Positions 1-64,000 of a stretch of 64,000 nt of DNA are shown here, piece after piece. Positions within the stretch are counted from its first letter, which is position 1, and each line of letters starts with the position of its first letter. The notes under the pieces are model-generated. The model worked only from the letters and a program-made list of their open reading frames with translations. It had not been told where the DNA came from and searched no databases. This DNA comes from Paenibacillus taihuensis (GTDB lineage: Bacteria; Bacillota; Bacilli; Paenibacillales; Paenibacillaceae), in the NCBI RefSeq assembly GCF_003386535.1, contig NZ_QTTN01000010.1, positions 62,001-126,000 on the forward strand, written 5' to 3'. A program made the position numbers and the translations under genes.

Positions 1-534
1 AAATGCAAACACGGAGCGGTTCTCATTCTGATCAATAATAGAATGCTTATAAACCCCGAGCCAAACCATACTGCCGCTGGATTGCCGAATTTCTTCGTAC
101 CAGTGCGATTTGGTGTACTCCGGGTCGATCACATTCGCATAATTGCCGTAATTGTATACTTTCCCTTTATCCGTCAGGACATGAATGCCGATCAGATCTT
201 CCTGCGAGAGGAAGACTGCACCGAGAATATTCGTAATCGCCTGCTCATTAAAATAATCGACAGCAGGGCTGTCGACTGATGGCGTACTCATAATTCGGGA
301 AAAATCATTGTTGCCGATGACAGACTTGGACATGCTGTCATAGCCTTTGAGAAGAAGATCAAACAGGCCTGCCGTCTGCGAGACGTTCTGTTTGGACAGG
401 CCGCTAACCTTCTCTTGGAACTGCACCGTTGTCCGGTTGTAATACAAGATGCTGACAATCAGTACGATGGCTGACATGCTGATGAGAAACAGCACGAACA
501 GCCGGTACTGAATGGAATGTAATCCCCGTGACAC
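1..534 (-). CDS. Sensor histidine kinase, N-terminal part (cut by window edge)
   Basis: The frame is open from a GTG at 534 to the window edge, giving 178 residues of the N-terminus. A short basic start is followed by a hydrophobic helix (about residues 12-32) and then a soluble, presumably extracytoplasmic, region with no second membrane segment before the edge. This is the layout of YesM/LytS-type kinases with a Cache-like outer sensor domain. The position directly behind two sugar-ABC permeases, with a 33-base gap, is the usual place for a two-component pair that controls the transporter. The start is uncertain: GTG lies 17 bases after GGAGG, and an ATG 19 codons further in is possible but would cut into the membrane helix. 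The kinase domain itself is not visible, so the class is inferred. Confidence 0.7.
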   Translation of the reverse strand, partial: MSRGLHSIQYRLFVLFLISMSAIVLIVSILYYNRTTVQFQEKVSGLSKQNVSQTAGLFDLLLKGYDSMSKSVIGNNDFSRIMSTPSVDSPAVDYFNEQAITNILGAVFLSQEDLIGIHVLTDKGKVYNYGNYANVIDPEYTKSHWYEEIRQSSGSMVWLGVYKHSIIDQNENRSVFAF

Positions 535-567
535 GTTCGCGATCGCCCTTTCCTCCGGGCTCCCCGA

Positions 568-1392
568 TTATCCTTTAACTGCACCTGCAACCATACCCTT
601 CGTAATACGCTCCGAAAGGACGAAGTATACAAGCAGTACCGGCAATGCGCCGAGGATAAGGAAAGCACCAATTGCGCCATAGTTAACGTTGTATTGGCTG
701 ACAAAAGTATATACACCGAAAGGAAGAGTTTTCAATGATTCTTTGGATATAAATGTCGCTGCCATGATGTACTCGTTCCAGATCGTAATGAACGTCAGGA
801 TACATACAGTCATAATCGGCGGTACCGAGATCGGCAGAATGATGCTGCGGAAGATCCGGTATACGCTTGCGCCATCCATGAACGCCGACTCTTCGATCTC
901 CGCTGGGATGCCGCGCATGAATCCGCTTAGGATAAAGACGGCAATCGGCGTGGAGAACGTGATGTAAGGCAGAATAAGCGACCAGCGCGTGTTCAAGATG
1001 TGCATGTGTTTAAACATAACCATGAGTGGCAGCAACGTTGCTTGCATCGGAATCATCATACCGAGCAAGAACACGAGCGTAACAACTCCGCCAAGCTTCC
1101 ATTTGAACCGGGAAATCGCATAAGCGACCATCGCGCTCAGTACGATTACGCACAACAGGGTAACCGTTGTTACAAGCACGCTGTTGCCGAGGTATTGCAA
1201 GTAATGTCCGCCCTTATATGCGGCTTTATAGTTAGCCCATTGCGGCGAGCTCGGCAGCGAGAAGAAGTTCGAGCCGAGAATTTCCTCGTTCGTTTTGAGC
1301 GAGTACATCACTAGCCAAAACAATGGGTAAATTTGCGTAATGACAAGGATCGAGAGAAGCAGATACACGAGCCCTTTTTTAAAACTTGCCAT
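568..1392 (-). CDS. Carbohydrate ABC transporter permease, MalG-type (CUT1)
   Basis: This 274-residue inner-membrane permease is the second transmembrane subunit of a sugar importer. It begins with an N-terminal helix ending in a Tyr-Pro-Leu-Phe-Trp motif and has about six membrane segments. The cytoplasmic EAA loop that contacts the ATPase is recognisable near residues 170-192 (EIEESAFMDGAS followed by a conserved Pro). The C-terminus, Gly-Met-Val-Ala-Gly-Ala-Val-Lys-Gly, is typical of MalG/AraQ-like proteins. It follows the partner permease by 19 bases in the same direction, so the two are probably co-transcribed. No ATPase is encoded nearby; CUT1 systems of Bacilli commonly share one MsmX-like ATPase encoded elsewhere. 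The substrate cannot be read from the sequence. Confidence 0.93.
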   Translation of the reverse strand: MASFKKGLVYLLLSILVITQIYPLFWLVMYSLKTNEEILGSNFFSLPSSPQWANYKAAYKGGHYLQYLGNSVLVTTVTLLCVIVLSAMVAYAISRFKWKLGGVVTLVFLLGMMIPMQATLLPLMVMFKHMHILNTRWSLILPYITFSTPIAVFILSGFMRGIPAEIEESAFMDGASVYRIFRSIILPISVPPIMTVCILTFITIWNEYIMAATFISKESLKTLPFGVYTFVSQYNVNYGAIGAFLILGALPVLLVYFVLSERITKGMVAGAVKG

Positions 1393-1411
1393 GATCTATT
1401 GTTCTCCCCTC

Positions 1412-2302
1412 TTAGGTGTACTTTGCTTCGACTTTTTTGAAGACGAAATTGATGAATACCGTGAATACCAAACAGATGAACACGAGTGATGTCGCTAGTG
1501 CGCTTCCGTATCCGTACTTCAAGGATAGGAACGACTGGGTGTACATATGTGTAGAGATCGTATCTGTCGCGTGTGCAGGGCCGCCGCCAGTCATAACCCA
1601 TACCAGATCAAACGCCTGCAGGGAGCCGATGAACGCGAGGACGATCGAGATTTTGAAGATCGGGATAACCATTGGGTAAGTAATGTACCAGTCGGCTTTG
1701 AAGCCTTCTGCGCCATCGATCTTGGCTGCTTCATACACTTCCGTCGGAATGTTCTGCACGCCTGTGTATTGAATAAGCAAGTGATAGCCGAAATATTGCC
1801 ATAGGGATACAAAGTACAAGCAGTACATCGCAATCTTCGGCTCTGTCAGCCAGCTGCGTGTCCAGCTTTCAAGTCCAAGCGAATTCAGAATGCCGTTGAG
1901 CATACCGCCCATGTCAGCCGGGTTGTAGATCGTTTTCCAAAGTTGGCCGATGATTACGACCGAGAGAATAACAGGAACAAAGTAAATCGAAACAAGGGTG
2001 TTTGCTTTACGAACATAGCGGTTCATCAGTGCTGCTACGAACAAACAGACCGGGATTTCCAACATAGAGAATACTGCGTAACCAAGCGTGTGACGCACCG
2101 AAGGCCAGAAGTTGGTGTCGTGGAACAGCATCGTTTTAAAATTATCGAGCCCGATAAATTTCGCCTTATTGATGCTATCCCAGTCCAGCAAGCTGTCATA
2201 AACAGCCACGAGGATTGGTACGAACACGAGGCCGATGTAGAGAATCAGACACGGCAGGACGAAAACTGCAATTGTACGGGCCGGGACTTTTAAAACATTC
2301 AC
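1412..2302 (-). CDS. Carbohydrate ABC transporter permease, MalF-type (CUT1)
   Basis: This 296-residue permease is the first transmembrane subunit of the importer. The start is a GTG at 2302, preceded by AGGAGG at an 8-base spacing. Six membrane helices are visible. The EAA loop appears near residues 195-215 (EAAKIDGAEGF, then a conserved Tyr-Pro). The segment with Trp-Val-Met-Thr-Gly-Gly-Gly-Pro before the last helices is a hallmark of MalF/UgpA-type CUT1 permeases. It sits between the binding protein and the MalG-type partner. A stable hairpin lies in the gap to the binding-protein gene and may set the expression ratio. Confidence 0.94.
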   Translation of the reverse strand: MNVLKVPARTIAVFVLPCLILYIGLVFVPILVAVYDSLLDWDSINKAKFIGLDNFKTMLFHDTNFWPSVRHTLGYAVFSMLEIPVCLFVAALMNRYVRKANTLVSIYFVPVILSVVIIGQLWKTIYNPADMGGMLNGILNSLGLESWTRSWLTEPKIAMYCLYFVSLWQYFGYHLLIQYTGVQNIPTEVYEAAKIDGAEGFKADWYITYPMVIPIFKISIVLAFIGSLQAFDLVWVMTGGGPAHATDTISTHMYTQSFLSLKYGYGSALATSLVFICLVFTVFINFVFKKVEAKYT

Positions 2303-2347
2303 GTGGGTTGCCTCCTGAGTCGTTAATGATTGTAAAGAAAGTCGAAT

Positions 2348-2379
2348 GCGGATGGAGATCAGCTAGTGCCTCCACCCGC
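2348..2379 (-). promoter_or_regulatory. Intercistronic stem-loop between binding protein and permeases
   Basis: On the minus strand GCGGGTGGAG (2379-2370) pairs with CTCCATCCGC (2357-2348), a 10-bp stem with one G-U pair, inside the roughly 100-base gap after the binding-protein stop. There is no U-run, so it is unlikely to be a full terminator. Hairpins here often protect or partly terminate binding-protein mRNA so that it exceeds permease mRNA. That role is inference. Confidence 0.55.
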
Positions 2380-2404
2380 AAACGACTTATCCATATTTTA
2401 GAGC

Positions 2405-3763
2405 TTACTTGTTCGAGTCGTATGCCGATTGGTGCTCGTTTGCAACGTTCGCAGGGTCAACCTTTTGAACGAACATGTTTTGGATGCTGCTAAGGTGAGC
2501 TTGTGCGATTGCTGGCTTCATTGTGTTATCGAATGCAAGGTCGCCGCCTTTAACGTTCTTGAACAGGTCAAGTACTGCGATTGCAAGGTCGGAGTAACCA
2601 GCTGCTTTGAAGTCGCCAGTCATGATTTGACCGCTGCCTACTGCGTTTTTCAGTTCGAACTGCTTCTTAGGCATTTCTGTCATGAAGTAGTTCAAGAAGT
2701 CTTTCGTTTCTTTCAGGTGCTTGCTGTTCGCGGAGATCGCGAAAGCGGAACCTGGAGCAAGCATGTATTGGTCTGGATCGCCTTTGCCTTTAACTGTAGG
2801 GAACTTGAAGACGCCAACTTTACCAGCTACAGAAGAAGCGTCGATTGCGCCAGTTTCCCAAGTACCCATGATGTACATGGCTGCTTTACCTGTTTTGAAG
2901 AGGTTACCGCCAGTGTTGTAGTCAAGGGAAGTTGCGCCGTCCGGGAATGCTTTTGCTTGGATCAGATCTTGGAAGCTCGAAACAGCGCCCGTGAATGCTG
3001 GATCTTTAAATGTTTTCTTGCCATCAAGAACGTCTTGCAGGAAGCCAGGGCCGCCGTTTGTGCGAAGAAGAACGTTCATGAACAAGAACGAACCTGTCCA
3101 GGAGTCTTTCTCGCCGATCGCGATTGGCGTGATGTTCTTCGCTTTGAGCGCTTTAACATCAGCTACGAGATCTTCGAACGTTGTTGGTGGAGCCGAGATG
3201 CCCGCTTGTGTGAACAAGTCTTTGTTGTAGTAAACAACTTCGATGTTGTTGCCGTCTGGCAATGCGTATACGTTGTTGTCGAAGCTGTAGGAGTCAAGCA
3301 GACCTTTTTGGAATGTATCTTTCAGGCCGTTCTGATCGAGCATGTCGTTCAGCGGTGCAAGCAGGCCAGCGTCAACATACGGCTTCATTTGTGCGGACGG
3401 GTTCACGATTGTGATGTCCGGTACTTCTTTGGAAGCTGCTTGTGTCTTCAGCTTCAGTTTTTGTTGGTCCGTGTTCAGGGAGTCCAGCTCGATCTTAACG
3501 TTCGGGTGGTCCTTCTGATATTGGTCAACAATCGTGTGAAGCATTTTGTACGAAGGTGTCTCAGGGTCTGGGTAAATGTTTTGGAACGTGATTGTTACAT
3601 TCTCAGCAGCTGGTTGGTTTGTACCAGCGTTCGTACCTGTATTAGCCGAGTTGTTTGCAGAATTGTTGGTATTATCGTTTTTGCTTCCGCAAGCTGTTGC
3701 GCCAAGAAGCAATGCTGCCGCAGTAACTGCGACTGCTGTTGTTTTTAATGCTTTGTTAGCCAT
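2405..3763 (-). CDS. Extracellular sugar-binding lipoprotein of ABC transporter
   Basis: This is a 452-residue solute-binding protein of the family-1 type. The N-terminus is a lipoprotein signal: a basic start, a hydrophobic Ala/Leu core, and a lipobox (Gly-Ala-Thr-Ala-Cys, Cys at about residue 26), followed by an Asn/Thr/Ala-rich linker. The mature part has the CUT1 features of a Tyr-Tyr-Asn-Lys segment (about residue 180) and Met-Gly-Thr-Trp-Glu (about residue 300), which line the sugar cleft. It should bind an oligosaccharide outside the membrane and hand it to the two permeases downstream. A plausible sigma-A promoter lies directly upstream, so this is probably the first gene of the operon. 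The substrate is unknown. Confidence 0.93.
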   Translation of the reverse strand: MANKALKTTAVAVTAAALLLGATACGSKNDNTNNSANNSANTGTNAGTNQPAAENVTITFQNIYPDPETPSYKMLHTIVDQYQKDHPNVKIELDSLNTDQQKLKLKTQAASKEVPDITIVNPSAQMKPYVDAGLLAPLNDMLDQNGLKDTFQKGLLDSYSFDNNVYALPDGNNIEVVYYNKDLFTQAGISAPPTTFEDLVADVKALKAKNITPIAIGEKDSWTGSFLFMNVLLRTNGGPGFLQDVLDGKKTFKDPAFTGAVSSFQDLIQAKAFPDGATSLDYNTGGNLFKTGKAAMYIMGTWETGAIDASSVAGKVGVFKFPTVKGKGDPDQYMLAPGSAFAISANSKHLKETKDFLNYFMTEMPKKQFELKNAVGSGQIMTGDFKAAGYSDLAIAVLDLFKNVKGGDLAFDNTMKPAIAQAHLSSIQNMFVQKVDPANVANEHQSAYDSNK

Positions 3764-3795
3764 TTCTCTAATCCCCCTCGGGTTGGTATACGCTT

Positions 3796-3824
3796 ATTAT
3801 CATGCACTTAGGCTTTACCAACAA
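3796..3824 (-). promoter_or_regulatory. Probable sigma-A promoter of the sugar-transport operon
   Basis: On the minus strand a -35 TTGTTG (3824-3819), a 17-base spacer and a -10 GATAAT (3801-3796) precede the binding-protein gene, leaving a leader of about 25 bases. The -10 matches five of six consensus positions. The regulator is not obvious; the downstream sensor kinase is the best candidate. Confidence 0.5.
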
Positions 3825-3934
3825 TGCGTGAAATTAGGGACTAGGGTTTGTGTTTTCAAGATCAGCATGTAGAAAAATGTCGCTCGTGCTATGATAAAAC
3901 TATAATTTTTCAACCGAAATGGAGGGAATTGGAA

Positions 3935-4579
3935 ATGCCGTCTATGGATTCGATACGTAATATTTATTGTGTAGGACGCAATTATGCCCTTCATGCCAAG
4001 GAGCTTGGCAATGATGTGCCGGAGGAGCCGATGATCTTCTCGAAGCCAACGCATGCGCTGCATCCGGCGACAGGAAAGCTTGCGCTGCCAAGCTCGATCG
4101 GCGAGATTCATTATGAGGTGGAGGTCGTTGTGCGCATAGGTGCGAGCTACCGCCCAGGCATGAAGGTGGACGAGCTGATCGACGGCATCGCCCTCGGCAT
4201 CGACCTGACGGCGCGCGATGTGCAGTCGAAGCTGAAGGAGAAGCGTCACCCGTGGCTGCTTGCAAAAGGTTTCGTCGGCTCCGCGGTGCTGACGGCGTTC
4301 ACGGAATTTAGAGGAGCGGATGAGTTCGAGGCATTAAACTTCAGCCTCATTAAGAATGATGAGACGGTGCAGCAGGGCTGCCCGAAGGATATGATCTTCC
4401 CGCTGCAGCAGCTGATCGACTTCATCGGCTCGAACATGGGCCTTGGCGCCGGTGACATCATCTACACCGGCACGCCGGCCGGCGTCGGCCCGCTCGCCGA
4501 TGGCGACACGCTGGAGCTGCGCCTCGTTTCCGGCGGCAGCGAAGTGACGTATGGTCCGCTTTATGTGGACATGGGGTAA
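3935..4579 (+). CDS. Fumarylacetoacetate hydrolase (FAH) family protein
   Basis: This 214-residue cytoplasmic enzyme belongs to the single-domain FAH family (YcgM/YisK-like), which carries out metal-dependent C-C hydrolysis, isomerisation or decarboxylation of oxo-acids. Family marks are Tyr-Cys-Val-Gly-Arg-Asn-Tyr at the N-terminus, Phe-Ser-Lys-Pro, the metal-binding Glu-Val-Glu region (about residues 65-70), Asp-Leu-Thr-Ala-Arg-Asp and a late Thr-Gly-Thr-Pro-Ala-Gly-Val-Gly. The start at 3935 is favoured because GGAGGG lies 9 bases upstream and homology begins there; an in-frame ATG at 3848 would add 29 residues without family character. It is transcribed alone, divergently from the transport operon, and ends in a strong terminator. 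The exact substrate is not predictable. Confidence 0.9.
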
Positions 4580-4618
4580 GAGCGAGCGCGCTTGGCGCCA
4601 GGGATGAGGGAATGTGAA

Positions 4619-4660
4619 AAGAAGCCGAGGGCCCGTTGGGGATTCCTCGGCTTCTTTTTT
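4619..4660 (+). terminator. Rho-independent terminator after the FAH-family gene
   Basis: AAGAAGCCGAGG (4619-4630) pairs with CCTCGGCTTCTT (4645-4656) in a perfect 12-bp stem, followed by a run of T. Confidence 0.9.
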
Positions 4661-4683
4661 GAGCGGATGCGGGGCTGGGAAAG

Positions 4684-5231
4684 GACGAGAGAACGCATTT
4701 GTTCTCTCGTCTTTGTTTTTGGTTAGTTTTGGCGTTGAGAGCGCGTATTTGTTCTCTCGGCGTTATTTTCGCGCGGTGAGCTGGTCCGTGAACGGATGAG
4801 AGAACGTACTTGTTCTCTCAGCTTTGTTGCTTCGGAAGGCCTGCCTCGCAGCCGCCATTATACTTATCGAGAGCGGCTTTTCCCTCTCTCGGCGGGCGAT
4901 TCGCCTGTTTTCTCGCCTGAGAGCGGGTTTTGCCTCTCTGGGGAGCTAAATCCGCGCGCTGCCGCTCATTCCGCTTACTGAGAGTCGGTTTTTCCCTCTC
5001 TCACACACTGAATCTTCACCGCCTGAGCTCGATCCGCATACTGAGAGTCGGATTTTCCGTCTCTCAGCGCAGAAATCGCCCAAATCTCGAACTGAGAGTC
5101 GGATTTCCCGACTCTCAGCACCTCAAACCATGCAAATCCCCGGCTTCGCACCTCCGAGAGTCGGTTTTCTCGACTCTCAGCAGCGCGAATCGCCACTTTC
5201 ATGCACGAGTGTCGGATTTCCCGACTCTCAC
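4684..5231. repeat. Array of ten GAGAGTC palindromes with helical-turn spacing
   Basis: Ten degenerate palindromes of about 25 bp, form TGAGAGTCGG-ATTTC-CCGACTCTCA, begin near 4686, 4736, 4797, 4868, 4918, 4979, 5042, 5093, 5155 and 5206. Intervals are 50, 61, 71, 50, 61, 63, 51, 62 and 51 bp, each close to a whole number of helical turns. The intervening DNA is not conserved. The leftmost copies read GAGAGAAC...GTTCTCTC, so the arms drift while base pairing is kept. The last copy contains the stop codon of the gene at 5228. Only the first copy has a T-run. I see no gene here. Confidence 0.85.
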
Positions 5232-5614
5232 TCAACAACCGTGATCCGACTCGGAATGTTCGCCAAATTCGTGCACACGATCTCGACTCTATGATCGGCA
5301 TGGAGCTTCTCCAGTACATCAGGCACAATGATTTTGTAAGGCTTCAACTTACCGTCGTCCCGCAGCACGTGAATGATCCGGCCTTCCTTCTTCACGATCC
5401 GGCCTCGAATCGTTCGCCTCGCTTCGGTCAACAGATCGATCAGCAGCACAACGAGCAGCCCAAACAAGACAAGGCAAGCGAGAAAAAAGATAAAGCCAAA
5501 TATCGCCGGCATCATCTGATGATCCATGGTCACCAACCGAATGACAGCCAGCGTGAATTGCACTGCGAATAGCACAACAAGCAGACCGATTGTTTTGTGC
5601 GGCTTCAGATGCAT
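5228..5614 (-). CDS. Small membrane protein of unknown function
   Basis: The 128-residue product begins with a short basic stretch, followed by two strongly hydrophobic helices (about residues 8-28 and 38-62). A soluble C-terminal half of about 60 residues, rich in Arg, Lys and Val, probably faces the cytoplasm. I recognise no family. The ATG at 5614 is preferred because GGGGGA lies 7 bases upstream; a TTG at 5641, nearer a GGAG inside the previous stop region, would add nine residues. The gene follows the HD-domain gene closely and is probably co-transcribed with it. Its TGA stop is the first base triplet of a GAGAGTC palindrome, so the repeat array abuts the coding end exactly. Confidence 0.7.
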   Translation of the reverse strand: MHLKPHKTIGLLVVLFAVQFTLAVIRLVTMDHQMMPAIFGFIFFLACLVLFGLLVVLLIDLLTEARRTIRGRIVKKEGRIIHVLRDDGKLKPYKIIVPDVLEKLHADHRVEIVCTNLANIPSRITVVE

Positions 5615-5648
5615 CGCGACTTCCCCCAGTCCCCCAAGCAATCTTTTA

Positions 5649-6236
5649 CTACTCCTGCAAAAACCCCTGATCTACCGACTTCTGCACCAACTCCTGCGCA
5701 TACTCCCACAGTCTATCCGAGGCATCCGCAATCTCCCGATTTCGGCTTAACACCTGACCGCTCGTAATCCCATATTTCTGCCACGTATCCCCATGATTAT
5801 GATGATTGTGAATGAGTGGCTGCAGCCGATCGAGCGCACTGGCAAATTTGGCTTCTTGACTCTCTTTACGCTCAAACTCCAGCCACAGTTCCTTCAGCTC
5901 CGCCGCCTGTTCCTCCGGTAGCAGCCCAAAGATCCGCTTAGCCGCATTCATTTCCCGCTCGAACTTATCCTCATTGCCCTTCGTATCATAGGCAAACGTA
6001 TCGCCAGCGTCGATTTCGACCAAATCATGAACGAGCAGCATCCGCAGCACCTTCAGCAGATCGACCTCCGCATTGGCATGCCCCTGCAGCACCAGCGCCA
6101 TCATAGCGAGATGCCATGTATGCTCAGCGTCATTTTCAAGCCGATCACCGCTCATAATCTTTGCTCTGCGCTCCACTCGCTTCAGCTTGTCGATCTCAAT
6201 CAGAAACGCCATTTGCTTGCTAAAATTGTCTTCCAT
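5649..6236 (-). CDS. HD-domain phosphohydrolase (YfbR/HDDC2-like)
   Basis: This is a 195-residue metal-dependent phosphohydrolase of the compact HD family related to 5'-nucleotidases. The metal ligands are visible: His39 in Ala-Glu-His-Thr-Trp-His, the His70-Asp71 doublet in Val-His-Asp-Leu-Val-Glu-Ile-Asp, and a late Asp (about 137) in Leu-Asp-Arg-Leu-Gln-Pro. The Glu-Ile-Asp-Ala-Gly-Asp after the HD pair is typical of this subfamily. The start is an ATG preceded by AGGAG at an 8-base spacing. A role in trimming deoxynucleoside monophosphates is possible from the family but not shown by context. Confidence 0.88.
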   Translation of the reverse strand: MEDNFSKQMAFLIEIDKLKRVERRAKIMSGDRLENDAEHTWHLAMMALVLQGHANAEVDLLKVLRMLLVHDLVEIDAGDTFAYDTKGNEDKFEREMNAAKRIFGLLPEEQAAELKELWLEFERKESQEAKFASALDRLQPLIHNHHNHGDTWQKYGITSGQVLSRNREIADASDRLWEYAQELVQKSVDQGFLQE

Positions 6237-6345
6237 ACGATCACTCCTATCGTCCAGCCTGCCGATTTGACAGAATTTAGTTAATAGTATACACGATTAA
6301 CGAGGTGAACGGACCGTCAGACGCTCAAGGACTTGCCGTTCAATA

Positions 6346-6389
6346 ACAAAAAGCCCATCCCCGGACATCAGCATCCAGGAATGGGCTTT
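6346..6389 (-). terminator. Rho-independent terminator after the lipoprotein gene
   Basis: On the minus strand AAAGCCCAT (6389-6381) pairs with ATGGGCTTT (6358-6350), and the T-run continues to 6348. It lies 8 bases past the stop of the lipoprotein gene. Confidence 0.8.
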
Positions 6390-6397
6390 ACTCACTT

Positions 6398-6886
6398 CTA
6401 TTCGTACAGCGCAAGCGACGTCAAATTAATCGCAACCACTTTGTCATCCTTCAGCTTAAAATCCAGCGACAACCGCTTCGTCTTATCGATATAGCCGATC
6501 GAATCGCCGAGCGTGTAGTACTCGTCGCCGTACTGCTTCAGCACTTGTTCCTTCGTATCGCCGAGCCTCAGCCCCTTGGCAGTCGCGACCTCCGGCCCGA
6601 TCGAGTACCCGATGACCTTGCTGTCCATCGTCGTGTACTGATAGTCTTCGTACATGAACAGGAACGTCCGGCCGCCATCGTTCATGGTCCGCTCCGGCTT
6701 GCCCAGCTTGTCGACAAGCTCTTTCTCGGTCATGCCGAGTTCCACGTCTCCGCCCTGCTCTGCGCTCAGATCGGTCGAGCTCACCTTATCGCTTACCGAC
6801 AAAGGCGTCTCGCTCTTGCCTCCGCACGCAGCGAGCAGCACCGCGAGGCCGAACACCAGTACAACCATTTGCATTAACCTTTTCAT
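6398..6886 (-). CDS. Lipoprotein with two SmpA/OmlA-like repeats
   Basis: This 162-residue secreted lipoprotein has a clear lipobox (Leu-Leu-Ala-Ala-Cys-Gly-Gly, Cys21). The mature part holds two copies of a motif seen in SmpA/OmlA- and BLIP-like folds: Leu-Gly-Met-Thr-Glu-Lys-Glu-Leu-Val-Asp-Lys-Leu-Gly-Lys-Pro (about residues 50-65) and Leu-Gly-Asp-Thr-Lys-Glu-Gln-Val-Leu-Lys-Gln-Tyr-Gly (about residues 107-119). Such proteins usually bind other envelope proteins; the partner here is unknown. It ends at its own terminator and lies 61 bases after the large transporter-like fusion gene on the same strand, so the two may share a transcript. Confidence 0.8.
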   Translation of the reverse strand: MKRLMQMVVLVFGLAVLLAACGGKSETPLSVSDKVSSTDLSAEQGGDVELGMTEKELVDKLGKPERTMNDGGRTFLFMYEDYQYTTMDSKVIGYSIGPEVATAKGLRLGDTKEQVLKQYGDEYYTLGDSIGYIDKTKRLSLDFKLKDDKVVAINLTSLALYE

Positions 6887-6947
6887 CGTAAAAATAATTC
6901 CATCCCTTCAAGACGTGACCCGCCGCAGCACGTCAAGCCAGCTTAGC

Positions 6948-9900
6948 TTACAGCATGCCCCGCAGACGGTCCGCAAGCACTTGCATCATGCTTCTCAGTA
7001 CGTCGATATTTTGGAAGCATAACGCAAAGACTTGATCGCGGTGCAGCTGAAGCACGACCGTCCGGTCAATCGCCGTACAGTCTGCCGAACGAAGTCCGCT
7101 GTCGATAACTGCCATCTCGCCGAAATACTCGCCCTCGCCAAGTGTCGCGAACGTCTCGCTGCCTTTATGAATACGAATGCTTCCCTCTATGATACCGTAC
7201 AACGTATCGCCGTAATCATCAACCCGGCACACCGATTCGCCAGGTGCATATTCCACTTCTTCCACAACTTGCGCAAGCTTGATGACATCCTCCTGCGATA
7301 GACGCGCGAAGAGCTCGATCTTCTGCAAGATGAGCACCCGCCGCAAAATCGTCTCGCTCTGCATCAGATGCGCATTCGCCGTTTCCTCATCCGCCGCCTC
7401 TACCGAGACTGCCACTTCCTGCTCCGCAGTCGTCGCCGGAGCAGCCGCCGTGCGCGCGAGCTTCGAGCGCAGCCGCCGCGAGAGCAGCCGCATCATCTCA
7501 AGCGCGATGCCGGTGCGGTCGAACATGACATCATAGAAGGCTGCCGAATCCAGCCGCAAGAGCACGAGCTCCTCCTCGGCCACAACCGTCGCCGTGCGCA
7601 TCCGATGCGTAAGAATGGCGGTCTGCCCGAACGTCTCGCCCGCGACGCGCTCGTTTACCTTGTCATTGCCTTGGTACACAGCAGTTCTGCCGCTGCGGAT
7701 AATATATAACGCATCGCCAGGATCGCCCTGACTGAACACCGTGCTGCCCTTCGGATAGACAAGCTGCTCCATCCGCAGCGCGAATGCCGCCAGCTCTCTG
7801 CCTGTCAGCCCTTCAAACAGCGAAACCGACTTCAGCATGGAGATACGCTCCATCTGATCGCCAAGCCACACTTCGTCCACCTGCGCCGCCGAAGCCCCAG
7901 ACTCCCCTGCTCCGGCACCAACTGATATAGCTCCGTCGGCAATCCGCTTACCGCGTCTAGCAGCGGCAAACTGAATAACTTGGCACAGCCACTCATCGCC
8001 TTGATCGTACAGCCATGCCAAATTCGGAAGCACCGCCTGCTCCCGAGCAGCTCCCGCGCCAGAGCCAGCCGCGCTCCCCGCAGCAATACTCTGCGGTGCA
8101 GCCATCAGCTTCGCCAGCTCCATCCGCAGGTTTCCCTGGACGAGCTGATCGATAACTTCCGCCGCATTCGCCTGCTGACGCGCCTGACCTTCGGTCCAAT
8201 TCACATAAACAGCGCTAATCGTGCTTGCATCGTAAATAAAGCCGAGCAGCTGGAAGATCCGTTTGTTCATCGCAAAACGCGACTGCTCAATAGTCTCGGC
8301 AACTTCACGATAACCATCCACTGCGCCGATATCCCGCTGATACGCGGTAAACTTCCAGTACAGATCAAGCTCCAGATAGATATGCATCTCCATCCGCTTC
8401 GAATCGATGAACGAGATTCCTTTGCGCATGCGCGCCATCGCCTCAAGCAGCTTGTCCCGGAGATCGAAGCTGGATGCCGGATACCGCTCCACCAATACGT
8501 CGAATGCCGCTTGGCCGCCGATGCGCTCGAATACTTTCGGCAAATATAGCACGACGGCATCCTGCTCGAAATACAGCACTAGCAGCGGCAAAATCGTCTT
8601 CTCTTCATATGCGGCGAGCGCTTCAACCGCCGGCTCTCTCGTCTCGTTATGCTGCAGCAGCGGCACGATGTGCGGCACAAGTTCCGCCACGCCTAGCATC
8701 GCAGCCGACTGCACCGCATATTTGCGAACCTGCGGCGAATCATCCTTGAGCAGAGGAATGAGCGGCTTGTAGAATTCGCGGATCCCAATCTGCCCGAACA
8801 GAATCGCCATCTTCATCCGTTCGTCTTCGTGCGAGCTTTCCATAAGCTGCTTCAATGTACCGACGGCGCGGAACATTCCATCAATGCCATAGTACTTAAT
8901 TAAGCCCGCAATCGCGGCGGACTTCAAATCCATATCCTCGGCAGTGAGCCGTTCTGTAATCTCGTCCAGGTACTCTTCCTTCGCATACGCAGACAGCGCC
9001 AACACCGCACTTGCCTTAACGTGGCTAGAGCCCTCCTGCTGAATCTGTGCAAGGAGCGTCTCCTCTTGCCCTGCCGGACGAACCCGCTCCATATACCGAA
9101 GGGCCTCCACGCGCACTTCTTGCGCCGGATGCTGCAGCAGTCCTTCCATATGCGGCATCAGGTCAAACCCGTCTACCTCTTGCAAAATCTTCAGCGCATA
9201 CAGCACCTGTGCCTTATCGGGATGCGTCAGCGTCCCGGTTAATACAGCAAGGCTAGCTGGGTCCATCAGGTCGAGCTGACCTTCCTGCAGATCATGCCCT
9301 CTCGTCTTCAACGTGGACAGAAGCGCCTTCAAGTAAGCGCCTTTGACCTTCACCGCTGCAAAAATACAGACGCACAGCAGAGCCAGAATAACATAGCTGA
9401 ACTGCTGCGTCGTGAGCAGCTGCGAAAGCCCGATAAGGCTGATCGCCGCTACGCCTTTAGCGCCGTTGCGGACGATGCCGTCGAGGAAGCTCTTCGCCTG
9501 ATTACGCCACTCCGGCGGAACCGGGAACATGATGAGCTGATTGACGGAGGAGTTGATCGTATCGCCAAGCACCTTGTCGCTGCCCTTCACGATGACGACC
9601 ATAGCCAGCACCGGCATGAGCAGGACGCCGAGACTGCCTGTGAACAGGGCGATCGGGAACACTAGAATCGCCGCCATAACGCCGAATCGCGTCAACAGCT
9701 TGCCAGCGATGAACAACTGAACGAACAGGGCGAGCAAGCCGGAGAAACCGTAGAAGCTACCCATGAAGCCGGCGAGGGCATCAGAGGGCAGCGTACTCTT
9801 CAGGATGACTTTGAACTGATAATCGATCAGCGTCAGCGTGATGACGAGCGCCGCCGACATGATTGCGACGTACTTCAGATGCGGTACGTTGTGGAACATG

Positions 9901-10598
9901 CCGCCCTTGCTTTCTTTGGCCGCCTGCTTCTTCCTCGATGATGAGCCAGCCTGCTGATTCTGCTTGCGAACCGCGAATACGCTCGCATCCGAGCGCCGTC
10001 TCAATTGAATAACCGCTACAAGCGCAATAAGCTGCATGCCCGCATAGAAGAAAATAAGGTTCGACGTGCCCACGAGCGGAGCGACGGCCTTCAGCCCGAA
10101 ACCGCTGACGATGCTGCCGATCAAGCCGCCGCTGCCGACGAGGCCAATCGTTCGTTTTACTTTACGCTGATCCAGCACCGAGGTCGCAAACTGCCAGAAG
10201 CAGACGACCATCAGGAAGTTAAACACGTCATAACCGACGTAGATGACCGGATACACCCATTTGAAATCGAGCCCCACACCGAGCCTCGAGAGAAGCACGA
10301 GCGATGAAAGGAGCGGAATCAGCACATAAATGAGCTGGTCCAGCCGAAACCGCGGACTAATTCGTTGAAAAAGAAAGCCGATCAGAATAAGCGCTGCCGC
10401 TTGCGGCACATACATAAACGACAGCTGCGAGGCGCCAAAGTGGGACAGGAACAGCGCATCGGCTGCCGTTCGCCCAATCGTCGAAGCCGAAGTGATGGCA
10501 AATAAATAGAGGACCAGGAACAGCACCTTCGTGTATTCTTCCTTGTCCTCTCCGAACCTCTGGATCGTTTGGGCGATCATCCCTGATTTGATTTTCAT
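6948..10598 (-). CDS. NTT-type nucleotide-transporter-like protein fused to HEAT repeats and two cyclic-nucleotide domains
   Basis: The 1216-residue protein has three parts. Residues 1 to about 430 form about 12 membrane helices, with an opening Phe-Leu-Phe-Leu-Ser-His-Phe-Gly style region and a cytoplasmic basic loop (about 205-230), resembling ATP/ADP-translocase (NTT/TLC) relatives within the major facilitator fold. Residues about 440-740 are alpha-helical HEAT-like repeats with phrases such as Asp-Asp-Ser-Pro-Gln-Val-Arg-Lys-Tyr-Ala. After a Gly/Ala-rich linker come two cyclic-nucleotide-binding folds (about 920-1040 and 1095-1216), each with a Gly-Glu-x-Phe-Gly-Glu/Gln cassette and a nearby Arg. 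Fusions of NTT-like membrane domains to HEAT or cNMP domains are known in free-living bacteria, but their transport activity is unproven. The neighbours give no pathway. Confidence 0.85.
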   Translation of the reverse strand: MKIKSGMIAQTIQRFGEDKEEYTKVLFLVLYLFAITSASTIGRTAADALFLSHFGASQLSFMYVPQAAALILIGFLFQRISPRFRLDQLIYVLIPLLSSLVLLSRLGVGLDFKWVYPVIYVGYDVFNFLMVVCFWQFATSVLDQRKVKRTIGLVGSGGLIGSIVSGFGLKAVAPLVGTSNLIFFYAGMQLIALVAVIQLRRRSDASVFAVRKQNQQAGSSSRKKQAAKESKGGMFHNVPHLKYVAIMSAALVITLTLIDYQFKVILKSTLPSDALAGFMGSFYGFSGLLALFVQLFIAGKLLTRFGVMAAILVFPIALFTGSLGVLLMPVLAMVVIVKGSDKVLGDTINSSVNQLIMFPVPPEWRNQAKSFLDGIVRNGAKGVAAISLIGLSQLLTTQQFSYVILALLCVCIFAAVKVKGAYLKALLSTLKTRGHDLQEGQLDLMDPASLAVLTGTLTHPDKAQVLYALKILQEVDGFDLMPHMEGLLQHPAQEVRVEALRYMERVRPAGQEETLLAQIQQEGSSHVKASAVLALSAYAKEEYLDEITERLTAEDMDLKSAAIAGLIKYYGIDGMFRAVGTLKQLMESSHEDERMKMAILFGQIGIREFYKPLIPLLKDDSPQVRKYAVQSAAMLGVAELVPHIVPLLQHNETREPAVEALAAYEEKTILPLLVLYFEQDAVVLYLPKVFERIGGQAAFDVLVERYPASSFDLRDKLLEAMARMRKGISFIDSKRMEMHIYLELDLYWKFTAYQRDIGAVDGYREVAETIEQSRFAMNKRIFQLLGFIYDASTISAVYVNWTEGQARQQANAAEVIDQLVQGNLRMELAKLMAAPQSIAAGSAAGSGAGAAREQAVLPNLAWLYDQGDEWLCQVIQFAAARRGKRIADGAISVGAGAGESGASAAQVDEVWLGDQMERISMLKSVSLFEGLTGRELAAFALRMEQLVYPKGSTVFSQGDPGDALYIIRSGRTAVYQGNDKVNERVAGETFGQTAILTHRMRTATVVAEEELVLLRLDSAAFYDVMFDRTGIALEMMRLLSRRLRSKLARTAAAPATTAEQEVAVSVEAADEETANAHLMQSETILRRVLILQKIELFARLSQEDVIKLAQVVEEVEYAPGESVCRVDDYGDTLYGIIEGSIRIHKGSETFATLGEGEYFGEMAVIDSGLRSADCTAIDRTVVLQLHRDQVFALCFQNIDVLRSMMQVLADRLRGML

Positions 10599-10677
10599 CC
10601 CCGCAGCTCCTTAATCGCAACTCGCATATTTCTCTATTTTATACCAAAAATCTGGTTCTAGGGAACTAGAGAAAATC

Positions 10678-10706
10678 GAAAAAGGAACTGCCTGATAGGC
10701 AGTCCC
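10678..10706 (-). terminator. Rho-independent terminator of the zinc-ribbon/CtaA-like transcript
   Basis: On the minus strand GGGACTGCCT (10706-10697) pairs with AGGCAGTTCC (10693-10684), followed by a T-run to 10678. It lies 22 bases after the zinc-ribbon stop codon. Confidence 0.85.
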
Positions 10707-10727
10707 TCATACAAGATTTATAGATGG

Positions 10728-10886
10728 CTATTCACTAACAGGCGGGGGGGTCTGTTCTTCTTCCGCAGGCTCTTCCGGCGAAACGAAGCCGCGTTCATCT
10801 ACTCTGCAGTCCTCGCAGATCCAGCTCCGACCGACCTCGCCATGACCGTTTACTTTCCCGCAATGCTCGCAAGTAATTGTTTGCAT
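10728..10886 (-). CDS. Small zinc-ribbon protein
   Basis: The 52-residue protein has two Cys-x2-Cys pairs (Cys6/Cys9 and Cys24/Cys27), a standard zinc-ribbon arrangement, then an acidic Glu/Pro tail. The ATG lies two bases after the TGA of the CtaA-like gene, and its Shine-Dalgarno GGAG lies inside the end of that gene, so translation is probably coupled. It shares the Fnr-box promoter upstream. The function is unknown; a role as a small metal or redox-responsive adaptor is possible but not shown. Confidence 0.75.
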   Translation of the reverse strand: MQTITCEHCGKVNGHGEVGRSWICEDCRVDERGFVSPEEPAEEEQTPPPVSE

Positions 10887-10888
10887 CT

Positions 10889-11221
10889 TCAGTCTCCTTC
10901 CAGGGCGGATTGATCTGTTACATACACACCTTTATTAAAGCAGATCGTGCCCAAGGATGCAGTGATGTTCGTCACACGAGCAAGGGCAATTACCATCACC
11001 GTCATGGAGAAAACGAGCGCGCGATGAGTGAACTCAATCCAAGCATGGATATCCCAGGTCCACGGTGCGATCGACCCGTTACATAGCGGCCAGCTCTTCC
11101 CGCAGCCGGTAACCGAACCGGTCAACGTATCGACGAACCCGGATAGATTCACGATATAGACGACAAGGACGGTCAGCCACCCTAACCGGATTAGTCCCTT
11201 CCCCTGCTTATTCTGAATCAT
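10889..11221 (-). CDS. Short CtaA/COX15-like protein (N-terminal third only)
   Basis: The 110-residue product matches only the beginning of heme A synthase (about 300 residues with eight helices). It has a first helix (about 12-30), an outer loop with Cys40 and Cys47 seven residues apart, and Glu63-x2-His66 in Ile-Glu-Phe-Thr-His-Arg at the start of a second helix. These match the paired cysteines and Glu/His described for Bacillus CtaA. The C-terminal about 25 residues do not resemble the family. It may be a decayed ctaA or a genuine short heme- or redox-binding membrane protein. An intact start with AAGGAG, an Fnr-box promoter and coupling to the zinc ribbon favour a functional gene. Confidence 0.65.
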   Translation of the reverse strand: MIQNKQGKGLIRLGWLTVLVVYIVNLSGFVDTLTGSVTGCGKSWPLCNGSIAPWTWDIHAWIEFTHRALVFSMTVMVIALARVTNITASLGTICFNKGVYVTDQSALEGD

Positions 11222-11271
11222 ATGCTGTCAACTCCTTTGTGCTACATTGCGCTGCTACTTAATCTGGCATC

Positions 11272-11315
11272 ATCTTAATCGCTTCCTCGCCCTAGAACGT
11301 GTGATTCCCGTCACA
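11272..11315 (-). promoter_or_regulatory. Fnr-type promoter driving the CtaA-like/zinc-ribbon genes
   Basis: A perfect TGTGA-N6-TCACA palindrome spans 11300-11315. On the minus strand a -10 TAAGAT lies at 11277-11272, so the palindrome is centred about 41 bp upstream of the predicted start, the class II activator position. No good -35 is needed or seen. Confidence 0.7.
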
Positions 11316-11388
11316 TTCTCCGCCGCGGTCAAACATCGTTCAAGTCTTTTCGACTATTTATCAACATGGGTGAAAATGTTCCGATTGG

Positions 11389-11431
11389 TGTGACTTTCAT
11401 CACATCACTAGGGCGCATTCTGAGTTATGAT
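11389..11431 (+). promoter_or_regulatory. Fnr-type promoter of fnr (autoregulation)
   Basis: TGTGACTTTCATCACA (11389-11404) is a perfect TGTGA-N6-TCACA box. The -10 TATGAT lies at 11426-11431, so the box is centred about 41.5 bp upstream of a start near 11438. This geometry suggests that Fnr activates its own gene, as known in Bacillus subtilis. Confidence 0.75.
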
Positions 11432-11461
11432 GTAGGCAAAGTGTTTACGGGAGGGCTGAGC

Positions 11462-12175
11462 TTGGCAAACGGACAGCACGTTGGAACGCCAAACACGGCA
11501 TGCTTCTCCGCCGTGCAGTTATCCAGATTGAAGAACGTCATGCAAGAGTGCAAGCTTAGTGCAGGCTCGTTTATATACAGGGAAGGCGATCCGGCCGACA
11601 AGCTTTATTTTCTCGTTCACGGCAGCGTACGGATTACGAAAGCAACCGATGACGGGAGACAGCTGACCATCTACTTGCATCAGCAGGGGGATCTGTTCGG
11701 CCAGGTCGATCCGTTCCACGAATCGGCGCATTCGTTCGGCGCAGAGGTAATCGAGGATGCCGTGGTTGGCATGATTCCGCGCAAAGCGCTGGAGGCACAG
11801 CTATCGCAGCATGGCGAATTTGCCGTGGAGTTTATGAAGTGGATGGGGCTCATGCACCGGATGACGCAGACCCGGATGCGCGATCTCATTCTGTTCGGGA
11901 AGACCGGCGCGCTCTGCTCGCTGCTCATTCGGCTTGTCAACACGTATGGCGTGGAGTCGTCGGAAGGACATATTAAAATCACTAGGAAGCTGACGAACAC
12001 GGAGCTCGGCGACATGATCGGAACCACGCGCGAGAGCGTCAATCGGATGTTAAGTGATTTGAAGAAGGACCAGATCATATCTAATGACAAAGGCTACCTG
12101 GTCATCGAGAATCTCGAGTATTTGCGCAGTCTATGCTTCTGCGAGAAATGCCCGAAGGAGATTTGCCGGGTTTGA
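11462..12175 (+). CDS. fnr: Fnr, oxygen-sensing [4Fe-4S] transcription activator
   Basis: This is a 237-residue Crp/Fnr-family regulator: a cyclic-nucleotide-like sensor fold (about 20-130), a long dimer helix, and a winged helix with Glu-Ser-Val-Asn-Arg-Met (about 190-196) as recognition helix. The TTG at 11462 has GGGAGGG 6 bases upstream. Counted from it, Cys227, Cys230, Cys235 and Asp141 fall exactly on the four cluster ligands reported for Bacillus subtilis Fnr (238 residues), which strongly supports this start. A longer in-frame start at 11366 would place the protein's own promoter inside the gene. Under low oxygen it should bind the two TGTGA-N6-TCACA boxes upstream and activate both divergent transcripts. 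Confidence 0.93.
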   Translation: MANGQHVGTPNTACFSAVQLSRLKNVMQECKLSAGSFIYREGDPADKLYFLVHGSVRITKATDDGRQLTIYLHQQGDLFGQVDPFHESAHSFGAEVIEDAVVGMIPRKALEAQLSQHGEFAVEFMKWMGLMHRMTQTRMRDLILFGKTGALCSLLIRLVNTYGVESSEGHIKITRKLTNTELGDMIGTTRESVNRMLSDLKKDQIISNDKGYLVIENLEYLRSLCFCEKCPKEICRV

Positions 12176-12181
12176 GGAGAG

Positions 12182-12221
12182 GAAACCGAGAGACCCGTAT
12201 TGGGTCTCTCAGTTTCTTTTT
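12182..12221 (+). terminator. Rho-independent terminator of fnr
   Basis: GAAACcGAGAGACCC pairs with GGGTCTCTCaGTTTC around a GTATT loop, followed by TTTTT. The stem starts seven bases past the fnr stop. Confidence 0.9.
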
Positions 12222-12229
12222 CGCGCGGT

Positions 12230-12677
12230 TTCGGCGCATTTCTGCTAATGCAGCCCGCCAAACCAGCTTCTTTCGCCATTCCCGACGCATTTCCGCTAAT
12301 GTAGATACCTGGAAGCCCTTCTTCGCTCGGATTCGCCGCTTTTCCGCCAATGTAGATACCTGGAGGGCCTTCTTTGCTCAGATTCGTCACTTTTCCGCTA
12401 ATGTAGATACCTGGAGGCTCTTCTTTGCTAGGTTTCGCCGCTTTTCCAGCGCATGTAGTCCACCAACCAGCTTCTTTCTCGCTCGACCACCATTTTCCCC
12501 ACATATAGTCCACCAAACCAGCTACTTTCGCCATTTCCGCCGAAATTCCACTAATTGTAGTCCACCAAACCACCTAAATTCCACTAATGTAGTCCACCAA
12601 ACCAGCTTCTTTTTCGCTCCACCACCATTTTCCCCGCATGTAGTCACCAAACAGCTACTTTCGCCATTTCCGCCGTG
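12230..12677. repeat. Degenerate 51-bp tandem repeat (about nine copies)
   Basis: A unit of form TTTCCGCTAATGTAG followed by either ATACCTGGAGG or TCCACCAAACCAG and a CTTCTTTCGC tail recurs from just after the fnr terminator. The TAG positions advance by 51, 51, 52, 50, 52, 32 and 51 bp, so one copy has lost about 19 bp. Two sequence classes of the same length alternate in blocks. Because 51 is divisible by three, long open frames arise on both strands; they are low-complexity, overlap fnr and lack ribosome sites, so I do not call proteins. Confidence 0.85.
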
Positions 12678-12717
12678 AGCGGTATTGCATCTATCAGCAA
12701 TTTTTCGCGCGATTTCG

Positions 12718-12845
12718 GTGCCGAGAGTGCCGATTTGGAGCTCTTGCGCCTCGATTTGTGCTCGGCGCGCGGGATTTGCGTGCTGCGAATCGGATAATCC
12801 CACTCTCAGCCAAAATCCCGGCCGTTTCGCTGCTGAGAGTCGGCG
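12718..12845. repeat. Degenerate GAGAGTC-palindrome remnants
   Basis: Three broken copies of the palindrome family seen at 4684-5231 follow the 51-bp repeats: CCGAGAGTGCCGATTT near 12721, AATCGGATAATCCCACTCTCAG near 12788 (shown split), and CTGAGAGTCGGCGA near 12833. Arms are incomplete, as if this end of the array is decaying. Confidence 0.6.
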
Positions 12846-12868
12846 ATGTAGGAAATAAAATAGGATTC

Positions 12869-12982
12869 GTGACCACGTGGACCAATCAAAAACGGAACGT
12901 TTATTCCATACCCAATGAAGAATCAGAAGAAAAGCTGATATTGAAGAAATCAGACGGATATTTCTTATTCCTCCAGGAGTAA
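12869..12982 (+). CDS. Possible 37-residue remnant reading frame
   Basis: A GTG-initiated frame of 37 residues, more AT-rich than its surroundings and of normal amino-acid composition (Thr-Trp-Thr-Asn-Gln-Lys near the start, Gly-Tyr-Phe-Leu-Phe-Leu near the end). The ribosome site is weak (AGGA, 3 bases). The frame continues open upstream into repeat DNA. It could be the surviving 3' end of a gene broken by repeat expansion. The evidence is slight. Confidence 0.2.
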   Translation: MTTWTNQKRNVYSIPNEESEEKLILKKSDGYFLFLQE

Positions 12983-12985
12983 TAG

Positions 12986-13027
12986 AAAAAGGTACAGCTC
13001 CTCCAAATGATGAGGGTCTGTACCTTT
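12986..13027 (-). terminator. Rho-independent terminator of the pirin gene
   Basis: On the minus strand AAAGGTACAG (13027-13018) pairs with CTGTACCTTT (12997-12988), and the T-run extends to 12986. Confidence 0.85.
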
Positions 13028-13044
13028 GAACCAAGAATTAAAGT

Positions 13045-13758
13045 TCAGCCAATCCCCGGCAAGTCAATCAGCATAAACGTTCCGCCGTTCGCCGACGTAA
13101 TCGCAAGCTCCGTCACCTCCGTGATGCGCGCTGCGTCACTGCGGTTCAGCGGGTTCGTGCCATTCAGCGTAACGTCGCCTTCGTAGACGAACAGGTAGAT
13201 TTTGCGGTCAGGTGCTTGGCTGAAGTTTACGGTCTTGCCCGCTTCCAGCTTCGACAGGTAGATCGACAGATCCTGATGGATCGTCACAATCGACTCACCC
13301 TTGATGTGGTTCGACACGATCGGCAGCAGCGCATTGACCATCGCCTCCTGATCGTAAGCCTTCTGCTCATAAGAAGGCGTAAGCCCCTTCGCCTCTGGCA
13401 GGAACCACAGCTGCATGATGTTCGCCACTTCCGTGCTCGACGAATTGACCTCGGAATGCAGGATGCCCGTTCCCGCCGTCATCCGCTGCACTTCGCCTGC
13501 GCGCAGGATCTCCTTGCCGCCCGTATTATCTTCATGCGCCAGCTCGCCGCTGATCACAACCGTCACGATCTCCATATCGCGGTGCGGATGCGTGCCGAAT
13601 CCTTTGCCAGGTTGAATATAATCCTCGTTAAATACCCGCAGCGGGCCAAAATTCATGTTGTTCGGATCGTAATAATCCGCGAACGAAAAACTAAAATTAT
13701 ACTGAAGCCAACCGTGGTCCCCCGAATACCGGGATGATGCCGGATACGTCGTAATCAT
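13045..13758 (-). CDS. Pirin family protein (YhhW/quercetinase type)
   Basis: This 237-residue bicupin of the pirin family includes metal-dependent dioxygenases acting on quercetin-like phenolics. The N-terminal cupin carries the expected metal ligands: His-Pro-His-Arg-Asp (His58 and His60) and His-Ser-Glu (about His102 and Glu104). The C-terminal cupin lacks such a set, as usual. The family is cytoplasmic. It is transcribed divergently from a small gene of unknown function, with a 17-bp palindrome in between that resembles redox-repressor operators. Actual substrate use is not evident from the sequence. Confidence 0.93.
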   Translation of the reverse strand: MITTYPASSRYSGDHGWLQYNFSFSFADYYDPNNMNFGPLRVFNEDYIQPGKGFGTHPHRDMEIVTVVISGELAHEDNTGGKEILRAGEVQRMTAGTGILHSEVNSSSTEVANIMQLWFLPEAKGLTPSYEQKAYDQEAMVNALLPIVSNHIKGESIVTIHQDLSIYLSKLEAGKTVNFSQAPDRKIYLFVYEGDVTLNGTNPLNRSDAARITEVTELAITSANGGTFMLIDLPGIG

Positions 13759-13797
13759 GAGTGGAGCACTCCTTCTATGCTTATGTTTTTTATATTC

Positions 13798-13814
13798 ACT
13801 TACTTTATGTAAGT
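13798..13814. promoter_or_regulatory. Palindromic operator between pirin and the divergent gene
   Basis: ACTTAC-TTTAT-GTAAGT is a perfect 6-bp inverted repeat with a 5-bp loop. It overlaps the -35 region expected for a -10 TATAGT at 13827-13832 (plus strand) and the spacer of the pirin promoter. The form resembles operators of HxlR/YodB-type quinone- or thiol-sensing repressors; that identity is inference, and no such repressor is encoded in the window. Confidence 0.55.
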
Positions 13815-13856
13815 ATGATAGTGTGCTATAGTTGACCTTGTCAAGGAGGGATCATT

Positions 13857-14165
13857 ATGGACCATTTGTACATTCGCCACACTGTCGGCGGCCGTTTATT
13901 TCTTGATTCGAAGAAGCATGAAGTGACCTTTACTATTGTACCTGCAGGCGACCGCGAAGGCTGGAAATTGACCATTGACCTTGCGGACGCTCAGATTGCG
14001 GAGGACCTCTGCCGGCATAACGATGAGCTGAACATCTTCGTCATCGAGAACGGCGCCGTCGACAAGAAGACATGGTATTATTCTACACACGGACTCGTCG
14101 AATATAACAACGCCGATGCGAAACTAACCATTCTTGCAGACGGCAAAATCGATTACAACGTCTAA
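13857..14165 (+). CDS. Conserved-looking small protein of unknown function
   Basis: This 102-residue soluble protein has no signal peptide or membrane segment and a balanced, beta-rich composition. The ATG is preceded by AAGGAGGG at a good spacing. A -10 TATAGT at 13827 follows the shared palindrome, so it is likely controlled together with pirin. I recognise no family. The tail Asp-Gly-Lys-Ile-Asp-Tyr-Asn-Val suggests a small beta domain. Confidence 0.75.
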   Translation: MDHLYIRHTVGGRLFLDSKKHEVTFTIVPAGDREGWKLTIDLADAQIAEDLCRHNDELNIFVIENGAVDKKTWYYSTHGLVEYNNADAKLTILADGKIDYNV

Positions 14166-14228
14166 GACCTCCATCGCGCGGTTACACTAGTGGAACATTC
14201 TGCTAGCAGCGAGGCGAGTTCAAAACAC

Positions 14229-14939
14229 ATGAATACTACGATTGAAACGATTATCCGATCCATTGCCGCATTCGTTCTCATCATGATTATCGCGCGCATA
14301 ATCGGCAAACAAACGTTAACCCAGTTAACTTATCACGATTTTGTCGCTACCATCACGCTTGGCGCAATTACGGCGAATTTGGCCTTCAACACCGACTTGA
14401 AGTCGTGGAATCAGATTACGGCATTGCTGACGTTCAGCGGAATCGCTTTCCTCATTGCCGTCATATCGCTGCGAAGCCGGCATTTGCGCAAGTGGGTGTC
14501 AGGCAAGCCGACCATCGTCATGGAGAACGGCAAGATTCTGGAGCATAACCTCCGCAAGCTGCGCTTCACGCTCGATACGCTCAATCAGGAGCTGCGGGAG
14601 AAAGATATTTTCGACATTAATGAAGTCGAGTATGCGGTGCTCGAACTGAACGGCAAGATTTCCGTACTGAAGAAGCCGCAGTTCCGGCAGGTGACGAAGA
14701 AAGATCTTGGCGTGAAGACACCTGCCACAAACAGCTTCCCCGTCGAGCTCATCATGGACGGCAAGCCCGCCGTTACCAATATGGAGAACAGCGGACTTGA
14801 TATGGACTGGCTGAATAAGCAGATGCGGCGCCGGGGATTAACGCTCGATGATGTCTGTTATGCGGTACGCGGAACGGACGGAACGGTGTACTTCGATTTG
14901 TACCATGACCAGTTGAAGCATCCGATCAACACCGAGTAG
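14229..14939 (+). CDS. DUF421 (YetF/YrbG family) membrane protein
   Basis: The 236-residue product has three N-terminal membrane helices (about residues 5-25, 35-55 and 60-80) containing Arg-Ile-Ile-Gly-Lys-Gln-Thr-Leu-Thr-Gln-Leu-Thr-Tyr-His-Asp-Phe, the core signature of DUF421. The C-terminal cytoplasmic region of two alpha/beta subdomains includes Gly-Lys-Pro-Thr-Ile-Val-Met-Glu-Asn-Gly-Lys-Ile. Length and order match the Bacillus YetF/YdfR type, whose relatives have been linked to spore or envelope functions. The ATG at 14229 is preferred to a GTG 13 codons earlier, which adds non-family residues without a ribosome site. Confidence 0.92.
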   Translation: MNTTIETIIRSIAAFVLIMIIARIIGKQTLTQLTYHDFVATITLGAITANLAFNTDLKSWNQITALLTFSGIAFLIAVISLRSRHLRKWVSGKPTIVMENGKILEHNLRKLRFTLDTLNQELREKDIFDINEVEYAVLELNGKISVLKKPQFRQVTKKDLGVKTPATNSFPVELIMDGKPAVTNMENSGLDMDWLNKQMRRRGLTLDDVCYAVRGTDGTVYFDLYHDQLKHPINTE

Positions 14940-14969
14940 CCGCCGCCCCCAGTCCAACACCTTACAACC

Positions 14970-15209
14970 TTACACCCAGCCCCAGAAAAACCCGTCACGC
15001 TCCCAAGCTGCGCGCCCGCCGTGCAGCTTTTTAAATATTTTCTTCACTTCTTTGTCGATCGACTCATTGCCGTTCTCGTTGACGTAAATAAAGCGCTCGC
15101 CGTAATGCGCTTTAATATAAGCCACCGCCTGCTCCTGACGCAGAATCCCCGCCGTTTGCAGCTCCTTCAGCATCCACTCCGCCACTTCCTGTGCCGTATG
15201 CTCCATCAT
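14970..15209 (-). CDS. Small DUF6953-like protein
   Basis: The 79-residue cytoplasmic protein has the pattern Thr-Ala-Gln-Glu-Val-Ala-Glu-Trp-Met near the start, Phe-Ile-Tyr-Val-Asn-Glu-Asn-Gly-Asn in the middle and a Trp-containing end. This resembles a small Bacilli family (DUF6953-like) of unknown role. The first of two adjacent ATGs at 15209 follows AAGGA by 9 bases; a TTG 7 codons upstream is less likely. It is transcribed convergently with the DUF421 gene, with only about 30 bases between stops. Confidence 0.75.
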   Translation of the reverse strand: MMEHTAQEVAEWMLKELQTAGILRQEQAVAYIKAHYGERFIYVNENGNESIDKEVKKIFKKLHGGRAAWERDGFFWGWV

Positions 15210-15335
15210 TTTCACACATCCTTCACTCAAATCTATTGTTACCTTTACCTGGAAACCCCGTATGTATCCTTATCAAACGCATACCTATGAATAACAGCCC
15301 GTATCACCAAAAATTGATCGTGGAGGGGTACACTT

Positions 15336-16292
15336 ATGCAAGTCGTCGAACCGAATCCGAGGAAAGCCAGAGTGAATATTCGAGCTTATATTTGGTTTGC
15401 TGTCCTGATCGTCGTCGGCCTGATCGTCGCTTTTAACGGCTTTGCCACTGTCCAATACGGCAACGTCGGTCTGTACAAAACGTTCGGCAAACTGAATGAT
15501 AACATACTGTCGCCAGGCATTCATATGAAAATCCCATTCGTTCAGAGCATCATCCAAGTGAACGTGCAGGTAACGAAAGCAGAGACGGATACGTCGGCTT
15601 CTTCCAAGGACTTGCAGCCGGTGTCCACGCATGTCGCGGTCAACTATTCCGTAGATAAAGCAGCGGCTTACAAGCTGATGAACAACGTTGGCGGATCGTT
15701 CGACAGCGTCATCGTCAATCCGGCGATTCAAGAGATCGTGAAGGAGGTTACGGCAAGGTATCCGGCGGAGGATCTCATCGCGAAGCGTGATATTGTGGCA
15801 GGCGAAGTGAGGGAACATCTGACGACGCGGCTTGCGAAGTACAACCTGATCGTCGCCGATATTAACATCGTGAACTTCAAGTTCTCCGATGCGTTCAACC
15901 AGTCGATCGAGGCGAAGCAAGTCGCGCAGCAGCAAGCGCTGAAAGCCGAGAACGACCTGAAGCGCGTGCAGATCGAAGCGAAGCAGAAGGTTGCGCAGGC
16001 GCAAGCGGATGCGGAATCGCTCAAGCTGAAGAAGCAGGAAGTAACGCCGGAGCTCATCCAGCTGAAGCAGATCGAGGTGCAGGAGATGGCGGTCGATAAG
16101 TGGGACGGCCGTCTGCCAAGCGTAACAGGCGGCGCGACGCCGTTCATCGACGTCAACTCACTTGCGGGCGGCAGCGGCAGCAGCAGGGCCGTGAGTGTAC
16201 CTGGCACGAGCAGCGAGGATCAGTCGGCTGCGGATGATGCAGCGGCAGCGACTGCGGACGGCTCGAACAGCAGCAACAGCAGCAGCAAATAG
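15336..16292 (+). CDS. Prohibitin/SPFH (band 7) membrane protein
   Basis: The 318-residue protein has a short cytoplasmic start, one membrane helix (about 17-36), an SPFH domain (about 37-200: Gly-Asn-Val-Gly-Leu-Tyr-Lys-Thr-Phe-Gly-Lys, then Ser-Pro-Gly-Ile-His-Met-Lys-Ile-Pro) and an Ala/Gln/Glu/Lys coiled coil (about 195-245) that drives oligomer rings. The Ser/Gly/Ala-rich tail is low complexity. It is the single-helix prohibitin type, distinct from the flotillin YuaG. Members scaffold membrane proteases or microdomains; no partner gene lies beside it. It ends at a strong terminator. Confidence 0.92.
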   Translation: MQVVEPNPRKARVNIRAYIWFAVLIVVGLIVAFNGFATVQYGNVGLYKTFGKLNDNILSPGIHMKIPFVQSIIQVNVQVTKAETDTSASSKDLQPVSTHVAVNYSVDKAAAYKLMNNVGGSFDSVIVNPAIQEIVKEVTARYPAEDLIAKRDIVAGEVREHLTTRLAKYNLIVADINIVNFKFSDAFNQSIEAKQVAQQQALKAENDLKRVQIEAKQKVAQAQADAESLKLKKQEVTPELIQLKQIEVQEMAVDKWDGRLPSVTGGATPFIDVNSLAGGSGSSRAVSVPGTSSEDQSAADDAAAATADGSNSSNSSSK

Positions 16293-16301
16293 GCGGTAGG
16301 C

Positions 16302-16335
16302 AAAGAGGCGCAGGAGCTTAATCCTGCGCCTCTTT
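16302..16335 (+). terminator. Rho-independent terminator of the prohibitin-like gene
   Basis: AAAGAGGCGCAGGA pairs with TCCTGCGCCTCTTT around a short loop, directly after the stop codon. The region 16336-16471 holds nothing I can identify. Confidence 0.85.
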
Positions 16336-16471
16336 AATGCTAAGAAAGGCTTAGCTTTTCAATCATTTATTCGGCCCGAATAAGATCAGTATACGAGGTC
16401 GATCTAGCCGATTATAGATAACAAACGATTAGGAACCGTTTATGACAGCCCGCGGGAAGGATTCAGACAAT

Positions 16472-16511
16472 AAAAAAAGCCCCATCAGATGGTTAGTCCG
16501 ATGCGGCTTTT
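16472..16511 (-). terminator. Terminator overlapping the stop codon of the CD3324-like gene
   Basis: On the minus strand AAAAGCCGCATCGG (16511 side) pairs with CTGATGGGGCTTTT (16486-16473), followed by T's to 16472. The TAA stop (16495-16493) lies in the loop, so the hairpin begins inside the coding sequence. Confidence 0.7.
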
Positions 16512-16786
16512 GCCGGTTTGCTCCGGTTATAGACGATTTTTTTGATACTATCACTGGAGAGACAGTATTGTGAACAGAGCTCATCAATGGTCATCCCACT
16601 GGCAAAGTGGCAGCGAATCTCTTCGTTTCGCAGCGAAAGCATTCGCTTGCCGCCGGAGTTCTCTCCCCATTGCTTCCTTGTACCTTCAGGCGCTGGTATG
16701 TACACCATTCCGCCGCTTACATATTTCTGTATTTCCTTCAATAATTCCGATGGGAAAATAACGTATGCATTCCTATATTTTTTCAT
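16493..16786 (-). CDS. CD3324-like HTH protein
   Basis: This is a 97-residue protein. The N-terminus Met-Lys-Lys-Tyr-Arg-Asn-Ala...Leu-Pro/Ser-Glu-Leu-Leu-Lys-Glu-Ile-Gln-Lys-Tyr-Val, with a Gly-containing turn and Val-Tyr-Ile-Pro, and a C-terminal helix-turn-helix (about 58-90, Met-Thr-Ile-Asp-Glu-Leu...Ser-Ser-Asp-Ser-Ile-Lys-Lys) match small Firmicutes proteins named after Clostridioides CD3324. The ATG at 16786 has AAGGAG 9 bases upstream; the longer frame from 16873 lacks a site. Family members are probable DNA-binding proteins of unknown role. Its stop codon lies within its own terminator loop. Confidence 0.8.
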   Translation of the reverse strand: MKKYRNAYVIFPSELLKEIQKYVSGGMVYIPAPEGTRKQWGENSGGKRMLSLRNEEIRCHFASGMTIDELCSQYCLSSDSIKKIVYNRSKPAKAASD

Positions 16787-16842
16787 ATCGCTCTGCTCCT
16801 TAAAATTTATAATCTTTAAGGCAGCAAAGTCTATCCTGCAAA

Positions 16843-16941
16843 CTAGGCGGTCAAGCTGTTTCTGAAGCTCCATACAAACAACCGCCGTTGTTTATAGTGT
16901 AGACCTTGCATAGAGCTTCTAGTGAATATTGCATTCAACAT
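16843..16941 (-). CDS. Possible 32-residue leader peptide
   Basis: An ATG at 16941 (with a second, in frame, at 16947) lies 8 bases after AAAGGAGGAG, a very strong ribosome site, and runs 32 codons to a TAG 57 bases before the CD3324-like start. Composition is basic with Arg-Arg-Leu-Phe-Val-Trp. It could be a leader peptide or chance; no family is recognised. Confidence 0.3.
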   Translation of the reverse strand: MLNAIFTRSSMQGLHYKQRRLFVWSFRNSLTA

Positions 16942-17181
16942 TCGCATCTCCTCCTTTCGTCTTGTTTTTTTTGGAATTATTTTCTATAACTCCTCACTCA
17001 CCCTATTCGTCGCCATGCTTCGAACTCCTGCTTTCTTCGTTATGCAGCTGTGCATGAAAACGCGATAACACGCGCAAAACCACTTTGTTTAGCGAATGAG
17101 CACTTCCTTTGTCACCCGTGCAGGGACCGGCTTTCGGACCGCGAATATCGATATAAACTACATCTGAACGGAGTGATTGGA

Positions 17182-17790
17182 ATGATGGAACTTGTTAAAA
17201 GCAAGGATGCGGCTGAGTCGCTGAACGTGAGCCAAACGACGGTCAAACGCTGGGCTTCCTATTTCCCGCACTATTTCCAAAAGGACCGCTTCGGACACTA
17301 TATCTTCACACCGCAGGATCTCGCGATGCTTGGCCTGATTAAAGCAGCGCTGGAACGCGGCGAAACGATGGATCAGATCGTGCTGCCCGAGCCTCAGCCT
17401 CAGCCCGAACCAGAGAATGAAAATGCCCAGCAGCTCATAAAACTGCAGGCGCTGCAGGAGTCCGCATCAGCAATGAATGAGGCGGTACAAGAAGTCGCAG
17501 CTGCTGCCGCCACTCTTGAGCAGACAGATCTTCAGACCCGCCTCCGCAATGTCGAACGCAGGCTGGACCAGAAGGCCGACGAGGTCGTCGTCGCCCAAGT
17601 GCTGCAGCACCGCGAGGAGCTTGATGAACTGCGCCGCATGGTTGATATGCTTGCCACATCCATCGAAATGTCTCGCAAGCCATCGATGGCAGAACTTCAA
17701 GCAGCAGCAGCCGAGACAGCAGCGTCATCATCCAATGGATCGCCTTCACGCAAGCGCGGCTTGTTCCGTTCATTGTTCGTTTGGTTCTAG
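17182..17790 (+). CDS. racA: RacA-like MerR-type DNA-binding coiled-coil protein
   Basis: The 202-residue product has an N-terminal MerR-like winged helix (about 1-70; Ser-Lys-Asp-Ala-Ala-Glu-Ser-Leu-Asn-Val-Ser, then Thr-Val-Lys-Arg-Trp). A Pro/Gln/Glu linker, a coiled coil (about 95-165) and a basic, aromatic C-terminus ending Phe-Val-Trp-Phe follow. Bacillus RacA, which tethers the chromosome origin to the cell pole during sporulation, has this order and size (184 residues). The ATG at 17182 has GGAG upstream; the frame extends 44 codons further up without family character. The symbol is by resemblance; a plain MerR-type regulator remains possible. It ends at a strong terminator. Confidence 0.65.
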   Translation: MMELVKSKDAAESLNVSQTTVKRWASYFPHYFQKDRFGHYIFTPQDLAMLGLIKAALERGETMDQIVLPEPQPQPEPENENAQQLIKLQALQESASAMNEAVQEVAAAAATLEQTDLQTRLRNVERRLDQKADEVVVAQVLQHREELDELRRMVDMLATSIEMSRKPSMAELQAAAAETAASSSNGSPSRKRGLFRSLFVWF

Positions 17791-17813
17791 GTCGTCTTCG
17801 TCTTGATATAGTT

Positions 17814-17848
17814 AAAGCCCGGTCCCCCCTGTGGGGCCGGGCTTTCTT
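17814..17848 (+). terminator. Rho-independent terminator of the racA-like gene
   Basis: AAAGCCCGGTCCCC pairs with GGGGCCGGGCTTT, followed by a short T-rich tail. It lies between convergent genes. Confidence 0.85.
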
Positions 17849-17851
17849 GTC

Positions 17852-18685
17852 TTAATAGCTCTTCGTCGCCAGCTCATTCAGCGGCTTGAACGTATATCCT
17901 TGCTGCCGCGCCGCGTCGATTATTGCACCGAGGGCTTCCGTGTTGTCCTTCGAGACGGAATGCAGCAGGATGACCGCGCCGGGGTGCAGCTGCTTCATCA
18001 CATTGTCGTACGCGTAACGCCAGCCCTTCTGCGCACTCGGCTCCCAGTCTCGGTAAGCGACGGACCAGAACACGCTCGTATACCCCTGCTCCTTGCTCAC
18101 CGCCAGCACTCTGCTGTTGAAGATCCCTCTTGGCGGGCGCAAATATGTCATTTCCTGCTGTCCGGTCAGCTCAGCGACAGCGGTCTTCACCTTCGACAGC
18201 TCCGTGCTGATCTGGGTGCTGGAGATGACGCTCATATCCGGATGGCTCCAGGAATGGTTGCCGACCAGATGTCCCTCCGCTACCATGCGCTTCACCAGCT
18301 CAGGCTTGTCCTTCACGTAATGGCCGGTTACGAAGAAGATCGCCGGCACGCTCTTCTCCTTCAGCACATCCAGAATCCGAGGCGTATAGCCGTTCTCGTA
18401 ACCGTTATCGAACGTCAAATACAGCTCCTTCTGCTTCGTATCCCCTAGAAAGATCGCCCCATGCTGCTCAAGGATCGGCTGGAAACCTTCCTCCTTAATA
18501 GAAGGCAGCGCGCCTCCCACACTCTTCTTGAATCCAAAATGGTACGGTCCGCCGGTTGGTGCCACAGTTGCATTCTCATTCTCATTCGCATCTGCATGTG
18601 CAGATAAACCGGTCGTCAGCAGTAGTGCAAGCAGCATCGCTGTCAGGGTCGCGCTGAGCACGGCTCGTTTTTTTCGCATCGTCAT
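17852..18685 (-). CDS. pdaA: PdaA-type polysaccharide deacetylase (muramic delta-lactam formation)
   Basis: This is a 277-residue exported NodB-fold deacetylase with a signal peptide in the first about 32 residues. Motif 1 is Thr-Phe-Asp-Asn-Gly-Tyr-Glu (about 90-96), the Asn in place of the second Asp being typical of PdaA. Motif 2 is His-Ser-Trp-Ser-His-Pro-Asp (about 143-149), motif 3 Arg-Pro-Pro-Arg-Gly, and a late Leu-Leu-His-Ser follows. PdaA removes the acetyl group from muramic acid so that delta-lactam can form in spore cortex, which is needed for germination. Length and motif variants match the Bacillus enzyme closely. A sigma-G promoter would be expected but I did not identify one. 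Confidence 0.9.
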   Translation of the reverse strand: MTMRKKRAVLSATLTAMLLALLLTTGLSAHADANENENATVAPTGGPYHFGFKKSVGGALPSIKEEGFQPILEQHGAIFLGDTKQKELYLTFDNGYENGYTPRILDVLKEKSVPAIFFVTGHYVKDKPELVKRMVAEGHLVGNHSWSHPDMSVISSTQISTELSKVKTAVAELTGQQEMTYLRPPRGIFNSRVLAVSKEQGYTSVFWSVAYRDWEPSAQKGWRYAYDNVMKQLHPGAVILLHSVSKDNTEALGAIIDAARQQGYTFKPLNELATKSY

Positions 18686-18822
18686 CGTTATGGATTCCCC
18701 ACTTTCATGCTTGGCTTTATTTAAGAGTAGGATTTCACCATGTGCGGGAATTTATGTGAGCCATAGTTCTATGTTAGAATAGGCGAAGCAAATGTTCTTG
18801 ATGGGAGAGGCGGCAGAGCAGG

Positions 18823-19413
18823 ATGGCTACGATTGTTAAAATCCGCGGCAGCGTGTTTATCGGGGGACTGCAGTGGCTTCCGGCCATAACAGATCCGGCA
18901 ACCGGGATTACATACGAATATGCGGGCGATGCGCGCGAGTTCTCGCCGGAGACTGTAAATACGGGACGTTCGCGCGTGGAGCAGGAGGTCGTCGTTGATT
19001 TCGTGAAGCGCAAGCTGTTCGCATTCGCGAATACAGGCTTAACGTCGCTGCGGCAGACGATGCCAGGCGGCTTGACCGAGATGAAGCAAGGCAAAGCGCC
19101 GATCGATGGCGTGACGGTCGAAGGTGAAACATGGGGCGCTATGACCTGCTCGTTCGTTATGAAGGCGAGCGTGGCAGACCCGCTTAGGGCGGATGCGCCG
19201 ACGATGGATTATGAGGTGCACATTACCGTGCATGAAGAAGACGGCAAGGCCACGGTTCGAGGCAGCCATGTCGGCTTCCCTTGCTTCGAGTTCTACAAGC
19301 AAGTGGACTTCGGCGACTTCGAGCAGCTGTATACGCATGATTTTCGCGTGACGGACGATACACCTGAAGCGATGGACGGCGAGATGGAATACCATTTCGA
19401 GCGGTCACTATAA
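18823..19413 (+). CDS. Protein of unknown function
   Basis: This 196-residue soluble protein has no signal peptide and no membrane segment. It reads as beta-rich, with repeated short acidic/aromatic segments (Val-Thr-Val-Glu-Gly-Glu-Thr-Trp, Met-Asp-Tyr-Glu-Val-His-Ile-Thr-Val-His) and many charged residues. I recognise no family. GGGAGAGG lies about 12 bases upstream of the ATG. A second small gene with a strong ribosome site follows after 18 bases, so the two probably form an operon. The 137 bases to divergent pdaA must hold both promoters. Confidence 0.7.
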   Translation: MATIVKIRGSVFIGGLQWLPAITDPATGITYEYAGDAREFSPETVNTGRSRVEQEVVVDFVKRKLFAFANTGLTSLRQTMPGGLTEMKQGKAPIDGVTVEGETWGAMTCSFVMKASVADPLRADAPTMDYEVHITVHEEDGKATVRGSHVGFPCFEFYKQVDFGDFEQLYTHDFRVTDDTPEAMDGEMEYHFERSL

Positions 19414-19431
19414 AATAAAGGAGGGGCGACT

Positions 19432-19647
19432 ATGGCTTTGTACCGCAGACTAGTAACGGATGCAGATTTCACCGAGGCGATGGAGCGCCAGTTCCGGCTT
19501 CGCGTCTACAAAGACGATCACATCGTCGACTCCGACGGCGTCATTGTCCGCTTCGACGACAACACCGTCGTCAGCCAATCCAGCGTCAGCGACGTGGCGT
19601 ACCACGACCGCGCGGCGTGCGAGTTTTTTGAGATTCGGAAGCGGTAG
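19432..19647 (+). CDS. Small protein of unknown function
   Basis: The 71-residue soluble protein is rich in Asp, Arg and Val (Val-Tyr-Lys-Asp-Asp-His-Ile-Val-Asp-Ser-Asp-Gly), preceded by AAAGGAGGGG at an ideal spacing. It follows the upstream unknown gene closely. No family is recognised. Confidence 0.7.
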   Translation: MALYRRLVTDADFTEAMERQFRLRVYKDDHIVDSDGVIVRFDDNTVVSQSSVSDVAYHDRAACEFFEIRKR

Positions 19648-19716
19648 GCGGCTGAGGCCCGCGACAGGGCTCTGGAAGAGCAGACCTCTATTCGCGGTTC
19701 GCGACCTGCGATTCGC

Positions 19717-19755
19717 TCATGGCTATACCTCATGGCTATACCTCATGGCTATATT
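19717..19755. repeat. 13-bp direct repeat, three copies
   Basis: TCATGGCTATACC occurs at 19717 and 19730, with a third, slightly changed copy at 19743. It leads directly into the next repeat block. Confidence 0.8.
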
Positions 19756-19965
19756 GGATATTTCCACTATAGAAACGTGAAAATCGGCTTTTCACGCTCC
19801 TATGTTGGAGATATCCACTCATTCTGAGCTGTTTGGCGCCAAAATCGGCGCTGAGCAGTTTTTTTGTAGAAAAAATCCAATACAGCATGACAAATTGTAC
19901 TTTTTCGGCGAAAATGAGTGGATTTTTCCCATATAGCAGTCCACTCGCTTGGTCTGTGCCGCCAA
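19749..19965. repeat. AT-rich intergenic repeats with 51-bp offset
   Basis: CTATATTGGATATTTCCACT at 19749 recurs as CTATGTTGGAGATATCCACT at 19800, exactly 51 bp apart. An inverted relative (GAGTGGATTTTTCCCATATAG) lies near 19916. Short hairpins (CGTGAAAA...TTTTCACG; GCGCC...GGCGC) lie between. Nothing here looks coding; the block fills the gap before the ridA remnant. Confidence 0.65.
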
Positions 19966-20043
19966 TCATCGCAAATGCTAGCAGGTAAATTTATCCATAG
20001 GCCGAATATTGAAGGAGTTCAGTTTTTTCATAGGAGGGGTAAC

Positions 20044-20314
20044 ATGAAAGAAGTGATTTTCACAAATGACGCTCAAAAGCCTGGTGGCATGCCATATTCC
20101 CAAGCCATATCTCAAAGCCATTCTAGAGGCATCTGGGGCGAAATTATCAGATGTTGTTAAAGTAACTGTATTTCTAAGTGAAGGTGCTGAGTTCGACCCC
20201 TTCAACGATATTTATAAGGAATATTTCTCCGAGCCCTACCCCGCAAGAACGATAGCACCTGCTGCTAATATGGGATTCATGGTGCAAATCGATGCAATAG
20301 CTCATATCTCATAA
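20044..20314 (+). pseudogene. Decayed RidA-family gene (internal deletion and frameshift)
   Basis: A good ribosome site (AGGAGGGG) and ATG at 20044 begin a RidA-like protein: Lys-Glu-Val-Ile-Phe-Thr-Asn-Asp-Ala...Pro-Tyr-Ser-Gln-Ala. The frame then stops at 20160. In another frame from about 20100, Leu-Lys-Ala-Ile-Leu-Glu-Ala-Ser-Gly, Asp-Val-Val-Lys-Val-Thr-Val-Phe-Leu and Tyr-Phe-Ser-Glu-Pro-Tyr-Pro-Ala-Arg-Thr continue with the family's C-terminal half to 20314. The central about 45 residues, including the Gly-Gln-Ile-Pro segment, are missing. RidA normally clears reactive enamine/imine intermediates (about 125 residues). One deletion joining the two halves out of frame explains all of this. 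Confidence 0.85.
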
Positions 20315-20351
20315 TCATTTTCTATGTCGCAATGAATATAACCTGAAATGT

Positions 20352-20381
20352 AAAAGGACGCTGCCATCGCAGCATCCTTTT
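20352..20381. terminator. Bidirectional terminator at the end of the glycan locus
   Basis: AAAAGGACGCTGC pairs with GCAGCATCCTTTT (one mismatch/G-U), with A/T runs on both sides. It sits 20 bases past the GH38 stop on the minus strand and after the ridA remnant on the plus strand. Confidence 0.85.
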
Positions 20382-20400
20382 ACATGTTCACATATAAAAA

Positions 20401-23400
20401 CTACTCCACCTTAACCGACTTAATCTCGAACGGCTTGAACGACAACGTGATCGTGCCGTCCGCGCTGATGCTGCACGGCTCGAGCTCGTCCTCCAGCAGG
20501 TTGACGATGCTCGCCCGCTTCGCCGATGCCGGCAGGCGCAGCGTAATCCGGTCGCGGCTGCCCGTCGACTCGTAGAAACGCAGAATCATACCCGTTCCGC
20601 GCTCCTCCTGCTTCACGGTATCGAGGATAACCGAGCGGCTGTCCAGCTGCAGCAGCGTTTGACCAGCCGACGACAATCCGCCGCCTGCACGGGCCGCGCT
20701 CGCACCGGCTGCAACCGCAACCGCCGGACTGTTCAGCTCGGCTGCCCGGCGAACGACATCTGCCGCGCGCCAATCTCCCGCATGCGGCAGGAGCGAGTAC
20801 GTGAACTCGTGCTCGCCCTGATCAGCTGCCGCATCCGGCCATTTCGGCGCACGCAGCAGCGACAGGCGAAGCACGCTATCCTTAATGTCGTAGCCGTACT
20901 TGCAATCATTGAGCAAGCTGACGCCATAGCTGCCTTCCGAAACATCCGCCCAGCGGTGGCTGCACACCTCGTATTGCGCCTGCTCCCAGCTCGTATTCCG
21001 GTGTGTCGGCCGCTCCAACGCGCCGAACGGAATCTCATACGTCGCTTTGGTCGCGAGCACGTCAACCGGGAACGCGACCTTCAGCAGCTTATGGTCCTCA
21101 TGCCACTGCACGCGCGTCTTGAAATCGATCCGCTTCTCCCCGTGATACAGCACGAGATCCTGCGTAATCCGCGATTCGTTCAAGCGCCATTCGAACCGCA
21201 GAATATCAAGCGCCTCGCCGGAGACGATGACTTTACGCTCCACAAGCTCAGCCGCCCCTGCGCGATGCTGCTCGTACTTCGGATCGATATCCCACGCATC
21301 CCAATACAGCGGTCTGTCATGGAAGAATTGAAGCTCGTTCGCCTTCGAACCCTCCGGCAAAACTTCACGTTCCGCCGCTTTATCGTACATACGAGTAATC
21401 TCGCCGCGCTCGTTAAACTCCAGCTTGTAGTGCGGCGTTTCCCACGCGCTCAAATCCTGCTCACGATGAGCGCCAATGCTACCGGCAACTCCAGCTTCAC
21501 GTTGCTCGGAGGCAAGGCGCAGCCAAACCGTTTTGTAACCGAAAGCCGGGATGCCCTTCACTGCAACCGCCAAGGCAGGCTTCACGCCCTCCGCTCCGGC
21601 AATCCAATCTGAGCCGAGCAGATTGCCCGCCTCATCGTATGCACGCATGCCGGCAAGTTCCAGGTCACCATCGATCAGAACCGTCTCGTCCCGCTCCCAG
21701 CCAAGGCTGTTAAACACGACATACGGCGTCCCCTCGCCAGCACCTGCATCAGTATCAGCACCAACACCAGCGCCTGCAACAACCTGACCCGCAATCGTAC
21801 GAAGCGCACGGTTCAGCTCCTGCTTACCGATTGCGAATACTTCCTCATACTCCGCGGCAGACGTCACATACGATTCCGTAATCGCCGTACCCGGAATGAT
21901 ATCGTGGAACTGGTTCAGCAGCATCAGCTTCCAGCCCTTCTCCAGCGACTTCACAGCCGCAGCCGCGGCTGCGGCCGCGGTTACGTCATCCGAAGCTCCA
22001 GCGTACAACCGCGCGAATGTGCTCCAAATTTCAGCATCCCGGTACAACACTTCGGCTTTGCGGTTATACCGTTTATTCCGTCCGTGAGTCGTTAGCGTGC
22101 CGCGGTGCAGCTCCAAGTAGAGGTCGCCATGCCACTCCGGCAGTTCTTCCGCCACCTGCGAGACCGAATCGAAGAACGCGCCGGCTGTGCTGAAATTGCT
22201 CACAGGAAGGCCCGGCATAAGGTCGCTGCGGTGCACGAATTCCACCATCTCGCGCGTAACGCCGCCGCCGCCGTCGCCATGACCGTAGAGCAGCATCAGC
22301 TCGCCGAGTTTATCCTTTTGGCGGTACGCTTCCCAATGCTCCTTCACATCTTTGGGGCGCGTATGCTCATTAACGCCGTGATTCAAGTAAGAGACGATCG
22401 CAGTTCCGTCGATGCCGACCCAGCGGAACAGCTCATGCGGGAACTTGTTCGTGTCGTTCCAGTTGAGCTTCGTCGTCATGAAATAGTCCATGCCCGCCAG
22501 CTTCAGCAGCTGCGGCAGCGATGCGCTATAACCGAACGTATCCGGCAGCCATTCAATAGTCGCGCGCTTGCCGAATTCCTCGCTGTAGAAGAGCTGTCCG
22601 TGCAGCAGCTGACGAACGAGCGACTCGCCGCTCGGAATGTTCAGGTCCGGCTCAATCCACATCCCGCCGACGAGCTCCCAGCGATTCTCGGCGACGGCCC
22701 GTTTGATTTTCGCATAGAGTGCAGGGTCCCGCTCCTTCACCCAGGCATACAGCAGCGGCTGGCTCTGCGAGTAGACGAAATCCGGATACTCCTCCATCAG
22801 CGACGTCATCGTCGAGAACGTGCGGCTTACTTTGCGCACCGTCTCACGGACAGGCCACAGCCACGCGATGTCGATATGCGATTGCCCAACCATATGCATC
22901 TTCCCTTGCAGCGGCCCCGCTGGGAACCGCTCGCGCACACGCGCAGCCAGCGCGTTCTCAATCTCAGCAAGTCGCTCGCCGCCGCTCCACTCCGCTTCCG
23001 ACAAGCACTCAGCCTCTCGCATCGCATCGTACAGCAAGTCCAGCAGCTGCTGACGTTCAGGCGCAGAAGAATCCTCGGGCAGCAAACGCGTCGTTTCATA
23101 CATAGCCTGCACAGTGCGGAGCAAGCTCTGCACCGGCTTGTTCACACGAACAAGCGTAATGTCATACTGAGAGATCGGCTGAGCCTTCGTCTCTTGATTG
23201 TTCAGCGGATCGAACGGCTCCGGAATCGGATCGTACAGCTCGATCTCAAGCAGCGGTGTAAGGCCTGCACCGTCCAAATACAACGGTACAAAATTATGAT
23301 TGCGGTCCAGACCCTGATAGGAAGCACCGTTCACGCGCAGCAGCCCTTCCCCGCCGCCGTTAACCGTCAAACCGGCTGTTCCATGCTCCCACTCGGCAGG

Positions 23401-23619
23401 AATCGTAATTTGCTTCTTCAGAAAATAAGTAATTCCATGCTTTCCGTCGAGTTTCAAATCAGCGCTGAGCTCAACCGTAAACTCTTCACCGCCATCTAAC
23501 GGTTCATATTGCCCCGGCAATATATAGCGCACCTTGCGCATTTCCCAGTCCTTGAGCGGCATCCGCTCTGCCCATTGGCGTTCCGTTAAGTTCCGGATAA
23601 AACGATGAATTCGATACAT
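20401..23619 (-). CDS. GH38 alpha-mannosidase
   Basis: This 1072-residue cytoplasmic enzyme hydrolyses terminal alpha-mannose. The GH38 catalytic domain opens with Gly-Gln-Ser-His-Ile-Asp-Ile-Ala-Trp-Leu-Trp (zinc ligands His and Asp, about residue 250). The nucleophile Asp follows in Trp-Leu-Pro-Asp-Thr-Phe-Gly-Tyr-Ser (about 355). A three-helix middle domain and beta-sandwich C-terminal domains follow; the length is normal for bacterial GH38 (about 1000). No signal peptide is seen, so substrates must be imported. It begins three bases after the GH3 stop, so the two are translationally coupled and last in the locus. Ala- and Gly-rich low-complexity patches occur around residues 545-560 and 625-635. 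Confidence 0.95.
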   Translation of the reverse strand: MYRIHRFIRNLTERQWAERMPLKDWEMRKVRYILPGQYEPLDGGEEFTVELSADLKLDGKHGITYFLKKQITIPAEWEHGTAGLTVNGGGEGLLRVNGASYQGLDRNHNFVPLYLDGAGLTPLLEIELYDPIPEPFDPLNNQETKAQPISQYDITLVRVNKPVQSLLRTVQAMYETTRLLPEDSSAPERQQLLDLLYDAMREAECLSEAEWSGGERLAEIENALAARVRERFPAGPLQGKMHMVGQSHIDIAWLWPVRETVRKVSRTFSTMTSLMEEYPDFVYSQSQPLLYAWVKERDPALYAKIKRAVAENRWELVGGMWIEPDLNIPSGESLVRQLLHGQLFYSEEFGKRATIEWLPDTFGYSASLPQLLKLAGMDYFMTTKLNWNDTNKFPHELFRWVGIDGTAIVSYLNHGVNEHTRPKDVKEHWEAYRQKDKLGELMLLYGHGDGGGGVTREMVEFVHRSDLMPGLPVSNFSTAGAFFDSVSQVAEELPEWHGDLYLELHRGTLTTHGRNKRYNRKAEVLYRDAEIWSTFARLYAGASDDVTAAAAAAAAVKSLEKGWKLMLLNQFHDIIPGTAITESYVTSAAEYEEVFAIGKQELNRALRTIAGQVVAGAGVGADTDAGAGEGTPYVVFNSLGWERDETVLIDGDLELAGMRAYDEAGNLLGSDWIAGAEGVKPALAVAVKGIPAFGYKTVWLRLASEQREAGVAGSIGAHREQDLSAWETPHYKLEFNERGEITRMYDKAAEREVLPEGSKANELQFFHDRPLYWDAWDIDPKYEQHRAGAAELVERKVIVSGEALDILRFEWRLNESRITQDLVLYHGEKRIDFKTRVQWHEDHKLLKVAFPVDVLATKATYEIPFGALERPTHRNTSWEQAQYEVCSHRWADVSEGSYGVSLLNDCKYGYDIKDSVLRLSLLRAPKWPDAAADQGEHEFTYSLLPHAGDWRAADVVRRAAELNSPAVAVAAGASAARAGGGLSSAGQTLLQLDSRSVILDTVKQEERGTGMILRFYESTGSRDRITLRLPASAKRASIVNLLEDELEPCSISADGTITLSFKPFEIKSVKVE

Positions 23620-23622
23620 TTC

Positions 23623-25944
23623 CTACACCTCATCCTGTACAACGGCAAGCGTTGCACGTATTACGTCTTCTGCGTTTCGTCCAACCATAATTTCGAATTC
23701 CCCAGGCTCCACGACTGGCTTCAAGTCCCGGTCAAGCATTTGCAGTTGTTCCCGGCCAATCGTGAAGCTGATCGCCTTCGTCTCTCCCGGCTCCAAAGCA
23801 ACACGTGTGAAGCCCTTCAACTCCTTCGCCGGCCGCGTGATCGAGCTGACTTTATCGCCAACGTAGAGCTGAACAACCTCAACGCCTGCGACCTCGCCCG
23901 TATTCGTCACGTTCGCCATAGCAACCACCTCGCCGTCAGCTCCGATCTGCTCCGAAGACAGCGTCAAATCGCTATACTCGAACGTCGTGTAGCTGAGGCC
24001 GTAGCCGAACGGATACCGCGGCTTCACGTCCATCTCCAAGTAGCGCTTGCCACGGCTGCGCTTACCGTAATAATACACCGGAAGCTGACCGACATGCTTC
24101 GGTACGGAGATCGTCAGTCTGCCGGACGGATTCACATCGCCGAACAAAATATCAGCCAGCGCGCCGCCGCCCTCTTGCCCCGGATACCAAGCTTCCAAGA
24201 TCGCATCGGCGTGCTCGTCAATCCACGGCTCCACGATCGGACGGCCGTTGATGTACACCACGACGAGCCGCTTGCCGAGCTGATGAATGGCCTGTGCCAG
24301 CTCCAGCTGCACGCCCATCAAGTGCAGGCCCGTGCGGTCAATGCCTTCCCCGCACTCCATCTCGCTCATCGCGAGGCCCGATACAACCGATGCGCCTGTG
24401 CGCAGGTCGATCGTGCCTTCGCCAAAGTCGCGCGCGCTGGACCCGCCTAGCGCGAGCACGACCACATCCGCCTGCTCCGCGGCTGCAATCGCGGAAGCGA
24501 AGCCTTCGCGCGAGTCGCCTTGAATGCGGCAGCCCGGCGCATACAATACGCGCTCCTCGCCAATCGCCTCGCGAATTCCGGCGAGCAGCGTAACGACGTG
24601 CTCCTTCGGCTGCGGCGACGTGTAATCGCCCAGCTGATTGTAACCGTTGTCCGCGTTGGGTCCAATGACCGCAACCTTCCCGCTGCCGCTGCCGCTAACA
24701 AACCCCGATTTCGAGAGCGGAAGCACGCCTCCCTCATTTTTCAAGAGTACAATCCCTTGGCGTGCAATTTCACGTGCTAGCGTTGCGTGTTCCTCGCTGC
24801 CAATCACCTTCGCTGCTATCGCCGGATCAACATACGGGCGATCGAACAAGCCCAGCTTGAACTTCGCTTCCAGCACGCGGCCTGCCGCTTTATCCAAGTC
24901 CGCTTCCGTGATCAGGCCTTGGTCCAGCGCTTCCTGCAGATGCCCCGCGAACATCGCGCCGGACATCTCCATATCGATGCCCGCCTTCAGCGACATAGCC
25001 GAAGCTTCCGCACCATTGGCGGCGACATCATGACCCCACGCCAGCATATTAATGGCGCCGCAGTCCGTAATGATGAACCCGTCAAAGCCCCACTCCTCGC
25101 GCAGCACCCCGTTCAGCAGCTCGTCGTTCGAGGTGCATGGCACGCCGTCGATCTCGTTGTACGCCGGCATAATCGACATCGCGCCGGCCTCCACGCCTTT
25201 GCGGAATGGATACAAGTCCACTTCATGCAGCTCGCGCTTGCCGATATGCGCAGGCCCCGCATTGCGTCCGCCTTCCGAAGCGCCATACGCGACAAAATGC
25301 TTCAGCGTCGCAATGAGGCTCGCTTCTCCATCAAGACGCTCCCCTTGCAGCCCCTTCACGGCCGCAGTCGCCATCTCGCCGATCATATACGGGTCCTCGC
25401 CGAAGCATTCCTCGGTACGGCCCCAGCGCGGATCGCGGACCACATCGAGTACCGGCGAATAGGTCGCCGCGCCGCCTTGGCTGCGCGTCTCGAGCGCAAC
25501 CGCGCGGCACATCTCCTCATAGAGCGGCACGTTCCATGTGCTTCCGATCAATAAGGGCACAGGGAATACCGTCGCGCCAATCGCCATATGGCCGTGCGAG
25601 CATTCTTCCCCGAACAGAATCGGAATGCCTAACCGGGATTCCTCAATTGCATAACGCTGAATTTCGTTGACCGCGCGTGCGCCTTCCTCCGGAGACAGCC
25701 CGTTCTCAAGCGTCACTTCCGTCCACGGGTCCGCGCGAAGCGTACCGTAGAGGGAGCCAATCCCTCCCGCTCGAACCTGCTGCTTGAACTCTTCACTGAA
25801 CGCAATCGTACCGTCTTGTTGCTTGTCGTACATTTTCCAGCCGAAGGGCTGCGTCAGCTGACCGATCTTCTCCTCCGTCGTCATCCTCGCCAGCAGATCC
25901 TTCACCCGCTCAGCAGGCAGCCTCGCAGCATCCTTATACAGCAT
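23623..25944 (-). CDS. GH3 beta-glycosidase (beta-glucosidase/xylosidase type)
   Basis: The 773-residue enzyme has the three-domain GH3 layout: an N-terminal barrel with Lys-His-Phe-Val-Ala-Tyr-Gly and the nucleophile Asp in Ile-Ile-Thr-Asp-Cys-Gly-Ala (about residue 293), an alpha/beta sandwich (about 400-620), and a C-terminal fibronectin-III-like domain starting after Tyr-Pro-Phe-Gly-Tyr-Gly-Leu-Ser-Tyr-Thr. Retaining exo-activity on a beta-linked sugar is certain at family level. Glucose, xylose or another sugar cannot be separated by eye. No signal peptide is seen. It lies 96 bases behind the binding-protein gene, across a hairpin, and is coupled to GH38. Confidence 0.94.
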   Translation of the reverse strand: MLYKDAARLPAERVKDLLARMTTEEKIGQLTQPFGWKMYDKQQDGTIAFSEEFKQQVRAGGIGSLYGTLRADPWTEVTLENGLSPEEGARAVNEIQRYAIEESRLGIPILFGEECSHGHMAIGATVFPVPLLIGSTWNVPLYEEMCRAVALETRSQGGAATYSPVLDVVRDPRWGRTEECFGEDPYMIGEMATAAVKGLQGERLDGEASLIATLKHFVAYGASEGGRNAGPAHIGKRELHEVDLYPFRKGVEAGAMSIMPAYNEIDGVPCTSNDELLNGVLREEWGFDGFIITDCGAINMLAWGHDVAANGAEASAMSLKAGIDMEMSGAMFAGHLQEALDQGLITEADLDKAAGRVLEAKFKLGLFDRPYVDPAIAAKVIGSEEHATLAREIARQGIVLLKNEGGVLPLSKSGFVSGSGSGKVAVIGPNADNGYNQLGDYTSPQPKEHVVTLLAGIREAIGEERVLYAPGCRIQGDSREGFASAIAAAEQADVVVLALGGSSARDFGEGTIDLRTGASVVSGLAMSEMECGEGIDRTGLHLMGVQLELAQAIHQLGKRLVVVYINGRPIVEPWIDEHADAILEAWYPGQEGGGALADILFGDVNPSGRLTISVPKHVGQLPVYYYGKRSRGKRYLEMDVKPRYPFGYGLSYTTFEYSDLTLSSEQIGADGEVVAMANVTNTGEVAGVEVVQLYVGDKVSSITRPAKELKGFTRVALEPGETKAISFTIGREQLQMLDRDLKPVVEPGEFEIMVGRNAEDVIRATLAVVQDEV

Positions 25945-25980
25945 AATCCTCTCCCCAATCTCCCCAAGATAATGACAGAA

Positions 25981-26006
25981 GGAAGTACGCGCATAGGCGT
26001 ACTTCC
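25981..26006 (-). promoter_or_regulatory. Stem-loop between binding-protein and GH3 genes
   Basis: On the minus strand GGAAGTACGC pairs with GCGTACTTCC around a six-base loop, followed by TTCTGTC, which is a poor U-run. It is probably a partial terminator or an mRNA-stabilising hairpin that lowers enzyme expression relative to the binding protein. Confidence 0.55.
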
Positions 26007-26040
26007 TGCTAGTTGCAGCTATGGTATTACTCCATCTCGA

Positions 26041-27714
26041 TTACTTCTTCTCGATAGCGGATTGATAGATTTGGATGTATTGTGCCAGGTTCAGGCCATC
26101 GAAGCCTTTCACGTAGCCATCCCAATCCTTCTCAATGTCCTTATCGCCGATGATGAATTGCGCCATGTTCGTGTTGACATAATCCTTAATGGATGTCGCG
26201 AGCTGCGCAATCGTATCTGTGTCTTCCGGTTTCACGTAAGTGCCGGAAGGATAGCTTTCCTTCGGTGCAAACGGTGCATAAGTTGCCGTTGCGTCAGCAA
26301 GACGTTTCTCGTAGCCTGCGCCTGTAAGCGGATCTTGCGCCGTTGCGAAGAGATCACGGAATTCCTTCGACAGATCTTTCGGTCCAAGCAACGACCAGCT
26401 GTCATTGCGGACGGCGTTCGGGTCCACTGGCTGCAGGTTGGAGAAGCTGTATTTGGCAGGCTGTCCGGAAATATTCAATTCGCCAGCGTCAGCTTTCTTC
26501 CAGCCAATGCCTTCCTTCTGGCCGTACTCGCTGAACAATGCGCCTTCTTCGCTGTATGCATAATCCGCGATCTTGATTGCCGCGATTTGCTGCTCTTCGC
26601 TCGCTTTGTTCGTAATCGCCATCGGGAACTCGCTGATGCCTTGCGACATGCCTGCCAGCTGCACGCCTTCAGGTCCTTTGAGCGGAGGCACGATTACCCA
26701 GTGCTTCTGACGCTCGTCTTTGTCTTCAAATGCTTTAACCAGGTAGCTGACAAGCGCCGTTGTAATGGAGCCGACGATTTCGTCGCCTTCACGCTGGCCA
26801 AGCTGGCCAACCGCTTGGTCGTTCTGCGTGAATACCGCTTTGTCGATCAAGCCTTCGCTGTACAGCTTGTGCATGTAAGCGAGACCTTCTTTCCACTGCG
26901 GTTTGTTCGCCGCAAAGTCAACCTTGCCGTCCGTTACCGTCAAATACTTGTCGTTATCGTTGTAAATAAAGGAGTTCATGATGAACGCATCGATGTTACC
27001 GTTCCAAACGCTTTTGTTCGGAGCGCCTGTAAGCGGAATTTCGTCTGCTTTGCCGTTGCCGTTCGGATCTTGCGTCTTGAATGCCTTCAGCACGTTGTAC
27101 AGCTCATCCGTTGTTGTAGGCACTTTCAGGCCAAGCTTATCCAGCCAAGCTTGGTTCATCCAGTACTTCTGCGAGAACGTACAGTGGTAACATTCGTTCA
27201 GGCGCGGAATGCCGTAGATATTGCCGTCCGGCGCTGTCATCGCTTCTTTCATGTACGGCTTCTTGTCCATCATCGCTTTGATGTTCGGCGCGTACTTGTC
27301 GATCAGATCGTTAAGCGGAATAAGAACGCCTTGCTTGCCGTAAGTCGTCAAATCCGAAGTCGTGAATTTGCCTTCAAGGAACACTTCCGGATAGTCGCCG
27401 CTCGCAAGCAGCAGCTGTCTGCGGTCAACAAGCGCGTCCGTTGGCGCAAGGTCCCATTTGATTTTTACGTTGAACTTCTGTTCAACCAGCTTCGTATAGT
27501 CGTTGTCCTCAAGCGGTGCTTTACCTTGTGGAGCGAAGAAGCCGATGTCTACAGGCTCGGCAGGCGTTTCAGCCTGATTCGAGGAATTGCTTGCGGCATT
27601 GCCGCTTTTCTCTGTGTTATTCGATGTGTTGTCACCGCTGTTGCTGCCGCAAGCGGACAGCACGATGCTGCTAATTAGTATAAGCATTAACGATACCAAG
27701 ATGGACTTTTTCAA
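26041..27714 (-). CDS. Oligosaccharide-binding lipoprotein (LipO-type, ABC transporter)
   Basis: This is a 557-residue solute-binding protein with a lipoprotein signal ending in Leu-Ser-Ala-Cys-Gly-Ser (Cys at residue 21) and a Ser/Asn/Thr linker. The large size and features such as Gly-Ile-Pro-Arg-Leu-Asn, Pro-Asn-Gly-Asn-Gly-Lys-Ala-Asp-Glu-Ile-Pro-Leu-Thr (a calcium-loop-like segment at about 170-182) and Trp-Val-Ile-Val-Pro-Pro identify the long CUT1 binding proteins paired with LplB/LplC permeases. Bound ligands in this class are typically complex oligosaccharides. It follows the two permeases and precedes GH3 and GH38 on the same strand. Confidence 0.93.
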   Translation of the reverse strand: MKKSILVSLMLILISSIVLSACGSNSGDNTSNNTEKSGNAASNSSNQAETPAEPVDIGFFAPQGKAPLEDNDYTKLVEQKFNVKIKWDLAPTDALVDRRQLLLASGDYPEVFLEGKFTTSDLTTYGKQGVLIPLNDLIDKYAPNIKAMMDKKPYMKEAMTAPDGNIYGIPRLNECYHCTFSQKYWMNQAWLDKLGLKVPTTTDELYNVLKAFKTQDPNGNGKADEIPLTGAPNKSVWNGNIDAFIMNSFIYNDNDKYLTVTDGKVDFAANKPQWKEGLAYMHKLYSEGLIDKAVFTQNDQAVGQLGQREGDEIVGSITTALVSYLVKAFEDKDERQKHWVIVPPLKGPEGVQLAGMSQGISEFPMAITNKASEEQQIAAIKIADYAYSEEGALFSEYGQKEGIGWKKADAGELNISGQPAKYSFSNLQPVDPNAVRNDSWSLLGPKDLSKEFRDLFATAQDPLTGAGYEKRLADATATYAPFAPKESYPSGTYVKPEDTDTIAQLATSIKDYVNTNMAQFIIGDKDIEKDWDGYVKGFDGLNLAQYIQIYQSAIEKK

Positions 27715-27886
27715 AAGTGGTTCCTCCTTATGAATGGTCTTCGTTTGCTGCAGCTGTCTTGAAGTTACCTTCAGACAGTTCCCCCTGACTCTATGACACT
27801 AAACCTTGTTGCTCGACGTTGCTCGCATTCCTCTGCCGCCCCACCTCCAGCCAGAATTCACAATCGCATGCTATGGAAATCAGCCC

Positions 27887-28786
27887 TTAACCCTTCAAGG
27901 ATCCGATCATAACCCCTTTTACAAAATGCTTCTGCACGAACGGATACATAATGAGCACCGGTACGCAGGCGACGACGATGAGCGCATATTTCAGCACTTG
28001 CTCGAAGCCCTTATCCCGCAAGCTTTGCGCCGTATTCGCCAGCATCTCCGGATCTGCCGCATTCAGAATGAGCAGGTTCCGAAGCACATACTGCAGCGGG
28101 AACAGATGCTCCGATCGGAGATAGATGAGCGCATCGAAGTAGGCATTCCAGTGTCCGACCGCATACATCAAGGTCATAACCGCGATAATCGGCTTGGACA
28201 GCGGCAGCGCAACGCTCCACAGGTAACGAATGTCCCGGCAGCCGTCAATTTGCGCGGCTTCCTGCAGCTCGTGCGGAATAGAAGCCATGAAGAACGTTCT
28301 TGCAATGATAACCTGGAAGACGGAGAGTGCACCTGGCAGCCACAACGCCCAGCGCGTATCCAGCATGTGTAAATTTTTCACCAATAAGTACGTCGGTATG
28401 AGCCCGCCGCTGAAAAACATCGTAATCATCATGAGAATCATAAAGAAGCTGCGGCCAGCCATCTTCTTCTGCGAGAGCGGGTAGGCCATTAATATGGTGA
28501 ACGATACGTTGATGAACGTACCGACTACCGTATAGACAAGACTGTTGTAGAAGCCGAGCATCAGCTGCGAGCTTTGGAAGATGGACTTGTACGCCCGCAT
28601 CGAGAATTCCACGGGGAACAGCCACACCTGTCCGGATACGACCGCATCAGGCGAGCTGAGCGATGAACTTAGAATATAAAGCAGAGGATACAGAACCGTC
28701 AGTGTCAGCAGGGCAAGCAGCGCATAGATCACGTATAGCAGGACGCGATCCCCGAACGGTTCTCTTATTTTTTGTTGAATGATCAT
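27887..28786 (-). CDS. ABC transporter permease, LplC family
   Basis: This 299-residue permease has about six membrane segments. It carries the LplC/YtcP signatures: Leu-Tyr-Ile-Leu-Ser-Ser-Ser-Leu-Ser near the first helix, the EAA loop Glu-Leu-Gln-Glu-Ala-Ala-Gln-Ile-Asp-Gly-Cys (about 190), and a C-terminus ending Gly-Val-Met-Ile-Gly-Ser-Leu-Lys-Gly. ATG 28786 is chosen because AGGCGG lies 6 bases upstream; a GTG seven codons earlier overlaps the LplB stop. No ATPase gene is present in the locus, so the system presumably uses a shared MsmX-like ATPase. Confidence 0.93.
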   Translation of the reverse strand: MIIQQKIREPFGDRVLLYVIYALLALLTLTVLYPLLYILSSSLSSPDAVVSGQVWLFPVEFSMRAYKSIFQSSQLMLGFYNSLVYTVVGTFINVSFTILMAYPLSQKKMAGRSFFMILMMITMFFSGGLIPTYLLVKNLHMLDTRWALWLPGALSVFQVIIARTFFMASIPHELQEAAQIDGCRDIRYLWSVALPLSKPIIAVMTLMYAVGHWNAYFDALIYLRSEHLFPLQYVLRNLLILNAADPEMLANTAQSLRDKGFEQVLKYALIVVACVPVLIMYPFVQKHFVKGVMIGSLKG

Positions 28787-28800
28787 GTCGGGCCGCCTTT

Positions 28801-29706
28801 CTACCACAAGCTGTTTTCGGAAACTCTGCGCGCAATTGAATTCACAACGACGAGCAGGACGAGGTTGATAACCGAGTTGAACAATCCCACTGCAGACGAG
28901 AAGCTGAAGTTCGCCCCGAGCAGACCCACCTTGTACACATAAGTCGAAATTACCTCGGATGTACTCAAGTTAAGCGGATTTTGCATCAGGTAGATTTTCT
29001 CGAAGCCGACCGCCATGACGTTGCCCAAGCTGAGAATGAGCATCGTCACCATAATCGGGAAGAGCGACGGCAGATCGATATGAATGATCTTCTTGAACCG
29101 GGAAGCTCCGTCCATGCGTGCCGCTTCATAGAGCGACGGATCGACGCTGGCGAGTGCCGCGATATAGATAATGGAGGCATACCCCATCTCCTGCCATACC
29201 CCTGACCAGACGTAGATGGATTTGAACAACCCCGGCTCACCCATGAAGTTGATATTCGAGAAGCCCAGGAAGTCGAAGACGCGGTCCACGACGCCGACGT
29301 GCGGCGAGAGCATCAGGATGATGATCGATACCATGACGACCGTCGAAATAAAGTGAGGCGCGTAAGTGATCATTTGAACGGATCGCTTGAAGAAGCCTGT
29401 CCGTATTTCATTAAGTGCAAGCGCCAGCAGGATCGGTACCGGGAAGCCTGCGATTAATGAATAGAAGCTGATTAGCAGCGTGTTCTTAATGAGGAGCGGA
29501 AAGTTCGGCGAGTGGAACAGGTTGTGGAAATGTTTGAAGCCCACCCATGGGCTGCCGAGGATTCCTTTAATGACGTTAAAATCTTTGAAAGCGATGATTA
29601 CCCCGAACATCGGGATATAATTGAAAATAATAAGATAGAGCACCGGAAGCAGGATGAGGAGATACAGCTCCCAGCTTTGCTTCACTCTATTCCATGTCTG
29701 CGCCAC
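28801..29706 (-). CDS. ABC transporter permease, LplB family
   Basis: This is a 301-residue permease. The opening Leu-Leu-Pro-Val-Leu-Tyr-Leu-Ile-Ile-Phe-Asn-Tyr-Ile-Pro-Met and Val-Ile-Ala-Phe-Lys-Asp-Phe, the EAA loop Tyr-Glu-Ala-Ala-Arg-Met-Asp-Gly-Ala (about 195) and the end Ser-Glu-Asn-Ser-Leu-Trp are standard for LplB. It is the first transport gene after the membrane AraC regulator. Its stop lies 14 bases from the LplC start. Confidence 0.94.
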   Translation of the reverse strand: MAQTWNRVKQSWELYLLILLPVLYLIIFNYIPMFGVIIAFKDFNVIKGILGSPWVGFKHFHNLFHSPNFPLLIKNTLLISFYSLIAGFPVPILLALALNEIRTGFFKRSVQMITYAPHFISTVVMVSIIILMLSPHVGVVDRVFDFLGFSNINFMGEPGLFKSIYVWSGVWQEMGYASIIYIAALASVDPSLYEAARMDGASRFKKIIHIDLPSLFPIMVTMLILSLGNVMAVGFEKIYLMQNPLNLSTSEVISTYVYKVGLLGANFSFSSAVGLFNSVINLVLLVVVNSIARRVSENSLW

Positions 29707-29916
29707 CTTAGCAACCCCCTTTAGTCAGAATCGTTCTTGTGTAGGTCGATCTTAGCCCGTTCCTCGCTTCTCCAGCAATTCGTAAGATTCTGTAAAGATC
29801 ACGATTTTCGCAAATCCGCGCCAGACCTGGCTTTTTGCGCATGCGAAAGATGTGTACTCCTCTTTTTTCTACGGCACGAGTTTTTCGCCGGGGCATGCTG
29901 AAGCCTGCTGCAACAA

Positions 29917-29964
29917 CGAAAAAACCTTGAAGTCCGCCGCTGCCGCTGGCCTGACTCCAAGGTT
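29917..29964 (-). terminator. Terminator after the membrane AraC regulator
   Basis: On the minus strand AACCTTGgAGTC pairs with GACTtCAAGGTT, followed by TTTTTTCG. It separates the regulator transcript from the transporter genes, so the latter need their own promoter in 29707-29916, where I see no clear consensus. Confidence 0.75.
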
Positions 29965-30005
29965 CGAGAAGAATATTGCATATACGGCTTGCTGCACGAG
30001 CGCCG

Positions 30006-32222
30006 CTAGCCTGTCTGCTGTTTGCGATAATCGCTTGGCGAGACACCGGCAATGTTCTTGAACGCGCGATTGAAGGAATTGTAGTTAAAGTAGCCGACTT
30101 CCGTGCTAATTTCCTGAAGGGATTGGTCCGTAGTGAGCAGCAGCTGCTTCGCCTTGTCCATCCGCAGCCCAATCAAGAAGTCAACGAAGTTATAACCGTA
30201 CTCTTCCTTGAACAGCTTGCTGATGTTCTTGGCATGAATGGTGAACTGGTCGCTTAGATAATCGAGCGACAGCTCCGGATTGTGATAGTTCCCTTCGATA
30301 AAAGCACGAATATCGCTAATAACGGCACGCGTCCGCTGCGAATCCTTCATCGCCTGCAGCTTGCTCGTCATCTCTTCGAAGATGTGCAGGCAGCCTTGCT
30401 TCAATTCCTCTAACGTCTCCCAGTTTCGTCCGAGCGTGAGCAGCTCTGCGCCCGTATCTTTCCATACGCTGCGATGATCCTTGGACAGCTCCAGGAATAC
30501 CCGATTCAGCTGTTGATGGAGGAACTGCAGGAAGCTCTCAATCTCCTTACGCGACGAGATCGAATCTTGCATCTGGTCGAATAACGCAAGCGCTTGCTTC
30601 CGCCAAGCGCCGTCCGAGATTCGAATCGACTGCGATAACGCATGAATGGTACCGAAGTAATCATGCACGCGAAGCTCAGAGCCTTCGAGCTCCGTAGAAC
30701 GAAGAACTCGCCCTGTGCCGAGCACCGCCTTGTACTGCAGCAGGTTGCCGGCGAACTCGTGGGAGCGGCGGATTTCTTCCAGATTATCGGCCATGCCGTG
30801 AACGCCGATCGTAACCGTGAAGCTTAAGTTGCTGTGCACCCACTGCACGATTTGCTCCGCTATCTGGCCGCTAAGCTCTTCGCCATCCACATCGTTCGGC
30901 ACCCAGATGATCGCCGACATGCGACGGTCCGATATCCATTCCGCCCATGCCGTCGCCTTCTGAAGCGCGGCCATCTCCCCCGTTACACTGGAGACGACGA
31001 ATTTCAGAATCGATTGATCCTGGCGGTTGTAAGCTTCGATAAACGGTTGATACCGATCGATTTCAAACACGAGCACGAACGCCTGCGAGCCGGCTGGATT
31101 CACCTGCAGGGCAAGCAAGTCTGCCTCCCATTCCGACTCACGGATCGGGACAAGTCCTTCAACCGCTTCCTGGAACCGGTGCTTCTTGCGCATGATGAAT
31201 GTTTTCTGGTTCTGCTGCATGGACTTCGATGTTTCTTCCAGCAGCTGCTCCAGCGCGCCTTGAATAAAGCCAAACTCGTTTCTGCCAGACTGCTCATGAT
31301 ACGGATTGATTAAAGAGCTTGTCCGAATAATGGATACAAGCTGACTGATCGGTTTATAATTGCGGCGCGTTACATGGACAACCCATATCACGCCAAGCAG
31401 TACAGCGACGACAGCAATAATGACCCAGATGTTGTAGAAATTGAGCGCAATATGAGTCAGTCCCCCAGCCGATGGCCCGCTCTCGACCGTCCAGCCGGTA
31501 TAAGGGGATATGTAGTGCGACAATACACTGCTCTCGCCATTCGCCCCGGCGTCAGCCATGAGCGTAGCGCCTTGACCATCCGTAATTCGCATGTACGTCA
31601 GCTTCGAATTGTACATCGGCGCAATCGACTTCTTCAGCTTGGATAAGCTGACATTGACGACGATATACCCTTTCTTGACGGTCGAGAAGTGCGGATAGCC
31701 CTGCACCAGGGTAATCACATCAGTCGCGGTTGGAGCCGCCGTTATATAAGGATTGAAGCTGCGCTTGCCTGTCCATTTGCCGGCTGTCGCCTTCTGATTG
31801 ATATACGTCTGAATGAAGGGCCGATCCCCGAATGAAGCGGCTTCTCCCGAACCGTCCCCGAGGACGAAGTTATCTTGCAGCCGAATTAAATAAACCGAAT
31901 CGATAATGGCGTAGTTCAGCTTCCAATCGTCCATCAGCTTCGTCGCCTGGATGTTGCGATACACATCGCTGTTATCCGTATTAAAGAACAACCGAACCTC
32001 ATCGGCCGTAAGCGTGTCGCGCAGCACTTGATAGTTCAGCGTCTTCAGCGAATTGTCCGTGAATAGAACGACCTGCTGCGTCAGAAATTCGTTCGCTTTA
32101 ATCGCTTGTTTCCGGTTCTGCTCATTGAGCGACTGGAAGAACACGACGAATAGAATCGTGACCACGACAAAAAACACGGGAAGATAAGATAAAAGCAATT
32201 TGCGGAACCAGCTGCTGTTCAT
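30006..32222 (-). CDS. Membrane-bound AraC-family regulator (YtdP/RhgR type)
   Basis: The 738-residue product has a membrane helix (about 9-30), a large outer Cache-like sensor (about 31-255), a second membrane helix (about 258-280), a HAMP-like and GGDEF-like intermediate region, and a C-terminal AraC DNA-binding domain (about 635-735: His-Ala-Lys-Asn-Ile-Ser-Lys-Leu-Phe-Lys, then Phe-Asn-Tyr-Asn-Ser-Phe-Asn-Arg-Ala-Phe-Lys). This one-component design senses a sugar or binding-protein state outside the cell and activates adjacent glycan genes directly. It lies inside the locus, between GH29 and the LplB permease, and is flanked by its own promoter and terminator, so it is the likely local activator. 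Confidence 0.92.
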   Translation of the reverse strand: MNSSWFRKLLLSYLPVFFVVVTILFVVFFQSLNEQNRKQAIKANEFLTQQVVLFTDNSLKTLNYQVLRDTLTADEVRLFFNTDNSDVYRNIQATKLMDDWKLNYAIIDSVYLIRLQDNFVLGDGSGEAASFGDRPFIQTYINQKATAGKWTGKRSFNPYITAAPTATDVITLVQGYPHFSTVKKGYIVVNVSLSKLKKSIAPMYNSKLTYMRITDGQGATLMADAGANGESSVLSHYISPYTGWTVESGPSAGGLTHIALNFYNIWVIIAVVAVLLGVIWVVHVTRRNYKPISQLVSIIRTSSLINPYHEQSGRNEFGFIQGALEQLLEETSKSMQQNQKTFIMRKKHRFQEAVEGLVPIRESEWEADLLALQVNPAGSQAFVLVFEIDRYQPFIEAYNRQDQSILKFVVSSVTGEMAALQKATAWAEWISDRRMSAIIWVPNDVDGEELSGQIAEQIVQWVHSNLSFTVTIGVHGMADNLEEIRRSHEFAGNLLQYKAVLGTGRVLRSTELEGSELRVHDYFGTIHALSQSIRISDGAWRKQALALFDQMQDSISSRKEIESFLQFLHQQLNRVFLELSKDHRSVWKDTGAELLTLGRNWETLEELKQGCLHIFEEMTSKLQAMKDSQRTRAVISDIRAFIEGNYHNPELSLDYLSDQFTIHAKNISKLFKEEYGYNFVDFLIGLRMDKAKQLLLTTDQSLQEISTEVGYFNYNSFNRAFKNIAGVSPSDYRKQQTG

Positions 32223-32273
32223 GTGGACCCCTCCTCCTTTATCTAATCATCCCGTGCCTAATCTAAGACATCT

Positions 32274-32303
32274 ATTTTACATGATTTGTCGAAATGATTC
32301 CAA
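32274..32303 (-). promoter_or_regulatory. Probable promoter of the membrane AraC regulator
   Basis: On the minus strand a -35 TTGGAA (32303-32298), an 18-base spacer and a -10 TAAAAT (32279-32274) precede a leader with GGAGGAGG before the regulator start. Confidence 0.4.
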
Positions 32304-32323
32304 CTGAATCCATTACCAACCGT

Positions 32324-33709
32324 TTATTTCGTCGAAATGCGGAACACATGCGCAATCGGCGCTTTGCCTTGCAGTTCGCTTGCCGGCAGCTGGATCGTTA
32401 CGCCTTCGTCGTCTTGCGAATAGCTGATCGGCTCATCCGATGCAAGCAGCTCGATGCCTGTGATCGTATCCGTATACGGGATGCGGATCTGTTCCGACAG
32501 TTCCGCATCTTCGCTCGCATACAGATACGTTGCATATACCGTGTCATCCTTGCGCGTAAATGCACATTGACCTGTATAATATGGCGCGCAAATCCGCGTG
32601 CCGTATACCGCTTCGCCGTATACTTTCATCCATGCGCCCAGATCCTTCATGCTCTTAAGCGCGCCTGCCGGCAGACGTCCGTCCGGCTGCGGTCCAACGT
32701 TAAGCGCCAGGTTGCCGCCCTTCGCTACAACCTCCATCAAGATGTGGACGAGCTGGCGTGCGGACTTGTATTTGTCCTCGAATTTGAACGAGAACGAGGT
32801 GCCGATCGTGATGCAGCTTTCCCATGGCACATTCAGCGGACGATGCGGAATCGTCTGCTCCGGCGTCACATAGTTCTCGTATGCGCCGCCAACGGTGCGG
32901 TCAGCGGACAGCAGCCAAGGCTGCGTCACTCTTGCGCGCTCCACAACCTCGCCCAGTCGGATATCCTGGCTGACGCGGCCGCCTTCGCGTACCCAACCCG
33001 CATCGAGCCATAGAACATCGATGCGGCCGTAGCGCGTCATCAGCTCCATAATCTGATCATGCGTAAACTGGACGAACTTCTCCCACAGCTCCGGATTCTC
33101 TTGCGGGTTATACGACGGTCCGCGCCATGTACGCGTGCCGCGTTCCATGCCTGGCGCCCAATAATACGGCGTATGCCAGTCCGCCTTCGAGAAGTACGAA
33201 GCAATCGCAAGCCCTTTGTCCCGGAATGCGTCGAAGACGTTCTTCGCGATATCGGCGTACTTATGCGTGTGGAACGGCGTTTGTTCGCCAGTAATGCGGT
33301 ATTCCGTCGTCTTCGTATCCCACATGCAGAAGCCGTCGTGATGCTTCGTCGTGAAGATCAGATATTTGAAGCCGCCGTCCGCAGCTGCCTCCGCCCACTT
33401 CTCCGGCTCGAAGCGAAACGGATTGAACGTCTGATTCAGGTCGAAATACTCCCGTTTCATCTGTTCATAATCATTCGTCCAGTCGACGTCGTTTCGGGAC
33501 CAATCGCCGTCATCGTCACTCAAAATCCACGATTCGACCATTCCGATCTGGGAATAAGGGCCCCAGTGCATCATTAGCGCCAGCTTCTGATCCTTGAACC
33601 ATTCGAGCCGCTCCAGCGTGACGGGATTGTCCGGCTTCACCCATTCCGCTTCGCTGCTGTAATTATGGACGCCATTCTCGACCTCATGTACCGTTTCGTT
33701 CTCGCTCAT
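32324..33709 (-). CDS. GH29 alpha-L-fucosidase
   Basis: This is a 461-residue cytoplasmic enzyme. The GH29 barrel is clear: Met-Met-His-Trp-Gly-Pro-Tyr-Ser (about 46-53), Thr-Thr-Lys-His-His-Asp-Gly-Phe-Cys-Met-Trp (about 118-128) and the nucleophile Asp in Val-Leu-Trp-Leu-Asp-Ala-Gly-Trp (about 231). A beta-sandwich domain completes it. It removes terminal alpha-L-fucose with retention. No signal peptide is seen. It lies 52 bases after the GH125 gene, a gap containing a direct repeat, and precedes the membrane AraC regulator. Confidence 0.95.
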   Translation of the reverse strand: MSENETVHEVENGVHNYSSEAEWVKPDNPVTLERLEWFKDQKLALMMHWGPYSQIGMVESWILSDDDGDWSRNDVDWTNDYEQMKREYFDLNQTFNPFRFEPEKWAEAAADGGFKYLIFTTKHHDGFCMWDTKTTEYRITGEQTPFHTHKYADIAKNVFDAFRDKGLAIASYFSKADWHTPYYWAPGMERGTRTWRGPSYNPQENPELWEKFVQFTHDQIMELMTRYGRIDVLWLDAGWVREGGRVSQDIRLGEVVERARVTQPWLLSADRTVGGAYENYVTPEQTIPHRPLNVPWESCITIGTSFSFKFEDKYKSARQLVHILMEVVAKGGNLALNVGPQPDGRLPAGALKSMKDLGAWMKVYGEAVYGTRICAPYYTGQCAFTRKDDTVYATYLYASEDAELSEQIRIPYTDTITGIELLASDEPISYSQDDEGVTIQLPASELQGKAPIAHVFRISTK

Positions 33710-33734
33710 CTATTTAACCTCCCTAATCATTCAC

Positions 33735-33767
33735 GGAAACAATTATTCAATATGGAAACCATTATCC
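33735..33767 (-). promoter_or_regulatory. Direct repeat upstream of GH29 (candidate AraC-type site)
   Basis: On the minus strand GGATAATgGTTTCC (33767-33754) is followed 19 bp later by GAATAATtGTTTCC (33748-33735). Two same-direction half-sites about two helical turns apart is the classic AraC-family binding layout. One copy overlaps the GH125 stop. Confidence 0.45.
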
Positions 33768-35081
33768 AAGTATCTTGTGCAGCTTGTTTTCTTGCATCAG
33801 CTTCAGAATGAGCTCGCCGAACAGCGTATTCGCCCATGCGAACCACGAACGCGTGAAGTTTCTCGGATCATCAACGTCGAACCCTTCGTGCATGAAGCCC
33901 GTGTCGCCGTCCGTATCGATCAGCAGTCGAACCAGCTCGGCCACTTCTTCTTCGTCCGTCGACGTGAGCGCCTGCATCACGAGGCTGATGTGCCAAATAT
34001 AGCGCGGCGGCGTATGCGGGCTTCCGATACCGCGGGCGCGGATGCCTTCGTAATAGTACGGATTGTCCGAGCTTAGGATAAACCGGCGCGTGTTCTTGTA
34101 AATCGGATCATCCTTCGCTGCATAGCCGAGATAGGGAATCGACAGCAAGCTTGGCACGTTCGCGTCATCCATCAGCGCGTAATTGCCTTTCCCGTCTGCT
34201 TCGTAGGCGTACATTTCGCCGTAGACCGGATGCTTATAGATACCATGAGCTGCGATGCCGCCATCGATGTCGGCCTTCAGCGCCAAGGCGTCAGTCTCCA
34301 GCTGATCGTCACCAAGTACATCTGTCGCGAGTTCCGCCAAATAGCCAAGCACGACGCTTGCGAACATATTCGCCGGAACAAGGTAGCCGTATGCGCACGC
34401 ATCGTCGCTTGGACGGAAGCCCGACCACGTCATGCCTGTATAGGCGACCGGCTCGCCCATTCCATTGTTGTGGATCGTGTCGCTATATGGTCCCGATGTG
34501 CGGGTGAATCGATATGGCGACTGCTCCATATGATGCTGCTCGGTGCGCCACAGCTGCACAATTCGCGCCGCTGCTTCACGGAATGTATCGTCGAACGGAG
34601 CCGTACGGCCCGTCTGCTTCCAGTACAGATACGCGATCTGGATCGGATAGCAGAGCGAATCGATCTCATATTTGCGCTCCCACACCCATGGGTTCGGTTC
34701 AGGCAGCTCCGTGATGTCGTCTTCCCAGCGGTTGTTATTCGCCTCTTCGTTGAACGCATTGGCGTAAGGGTCCATCAGAATGCTGGTGAACTGCCGCTTG
34801 AGCAGCCCTTCAATGATGCGTCCAAGCTCTTCGTCCTCGGAAGCCAATTGAATATAGGGGCGAACCTGGGCGCTCGAGTCACGCAGCCACATCGCCGGAA
34901 TGTCGCCGGTAATAACGAAGGTTGAGCCGTCCTCCATCAGCCGTGTTGTCGTCTCGAGTGTATTCGGGAAACATTGCTTGAACATCCGTGCAAGCTTCGG
35001 ATACGGCGCGAGCTCCTTCTCCGCTCTAGCAAGTACGTCTAAAATCGATTGAGGCATTTGTTGCAGTTGCAAAGTGGACAC
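33762..35081 (-). CDS. GH125 exo-alpha-1,6-mannosidase
   Basis: This is a 439-residue metal-independent alpha-mannosidase with an (alpha/alpha)6 barrel. Signature stretches are Met-Trp-Leu-Arg-Asp-Ser-Ser-Ala-Gln (about 64-72), Asp-Ser-Leu-Cys-Tyr-Pro-Ile (about 140), Trp-Ser-Gly-Phe-Arg-Pro-Ser-Asp-Asp (about 220-228) and Phe-Met-His-Glu-Gly-Phe (about 391-396). The last two match the proposed acid and base of characterised GH125 enzymes, which cut alpha-1,6-mannose from N-glycan cores. No signal peptide is seen. It is placed between GH35 and GH29 in the same direction. The combination with GH38 gives activity on both mannose arms. Confidence 0.93.
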
Positions 35082-35108
35082 CTTCTTCTATTGGAATTTT
35101 GAGATAAA

Positions 35109-36884
35109 CTAGCTTGGATTCTGATCGAGTATATGCGAATCGGTAAACCAGACTACGCCATGCTCCGTTCCATGCAGCTCAAAGATAATAATCTCATTGT
35201 CGCCCTCGCGCAGCAACGGTCCAGGTACATACAAGGTTCTCTGCGGCCCTTTGTTCCAGTAGCGGCCTAAGTTGAAGCCGTTCAAGAAGACGACGCCTTT
35301 CGTCCAGCCCTTCATGTCGAGGAACGTGTCCGCTGCTTCGCGATCCGTTACATGCAGCGTTCCCCTGTAGAACTTCGGAGTGGATGAAGCAAGACTGGAA
35401 TCGCGATTTGAAAAAGACAACTTAGACAAGTCCGCAAGCGGCAGCGGTCGAATCTTCCAATCGAATAAGTATTGGAAGCCTAGCCTTACCCCTTCGGTAA
35501 TGCCTTTATGATCCTTCAGGAAAGGGCCGTAATTGATTCTGCCCATATTCTCCACGAGAATGTCGAGCGTCGCCCCGCCTTCAGGCACTGTGATCGTTAC
35601 GGATTGCGGCACCGGATTCCGTTCGATAACCCCTTGGTACACACCGTCCAAGAAGATCGGCGCTCTGTCCCGAACGTCATGCAGAACCAGCTGTTCCGCC
35701 GGGCGAGGCCCGGAAATCCGCGTCGAATATAGAATAAATCCATATTGCTGGCCTACCCGTTCCATCGGAAGCGGCGTAACGGATTGCACCTGCGCGGACA
35801 GCGCATCCAACTGCTCGAACAAGTCCGCTTGCTCTGTCAGCTGGACTCGGCCGTATGCTTGTTTCGGTGTTGCTGGCGGAAGCTCGAGCTCTGAAAGCGG
35901 AATATACTTGGCAATCACCTGCCGTGCGGCAAAATATTTGTCCGTCGGTTCCCCCGTCTCATCGAGCATCGCATCATAGTCGTAACTCGTGACGGTCGGC
36001 TCATACAGATTCGGTTCCTGGCAGTTCGCTCCATTGTAGAAGCCGAAGTTCGTCCCGCCGTGGAACATATAGAAATTGACGGACGCGCCGATACTCAGCA
36101 TCTCGTCGAGTACGCCGGCTGCATCGAGCGCATCCCGCGTATGATGGGTTTTGCCCCAGTGGTCGAACCAGCCATTCCAGAACTCCATGCACATAAGCGG
36201 TTCGTCCGATTGATAATCCTTCAGCTTCGCGAAAGCCGAAGCAGGGCCAGAGCCGAAATTGACGGTCGACAGCACACCAGGCACCGATCCGCCTTGCAAT
36301 AGCGCATCTGTCGGGCCATCCGAGGTAAACAACGGTACATCGATGCCGCGCGCGATGAGTCCGTCCTTCAGATACGCCAAGTACTTCGCATCATTGCCGT
36401 AGCTGCCATATTCGTTCTCGATTTGCACCGCGATAATCGGTCCGCCGTTCGTACACAGGAGCGGCGTAAGCCGTGGAATCAGCTCATCGTAATACGCATC
36501 CACCTTGGCTAGATACGCGGGGTGGCTGCATCTCAGCTGTATATAAGGATCTGCCAGCAGCCATGCCGGCAATCCGCCGAATTCCCATTCTGCACAAATA
36601 TACGGGCTTGGCCGAACGATAACATGAAGTCCGAGACTGCCCGCAAGCTCCACATAGGCGGCAACGTCAGCCATCCCGTCGAAACGAAACTCGCCTTCCT
36701 TCGGCTCGTGAAAATTCCAAGGAATGTACGTCTCCACCGTATTCAATCCGCAAGCCTTCAGCTTAAGCAACCGGTCCCGCCAATACGCCGGCAAGGTTCG
36801 AAAATAGTGCATCGCCCCAGAGAGCAGCCTAACAGGCTCGCCGTCATATACGAAACCAGATTTCTCTATTGAAAATGGACGCAA
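35109..36884 (-). CDS. GH35 beta-galactosidase
   Basis: The 591-residue enzyme has a GH35 barrel with Gly-Ala-Met-His-Tyr-Phe-Arg (about 23-29) and Trp-Asn-Phe-His-Glu-Pro (about 56-61). The acid/base Glu lies in Gln-Ile-Glu-Asn-Glu-Tyr-Gly (about 153), the nucleophile Glu in Met-Glu-Phe-Trp-Asn-Gly-Trp (about 231) and the C-terminal jelly-roll domains have a Trp-Asn-Lys-Gly-Pro-Gln stretch. No signal peptide is seen. This short bacterial GH35 type often prefers beta-1,3-linked galactose. It is the first gene of the locus, 28 bases before GH125. Confidence 0.95.
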   Translation of the reverse strand: MRPFSIEKSGFVYDGEPVRLLSGAMHYFRTLPAYWRDRLLKLKACGLNTVETYIPWNFHEPKEGEFRFDGMADVAAYVELAGSLGLHVIVRPSPYICAEWEFGGLPAWLLADPYIQLRCSHPAYLAKVDAYYDELIPRLTPLLCTNGGPIIAVQIENEYGSYGNDAKYLAYLKDGLIARGIDVPLFTSDGPTDALLQGGSVPGVLSTVNFGSGPASAFAKLKDYQSDEPLMCMEFWNGWFDHWGKTHHTRDALDAAGVLDEMLSIGASVNFYMFHGGTNFGFYNGANCQEPNLYEPTVTSYDYDAMLDETGEPTDKYFAARQVIAKYIPLSELELPPATPKQAYGRVQLTEQADLFEQLDALSAQVQSVTPLPMERVGQQYGFILYSTRISGPRPAEQLVLHDVRDRAPIFLDGVYQGVIERNPVPQSVTITVPEGGATLDILVENMGRINYGPFLKDHKGITEGVRLGFQYLFDWKIRPLPLADLSKLSFSNRDSSLASSTPKFYRGTLHVTDREAADTFLDMKGWTKGVVFLNGFNLGRYWNKGPQRTLYVPGPLLREGDNEIIIFELHGTEHGVVWFTDSHILDQNPS

Positions 36885-37042
36885 CCTGCTCGCTCCTTCC
36901 CTACAATATTAAAACTAAGGATATACGCGAAAAATGCACAGCTCAACGGGATTTTTTCTCGCAGTTCTCCTTTTTCCTCCTGCCAAGCGCCACTTCACCA
37001 TTTTCGCGACAGGCGTTTCCGGCGAAAATCGTGAAGTTCGCG

Positions 37043-37074
37043 AAAAAAAAGCGTGCCGCCCTAAGGCAGCACGC
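37043..37074 (-). terminator. Rho-independent terminator of the GyrI-like AraC regulator
   Basis: On the minus strand AGCGTGCTGCC pairs with GGCGGCACGCT (one mismatch) around TTAG, followed by eight T's. Confidence 0.85.
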
Positions 37075-37144
37075 TGAGTATGGAAAAATGCGCAAACTGA
37101 GGTGCGAAGAAAGAAAGATCAAACTCGCTCTAAGCGGGTCAGCG

Positions 37145-38056
37145 TTACGCCTCTTTCCGCTTCACCGGAACATAGATGTCCATCTGCACGCCATCGCGGT
37201 CCGGATTGCTGCGCTCGTCATACAGCTCAAACTCTGTCGTGCCTGCATGCTCGTAACCGGAGTGCGGGAACCATTCACTGAAGATCGCGCCCCATGTGCT
37301 CTGGATCGAGTTCGAGAAGTCATTGCCAGGTACGAGAGGCGTCGTGAACACAGCATACTCCGCAGCGCCGAACTCGCGGCAGACTAATTCGCTGTCATCT
37401 ACGCCTTCGAAGGTGTCCACTTCCATCCCGATCATATATTTGAACCTGCCTGTCTCCATATCGAAGCCATAGCAAAGTCCGAGTTCCACCCAGCTGTCCT
37501 TATGAATGCGGTTCGGAATGCGGCGTCCCCAGCCGCCTTTAATGTACTCTTGCCAGAACGCTGGAATTTGCTTGTGATTCTCTCCGTCACGCGTCGTCGT
37601 ATCAAGCTCGAAGCCGATTACTTTGAAAGCTGGTTTCGTCTCTAAACGGTAATCCATTCGAATGCCTCCCAAATAAGGATTGAATTTGCGCTGCAGGACG
37701 TTCAGCTTCGAATAAGCGTCAGGCTTGATCCTCTGCTTGCGGTATTCCGCCGGCGTCAGATCGAACATACGCTTGAATGCGCGCGTGAACGTTTCATGAT
37801 TTTGAAATCCGTGTGCAAGTGCAATGTCGAGCAGCTTATCGTCCGTATGAGCCACTTGATAGGCCGACCCCGCCAGACGCCGTTTGCGCACATAATCCAT
37901 CACGGTCTCGCCCGCCATGTTCAGAAACACGCGGTGAAAATGAAAGTCGGACAAGTTCGCGATTCGCGCGAGGTGAGATAATGAAAGCTCGTCCGCCATA
38001 TGCGCCTCTACGTAATCAATGGTCATCTGAATCTGCTTCAAGTAATCGGGCCTCAT
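37145..38056 (-). CDS. AraC-family regulator with GyrI-like effector domain (Rob/SoxS-like)
   Basis: The 303-residue product has an N-terminal AraC DNA-binding domain (about 8-108: His-Leu-Ala-Arg-Ile-Ala-Asn-Leu-Ser-Asp-Phe-His-Phe-His-Arg, then Asn-His-Glu-Thr-Phe-Thr-Arg-Ala-Phe-Lys) and a C-terminal GyrI/BmrR-like ligand fold (about 135-300) with Trp-Gly-Ala-Ile-Phe-Ser-Glu-Trp. This order is typical of Rob-like regulators that bind small molecules. It is transcribed alone, with its own terminator, upstream of the glycan locus but not obviously part of it. Confidence 0.9.
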   Translation of the reverse strand: MRPDYLKQIQMTIDYVEAHMADELSLSHLARIANLSDFHFHRVFLNMAGETVMDYVRKRRLAGSAYQVAHTDDKLLDIALAHGFQNHETFTRAFKRMFDLTPAEYRKQRIKPDAYSKLNVLQRKFNPYLGGIRMDYRLETKPAFKVIGFELDTTTRDGENHKQIPAFWQEYIKGGWGRRIPNRIHKDSWVELGLCYGFDMETGRFKYMIGMEVDTFEGVDDSELVCREFGAAEYAVFTTPLVPGNDFSNSIQSTWGAIFSEWFPHSGYEHAGTTEFELYDERSNPDRDGVQMDIYVPVKRKEA

Positions 38057-38138
38057 GGAAACGATTGACTCCTCTCATTTGCTATCCCCATTGTACCGTA
38101 TATACGCACGCGTGTTCTTGATGTTTCTTGCCATAAAA

Positions 38139-38168
38139 CAAAAAAACCGCCGGCATTTCAGCCAGCGG
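38139..38168 (-). terminator. Rho-independent terminator of the secreted unknown gene
   Basis: On the minus strand CCGCTGGC pairs with GCCGGCGG (one mismatch) around TGAAAT, followed by seven T's. Confidence 0.85.
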
Positions 38169-38187
38169 CACCCGTAATTTACGCAAC

Positions 38188-38847
38188 TTACTTGAACTTA
38201 TCCGGGAATTGCTTGATGATCCCGTTCGCGATCGTATCCGACATCATGAAGAGATGCGTCAGACCATCGTCGAATGCCTTAATTTCGCCGTCCCAATCCT
38301 TCTTCAGCCGTGTCGTCAACAGTGCGGCAACAAACTCCAGATGGCGGTCTAGCAGTGACTTCATCTCGTCGTAGGGTAGATTCGGATTCGCTCCGCTCAG
38401 GAACTTGGCCATATCGTCCCCGTTCTTGTACCAAGCTTTGTTCAGCTTCTCGACATCTGCCTGGTTCCCCTTCATAGCTGCATCTACGATTTGGCCAGCC
38501 AACAAAATATGCTCACGCAGCAGCCCTGCCAGCTTATTGCCCGCTTCCTCGCCGTAATAAGGCTTGATGGCATTTCCAATGTCCTGCTGGTTGCGAAGCA
38601 GTCGCTCAAGCACCTTGTCTTTGTCCGGAAGGTTCGAGGTTGCCCCGATAATATAGGAATGCGTGTAGACCGCATGATCCGTCCATAGCCTTCTCAGATT
38701 GTCCTTGAGTTCCCACATCGGCTGTGTCCAGCAAGCTGCGTTATGGTTGCGGGAGTGGTCCAGCGCTTTGGCCTGTACGCCTGCCGGAGCCAGACATAGG
38801 GTTAGAGCAAGGCAAAGCAGTATTGTTTTGATACAGCGATTACGCAT
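38188..38847 (-). CDS. Secreted helical protein of unknown function
   Basis: This is a 219-residue protein with a signal peptide cleaved near Val-Gln-Ala (about residue 26). The mature part is all-helical, with Trp-Thr-Asp-His-Ala-Val-Tyr-Thr-His and Arg-Asn-Gln-Gln-Asp-Ile-Gly-Asn-Ala-Ile-Lys-Pro-Tyr-Tyr-Gly near its start and a Leu-rich four-helix-bundle pattern. Similar proteins occur in Bacilli, often under unreliable enzyme names; the pattern looks like a periplasmic-type bundle rather than an enzyme. The function is unknown. An inverted repeat TGTGGA-CGTT-TCCACA lies 55 bases upstream. Confidence 0.8.
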   Translation of the reverse strand: MRNRCIKTILLCLALTLCLAPAGVQAKALDHSRNHNAACWTQPMWELKDNLRRLWTDHAVYTHSYIIGATSNLPDKDKVLERLLRNQQDIGNAIKPYYGEEAGNKLAGLLREHILLAGQIVDAAMKGNQADVEKLNKAWYKNGDDMAKFLSGANPNLPYDEMKSLLDRHLEFVAALLTTRLKKDWDGEIKAFDDGLTHLFMMSDTIANGIIKQFPDKFK

Positions 38848-38902
38848 GGTTGTCGTTCTTCTCCTTTTTTGAGAACGGGTAATTGTGGAAATTTTCCTTT
38901 AT

Positions 38903-38918
38903 TGTGGACGTTTCCACA
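38903..38918. promoter_or_regulatory. Inverted repeat TGTGGA-N4-TCCACA
   Basis: A perfect 6-bp inverted repeat between two divergent genes, with a related half (TTGTGGAAA) at 38883. It may be an operator for the secreted-protein gene; no regulator is assigned. Confidence 0.35.
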
Positions 38919-39022
38919 CATTTCATGCATAGAGGTCCCCCGTGCAAAAAGTAACCTTGCCGCATGTAATAGTACCAATGTGCGGCTGCATGCCGAACTT
39001 CAAGGGAGGCTGATAGATTCAT

Positions 39023-39388
39023 ATGGCAAGTGCGACGACTAGCGCAGGCAAGATGACGAAAGGCTGTGAAGGGTGCCGGAGAGTTCCGGTTCGAACCGTA
39101 TTCACCACAGGCATCCTCCGGCGCAATCCGGGAACGAATTTCGCGTTGGTGGATCTGGTCAACTTAGGCAAGACCATCGCCAGAGAAATGAAAGTGGAAG
39201 TGTTCGATTGGTCCAGCGGACTGCCGGTTCCGCTGACGCTGACGCCTTGCAACCAGGCGGCCTGCCTCGTCTCGCTCGCTCCCGGCATGTCGAACTTCGT
39301 CTTTGCCGATGTATCGAACGCGCAGTTCAAATACGAGGTTCGCATCAGCCGCCGTACGGTGAACTTCAGCTTGAACTTGTGCGTCTGA
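39023..39388 (+). CDS. Protein of unknown function
   Basis: The 121-residue product has no signal peptide. A Cys-Glu-Gly-Cys pair lies at about 15-18 and a second Cys pair at about 76-81 (Cys-Asn-Gln-Ala-Ala-Cys), and the body is beta-rich (Val-Glu-Val-Phe-Asp-Trp-Ser-Ser-Gly). The Cys pairs suggest a metal site or disulphides, for example in a spore-surface protein; that is a guess. GGGAGG lies 13 bases before the ATG, rather far. A GAGAGTC repeat array follows. Confidence 0.6.
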   Translation: MASATTSAGKMTKGCEGCRRVPVRTVFTTGILRRNPGTNFALVDLVNLGKTIAREMKVEVFDWSSGLPVPLTLTPCNQAACLVSLAPGMSNFVFADVSNAQFKYEVRISRRTVNFSLNLCV

Positions 39389-39421
39389 AGCGGAGACATG
39401 GCTGCCTGTAAAATAAGAAAG

Positions 39422-39634
39422 GGCTTCTCTCAGCCGCTGATGGTTGAGAGAAGCCCTGGAACAGCAAATCCGTCTCGTACGCCCCGATAAACTCCGAGAG
39501 TCGAGAAATCCGACTCTCACGCGTAAAACCAACTAATTACAATCACGAGAGTCGGAAATTTCGACTCTCACAACGCAAACTGCCCCAAATCGCGTCGGAG
39601 CCATCGTTGAGAGTCGGAAATTCCGACTCTCAGC
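39422..39634. repeat. Second GAGAGTC-palindrome array (four copies)
   Basis: Copies start at about 39445 (as part of a longer GGGCTTCTCTCA...TGAGAGAAGCCC hairpin from 39422), 39495, 39546 and 39608, at intervals of 50, 51 and 62 bp. The last is nearly perfect: TGAGAGTCGGAAA-TTCCGACTCTCA. The same palindrome and spacings occur at 4684-5231. None has a T-run that would make a standard terminator. Confidence 0.85.
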
Positions 39635-39679
39635 ATATAAAACACCCCGTAAGCCGCACCATCACATGTGCCGCACGTT

Positions 39680-41608
39680 CTATACGCGCTTCTTCCATGC
39701 CTTCTCCCGCTCGCCGATGAGCGGGAACTCGCCGATGCGCAAGCGCGCGCTGCCATACGGCACGAGCGTCAGCTCGGCGAGCTCTTGACCCGCCGTCTTC
39801 GGATAGATCGGCGGCGTTCCGGCGTTGTTGCCTTCCATCTTCCACTCGCGGACGAGCTGCCCCGTCGCCTTGAGGCGCACCGGCGCGTGCTCGGCGTCAA
39901 ACGGCTGGTACGGCACCTCGGACAAGCTTGCCTCGAATTTATTATCGGCGAGCAAGCCGTACTTCCAAGGCGAGCCCGGGTATACCTCCCAATCGTGGAA
40001 CATCTCCCGCTTCGTCAGCAGCTGCCAATTCTCTTGAATCGGCAGCGCGAATACAAGCGGTCCACGCTCGACGCTGATGGCGTACAGGTTGCGGGATATC
40101 GTACGAACCTCCATCGGCAAAGTCAGCGTAAGAAGCTCGCCATTCACCCATTCCCGCTCCACGCGCGCATAGCCGTTAACGACGTTAAGCTCCTGCTTAA
40201 CTCCGTTAATTGTTAGGCTTGGCGACTCGCACCATGCCGGGATGCGAAGCGAAATGGCGAAATCCGCGCTCGCGCGATCCAGTGCCACATCGATAGTAAC
40301 CGTGTCGCGGAACGGATACTCGCCGCTGACCGTGAGCGTCGCTGTAGCTGCCGCATCTGTTGCGGAAGCCCCGCCGCCAACCGGTGCTTGCACCGTGCAA
40401 GGCGCATACGACACTGCCGCCAGTCCGCTGCGGTTATCGCTCATCCATAGATGCGACGTCAGCTTCGGCCAGCCCTGATGCATGTTCGCCGTACAGCAGC
40501 CGAAGTTCGGCTCGAGTCCGAACAGATTCGCCTCCGGTCCGTTGCTCCAATTGCGCGGCGCCACGTTGCACACGACCTGGTTCACTTGCTGATCGTACTG
40601 ATGCGCGCGCCAATCCTTCGAGATTGTCGCAGGCAGCGCGTTGAACGCTACCTTTTCGAGAATGTCCCCGAAACGTCCTTCGCCGAACACCCGTGTCAAA
40701 TGCTCCATCGAATACATATATTCGACGACAGCGCATAACTCGACGCCTTGGCTCGGATGCGTGCCGGACAGCCATTCATCTCCGGAGAACATGCCGTGCG
40801 CCTGCCCGTGATACGTCATCAGGCTGTCGATGCCGCGATGAACCGCTGCGCGCTCCACCTCTGCGCCGCTCAGCTCATATCGGATGCCCGGCGTCTTGAT
40901 GCCCATCGCCACGTTCACGACATGCGTCGTCCAGTCCCACTCTTCAACCTTGCGCCAGTAAGGGAAGTCGTGAAAAATATCCGTCCAATCGTTCGTCTGC
41001 TTCGCCACTATGTCGGCAAGCTCCAGAAGCGGTGCTTCGCCGGTTTCCCGGTGCAACCACTGGATACAGAGCAGCATCTCGGCACCGCGCGCTTTTGCCC
41101 AGCCTTCGAGCGGCATCGCTTCAATTCTGCTGCGGACATAGCCGAAGAACTTCGTCAAGAACGGAACGATACGCGGATCGCCAGTCGCTTCCTTGTACTG
41201 CGTCATCACCTTCAGCATGATCATGTAATGCCACCAGTCATGCTTCTTGTTAATATCTTGATTCACCGATTGAATCGTGCCTTCGGGACCGAAGGAGCCG
41301 TCCTCCTTCTGGCTGGCGAGCGACCATTCAACCCAGCGCTGCGCTTTGGCAATCAGCTTCTCATCTTCGAGCAAGTAGGCAAGCGGCAGCATGCCGTCCA
41401 GATAGTATGGACCGCGCTCCCAGCTCTCGCCGCTTCCGCCAATCCAGCCGTTGCCCGGACCAACGTCGCCCCAATGCTCCTCCAGATGGCCCGTCAGTCC
41501 GTCTGCTTGAATGCGAAGCTGGTTGCGCAGCCAGCCTGCCGGTTTAATCGCGCCAAGCGGCAGCGCCTGGAACGCGGTAGCATTCAGCTTTCTCATCGTC
41601 GATTCCAT
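39680..41608 (-). CDS. GH127-type beta-L-arabinofuranosidase
   Basis: This is a 642-residue cytoplasmic protein with an (alpha/alpha)6 barrel and C-terminal beta-sandwiches. The zinc/thiol site of GH127 is present: Val-Glu-Leu-Cys (about 288) and a Cys-Cys pair in Phe-Gly-Cys-Cys-Thr-Ala-Asn-Met-His-Gln-Gly-Trp (about 369). Characterised members use this Glu/Cys3 site to remove beta-L-arabinofuranose. ATG 41608 has GGGAG 10 bases upstream; an ATG nine codons earlier is possible. It is divergent from an AraC regulator over a 200-base gap, the usual layout for a regulator and its single target. GH146 is the close alternative. Confidence 0.9.
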   Translation of the reverse strand: MESTMRKLNATAFQALPLGAIKPAGWLRNQLRIQADGLTGHLEEHWGDVGPGNGWIGGSGESWERGPYYLDGMLPLAYLLEDEKLIAKAQRWVEWSLASQKEDGSFGPEGTIQSVNQDINKKHDWWHYMIMLKVMTQYKEATGDPRIVPFLTKFFGYVRSRIEAMPLEGWAKARGAEMLLCIQWLHRETGEAPLLELADIVAKQTNDWTDIFHDFPYWRKVEEWDWTTHVVNVAMGIKTPGIRYELSGAEVERAAVHRGIDSLMTYHGQAHGMFSGDEWLSGTHPSQGVELCAVVEYMYSMEHLTRVFGEGRFGDILEKVAFNALPATISKDWRAHQYDQQVNQVVCNVAPRNWSNGPEANLFGLEPNFGCCTANMHQGWPKLTSHLWMSDNRSGLAAVSYAPCTVQAPVGGGASATDAAATATLTVSGEYPFRDTVTIDVALDRASADFAISLRIPAWCESPSLTINGVKQELNVVNGYARVEREWVNGELLTLTLPMEVRTISRNLYAISVERGPLVFALPIQENWQLLTKREMFHDWEVYPGSPWKYGLLADNKFEASLSEVPYQPFDAEHAPVRLKATGQLVREWKMEGNNAGTPPIYPKTAGQELAELTLVPYGSARLRIGEFPLIGEREKAWKKRV

Positions 41609-41815
41609 TCTCGCACGTCTCCCTTTGCACACCATGATAGTCGAACATCTCCTCTTGAATATAGCACGGCGGCCACGGTCGGCCGATAGCCGAACACAAC
41701 AAGAAATTGTCCGATTACAACATGAAGATCAAGCTGGCAGGGCTAGTACAATGCGTCATAATCTCTTATCATAAAAGAAATATATCCATTCGTACCCGCG
41801 AAGGAGCGCACGATA

Positions 41816-42667
41816 ATGTTCCGATTCACCTCTCCGCCTATGCCTCACCATATTACATGCGGCGAAGACACCTATGCTCCCGGAGCTAGACATGCCGAGC
41901 GCGCCAGCATTGGCGTATTCGACCTGCTCATCGTTACGAAGGGCTGTCTCTACATGGAGGAAGAAGGCATGGTGCTTACCGTTCCTGCGGGTCACTATGC
42001 GTTTCTGCGGCCTGACCGCTTCCACCGGTCGCGAATCCCGTGTACGGAGGAAACGCATTTCTATTGGCTCCATTTCCAAACGCTCGGCAGCTGGGGCGAA
42101 GTGAATGAACAAGTGCCTTTCACGCCGCCGGTCAGCAATGAGCCGTACATGCAGATCGAAACGTTCGTGTACCATATTCCGCGATCCGGCGAGCTTCGTA
42201 CGCCGGAGACGGTATACAGCTGGATGCGCCAGCTTATAGCGCTCCGTCAGGACCCTTCGGCCGCGAGCAGCTTCCGCCAGCAAGGCATCTTCCTCGAGCT
42301 GCTGCTTCAGCTGCAGGAGGAAGGCGGCGAAGCCGCACGGGACGCTCATCTGGCGGTAGCCGATGAAGCGGCCGCGTTTCTGCGGCTCCATTATCGCGAG
42401 CCGCTCAGCTATAAGGAGCTGTCGGAGCGGCTGCATTTTCACGCGAACTATATTGCGCTGTGCATGAAGAAGGCGTTCGGCTGCACGCCGCTAGAATATT
42501 TGACCCGCTATCGCATCGAGCGGGCGAAGTATCTGCTTATTCACACGAACGAGCCGATCGGCACCATCGCCGAGGAGACCGGCTTCCTCACGTTTCCGTA
42601 CTTCGTCCGCTGCTTCGGCAAGCATACGGGAACGCGGCCGAAAGCTTTTCGCCAGCGCTATCGGTAA
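41816..42667 (+). CDS. AraC-family regulator with cupin sensor domain
   Basis: The 283-residue product has an N-terminal cupin-like ligand domain (about 10-110, with Pro-Ala-Gly-His-Tyr-Ala-Phe-Leu-Arg-Pro) and a C-terminal AraC double helix-turn-helix (about 185-283: Asn-Tyr-Ile-Ala-Leu-Cys-Met-Lys-Lys-Ala-Phe-Gly, then Phe-Pro-Tyr-Phe-Val-Arg-Cys-Phe). Soluble and of the arabinose-regulator size class. Divergent placement suggests it controls the GH127 gene. On the GH127 side a -10-like TATATT (41663-41658) has no recognisable -35, as expected for an activator-dependent promoter. GAAGGAG precedes its ATG. Confidence 0.9.
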   Translation: MFRFTSPPMPHHITCGEDTYAPGARHAERASIGVFDLLIVTKGCLYMEEEGMVLTVPAGHYAFLRPDRFHRSRIPCTEETHFYWLHFQTLGSWGEVNEQVPFTPPVSNEPYMQIETFVYHIPRSGELRTPETVYSWMRQLIALRQDPSAASSFRQQGIFLELLLQLQEEGGEAARDAHLAVADEAAAFLRLHYREPLSYKELSERLHFHANYIALCMKKAFGCTPLEYLTRYRIERAKYLLIHTNEPIGTIAEETGFLTFPYFVRCFGKHTGTRPKAFRQRYR

Positions 42668-42714
42668 ACGGTATAATAAAAACAAATGTGCAAGGATGGA
42701 AAGGAACTTCGACT

Positions 42715-45700
42715 GTGACTGTGAGCAACTCACTGACGCTGTCCGCGATCATGTCGATGTGCGGACAGCTTTCGTATAAGAAAGGCGAAGCCGCATTTCG
42801 CAGCGGCAAAGTGACCATTACGCGCTATGAGCCGGACGGCTCGCGCTGCGAAGCGATCGTCAAGCTGCAAGAGCGCTTCGACGTGAGCGTGCGAATCGAC
42901 GAGGACGGCGACGTCGCAGCAGGCTGCAGCTGTCCGACGCTGTCCTCGTACGACAAGTACTGCTCGCATATCGCAGCCGTACTCTTACAGCTGCATGATG
43001 CGCAGCAGGCGGGACGCGCGGAAGGGAAGCCCGCTGCTGCCGCTGCGGTTGCCGCGCCGGATCGCGCTGAGCGTGCGGCCGATGGCGAGCTCGCCGCAAG
43101 CCTGCTCGGGCTGTTCGCGCATAAGCAGCCGCGTCTGCCTGTCGGCGCGCGGTCGATTGTCGAGTCCCGCGCGCTGCTGGACATCACCTTCATCGTCAAG
43201 CCGTTCGCTTACGGCCGCAGAAACCGCAAGCGGCTCTTCGGCATCGAGATGAAGGCGGGACTTGCGCGCCCATTAATCGTGCAGCAGATTCGCGGCTTCC
43301 TCGCGCATATCGAGCGGGGCGAAGCGTATCCGCTGTCGAAGGCGTTTACCTACGACCCGATCGTGCATAGCTTCCACCCCGCCGATTACAAGATCATGAA
43401 GCAGTTGATCGCCATTCAGCATCAGGAGAGCATGTACCGCGAGACGACGAGCGCTTATACGATGCATGCCAGCCCAATGAGCGGCGAGCGAATGCTGCTC
43501 ATTCCGCCCTACGCGTGGGAGTCGCTGCTGCCGTCGCTGACGAAGGCGCCATCTACACTACTTGAGCATGAAGGCGTGCAGCATGAAGGCATCGTCATCT
43601 CGGACGAGCGGCTGCCCCTGCAGTTCAAGCTCGGTCAAGGCGGCGGAAATGGACGGAACGGGGCGAGGGGCAGCAGCAGCAGTTACCAGCTGGATGTTGA
43701 AGGCCTTGATCGGATGACGATCATGGAGGACTATGGCCTCGTCATCGCAAGCGAAGGCAAGCTGGCGCCGCTTCCGCCCGAAGGCTGCCGCAGACTGACA
43801 GATCTGCAAGAGCTCCTGGAACAATCCGGCGCGCGGGATCATGTCGAGATCCGGCCGGAGCAGATCGAGCCGTTCATGGAACGCGTCATCCCGGGTCTGT
43901 TGAAGCTCGGCAGCGTCCATATCGCCGAGGCGGTCGAGAACCGCGTCACCCATCGGCCGTTGAAGGCCCGGCTCTACTTGGACCGCGTACGGGACCGGCT
44001 GCTCGCGGGGTTGGAATTCCACTACGGCGAGCTAATCATCAATCCGCTCGAAGCGGATAAGGATGTCACGAATCGTGCCGGCGGGCTTATTCTCGTGCGC
44101 GATGGCGAGACGGAACGGCGTATCCTCGCACTTATGGAGGAAGCCGGGTTCGCGAAGACGGAAGCCGGTTATTTCATGGAGGACGAGGAAACGGAGTATC
44201 AGTTTCTGTACCATATCGTCCCTCAGCTAGAGAAGCTGCTGACGGTCCATGCCACTTCGGCGGTACGGACCAGAATTCATACAGGCGGACCGCCGCCGAA
44301 GGTTTCCATCAAGATGAACGAGCGGACGCATTGGCTCGAATTCGAGTTCGATATTAGCGGCATTCCGGAAACGGAGATTCGCCGCCTGCTGCGCTCGATG
44401 GAGGAGAAACGCCGCTATCACCGCCTGCCGAACGGCTCGCTCATGCCGCTCGAAACCGAAGAGCTGCAGGAGATGATCCGGTTATTTAACGAGGCGAAAT
44501 TCACGGTGAAGGATCTCACCGCAGCTGGTATACACGTTCCTCTGCTGCGCGGTCTTCATCTCATGGACAACTTCCGCGGCAGCAAAACCATCTCGCTCGA
44601 TAAGTCGTTCCGGCGGCTGCTCGACAACCTGAGAAGCCCGGACAACCTCGACTTCCCGGTGCCGGACAGTCTTGCGCATGTGCTTCGAGACTATCAGGTA
44701 TACGGCTATCAGTGGATGCGCACGCTGGCGCATTATCATTTTGGCGGGATATTGGCAGACGACATGGGGCTTGGCAAAACGGTGCAAAGCATCGCGTTCC
44801 TCGTCTCCCAGCTGCCTGAAATCCGCGAGCATCGGCTCCCTGCCATTATCGTGGCGCCCGCTTCGGTCACGTACAACTGGCTCCACGAGCTGCGCCGGTT
44901 CGCGCCGCAGCTTCGGGCGGTCGTCGCCGACGGCACGAAGGTCGAACGAACCCGCATATTGAACGGAACAATCGCCGCGGCAGCGGGTGCAGGCGCAGTC
45001 GATGCAGCCGACGCGGATGTGATCATCACTTCGTATCCGCTGCTGCGCCGGGACGCCGAGCTGTTCGCGGGACGAGCGTTCCATACGCTCATTCTCGATG
45101 AAGCGCAGGCGTTCAAGAACTATACGACCCAGACGGCGCAGACGGTGAAGCTGCTCGAGGCGCGTTATCGGTTCGCGCTGACGGGCACGCCGATCGAGAA
45201 CCGGCTCGAAGAGCTGTGGAGCATCTTCGATGCCGTCTGTCCCGGCCTGTTCCCGAAGCGGAAGGAATTCGCGGAGCTCACGCGCGAGGCGATTGCGAAG
45301 CGTGCCCGCCCCTTCCTGCTGCGCAGGGTGAAGACCGACGTGCTGAAGGAACTGCCGGAGAAGATCGAGACGCAGCTTGCAGCCGAGCTGCTGCCCGAGC
45401 AGAAGAAGCTGTACGCCGCCTACCTGGCGAAGCTGCGGCATGAGACGCTGAAGCATCTGGACAAGGATACGTTCCAGCGCAATCGGATACGCATCCTTGC
45501 CGGGCTGACGCGTCTGCGCCAGCTGTGCTGCCACCCTGCCCTGTTCGTCGAAGACTACGAGGGCAGCTCCGCCAAGTTCGAGCAGCTGCTCGAGCTGATC
45601 GACGAATGCCGCAGCGCCGGCAGGCGGATGCTCGTCTTCTCGCAGTTCACGCAGATGCTCGATATTATCCGACGGGAGCTGACGCAGCGCGGCGTGCCGT

Positions 45701-46083
45701 TCTTCTATCTCGATGGCAGCACCCCTTCGGCGGAGCGTGTAGAGCTGAGCTCCCGCTTCAACGACGGCGAGCGCGAGCTGTTCCTTATCTCGCTCAAAGC
45801 CGGCGGGACAGGACTCAACTTGACCGGCGCCGACACGGTCATTCTGTACGACCTGTGGTGGAACCCGGCCGTCGAGCAGCAAGCTGCCGACCGAGCGTAC
45901 CGGATCGGACAGAAGAACGTCGTCCAGGTGATTCGGCTCGTCAGCCGAGGCACCGTCGAAGACAAAATGTTCGAGCTGCAGCAGCGCAAAAAAGACCTCA
46001 TCAGCGAGGTCATTCAACCCGGCGAGGAGGCACTGTCCGCCCTGACCGAGAATGAAATCCGCGAGCTGCTCATGCTCACCTAA
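42715..46083 (+). CDS. SNF2-family helicase with SWIM zinc finger
   Basis: This 1122-residue DNA-dependent ATPase has a SWIM finger (Cys-Ser-Cys...Cys-Ser-His, about 70-84), a bacterial SNF2-associated middle region (about 170-620), SNF2 ATPase motifs Asp-Asp-Met-Gly-Leu-Gly-Lys-Thr (about 682-689) and Asp-Glu-Ala-Gln (about 793), and helicase-C motifs Val-Phe-Ser-Gln-Phe-Thr-Gln-Met, Asp-Gly-Ser-Thr and Arg-Ala-Tyr-Arg-Ile-Gly-Gln (about 970-1065). The GTG at 42715 has AAAGGAA 8 bases upstream; the open frame extends into the AraC gene without family character. A TATAAT (42672-42677) precedes it. Likely role is chromatin or transcription-complex remodelling, as for YwqA/HepA-like proteins. 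No phage-defence partners are adjacent. Confidence 0.92.
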   Translation: MTVSNSLTLSAIMSMCGQLSYKKGEAAFRSGKVTITRYEPDGSRCEAIVKLQERFDVSVRIDEDGDVAAGCSCPTLSSYDKYCSHIAAVLLQLHDAQQAGRAEGKPAAAAAVAAPDRAERAADGELAASLLGLFAHKQPRLPVGARSIVESRALLDITFIVKPFAYGRRNRKRLFGIEMKAGLARPLIVQQIRGFLAHIERGEAYPLSKAFTYDPIVHSFHPADYKIMKQLIAIQHQESMYRETTSAYTMHASPMSGERMLLIPPYAWESLLPSLTKAPSTLLEHEGVQHEGIVISDERLPLQFKLGQGGGNGRNGARGSSSSYQLDVEGLDRMTIMEDYGLVIASEGKLAPLPPEGCRRLTDLQELLEQSGARDHVEIRPEQIEPFMERVIPGLLKLGSVHIAEAVENRVTHRPLKARLYLDRVRDRLLAGLEFHYGELIINPLEADKDVTNRAGGLILVRDGETERRILALMEEAGFAKTEAGYFMEDEETEYQFLYHIVPQLEKLLTVHATSAVRTRIHTGGPPPKVSIKMNERTHWLEFEFDISGIPETEIRRLLRSMEEKRRYHRLPNGSLMPLETEELQEMIRLFNEAKFTVKDLTAAGIHVPLLRGLHLMDNFRGSKTISLDKSFRRLLDNLRSPDNLDFPVPDSLAHVLRDYQVYGYQWMRTLAHYHFGGILADDMGLGKTVQSIAFLVSQLPEIREHRLPAIIVAPASVTYNWLHELRRFAPQLRAVVADGTKVERTRILNGTIAAAAGAGAVDAADADVIITSYPLLRRDAELFAGRAFHTLILDEAQAFKNYTTQTAQTVKLLEARYRFALTGTPIENRLEELWSIFDAVCPGLFPKRKEFAELTREAIAKRARPFLLRRVKTDVLKELPEKIETQLAAELLPEQKKLYAAYLAKLRHETLKHLDKDTFQRNRIRILAGLTRLRQLCCHPALFVEDYEGSSAKFEQLLELIDECRSAGRRMLVFSQFTQMLDIIRRELTQRGVPFFYLDGSTPSAERVELSSRFNDGERELFLISLKAGGTGLNLTGADTVILYDLWWNPAVEQQAADRAYRIGQKNVVQVIRLVSRGTVEDKMFELQQRKKDLISEVIQPGEEALSALTENEIRELLMLT

Positions 46084-46088
46084 TTAAA

Positions 46089-46140
46089 GAACAGGGCTGT
46101 CTCTAAGGTCACTTCATGACCTTGCGAGACAGCCCTGTTT
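46089..46140. terminator. Bidirectional terminator between helicase and SLH protein genes
   Basis: AACAGGGCTGTCTC pairs with GAGACAGCCCTGTT, with an inner AGGTCA...TGACCT stem. T-rich sequence follows on the plus strand (GTTTCATTTCC); A-rich sequence before it serves the other strand. Confidence 0.85.
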
Positions 46141-46164
46141 CATTTCCTGATTAATTACAACGTA

Positions 46165-49100
46165 TTACTTCGTCAATCCTTGGTACAGAATCGCCAGCAT
46201 CTTCGCTGCTTCTTCGCGAGTTGCCGCTTTCTTCGGCGCGAAGTACACGCCTGCTTGATTGCTCGTCGTTGTTCCGTTGATGATGCCTGCTTGTTGAACC
46301 GCATTTGCAGCGTTGACCGCGAATGCCGAGATTTGCGAAGCATCCGCGAATGCAACTGGTTTCACGTTCTTCGGCAGATCGTAATCAACAACATCTGCGA
46401 ATCTCGTGATCATAGCAACCAGCTGTTCTCTCGAAAGGCTTGCGCCCGGATTAAACATACCCTCGGAAACGCCGCTCGTAATGCCTTTATCCGCTGCCCA
46501 CGCTACAGCCTTCGCGTAATACGCGTTAGCTTTTACATCATTGAACTCATTGTTTGTGTAGCCAGTCAAATCTGCTCCCGCGATTCGCGCGAGGATCAGA
46601 ACGAAATCCGCACGAGATACATTTGCTTTTGTCCCGAAGCTCGAATCCGTTGTTCCTTGCAGGATGCCGCGTGCTGTCAGGTATACGATTTGATCCTTCG
46701 CAAAGCTTGCTGCCGTATCTTTGAAATTCACCTGCTTGTAAGCAACCGCGTAAGTCGAGAAATGCCCCACTTGGAAGCTTAGCTTGCCGGTAGCCTTATC
46801 GTAATTGGTCTGAGGCACCATTACGATATCGCCGTTGTCTGCAATATAGTAAATCACGATTGCGTTGCTGTCTTCTCCCGGAGCTGGCGTGTATGCGACT
46901 TCAACCGTTGCCGTACCGCCGCCAAAATCCGAAACATGCTTGCCGTCTGCCGTTACGGAGAACTGATAGACCGGATGAGAACCGATCACCGCACTCACGG
47001 CCGATTGCGCGCCAGCCGGCAAATTCGCCATTACGTCCGATGCGCTAACGCGCTCGATCGATAGGGATACTTCACCGGAGTCAGCCGCTCCGGCCACTGT
47101 AGATACTGCAGTCTGGTCGAATGTAACTCGCGCTACCCCGCCATCAATCGTTACAGCCGATACCTTGCTGCTTGCGATTTGGTCGACCGATTTCGATGGA
47201 AGCGTAATGGTGTTCTTCGTTGCATTCGCATCTGCTACAGCTTTAATTTCCAGCGTGCCATTCTGTCCTGCTGTACCGCTTGCCGTCAGACTAGCCAATG
47301 CTTCATCAATTTGTTTATCCGAGACCGTTGCCGCAGCCTTGCCCGAGCTGTCTGTAACCGGTTTGACCTCAGTTGTAACTTTAGATCCGTCTGTACTAGG
47401 CGTGGTGCCTGTATTGGCCGAATCGTCAGGCTTGCCTGTGTTGGAGTCTGAACCTCCTGTACCACCAGATCCGCTGCTTGGGCGAGCTGTTACCGTTACT
47501 TTCGCTTCAGCGACACCGTAGCCATCCGCGCTGAGCGCCGTAATAACAGCTGTACCTGGAGCAATCGGCGTGACTTGACCGTTCGGATTGACTGTTGCAA
47601 CTGCAGGATTCGACGAAGTCCATGTTACTGTCGATGCACTGCCGCCTACCGGTGCTACCGTTGCCTGAAGCTGCTGCGCCGCATCTCCCGTTAGGAAGCT
47701 CAGTGCATTTGTATTCAGCGTAATCTTCGTTACGTTCAGTTGAAGCGCGGCAATCGTACCGCCTACTTCATTCGCCACTAGAATCAGTGGCAATCCTGTC
47801 GGACTTGCCGTCGCTGGAATAAACTCGATGCCTTCCGGACCAAGATCCGTCTGAGGCGGATTGCCTCCCGTTCCTTGCGCCGTGAAGTCCCGCGTATTGA
47901 TATAGTTCGCGAATGCCGGATGCGTTGGATCAGTAACATCATATGTCATAACTCCGCTGATACGCTCGAGACCAACGAAGGCGAACGCTTTGTCGCCAAC
48001 CTTGCCTACCTTCACATACTCCGGCTCAGGACCTTTCTTCGGACTGCGCTTGTCGAACGCGACTTCCTTATGGTCGGAGTTGAAGTATGCAGGCAGACGC
48101 TCAGCCGTAATTTTCTCAAAATCATTATGGCTGTCATACACTTGCGATAGCGTGCTTGCATCCCAGATGGAGAATGAACGGCCGCCATACAGGTAAATGC
48201 CATCCGGCCCCATGTCGCTTGGCACTTCGACGCTGTCATAAGGCGTCTTGTTGTTGACCGTCTTGCTCGCCAGGAAATGCGCTGCTGCCGAGTTCGGATC
48301 CAGATTGCCTTTAATCGCGCCAATCGTGGACACGTTCGATCTTATCGGCAACTCATTATCATTAAGCCATTCCGTACCATCACCTTCGTTCGCTGTGAAC
48401 AGGTACGTCGTGCCGCCAACCGAATACGTATCGATACCGTCCGGCATATACATGCCTTGGAACGGAACGTTCTCGAACTTGATTGCGCTGTCCTTCACCA
48501 AGTCCAAAGCATTATCCGAAGCGCTCAAGTCTTTATAGCCAAGTCCTTTGACGGAAATAACGGTTCCGTCCGCAATATTGATCGCTGCAATCGCGTTGCC
48601 TTCCTGCAACGAAGCATAAGCGATGCTCTCGTCGGCGGACAGTGCGATATACTCTGGCTCCAGATCGTATACAGCCGCTGCTTTGGATGCTGCAGGACCC
48701 GTAATCATTCCGCTCGCGTTCGTTGTGCCGCGCAGATGAACATTATCGTCAATAACGCTCTGATCATCGAATCTTACGTGTTTGACGGTACCCGCCTTCG
48801 TATCGACAACTGTAATGGAGCCATCCGGATCTGCGCCGGCCAATCTCGGCTCGCCTTCATCGGCAGTCAGTACATAACGGCCGTCGCTCGTTACTTTGAC
48901 CATATCCGGCTGAACGCCAGCCTCATAGTACGTCACATAGTTGCCTTCCGCATCGAATACAAGAATAACGCCATTTTTCGTATACGTCGCTTCTTGAATC
49001 GCCGCATAAACAAGATTGCGCTTCGTGTCGATGTCTACGCTAGTGAAATCGCCGTAAGCGAAGCCAGGCACATGATCCGTCACAACATTCTCGATGTTAA

Positions 49101-50454
49101 TCTTCGTTGGATTCGCGGATGGAACGCCGCTGCTGTCCAAGCTAACGATATCGAGCGTCGCTGGACGCGAGGAACCGTTAACCGAGTAGAACTTATGATT
49201 GTTCGGATTGTATTTCACAATCTCCGCTACGCCGCCGTCCGCATTCGGCGTGCCGGCAATGAACGTTCCAAGCTTCGTGATATTAAGCGTATCGGCATGC
49301 GCCGTGTTCACATTCAGCGTGAACGTCTTGGATGCCGTCGCTTCTGCGTTATCGGTAATTATTACTGCAACCTCATTGGACGCTGTCGCACTAACGTCAG
49401 GCGTACCCGAAATGACACCTGTTGTCGAGTTGATCGACAGTCCGGCAGGCAGACCTGTTGCATTGTACGTATACGGAGTCGTTCCGCCAGTGACAGCAAC
49501 AGTTGCCGAGTAGGCAACACCTTTGGATGCATCCGGCAAAGCACTCGTGGAAATAGCAAGCGGGCTCGGCGGAGGCGGAGTTACGCCCCATGCGCCGTCG
49601 GTGCTGCTGCGCGGTCCGTAGGTTGCAAGATTCGGGTCGCCGACCGTCATATTTCCGTAGATCACCTCTACGAAATCGTTCTTGTTATTATCCGTGTCTG
49701 CAAAGTTAATACGGCGAAGTCCCGCGTTCTTGGATGTTCCGCCCTTCGTAGTTCCAAGAGGACCTGAACCTACAACCGGACCGGCAGGGTAAGCGGTTTC
49801 GTAGCCATCGATGTCCGTTTGTGGATTTGGTGGATCGATGGGGTCATTATCCCCCGTACCGAGCATGTCCACGTAGCCGGCAGGCTTGGGATTATTGCTG
49901 AACGGGTTCACATTCAGAACCTCATCCAACTTGGTCTGATTGCTCATCAGAGCGAGCTTCATGCCTTTATTTGTGAAAACGATAGGTGTTGAATCACCCT
50001 CTAGGATGAATTCCATGTCTTTCTTTGCACTTACATCCAACTTCGTCGTTGGCGTTGCTGAAGCAGCTCCGCGAATAAGGAAGGAGGAGTGCGCCGCTAT
50101 CGTGCCAGTAAGTTTTAACATCTGCCAATCGCCTGTAGGACCTATCGCCGAGTCATCATCACGATCAGCATATTGAAGTGACCACTGGCTTAAATCAACA
50201 GCAGAATTCGTAGGATTGTAGAGCTCGATGAATCCATAGTTTACAGCGCCTTTAGTCGATGTGCCGGATCCAAAATACTGATTAATGATGACGTGCTTTA
50301 CAGTTGGATCATAATTGCCAGTTGCATCATACGGTGTGCCTGGTACAACTACCACAGCAGCATCAGCAGCCACAGGACTTACAGACAGCAGAGCGCCCGC
50401 CACTATTTCTGCGGAGAGAAACAGCGACAATAGCCTCTTGTTCTTCGGTTTCAT
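46165..50454 (-). CDS. SLH-anchored surface protein with lamin-tail and beta-propeller domains
   Basis: This is a 1429-residue exported protein. Order: signal peptide ending near Ala-Asp-Ala (about 33); lamin-tail (LTD) domain (about 50-290); putative Ig domain (about 300-385, Gly-Leu-Pro-Ala-Gly-Leu-Ser-Ile-Asn); a large seven-bladed-propeller-like choice-of-anchor-I region (about 390-930); BIG2 Ig-like domain (about 930-1010); Ser/Gly/Thr linker; a beta domain; and three SLH domains (about 1245-1425). LTD plus choice-of-anchor-I regions occur in secreted phosphatase- or esterase-like proteins, but no catalytic motif is evident. SLH domains bind pyruvylated wall polymer. ATG 50454 is preferred over a TTG four codons upstream; GAGGGG is 12 bases away. 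Confidence 0.88.
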   Translation of the reverse strand: MKPKNKRLLSLFLSAEIVAGALLSVSPVAADAAVVVVPGTPYDATGNYDPTVKHVIINQYFGSGTSTKGAVNYGFIELYNPTNSAVDLSQWSLQYADRDDDSAIGPTGDWQMLKLTGTIAAHSSFLIRGAASATPTTKLDVSAKKDMEFILEGDSTPIVFTNKGMKLALMSNQTKLDEVLNVNPFSNNPKPAGYVDMLGTGDNDPIDPPNPQTDIDGYETAYPAGPVVGSGPLGTTKGGTSKNAGLRRINFADTDNNKNDFVEVIYGNMTVGDPNLATYGPRSSTDGAWGVTPPPPSPLAISTSALPDASKGVAYSATVAVTGGTTPYTYNATGLPAGLSINSTTGVISGTPDVSATASNEVAVIITDNAEATASKTFTLNVNTAHADTLNITKLGTFIAGTPNADGGVAEIVKYNPNNHKFYSVNGSSRPATLDIVSLDSSGVPSANPTKINIENVVTDHVPGFAYGDFTSVDIDTKRNLVYAAIQEATYTKNGVILVFDAEGNYVTYYEAGVQPDMVKVTSDGRYVLTADEGEPRLAGADPDGSITVVDTKAGTVKHVRFDDQSVIDDNVHLRGTTNASGMITGPAASKAAAVYDLEPEYIALSADESIAYASLQEGNAIAAINIADGTVISVKGLGYKDLSASDNALDLVKDSAIKFENVPFQGMYMPDGIDTYSVGGTTYLFTANEGDGTEWLNDNELPIRSNVSTIGAIKGNLDPNSAAAHFLASKTVNNKTPYDSVEVPSDMGPDGIYLYGGRSFSIWDASTLSQVYDSHNDFEKITAERLPAYFNSDHKEVAFDKRSPKKGPEPEYVKVGKVGDKAFAFVGLERISGVMTYDVTDPTHPAFANYINTRDFTAQGTGGNPPQTDLGPEGIEFIPATASPTGLPLILVANEVGGTIAALQLNVTKITLNTNALSFLTGDAAQQLQATVAPVGGSASTVTWTSSNPAVATVNPNGQVTPIAPGTAVITALSADGYGVAEAKVTVTARPSSGSGGTGGSDSNTGKPDDSANTGTTPSTDGSKVTTEVKPVTDSSGKAAATVSDKQIDEALASLTASGTAGQNGTLEIKAVADANATKNTITLPSKSVDQIASSKVSAVTIDGGVARVTFDQTAVSTVAGAADSGEVSLSIERVSASDVMANLPAGAQSAVSAVIGSHPVYQFSVTADGKHVSDFGGGTATVEVAYTPAPGEDSNAIVIYYIADNGDIVMVPQTNYDKATGKLSFQVGHFSTYAVAYKQVNFKDTAASFAKDQIVYLTARGILQGTTDSSFGTKANVSRADFVLILARIAGADLTGYTNNEFNDVKANAYYAKAVAWAADKGITSGVSEGMFNPGASLSREQLVAMITRFADVVDYDLPKNVKPVAFADASQISAFAVNAANAVQQAGIINGTTTSNQAGVYFAPKKAATREEAAKMLAILYQGLTK

Positions 50455-50587
50455 TCGCCTAAACAACCCCTCTAATCATTAGTTTGGTTCATTATAGGCA
50501 AGGTTTGTCCGCGAAAAATTAAAAAATAATGGTGATTACGTAAATTTCTCAGAAAATAATGCGCTCATTTACAAAAATGCAAAAACA

Positions 50588-50617
50588 AAAACCGTACCCA
50601 TTCTTGGATACGGTTTT
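50588..50617 (-). terminator. Rho-independent terminator, minus strand
   Basis: On the minus strand AAAACCGTATCC pairs with GGGTACGGTTTT (one mismatch) around AAGAAT, with T's following. It probably ends the VOC-gene transcript, 240 bases beyond its stop, after the repeat block. Confidence 0.75.
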
Positions 50618-50681
50618 CAATATTTTCATATACGGCGTTACGAATTGCTGACCTGTCTACTTGTCTCGCCCACTCGCGACC

Positions 50682-50818
50682 TAACGGACTCTGGAAGCGT
50701 TATTTGGCCAATTTCGCCGGTTTTGTAACTCTAACGGACACAGGAAACTCTATTGAACCCAACTTACGAGTCTCACGCACATTTTGGGCCAATTAGCGTC
50801 TCTGGAGTCCGTTACATT
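50682..50818. repeat. TAACGGAC intergenic repeats with 50-bp spacing
   Basis: TAACGGACTCTGGAA at 50682 recurs as TAACGGACACAGGAA at 50732 (50 bp). The associated TTTGGCCAATT recurs 81 bp later near 50785, and an inverted copy (CTGGAGTCCGTTA) closes the block near 50802-50815. No gene is seen between 50619 and 50854. Confidence 0.7.
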
Positions 50819-50854
50819 TTTCCGCGCCCGCCCCGCGCACCACCGCCACCACCA

Positions 50855-51235
50855 TTACCTCGCCGCATTCAGCTCAATCACATTATGATCCGGGTCGATG
50901 ATGAAAATCTGCGCGAAGCCCGTGATGCTGTTCCGGTTATTCCTGTGCGGGACGCCGCACTTATCCAACCAAGCGATCGTGGCGTCGAAGTCGGCCACGC
51001 GAATGGCGAAATGCCCGTCGCGCGTATCGATGCCGCCGCTGCGCTTCGTCTCGCCTTCGTGCACGATGAGGTGCAGCTGCTGCCCGCCTGCCCCAATCGC
51101 ATACCACGCGCCCGGAAAGTCAAACGCCGGCCGCTCGATCTCCACAAGCCCGATCACATCGCGATAGAATGCTTGGGCCCGCTCAATGTCCGATACAATG
51201 ATGCTTACATGGTGGATACCTTCATGCTGCAGCAT
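50855..51235 (-). CDS. VOC/glyoxalase-fold protein
   Basis: The 126-residue protein has the two beta-alpha-beta3 units of the vicinal oxygen chelate fold. Metal-ligand positions are His8/His9 in Ile-His-His-Val-Ser, His (about 56) in Leu-His-Leu-Ile-Val-His, His (about 75) in Gly-His-Phe-Ala-Ile-Arg-Val, and Glu (about 121) in Asn-Val-Ile-Glu-Leu-Asn. It is glyoxalase-I or dioxygenase-like; the substrate is unknown. It is monocistronic. Confidence 0.9.
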   Translation of the reverse strand: MLQHEGIHHVSIIVSDIERAQAFYRDVIGLVEIERPAFDFPGAWYAIGAGGQQLHLIVHEGETKRSGGIDTRDGHFAIRVADFDATIAWLDKCGVPHRNNRNSITGFAQIFIIDPDHNVIELNAAR

Positions 51236-51294
51236 AGCTACAGGTCACCGCCTTTTTTTTCCATTATTATAACACTGCACCGCGCCTGCGGGCA

Positions 51295-52476
51295 CTAATT
51301 CGCATCAGGCAGTCCGAATAGTTTCGTCCACTTTGTTCCATTATCAGTCGTTTTGTATACCCCGGAGCCCATCCAGCCGGTCACTGCCATATATCCTGTC
51401 GCTGCAGATACGAAGGATAGCTTCCCTTCGAAGCCAGGCACGCCGCTCGGCAAGTTGCTCCACGTCTTTCCGCCGTCAAGCGTACGACCGAATTGGACCT
51501 GTTCGAGCGCACCGCTTGAAGCCGTCATATAGGCCGCCGAATGGCCGATGACCGCCATATCCGTCGGTTTGCCTGCCGGTCCTGTCAGCGTGCCTGGCGG
51601 TATGTCCGGACCTGGAGCCGGGCCGCCTCCCGCCGACGAATTCGAGATGACCTGCTTCCAATGCGCGCCCGCGTCTGTCGTATGAAACGCCGAATACGAG
51701 GTTTGCGACATGCCCGAGCCGCCGTACAGAATGACCCATACATCCGAGCTGTCTGCGCCGTAGATCGCGCCGCCGTAGTTCGCCTCCGACTTCGCGGTGA
51801 GCGATAGTGCCCACGTTGCGCCGCCATCGACGGTCTTCATGACCTCGTAGCCGCCGGTTGCTTTTACAATAATCGCCCATGCTTTATCCTGCGACATGAA
51901 CTGGACATACCGCGTGTTCGGCGGAGTTGTTACTTTCGTCCAGCTCTTCCCGCCGTTCGTCGTCTTGAACGTGAACTGGTGCGTGAAGCCGTAGCCGACA
52001 TTCTCACTCAGAAACTGAATCCGGTCGAACCCATATTGCCCTGTCGGAATCCATGTGTAGCTCGAGCCGCCGTTTGTCGTCTTAAGAAGCGTGTTCTGCT
52101 TCTCCGCGCCAGTCCGCGCCAGTACATAGCCGACTGAGTTAGTCAGAAACTGCATCTGGCTGAAGCTCAGCTTGCCTGTATTATAGATCGCCTGCCAGTG
52201 ACAGCCGCCGTCCGATGTGCCAATCATAAACCCGTTACCTGCTGCACGCCCGATGTTGGCACTAAGGAACTGAATCGACTGCAAATGCGCGCCGCCCGAG
52301 TCTTTCATCGGCACCAGCTTCAGTCCGTGATCATCCGTCCGGCAAGCAGCCGGCGCAGAAGCCGTACCTACACTCGCAGCTGCTGCTTCTGCCGAAGTGC
52401 CCGAAGCAGCCATTCCGCTGAGCAGCGTTCCAACGAGCAGCGCAGCAGCGGTCAGCGTGGACATCATTCTTCTCAT
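51295..52476 (-). CDS. Secreted BNR/Asp-box repeat protein (Ycf48-like propeller)
   Basis: This is a 393-residue exported protein with a signal peptide in the first about 32 residues (Ala-Glu-Ala-Ala-Ala region). Seven Asp-box-like turns are spread through the mature part: Ser-Asp-Gly-Gly-Cys-His-Trp, Thr-Asn-Gly-Gly-Ser, Thr-Asn-Gly-Gly-Lys-Ser-Trp, Val-Asp-Gly-Gly-Ala-Thr-Trp, Thr-Asp-Ala-Gly-Ala-His-Trp, Leu-Asp-Gly-Gly-Lys-Thr-Trp and Thr-Asp-Asn-Gly-Thr-Lys-Trp. This predicts a seven-bladed propeller like Ycf48/HCF136. No sialidase catalytic set is seen, so it is probably a binding scaffold. GAGGTG precedes the ATG. Confidence 0.85.
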   Translation of the reverse strand: MRRMMSTLTAAALLVGTLLSGMAASGTSAEAAAASVGTASAPAACRTDDHGLKLVPMKDSGGAHLQSIQFLSANIGRAAGNGFMIGTSDGGCHWQAIYNTGKLSFSQMQFLTNSVGYVLARTGAEKQNTLLKTTNGGSSYTWIPTGQYGFDRIQFLSENVGYGFTHQFTFKTTNGGKSWTKVTTPPNTRYVQFMSQDKAWAIIVKATGGYEVMKTVDGGATWALSLTAKSEANYGGAIYGADSSDVWVILYGGSGMSQTSYSAFHTTDAGAHWKQVISNSSAGGGPAPGPDIPPGTLTGPAGKPTDMAVIGHSAAYMTASSGALEQVQFGRTLDGGKTWSNLPSGVPGFEGKLSFVSAATGYMAVTGWMGSGVYKTTDNGTKWTKLFGLPDAN

Positions 52477-52654
52477 CTTCCATTCACCTCTTTATGAATT
52501 TCACTACCATAAGGTATCTATTTCTCTCCCTGCTCTATTCGACGAGGGTGCTGGTGCTTAAGTTGCAGGACGAATAACCGCTAGGCAACCGCCTGCGTAT
52601 TATTATAAAATTTCCTAAGACTGTTACTTCTAACCAGCGAAGGGGAGACAACAA

Positions 52655-53782
52655 TTGAACAAAATAATACGCTACTTCACCACCTCCATCTTAGCATTCA
52701 CGCTCCTATGGACAGCCGGTTCAACTATAGAGGATGCATATGCCGCCCCGCTCAAGCAGCCTATAGGAGGACGACTAAATTACTCGCAATTGACGGCTTA
52801 TATTCCCCGCAACGGCACAGTCGTTTCGTTACAATTCGGCATGAATAAGAGCGAGATCGACGTTCAGCTCGGCAAGCCGCAGGTGATCAAGACGCTGAGT
52901 GGCGATTATTATCGATACGGCGAGGATGTCACGATCGGATATGCAGGCGGGAAAGCTGCGATGATTGATCCAGGTATGGAAGGCACCATCCGCAGGAAGG
53001 TGAAGTCCGGCCAAAGCTGGGCGCAGTCGGCTGCGCTGCTCGGAGCACCGTCTCTAGCGGAAGGAAGCGACCCCGTCTATGTGTACCAAGCGAATTCCTA
53101 CCAGTTCAAGCAGCTGCGAACAGCGAAGGAACTGAAGGCGGCTGAGGCTGAGGGACGCTCCGATATTTACAAAGTCGTTGTATCACTAAACGCATTCGGA
53201 GAGATAAGCTCGGAAGTGATGTATCGTACGTCTTACAAACGTGCTGTTAATCGCAAAATACAGCTTGCGAGCAGCACCGACGGGCTCCCGCTAACGCCAG
53301 AACCGTTCGTGCTAGACGACCTATCGGTAACTGACGAGCTCGGCCGCACTGTTCGGCTCGGCATGGAGATGGCGGACGTGGACAAGCTGCTAGGAAGCTA
53401 TGATAGCTATACCATATCGCTTCCCGTCCATGAATATGACAGCATGACCGTCTATTATCGCGGAACGAAAGCAGCCGGCATCAGCCTGAAGGAAGAACCT
53501 GCTCATCTGTTCCGAACACTGCGAGGCATAACCATACAGAGCTCGGCTGCTGTACTGGAACGGCTGTATGGCAAACCGACAGCTGCCGAGCAATCGTACT
53601 GGACGTACTATTTTACGAAGAAGGCATCGGGCTTGGAGCTTTTATCTGAACTTCCAGCAACACCAGACTCCGGACTCGCCTCATACGATTACGGACTTAG
53701 CGTCATTCTTAGTGGCGGACCGACACCCATCATCACGTACCTGCTGATCGGCGATAAGATGTTCCTTCGCGAAATGCGGTAA
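52655..53782 (+). CDS. Secreted protein of unknown function
   Basis: The 375-residue product has a TTG start with GGGGAG 7 bases upstream. A signal peptide ends near Ala-Tyr-Ala-Ala (about 31). The mature region contains two spaced copies of a Phe/Leu-Gly-Met-x4-Asp-Val/Ile...Leu-Gly pattern (about 61-75 and 231-245), as in the SmpA-like lipoprotein at 6398, suggesting a duplicated small alpha/beta domain. No enzyme motif is seen. It is transcribed divergently from the BNR-repeat protein over 178 bases. Confidence 0.75.
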   Translation: MNKIIRYFTTSILAFTLLWTAGSTIEDAYAAPLKQPIGGRLNYSQLTAYIPRNGTVVSLQFGMNKSEIDVQLGKPQVIKTLSGDYYRYGEDVTIGYAGGKAAMIDPGMEGTIRRKVKSGQSWAQSAALLGAPSLAEGSDPVYVYQANSYQFKQLRTAKELKAAEAEGRSDIYKVVVSLNAFGEISSEVMYRTSYKRAVNRKIQLASSTDGLPLTPEPFVLDDLSVTDELGRTVRLGMEMADVDKLLGSYDSYTISLPVHEYDSMTVYYRGTKAAGISLKEEPAHLFRTLRGITIQSSAAVLERLYGKPTAAEQSYWTYYFTKKASGLELLSELPATPDSGLASYDYGLSVILSGGPTPIITYLLIGDKMFLREMR

Positions 53783-53879
53783 GCCTATTTTAATACTCGG
53801 TTCATACTTTCCAAATCTCCCGTTAATACTTGGCTGCTATACTGGGCTTAAGTTGAAGGAAAAAGGAGGGAATGACGAG

Positions 53880-54125
53880 ATGAACCACACACCTGCCATT
53901 GTATACGCCAATCGCCTGTGCGACAGCGACACGACGACGAACAAGCTGATTTACCAAATCAAGCAGGACAGGCTGTCCTCCAAAGAGCTGGATAAGCTGC
54001 AAGCCAGATGCAGCGCCGAGCTGAGCGAGCTTCGCAATGAGCTGAACGAGCTGCTGAAAGAGCTTCGCGCTATCGCAGAAGGCAGCAACCGTCCGGCTGC
54101 AGAGCCCCGCAAGCACGCGGCATAA
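53880..54125 (+). CDS. Small coiled-coil protein of unknown function
   Basis: The 81-residue product has, after a short N-terminal part, a highly charged Leu/Glu/Lys/Arg helix (about 27-68) predicting a coiled coil. The ATG at 53880 follows AAGGAGGG by 9 bases; a TTG nine codons upstream would contain the ribosome site. No family is recognised. It ends at a strong terminator. Confidence 0.75.
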   Translation: MNHTPAIVYANRLCDSDTTTNKLIYQIKQDRLSSKELDKLQARCSAELSELRNELNELLKELRAIAEGSNRPAAEPRKHAA

Positions 54126-54126
54126 C

Positions 54127-54177
54127 AAAACCGACTTCCCCCTAACCATGAAGCACATGGCGGGCGAGTCGGTTTTT
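54127..54177 (+). terminator. Rho-independent terminator of the coiled-coil gene
   Basis: AAAACCGACT pairs with AGTCGGTTTT, enclosing a smaller CCATG...CATGG hairpin, followed by TTTTTT. Confidence 0.85.
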
Positions 54178-54206
54178 TATTTCTGCTATTAAAAGCTTAT
54201 TCTCGC

Positions 54207-54755
54207 TTATGTAGATGTGGATGGAGAGGCAACTTCCCAGCGATTCCGGTACTGTGCTAGCCGTTTGTGCATGGTGCTCGGCTCCATCGGCAGCAGCAGT
54301 CGCAGCTTCACGATCCACTCCTCGAAGGAGTCGAACGAAGCGAATTGATTCGCCGTTTCAGGCGACATGTATATAAAATATGGCGAAGGATACGCTTCGG
54401 TCAGATGGCGCAGCGCCGTATCGATCGGCGTATACTTCTTCCGCTTGCCCTCGAAGCCTTCAATGACAATCGACGTTCCTCTGCCCTCGTAATCCTGTTT
54501 CCACTCGTTCAGCTGATCGAGCCGCTTGTAATAGGCGCGGACAGGCTCCTTGCTCATCCGCCTAACCGTCTCCTCATGCAGCGGATATAACACGAACCTT
54601 GCGAATGCCCGCTCACTAGCCAGCTGTGCGGCAAAATCCAGCTCCGCCTCCGATGTATGCTCGAACGTATCGTAATAGATGAGTGTCCCTTTGCTCGTTT
54701 CCTTCGGCTGCTCGTAGCCGTACGGAACGTTATAGGCGAGCGATTTTTCTTTGAT
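54207..54755 (-). CDS. Protein of unknown function with apparent AUC start
   Basis: The 182-residue soluble reading frame has normal coding character throughout (Ser-Leu-Ala-Tyr-Asn-Val-Pro-Tyr-Gly-Tyr near the start; Tyr-Phe-Ile-Tyr-Met-Ser-Pro-Glu-Thr-Ala in the middle). The first ATG, GTG or TTG is a GTG at 54593, 54 codons inside. Just after an in-frame stop there is AGGAGGG, six bases, then ATC at 54755. ATC is therefore the likely initiator, similar in kind to the rare AUU start of infC. Alternatives are a mutated start in a decaying gene, a sequencing error, or initiation at the GTG, which has no ribosome site. The function is unknown. Confidence 0.6.
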   Translation of the reverse strand: MKEKSLAYNVPYGYEQPKETSKGTLIYYDTFEHTSEAELDFAAQLASERAFARFVLYPLHEETVRRMSKEPVRAYYKRLDQLNEWKQDYEGRGTSIVIEGFEGKRKKYTPIDTALRHLTEAYPSPYFIYMSPETANQFASFDSFEEWIVKLRLLLPMEPSTMHKRLAQYRNRWEVASPSTST

Positions 54756-54847
54756 GGCGAACCCTCCTATGAATGGTCATGAATTCCCTTAGAGTTCGAG
54801 TATACCCTGACAAGGGCAAAACGATAAGAGGCAGTCTGTATGCCATA

Positions 54848-54936
54848 AAAAACGTTTTTATTAAATTTCGCGTACTTGCTCCAGGCTAATTGACGGAAAA
54901 TGGAAGTCATGCTACGTTTACGATATAAAACGTTTT
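54848..54936 (+). promoter_or_regulatory. Promoter with two LacI-type operators upstream of the LacI gene
   Basis: Palindromes AAAAACGTTTTT (54848-54859) and AAAACGTTTT (54927-54936) have centres 78 bp apart. Between them is TTGACG (54890-54895), a 17-base spacer and a weak -10 TACGTT (54913-54918). The second operator lies at about +6. This is the layout expected for DNA-looping autorepression by the LacI-family protein encoded next. Confidence 0.65.
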
Positions 54937-54951
54937 TAGAGGGTGCGTGCG

Positions 54952-56004
54952 ATGAACAAATCAGACCGCAGCGTCACGATTAAAGATATTGCGCGGGAAG
55001 CCGGCGTATCGATCTCGACCGTTTCATTCGCCTTCAACGGGACGGCTCCCGTCGCGCAAGAAACGAAAGACCGCATCTTCGAGGTTATTAAGAGGCTGAA
55101 CTATCAGCCGAACTCTGCCGCCCGCGGGCTTGTCACCCGCAAAACGAACAATATCTGCTTATTCACCCCCCATCCTGCTTCAGACTTCTTCTCCTTCGGC
55201 GGCAACAGCGTCTTCTCCCATCTTCTGCAAGGCATCGGCGAGGTGCTTGACCAGAAGGACTACAACCTGCTTATTTCCTGGGACAACATCGGCCATAAGG
55301 CCAAAACACCGAAGCTCATCAAGCTTATGCGCGAGCGTGCCATGGACGGCGTGCTGATCTGTTTGCCGAATCAAGATTCGTCGGTAATTGAAGAGCTGTC
55401 CGAGCATCATTTTCCCGTCGTCATCATTGGCAGCAATGGGCTGAAGAATCAGGTTAACTCTGTTGACGTCGACAATTATGACATCGCTTTCCGAAATGCG
55501 CAGCATATGCTTCAGCTTGGGCATACTCGTATTGCCTTCATTAGTCCGGGGCCGCTCGAGTTTCTCGTGTGCGAGGATCGGCTGGAGGGTTATCGCGATG
55601 CGCTCGAGGAAGCAGGCATTCGCTTCCGCGAAGAGTATGTGTTCATCGGCGACGAGAAGGAGCGAAGCGGCTATAATGCTGCAGCTGCATTCATGGCGTT
55701 GAAGGAGCCTCCGACAGCAATCGTTAGCGGGCGCGATGTTCAAGGCGTCGGCGTTATTGAATATGGCCGCGAGCATGGGGTGTCCATTCCGGGCGATGTC
55801 GCGCTCATCAGCTTCGAGAACTCCGAGCTGGCGGAGAAATACGGTATTACGTCGGTGACGACCGATCTGTACGAGATTGGCAAGGAAGGCGCGAAGCTGC
55901 TGCATAAGCTGCTCACCCGCAAGAAGGACCGCGGCGCGCAAAATATCGTCATCCCGTCAGAGCTGATCATTCGGGCAAGCTGCGGCACGAAGCCGACTAC
56001 ATAG
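54952..56004 (+). CDS. LacI-family transcription repressor
   Basis: The 350-residue product has an N-terminal helix-turn-helix (Thr-Ile-Lys-Asp-Ile-Ala-Arg-Glu-Ala-Gly-Val-Ser-Ile-Ser-Thr-Val-Ser, about 8-24), a hinge helix with Pro-Asn-Ser-Ala-Ala-Arg-Gly-Leu, and a periplasmic-binding-protein-like effector domain. ATG 54952 follows GAGGGT by 7 bases; an in-frame GTG lies three codons upstream. It shares a transcript with the GH78-like enzyme that starts 20 bases after its stop, so its effector is probably a sugar released by that enzyme. Upstream ACGT-centred palindromes fit LacI-family operators. Confidence 0.93.
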   Translation: MNKSDRSVTIKDIAREAGVSISTVSFAFNGTAPVAQETKDRIFEVIKRLNYQPNSAARGLVTRKTNNICLFTPHPASDFFSFGGNSVFSHLLQGIGEVLDQKDYNLLISWDNIGHKAKTPKLIKLMRERAMDGVLICLPNQDSSVIEELSEHHFPVVIIGSNGLKNQVNSVDVDNYDIAFRNAQHMLQLGHTRIAFISPGPLEFLVCEDRLEGYRDALEEAGIRFREEYVFIGDEKERSGYNAAAAFMALKEPPTAIVSGRDVQGVGVIEYGREHGVSIPGDVALISFENSELAEKYGITSVTTDLYEIGKEGAKLLHKLLTRKKDRGAQNIVIPSELIIRASCGTKPTT

Positions 56005-56023
56005 TTTGATGGAGGGATATGAG

Positions 56024-58399
56024 TTGAAGTTTGCAAAAGCACTGCCGATCTGGCCCGCCCGCCTGGAAACGGCGATGAATATAACCGGCGGCTTCCGCGC
56101 GCAGCTTATGGATGCGGAAGGCAATCTGCCTGAGAGCTGCACCGTGCGAGTTACCGCCTCCGCGCGATACCGCTTATTCGTCAACGGCGTCTTCGTCGGA
56201 TGTGGGCCAGCCGTTTCCCCTCATGGTTATTATCGCGTCGATGAGTGGAACGTTCTTAATGACGAGTATGCGACCGGACGCCCGAGCATCGTCGCGATTG
56301 AAGCTGCCGGCTACAACGTGAACAGCTTCTATACGCTGGATCAGCCTTCGTTCGTGCAGGCGGAGGTCCTGGCGGATGGCGCGGTTATCGCGGCGACTGG
56401 CGTTACAGGAGCCGGTGGCTTCGAAGCTTTCGTGCTGCCGGATCGCGTGCAGAAAGTGCCGCGCTACAGCTTCCAGCGCCCATTCATGGAGGCGTATCGG
56501 CTGAAGCCGGATATGCACCGCTGGCGCTGCGATGCAGAGACGAAGCCCGCGGAAGCGGCGGAAGTAACTGTCGCTGAAGGGAAACGGCTGCTGCCTCGCG
56601 GCGTGAACAAGCCGGCCTTTGATGCGGCGTCGCCTGCAGCCGTCGTTGCGCGCGGTTCGGTATCACAGCGCGACGAAGCTTTAGAGCCTTGGCGTGACCG
56701 GGCTTTAACGGATATTGGGCCGAAGCTGAAGGGCTTCACGATCGACGAGCTGGAGCTGCTGCCAACCGACGAGCTTGGCAAGCTGCGGACAAGCTGGCAG
56801 GAGCATTGCGAGCCGAAGCTGTCAGGCGAGCTGCACCTGGAGCAGCATGGCGCCGCGATACTCGCATTGGATTGCAACCGTACCGGATTTATCGGAATCG
56901 CTTTCCGGTGCGAAGTGCCTTCACGTATTGCGCTAACCTTTGACGAGATTCTGACAGACGGCGATGTTAATCATCTGCGCATGGATTGCTCGAATGTTAT
57001 TTATCTGGAATGCGAGCCAGGCGCGTATGATTTCGAAACGATCGAGCCGTACACGCTGAAGTATCTCAAGCTCATTGCGCTCGAAGGCAGCTGCACGATG
57101 ACGATATGCACGTTCCGGGAATACGCCAATCCGGATACGGACCGTGCCGGATTCAGCTGCTCCGACGAGTCGCTTGGCGCCATCTTCGAAGCGGCGCGTG
57201 AATCGTTCCGGCAGAACGCCGTTGACAACTTCACGGACTGCCCTTCCCGTGAACGCGCGGGCTGGCTGTGCGACAGCTTCTTCACCGCTCGCGTCGAGGC
57301 CGATCTGACCGGCGACAATGTGCTTGAGCATAACTTCTTCGAAAACTTCCTGCTGCCGGAACGGTTCGAGCATCTGCCCGAGGGAATGCTGCCGATGTGC
57401 TATCCTGCGGATCACTATGACGGCACGTTCATTCCGAACTGGGCGCTCTGGTTCATTCTTCAGCTGGAGGAGTTTAGAGATCGCGGCGGCGATGAGCAGC
57501 TGATTGCTTCGCTTCAGCCGAGAGTCGAAGCGCTGTTGAGTTACTTTGAAGGCTTCCGCAACGAGTTCGGGCTGCTCGAGAATCTCGAGAGCTGGGTGTT
57601 TATCGAGTGGTCGAAGGCGAATGATTTCGTGAAAGGGATCAATTTCCCGAGCAATATGCTCTATGCCGGTGCGCTTGAAGCTGCCGCACGGCTGTACGGC
57701 ATCGAGTCGTACTACGATGATGCGGCGATGGTGAAGCAGATGATCCGGGAGCTGTCTTACGACGGTTCGTTCTACGTGGATCAGGCGATGGAGGATGCGG
57801 ACGGCGTGCTGGAGGTGACGGACAACCGCACCGAGGTGTGCCAATATTATGCCGCCTTCTTCGGCATTGCGGATCCGGAAGAGCAGCGCGATTGGTACAT
57901 GAGCCTCGTGCATGATTTTAGCCCGATCCGGCATGCGGACGAGCCTCTGCTGGCTGACATTAGCGGCATTCATCCGGCGAATGCGTTCATCGGCTATTAT
58001 CTGCGGATGGAACTGTTGTCGCAGCTTGGTCTTGCGAAGCAGCTAATCGCGGAGATTAAGGCGTTCTTCAGCGTCATGGCGGAGCGTACAGGCACGCTGT
58101 GGGAGCATAATCGGACGACGGCTAGCTGCAATCACGGCTTCGCTTCGCATGTGGTGCGCAGCCTCTATCGGGATGGGCTCGGCATTGCGTCGGTAGACCG
58201 CAAGCAGCAATCGGTCGCTATAGCCTTCATGGATACGGGATTGGAATGGTGCAGCGGCAAGCTGCCGACGCCGGAGGGCCCAATTGAACTGGACTGGCGC
58301 GTCGAAGGCGACGAGCTTCACTACCGGCTTAGTGCACCGCAAGGTTATGCGGTCACGATTGACAATTACAGCGGCAAGCAGCTCGTTACCGAGTCGTAA
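56024..58399 (+). CDS. GH78-like (alpha-L-rhamnosidase family) enzyme
   Basis: This 791-residue cytoplasmic protein combines beta-sandwich N-terminal domains with an (alpha/alpha)6 barrel. The barrel signature Asp-Cys-Pro-Ser-Arg-Glu-Arg-Ala-Gly-Trp (about 405-414) contains the Glu proposed as general acid in GH78. The early Arg-Tyr-Arg-Leu-Phe-Val-Asn-Gly segment is also typical of the family. Length is shorter than many GH78 enzymes (about 900-1000), so the specificity could differ from rhamnose. The start is a TTG with GGAGGG 7 bases upstream; upstream TTG/ATG codons would include the ribosome site itself. It is in an operon with the LacI repressor. Confidence 0.85.
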   Translation: MKFAKALPIWPARLETAMNITGGFRAQLMDAEGNLPESCTVRVTASARYRLFVNGVFVGCGPAVSPHGYYRVDEWNVLNDEYATGRPSIVAIEAAGYNVNSFYTLDQPSFVQAEVLADGAVIAATGVTGAGGFEAFVLPDRVQKVPRYSFQRPFMEAYRLKPDMHRWRCDAETKPAEAAEVTVAEGKRLLPRGVNKPAFDAASPAAVVARGSVSQRDEALEPWRDRALTDIGPKLKGFTIDELELLPTDELGKLRTSWQEHCEPKLSGELHLEQHGAAILALDCNRTGFIGIAFRCEVPSRIALTFDEILTDGDVNHLRMDCSNVIYLECEPGAYDFETIEPYTLKYLKLIALEGSCTMTICTFREYANPDTDRAGFSCSDESLGAIFEAARESFRQNAVDNFTDCPSRERAGWLCDSFFTARVEADLTGDNVLEHNFFENFLLPERFEHLPEGMLPMCYPADHYDGTFIPNWALWFILQLEEFRDRGGDEQLIASLQPRVEALLSYFEGFRNEFGLLENLESWVFIEWSKANDFVKGINFPSNMLYAGALEAAARLYGIESYYDDAAMVKQMIRELSYDGSFYVDQAMEDADGVLEVTDNRTEVCQYYAAFFGIADPEEQRDWYMSLVHDFSPIRHADEPLLADISGIHPANAFIGYYLRMELLSQLGLAKQLIAEIKAFFSVMAERTGTLWEHNRTTASCNHGFASHVVRSLYRDGLGIASVDRKQQSVAIAFMDTGLEWCSGKLPTPEGPIELDWRVEGDELHYRLSAPQGYAVTIDNYSGKQLVTES

Positions 58400-58422
58400 A
58401 CTTATATAGGAGGCAGTTGCAG

Positions 58423-58743
58423 ATGTCACAGCAGCAGCTTGAGCAGCAGTATCAAGAAATCGGCGACCACCTCGTGCTCACCGATGGTGTCGTGAAGGGC
58501 AGCATGTTCGGCGACCAATGTTTGAAGATCAATAAGAAGGCCTTCGCCATGTTCTACAAAGGCGACATGGTATTCAAGCTGCCGGAGGGCAACAATGCGG
58601 CTGCACTTGAGGGCGCAGCGACGTTCGAGCCGTCGCCCGGCAAGCAGATGAATGGCTGGCTGCGCGTGCCGAATGACCATGCGGAGCAATGGGAAGAGCT
58701 GTCCGGAGCGGCGCTGCAGTACGTGCGGTCGCTGACGGAGTAG
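58423..58743 (+). CDS. TfoX/Sxy N-terminal-like small protein
   Basis: This is a 106-residue protein. Gly-Ser-Met-Phe-Gly-Asp-Gln-Cys-Leu-Lys-Ile-Asn-Lys-Lys-Ala-Phe-Ala-Met-Phe and Met-Val-Phe-Lys-Leu-Pro (about 27-55) match the TfoX N-terminal or MmcQ-like fold. Full TfoX regulates competence, but single-domain forms like this occur widely with unknown roles. GGAGGC lies 8 bases before the ATG. It follows the GH78-like gene by 23 bases and ends the operon at a terminator. Confidence 0.75.
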   Translation: MSQQQLEQQYQEIGDHLVLTDGVVKGSMFGDQCLKINKKAFAMFYKGDMVFKLPEGNNAAALEGAATFEPSPGKQMNGWLRVPNDHAEQWEELSGAALQYVRSLTE

Positions 58744-58758
58744 CTCGTCCGCCAATAA

Positions 58759-58797
58759 AAGAAGCCTCCTCTCAGGTCCACTGAAAGGAGGCTTCTT
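58759..58797. terminator. Bidirectional terminator
   Basis: AGAAGCCTCCT pairs with AGGAGGCTTCT with inner CTCAG...CTGA pairs; flanked by AAAA and TTCTTCTCT. It serves the TfoX-like gene and, on the minus strand, the SGNH hydrolase. Confidence 0.85.
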
Positions 58798-58809
58798 CTC
58801 TATTAGGAA

Positions 58810-59994
58810 TTAGGAGCTCATTAGCTTCAGCACCCGGATTCCAGTGCCTTTGCTCCGCTCGTCCTTCCGACCTGTGCAGCGAATCGTAACCTGCTGTAAG
58901 GCGCGGTCTGGCTGGTATGGGAACAACACGAGAATCGGACGATATGCAAGCAGGCACCATTCGTCGAACAGAGCAACCGTCGTGAAGCTCTCGCCGTTAT
59001 CCAGCGAATATTCCATGATGCCGCTGTCCGGTCCATGCAGCAGCACAATCCCCGCACGATGCCCCTCCACGGCAAAAGATAGCTGCTCTCCTTCGTCCCC
59101 CTTCGCAGCAAGATGCCTAATGTCATAACGCCAGTTCATGTGCGGTTGATCTTCGCCAAGCACTTGCGTCGTGAATCCACTGGCAGCAATCGCAGCATCG
59201 TCGCAATCGAGCATCATGGCATACTCATAATTCCGATCGTCCAGTCGGTCTGGGAGCAGCTGCTCCGTATCCGATTTAGGCTCAGATTCAGATTCATGCT
59301 CAGATTCAGATTCATGCTCAGCCGTATCCGCTGTATCCGCCGTAACAGCACGAACCGCTTGCTCCAGAAATGTCTCCACATAGGAAGCATATAATGCATA
59401 CCCTTCGTCATTCGGATGGACGCGGTCAGGAGCCAGCGCTTCCCATGTCACAACGCCGGCATTAATCCGATCCTGAACGCCCCCGGCAAAATTAACAGAG
59501 GGGATATTGTAATGCGCGGCTACCTCTTCATGTACGGCGATATTAAATGGCAGCGTGTCCGACAAGTTTTTGTCCGCTGCCGTATATACGAAACACAGCT
59601 CCGTCCAAGGAGACAGACGGCGGCACTGCCTTACGATCCCCTCCATCCCTCGGATGGACTCCTCCCGATCCTCGCCATCGTTGACACTGAACTCCACGAA
59701 CAGCAGAGCAACCTTGCCCTGACTCAGCACATGGGCTTGCAGCCGATGAGCGCCAAAGGTGGAATCCGTCCCTCCAACTCCTGCGTTGATGAACGTAAAC
59801 CGCGAATCGGCGTAACGATTGACTAAATACTGGCCGCTAAGCGCTCGCCAGCTCGTCTCATCTTGCCTGGAAGCACCTGCTCCTTCCGTAATTGAACCCC
59901 CTAAATAAGCTACCGTGAGCTCTTCTCCGCTCAGCAGTTTGTCTGCAAAACGCGGTATTCCTGATCGCATCGCCATATGCCTGGCATCCAGCAC
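58810..59994 (-). CDS. SGNH/GDSL hydrolase (carbohydrate esterase type)
   Basis: This 394-residue cytoplasmic esterase carries the SGNH blocks: Tyr-Leu-Gly-Gly-Ser-Ile-Thr-Glu-Gly (nucleophile Ser, about 33), Asn-Ala-Gly-Val-Gly-Gly (about 70), Phe-Ser-Val-Asn-Asp (about 103) and Asp-Arg-Val-His-Pro-Asn (about 192). An acidic linker of repeated His-Glu-Ser-Glu-Ser-Glu follows, then a C-terminal beta domain. It probably deacylates sugars. The GTG at 59994 has AAGGGA 10 bases upstream; a longer frame to 60060 runs through a terminator hairpin and is unlikely. It lies downstream of the GH27-like gene on the same strand. Confidence 0.85.
   Translation of the reverse strand: MLDARHMAMRSGIPRFADKLLSGEELTVAYLGGSITEGAGASRQDETSWRALSGQYLVNRYADSRFTFINAGVGGTDSTFGAHRLQAHVLSQGKVALLFVEFSVNDGEDREESIRGMEGIVRQCRRLSPWTELCFVYTAADKNLSDTLPFNIAVHEEVAAHYNIPSVNFAGGVQDRINAGVVTWEALAPDRVHPNDEGYALYASYVETFLEQAVRAVTADTADTAEHESESEHESESEPKSDTEQLLPDRLDDRNYEYAMMLDCDDAAIAASGFTTQVLGEDQPHMNWRYDIRHLAAKGDEGEQLSFAVEGHRAGIVLLHGPDSGIMEYSLDNGESFTTVALFDEWCLLAYRPILVLFPYQPDRALQQVTIRCTGRKDERSKGTGIRVLKLMSS
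59281..59321. repeat. 18-bp in-frame tandem repeat in the SGNH gene
   Basis: CTCAGATTCAGATTCATG occurs twice perfectly, plus five bases of a third copy, encoding the acidic His/Glu/Ser linker on the minus strand. It is followed by 9-bp GTATCCGCT-like repeats. Confidence 0.9.
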
Positions 59995-60020
59995 AAGTTT
60001 CACGTCCCTTCGTAGAATGA

Positions 60021-60046
60021 GCCCTTCCGAATGAAATCGGAAGGGC
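60021..60046 (-). terminator. Hairpin after the GH27-like gene
   Basis: A perfect 10-bp stem, GCCCTTCCGA paired with TCGGAAGGGC around a six-base loop, lies 26 bases past the stop. The tail TCATTCT is only moderately T-rich, so termination may be partial and the SGNH gene may be read through. Confidence 0.6.
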
Positions 60047-60071
60047 CTTTGATCTAACAACGGTAAGACAA

Positions 60072-63000
60072 CTATCTTATGGCGTTAACGACCCCAAGCT
60101 GTTCGCCGCCATCGGTTCTTGCGGTGTAGGCATGGTCAAGCGATGCTTCAGCAATATCTGCATAAGCCCAATACGTGCTCGGTACATCCTTCCACGGCAG
60201 ATTCGCTTCACCATAGAGAGGACCGCGGCCGAGTACACGATTAATTATAGCAGCCGCCTCGGCGCGAGTCAGTGCGAGATTCGGACGGAATGTGCCGTCC
60301 TCGAAGCCTTTAATAACGCCCGCGCCCTGTACGTTCAATATCGCCTGCTCCGCCCAGCTGCCCGCGATATCCTTGAAGCCTGCGCCTTTTTTCACGTCAC
60401 CGGTCAGCAGTGCGGACACGAGGCTTGCCATTTCGGCACGCGTAACCGGCTTCTCTGGCTTGAATGTGCCGTCTGTGAAGCCGCGCATGAGTCCAAGCTT
60501 CGTCACTTTGGCAATCGCTCCTGCTGCCCAGTGTCCCGACTTCACATCCTGGAAGCGAATTTCACCCTCTGTTCCCTCGCGCGTAACGACGCGTGATAGA
60601 ATCGCGGCCATTTCGGCACGTGTAATTTGGCTGCCAGGCTTGAACAGACCGCCGGCGAAGCCTTTCATATAAGCCGAATGATTGCTAGTGACGACCTCAT
60701 GTTTAACGATCGCAAATGTGCTGAATTTGTCAGTCGTAAACCGTAAGCCTTTGCCGCCGTTCCACTCCACAATTACGGCTTGCTTATATTCCGTCGTGCC
60801 ATCGCTATGCTCGATATACACGCCAAGCTGCCCCGGCTCGAGCCCGGCAATAAGCGCTGCATCAACAGGCAGTATGACATCGACAGCTCGACCTTGGAAA
60901 TTCGTCTCGATCGCGACAGGCTTTCCAATCAACGCTACCTCGCTGCCGCCCACCGCAGCTGTAACGACTGCTGCCTTGTTCGCTCGATCCTCGATTTGCC
61001 CTTGCGCAGCCGTGTCCTTCACGGGAACGAACTTGAACGCCGCATCACCGTCATAGCCTTGCAAGGAAGCATTCGGAATCTCGATGCCTGCGCTCGCCGT
61101 ATCGATGCCCAAATCGAGCCCGTCATCAGCCATCACCTGCTTCGACGCCTGCGGAATCGTGACATTCGTCTCCGATACTTCGCCCTTCTCATCCGGAATG
61201 ACAATGGTAGCCGTATGAACGCCTGCAGCCTTAAGCTTCTCCGCAGCGCTCTTCGCCGCATCCTCTCCGAATGTCACCGTATCCTGCTTCGTACCGTTAG
61301 CTTGCGTCGTCCGCGTAATCGCAACCTGAATGCCGTCGCCCGATGCGCCAGTGTTCACATTGCCATTAATTATCTCCGTGCTGCCCGATCCTACAGGCGG
61401 CGTTGATGTGCCTGAAGTTGGCGGTTGCGCCGCGGAAGCTGTCGATACCGTATAATTCAACCGGTCAATAAGCAGCAGATCGCCCGATTTCTTAACGATC
61501 TTAACCGTATGCTGACTTCCCGCAAGCCCATCAATGCCGTATAAATGCTGCAGTAAGAGTCGTTCCTCGCTGTATGCATTTACCGTCGTCTTCAAGACGC
61601 CATCGACATAGATATCCATCTCGCCTTGAGCCGGACCCGTTGGTCCCAGCAGCTCGATGCCCGTGCCGATAAACGTATACGTAACGTAGTCGCCATTAAT
61701 CGCTGTCGCATGAACATCCTGCTGATAATCACCGTCAAAGCTGAAGCTCAGCTTCACACTGCCAGCCGGGAGTGATGCCAGGTAGCTTTTCTTAATCGTG
61801 ACTACGGTACCGCTAACCGTATAGTCCGTTCCCTTCACAAGCACTGCGGATCCGTTCGAAATAATGCTGAAATGACTTGCACGCTCAAGCAGATTCACGG
61901 TAAGATCCGTCTGCTCGGACGGATTGCGGTCGAATGCCGCCGTGGTTGGGTCAATCAAATCCGCAATCCGAACCTTCAGCATATCGAGCAGCATGTAGTC
62001 GCCGGACTTTTTAACGGCCTTAATCGTATGCTGGCTGTCCGTCAACCCATTAATTTCATAAACGATCTGTTTCGCGAGCCGCCCGCTGCTGTGTGTATCC
62101 ACCGTCTGCTTGAACACGCCGTCGATGTAAATATCCACCTCGCCCTGAGAGCTATCCATCTCCGTAATGTACTGTACGCCTGTGCCACGGAACGTGTACT
62201 GGAACGAATCGCCGTTGTGCTGGCTGTACTGAACATCGTCCATGTAATCGCCCAGTCCTCGGCCAGAGTTTCGGGTCCAAGAGCCATCATACTGAATAGC
62301 CGGATCATCGTTATTGATGCTCGCATACCTTCCTTCTGGGGTAGGGTTCGACACCGGCACGCCGGTCACCGTAACCGCGAAGGTTTGACTATCTCCGCCT
62401 GCAAAATCAAACGTAAAGTCCGTTTGACCTTCCGACAGTTGAGCCAAATAAGCTTGTTTGATCGTAACCATATTGCCGGATACCGTGTAGTCGCTTCCTG
62501 CCTCGAGTGTCGCATCGCCATTGCGAATACCCTTCAGTGAATCCGCGCCAAAAGAAAGCGTCGTCGTCACGTCCGATGGGTTGCTATTATCGAATGCCTC
62601 TTCAGTCGAACCAAGAAGCGAATCGCTCGTTACCTTCAGCGCATCAACGAGCATAAAATCGCCGGAGGAGTTCGAATGTTTAACGGCCTTAAGGGTATGC
62701 TGACCGCTTGGAAGATCCGCGACGCTGTAAACCGTTTGACCAGCCCCCCGCGTACCAGAGCCGGAGGTGTTGACCGTCTTATCGAAGACATCATCGATGT
62801 AGAAGTCGATGCTGCCCTGCGAGCTATCCGTTTCCGTAATAAAATCGATGCCTGTTCCGTTGAACGTATACGTCAGCTGCGCACCATCCGCTTGCGCATA
62901 ATGCACATCGCCTTGATAATCGCCAAAGTTGCGGCCTGTACTGGACTGCCAGCCATCCGAATATACAATGTCAGCATTATTGTCGTTCATGACGGCATAG

Positions 63001-64000
63001 TGACTGGTTGGCGCATCGAGCGTTGTTACTTGCTGCTCTTGCTGCTCCTGCACTTGCTGCTCGTTCACCGTTTGATTCGAAACGGAGGAATCGCTAATCG
63101 CAACCTCAAGGTCCTGCGAGCTTGGCGCGACTTCATAGCCGCCGTTTCGCTGCCACTCCCCTACATACTTCATGCCGGTATCATCATCGTTCACGCTTGA
63201 GATGCCGCCGCCGCTCGCTTTCACTTTGAACAGTCTGGAAGCATGCGGCTGCAGTTCTTGCGCTGTGTAACCTGAAGCGAAATTCCCCAAGTCCTTATGA
63301 CTCCACAAGTCGCGAACCGATGCGCCGCCATTTAAGCCAATGTCGCTCCAGTTCACGGAAACATTCGACTCCCTGGAGCCGAGATTGAATAGCGCAACCG
63401 TATACGTGCCGTCGCCGTTATTGGCGTACCACACTTGGCTCTTTGTCGCCGTGGACACCGGATGAGCCGGATGCCCTGCCTGATTGACCGCAATCACCTC
63501 GTCATTGGTCAGCAGCGACAAGCCATAGTCATCCAGCTTCGTCATATCATCGCCCGTATACAATTGCGCGGAGGACATCGCCCACAGCGTCATTGCGCTC
63601 TGCCGCTCGTCCTTCGTCAAGCCGTCCATCGAGCCATTGCCGATGTCGAGCGAGTCGAAGTCATTCCAGCCGCCTGGGCCGGCATGGCGCCACCAAAGCG
63701 CTGCATCCGGGAACAGCCGGGCAATATTCACCCATTGCGTCATGCCGACATTGCTGTCGTACGACTCCACATCCCAATCGACTCGCCAGCCGTTCGCATG
63801 GGCTTTCCAGAAGTCGGCATAGTTAGGGTCGAGCGCCCAAGAAAGCTCGAACCAAATTTTATGATCCTGCCTCGCCAGCGCCTTGGACCACGCTTCAACA
63901 TCGCCGCGGGCATCGATCTTCGTATCATTGTGGCCAGAGCCCGGCGTGACGCTATCGAACTTCACGAAGTCAATGCCCCATGAAGCAATGAGGTCCGCGA
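60072..64000 (-). CDS. SLH-anchored GH27-like alpha-galactosidase (N-terminus cut by window edge)
   Basis: At least 1309 residues are visible. The frame is open to the window edge, where Gly-Ile-Asp-Phe-Val-Lys-Phe-Asp supplies the expected nucleophile Asp. The rest of the GH27-type barrel (Gly-Pro-Gly-Gly-Trp-Asn-Asp-Phe-Asp) and its beta-sandwich (to about 260) follow. Then come repeating modules: a beta-rich carbohydrate-binding-like domain (about 330-455), an X2 module, a second such domain (about 545-670), a shortened X2 fused to a shortened third copy (about 690-850), a linker, a beta domain and three SLH domains (about 1100-1270). It would act at the cell surface on galactosides. The missing N-terminus should hold the signal peptide. 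Confidence 0.88.
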   Translation of the reverse strand, partial: ADLIASWGIDFVKFDSVTPGSGHNDTKIDARGDVEAWSKALARQDHKIWFELSWALDPNYADFWKAHANGWRVDWDVESYDSNVGMTQWVNIARLFPDAALWWRHAGPGGWNDFDSLDIGNGSMDGLTKDERQSAMTLWAMSSAQLYTGDDMTKLDDYGLSLLTNDEVIAVNQAGHPAHPVSTATKSQVWYANNGDGTYTVALFNLGSRESNVSVNWSDIGLNGGASVRDLWSHKDLGNFASGYTAQELQPHASRLFKVKASGGGISSVNDDDTGMKYVGEWQRNGGYEVAPSSQDLEVAISDSSVSNQTVNEQQVQEQQEQQVTTLDAPTSHYAVMNDNNADIVYSDGWQSSTGRNFGDYQGDVHYAQADGAQLTYTFNGTGIDFITETDSSQGSIDFYIDDVFDKTVNTSGSGTRGAGQTVYSVADLPSGQHTLKAVKHSNSSGDFMLVDALKVTSDSLLGSTEEAFDNSNPSDVTTTLSFGADSLKGIRNGDATLEAGSDYTVSGNMVTIKQAYLAQLSEGQTDFTFDFAGGDSQTFAVTVTGVPVSNPTPEGRYASINNDDPAIQYDGSWTRNSGRGLGDYMDDVQYSQHNGDSFQYTFRGTGVQYITEMDSSQGEVDIYIDGVFKQTVDTHSSGRLAKQIVYEINGLTDSQHTIKAVKKSGDYMLLDMLKVRIADLIDPTTAAFDRNPSEQTDLTVNLLERASHFSIISNGSAVLVKGTDYTVSGTVVTIKKSYLASLPAGSVKLSFSFDGDYQQDVHATAINGDYVTYTFIGTGIELLGPTGPAQGEMDIYVDGVLKTTVNAYSEERLLLQHLYGIDGLAGSQHTVKIVKKSGDLLLIDRLNYTVSTASAAQPPTSGTSTPPVGSGSTEIINGNVNTGASGDGIQVAITRTTQANGTKQDTVTFGEDAAKSAAEKLKAAGVHTATIVIPDEKGEVSETNVTIPQASKQVMADDGLDLGIDTASAGIEIPNASLQGYDGDAAFKFVPVKDTAAQGQIEDRANKAAVVTAAVGGSEVALIGKPVAIETNFQGRAVDVILPVDAALIAGLEPGQLGVYIEHSDGTTEYKQAVIVEWNGGKGLRFTTDKFSTFAIVKHEVVTSNHSAYMKGFAGGLFKPGSQITRAEMAAILSRVVTREGTEGEIRFQDVKSGHWAAGAIAKVTKLGLMRGFTDGTFKPEKPVTRAEMASLVSALLTGDVKKGAGFKDIAGSWAEQAILNVQGAGVIKGFEDGTFRPNLALTRAEAAAIINRVLGRGPLYGEANLPWKDVPSTYWAYADIAEASLDHAYTARTDGGEQLGVVNAIR

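Follow-up and report, generated by a model that had tools for sequence, protein, structure and literature searches.

A nine-gene block of Paenibacillus taihuensis that probably serves the uptake and dismantling of complex-type N-glycans

A glycosidase and importer block on one strand

The window analysed here is a stretch of 64,000 nucleotides from Paenibacillus taihuensis (contig NZ_QTTN01000010.1, positions 62,001 to 126,000). Its ORF map places nine collinear ORFs, all co-directional on the minus strand, between positions 20401 and 36884. From GH35 the order runs over GH125, GH29, a membrane AraC-type regulator, two permeases and a binding lipoprotein to GH3 and GH38 (Table 1), with intergenic spacings of 27, 52, 101, 299, −7, 172, 96 and 3 bp. 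An earlier, sequence-only reading had described nine same-strand genes, given each a family name and noted enzymes without signal peptides. The map bears out the gene count and strand, Pfam and PDB sequence matches agree with all nine family names, and the N-termini of the five enzymes, read by eye, show no signal peptide.

Both neighbours are unrelated to the block in function: an AraC/GyrI-like regulator upstream (37145-38056) and, on the opposite strand, a DUF3238 protein downstream (18823-19413). The hairpin ahead of GH35 is likely the terminator of the upstream regulator gene. Across the region, neither terminator-like sites (18 versus a mean of 16.6) nor promoter-like sites (12 versus 11.0) exceeded shuffled sequences in the respective scans.

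Table 1 Genes and hairpins of the block, with positions in the window
Feature	Position	Strand	Evidence
GH35 exo-beta-galactosidase, first gene, TTG start	35109..36884	-	Pfam GH35 4.4e-119; best PDB 4mad, E 1.3e-233
GH125 exo-alpha-1,6-mannosidase family protein	33762..35081	-	Pfam 3.7e-165; PDB 2nvp/5m7i, E about 1e-157
GH29 alpha-L-fucosidase, A-type by nearest relatives	32324..33709	-	Pfam 1.4e-80; best PDB 6gn6; GH29-B structures match far less well
Membrane AraC-type regulator: N-terminal membrane/sensor half, C-terminal HTH	30006..32222	-	HTH_18 7.4e-21 at 656-735; hydrophobic N-terminus by eye
ABC permease, LplB type	28801..29706	-	BPD_transp_1 3.2e-16
ABC permease, LplC type	27887..28807	-	BPD_transp_1 1e-06
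Solute-binding lipoprotein, nearest FusA/AlgQ (cluster G, large oligosaccharides)	26041..27714	-	PDB 5g5z, E 1.4e-55, residues 74-552
GH3 glycosidase	23623..25944	-	Pfam 4.8e-72; PDB xylosidases 7zb3/8c7f 594/591 bits, next 531
GH38 alpha-mannosidase, Ams1 type, 3 bp behind GH3	20401..23619	-	Pfam GH38N 1.8e-86; best PDB Ams1 533 bits, 2wyh type 46 bits
Hairpin after GH38, likely terminator	20349..20384 (approx.)	-	Near-perfect; read from sequence, partly in terminator scan
Strong hairpin and T run between upstream AraC/GyrI-like gene and GH35	37050..37075	-	Terminator scan

Elsewhere in the window, a GH127-like gene (39680-41635) and an alpha-L-rhamnosidase-like gene (56006-58399) lie near the block and show no sign of belonging to it. 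The window also holds a 1216-residue protein with a TLC ATP/ADP-transporter-like domain, HEAT repeats and cyclic-nucleotide-binding domains (6948-10598), and an S-layer-anchored protein with CBM_X2, CE2_N and part only of an alpha-galactosidase domain (60072-63965).

The enzymes and their nearest relatives

The GH38 belongs to a type other than that of the pneumococcal N-glycan locus, whose enzyme is presumably of the kind linked to PDB 2wyh. Its partner, GH125, is the single match to that family in the genome by profile search. Since 326 of the 394 genomes of this bacterial family have a GH125, the gene carries little weight on its own and was rejected as a marker of this type of block; only its gene company is informative.

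For GH35, the PDB sequence search returned Bacillus circulans BgaC (4mad) as far closer than any other solved enzyme. The identity of 4mad as BgaC comes from the available part of PMC6566704, and a paper cited there used BgaC to make type 1 chains. Action of the GH35 on beta1,3-galactose, the substrate linked with BgaC, fits this proximity and is favoured.

The GH29 (Pfam 1.4e-80) is a candidate for the core alpha1,3-fucosidase of a plant set. An antennary alpha1,4-fucosidase of the GH29-B type is absent from the block. Among the four GH29 genes of the genome (five match rows), a GH29-B-like one sits on another contig (C41, L098 16586-17938), adjoining CutC and a xylose-isomerase-like protein; it is related to the GH29-B enzyme of the relative L081 (PDB 3ues, E 3.3e-165). 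This part of C41 forms a second transporter locus (L098 9234-17938), in which an NgtS-like binding protein and a Gfo/Idh/MocA protein accompany these three genes.

The GH3 had been proposed as the possible beta-xylose enzyme. Its nearest solved relatives are indeed xylosidases, but the NCBIfam profiles nearly tie, at 596 bits for xylosidase/arabinosidase and 593 for 1,3/1,6-glucosidase, both below cut-off. On these comparisons it is most likely the beta-xylosidase of the block.

Neither a beta-hexosaminidase nor a GH31 alpha-xylosidase, a marker of xyloglucan use, was found by Pfam among the nine proteins; GH95 was not recognised in the block, and GH76, GH92 and GH99 are not in it. A genome search for the missing enzymes, which it had been suggested might lie elsewhere, yielded no GH85, no GH92 and one partial match to GH20. 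GH38 counts 12 in the genome by profile search.

A probable importer for large oligosaccharides

The binding protein has no Pfam match at 1e-3, aligns over its length with solute-binding proteins of solved structure and begins with a lipoprotein signal, its LSAC lipobox being visible by eye. NgtS is absent among the 15 PDB sequences that it matched at 1e-3. An assignment to the NgtS type by way of 5g5z was rejected, 5g5y being FusA according to the literature. Two binding proteins from elsewhere in this genome, those of L102 and L098, served as controls and match NgtS first, so likeness to NgtS is undiagnostic. The FusA/AlgQ group takes oligosaccharides of at least three units; by its similarity, the protein fits the uptake of an intact glycan and specifies no sugar. 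Lying nearest FusA and not the N-glycan binder NgtS, as judged from sequence, the importer lends no independent support to an N-glycan reading.

Conservation of the block in relatives

Is this combination of genes kept? Among 11 loci found through the GH125 protein, four from Paenibacillus (L010, L011, L012 and L020) keep the order from GH35 to GH3 without change; the retrieved stretches end at GH3. Three more (L013, L014 and L015) keep GH125, GH29 and the permeases together with extra genes, the Cohnella locus L013 being covered only to the second permease, and in the other four (L016-L019) GH125 has different company. L092, evidently a contig other than that of the Cohnella locus, was left out. 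L013 also encodes an 870-residue protein with a transglutaminase core (PF01841, 12344-14956), possibly a peptidase or a PNGase-like enzyme.

Orthologs of the binding protein with at least 67% identity occupy 80 places in genomes of the same bacterial family, among the matches listed. Thirty of these loci were retrieved and 29 tallied (L082, which ends at a contig end, was excluded); they were picked by hand and not drawn randomly, and related genomes do not count as independent. All 29 hold an AraC regulator and 25 the GH29, followed by GH38 (18), a second GH29 (18), GH3 (16), the xylose-isomerase-like protein (14), GH35 (11), CutC (10), Gfo/Idh/MocA (10), asparaginase II (5), BNR_2 (3), GH125 (2) and c9 (1), a protein described below. 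Wherever GH3 occurs, GH38 accompanies it (16/16). The transporter's most constant partner is thus fucose removal, with this GH29 missing from four loci. The 11 loci without this GH38 count against one fixed substrate; the transporter works with other gene sets too. Where the binding protein is a paralogue (seven loci), GH29 is present and GH3, GH38, GH35 and CutC are absent.

The Gfo/Idh/MocA dehydrogenase and the xylose-isomerase-like TIM barrel occur together in loci L070, L071, L073-L075 and L077-L081; the pair might handle one of the sugars by a redox route, for instance in the missing GlcNAc step.

The company of the GH3 gene is informative in another way. Of 20 other loci with the same GH3, 18 contain GH125 and 17 this GH38; GH130 occurs in seven and c9 in ten, never both. 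The coordinates of GH3 and GH125, like those of CutC and asparaginase, come from the best rows of longer match lists. The c9 protein, of about 1050 residues, lies beside GH3-GH125 in the place of GH130 (L014 5560-8703, L016, L071, L132, L134 and L136-L143). Its predicted structure, compared with known ones, has the fold of clan GH-A; beta-mannosidases rank first or nearly so, level with GH42. GH130, or by this model c9, is equipment for a Man-beta1,4-GlcNAc core, and its place beside GH3, GH38 and GH125 in relatives argues for a core with beta-mannose.

What the block may do

Taken together, the block is probably dedicated to taking up complex-type N-glycans, most likely of plant origin, and breaking them down. 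The binding lipoprotein and the two permeases, with a shared ATPase, would import an intact fucosylated oligosaccharide. Inside the cell GH35 would take off beta1,3-galactose and GH29 fucose, GH38 and GH125 would strip alpha-mannose from the arms, and GH3 would release beta1,2-xylose from the core. The leftover Man-beta1,4-GlcNAc would be handled elsewhere, in relatives by whichever of GH130 and c9 stands next to GH3, GH38 and GH125. The membrane AraC regulator would turn the genes on.

The two parts of this proposal, both made in the sequence-only reading, differ in strength. The N-glycan part draws good support from the relatives, in which GH3, GH38 and GH125 stand with GH130 or c9; the importer, which is not NgtS-like, adds no backing of its own. 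The plant complex type is favoured as the best current guess: the closeness of GH35 to BgaC and of GH3 to beta-xylosidases, and the GH29-B-like fucosidase in the genome, argue for it, and the near tie of the GH3 profiles against. Further points weigh against the whole: GH125 and GH38 also serve mannan and high-mannose glycans, the genome has no GH85 or GH92, and the block has no hexosaminidase.

Other substrates can be envisaged for the same enzymes. The exo-enzymes would also act on other alpha-mannosylated, fucosylated glycans, such as N-glycans of insects and other invertebrates or heteromannans of fungi and algae, GH3 then being a beta-glucosidase or directed at xylose in another position; the 12 GH38 of the genome and the indecisive GH3 profiles are in line with this. 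We consider it doubtful, given that GH130 or c9 beside the GH3-GH38-GH125 trio in relatives speaks for the beta-mannosyl core and that a GH35 nearest BgaC fits type 1 galactose. That the main food is high-mannose glycan or yeast mannan fragments, with GH35, GH29 and GH3 trimming occasional decorations, appears improbable: GH125 and GH38 would be enough for mannan fragments, going by the available part of a review (PMC10154615), but the enzyme kept most often with the transporter is GH29 (25/29 loci) and not a mannosidase (18/29), the block lacks GH76, GH92 and GH99, and GH92 is missing from the genome as well.

Still less probable is a fucosylated, galactosylated cell-wall oligosaccharide, from xyloglucan or a pectin side chain, the mannosidases serving a co-imported sugar. 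GH29, GH35 and GH3 would suit fucosylated xyloglucan, and a cluster G binding protein of another bacterium binds xyloglucan, as the available part of PMC12710961 has it. Yet 9pmy, a known xyloglucan binder, matches the binding protein weakly (E 3.5e-8), the block has no recognised GH31 or GH95, and GH38 and GH125 would have no role there.

How the glycan might be freed

An N-glycan reading raises the question of release. According to the available part of a review (PMC10154615), no enzyme of GH18 or GH85 had been described that acts on plant N-glycans. Plants themselves give off complex N-glycans in free form to their culture fluid; these carry one or two GlcNAc, and some bear Lewis a (available parts of PMC4154441 and PMC12622904). 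A bacterial endoglycosidase is possibly unneeded, either because plants shed the free glycans or because a glycopeptide is imported and its Asn link cut inside.

Asparaginase II lies inside the relatives' version of the block at seven distinct places (L013, L014, L015, L062, L070, L071 and L079; L066, which coincides with L014, was not counted separately). In the L014 and L015 genomes it is the only copy, so that its position there could be chance, and its placement beside GH125 in these two was rejected as proof on its own. We give the placement weight for its recurrence in L013, L062, L070, L071 and L079 and for the adjacency to CutC: the two genes lie at most 15 kb apart in 50 of the 73 genomes that have both among the matches listed. 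CutC and the binding protein, in turn, are separated by no more than 25 kb in 30 of the 43 genomes with both, again among the matches listed. At 20 places chosen for asparaginase II-CutC adjacency (L107-L126), the company includes ROK (14), M17 aminopeptidase (13), M20 peptidase (7), peptide-type ABC parts (4 to 6) and GH29 (4); ABC parts for sugars also occur there. In P. taihuensis itself the two are apart, CutC on contig C41 (L098 14997-15707) and asparaginase II beside a NagB/6-phosphogluconolactonase-family gene (L105 7310-8353).

The module resembles glycopeptide breakdown, since in Lactobacillus casei Fuc-GlcNAc-Asn is processed with the help of GH29, an M20 peptidase, a glycosylasparaginase and a ROK kinase (PMC6960285). 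We take asparaginase II to be unrelated to AsnA2, the L. casei enzyme. By this analogy, the gene company suggests that CutC works in glycosyl-asparagine breakdown. A joint proposal goes further and is tentative, being rather unlikely to hold in full: glycans would be imported on Asn or a short peptide, asparaginase II (PF06089) would be a non-classical glycosylasparaginase, CutC, instead of being a copper protein, would be an enzyme that helps to break down glycosyl-asparagine, acting for example on the 1-amino-GlcNAc product, and c9 would be a new Man-beta1,4-GlcNAc-cleaving family replacing GH130. If true, import on Asn or peptide would remove the need for an endoglycosidase. Searches confined to the open-access literature yielded no statement linking CutC to asparaginase or glycosidases, and no relevant report on N-glycans with GH125 and Paenibacillus.

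Comparison with known systems

To our knowledge, the known bacterial routes for plant N-glycans are Gram-negative. If the preferred reading of the block as a system for plant complex-type N-glycans is true, a Gram-positive soil bacterium with ABC import of the whole glycan and intracellular cleavage would represent a second route, and its enzymes would offer tools for trimming plant-made proteins. The same gene company makes the roles of CutC and c9 testable.

The following comparisons hold for the available parts of the papers cited. The plant complex N-glycan set of Bacteroides massiliensis combines a GH3 beta1,2-xylosidase, core and antennary GH29, a beta1,3-galactosidase and an AraC-type regulator, for which GH3, GH29, GH35 and the membrane AraC protein are the candidate counterparts in the block. 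It follows a strict enzyme order, GH3 acting after the alpha1,3-mannose is gone (PMC9522356); in the block GH3 and GH38 lie 3 bp apart. It differs in having GH92, GH2, PNGase, GH20 and SusC/D import (PMC9522356), whereas here GH38, GH125, GH35 and an ABC importer share one block and GH92 is absent. The Xanthomonas nix cluster shares fucosidases and a beta-galactosidase and, as in some relatives of the block, has a neuraminidase-like gene and an asparaginase nearby, but it relies on a TonB receptor and secreted enzymes without an ABC importer (PMC5700972).

Among Gram-positive systems, the L. casei alf-2 pathway for Fuc-GlcNAc-Asn resembles the relatives' asparaginase II-CutC module in its GH29, M20 peptidase, Asn-link hydrolase and ROK kinase; it differs in its small substrate, MFS permease and autoprocessed AsnA2, and CutC goes unmentioned in the paper (PMC6960285). 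The pneumococcal carbohydrate-processing locus pairs GH38, GH125 and GH29 with an ABC importer of large N-glycan pieces, but has GH92, GH20C and GH85, no GH3 or GH35 in the part of the description available, and NgtS as its binding protein (PMC5215778). Set against it, the block has the GH38 and GH125 pair and no NgtS-type binder, and its genome neither GH92 nor GH85. The block is a variant of N-glycan utilisation loci that is new in composition, and not a new kind of system.
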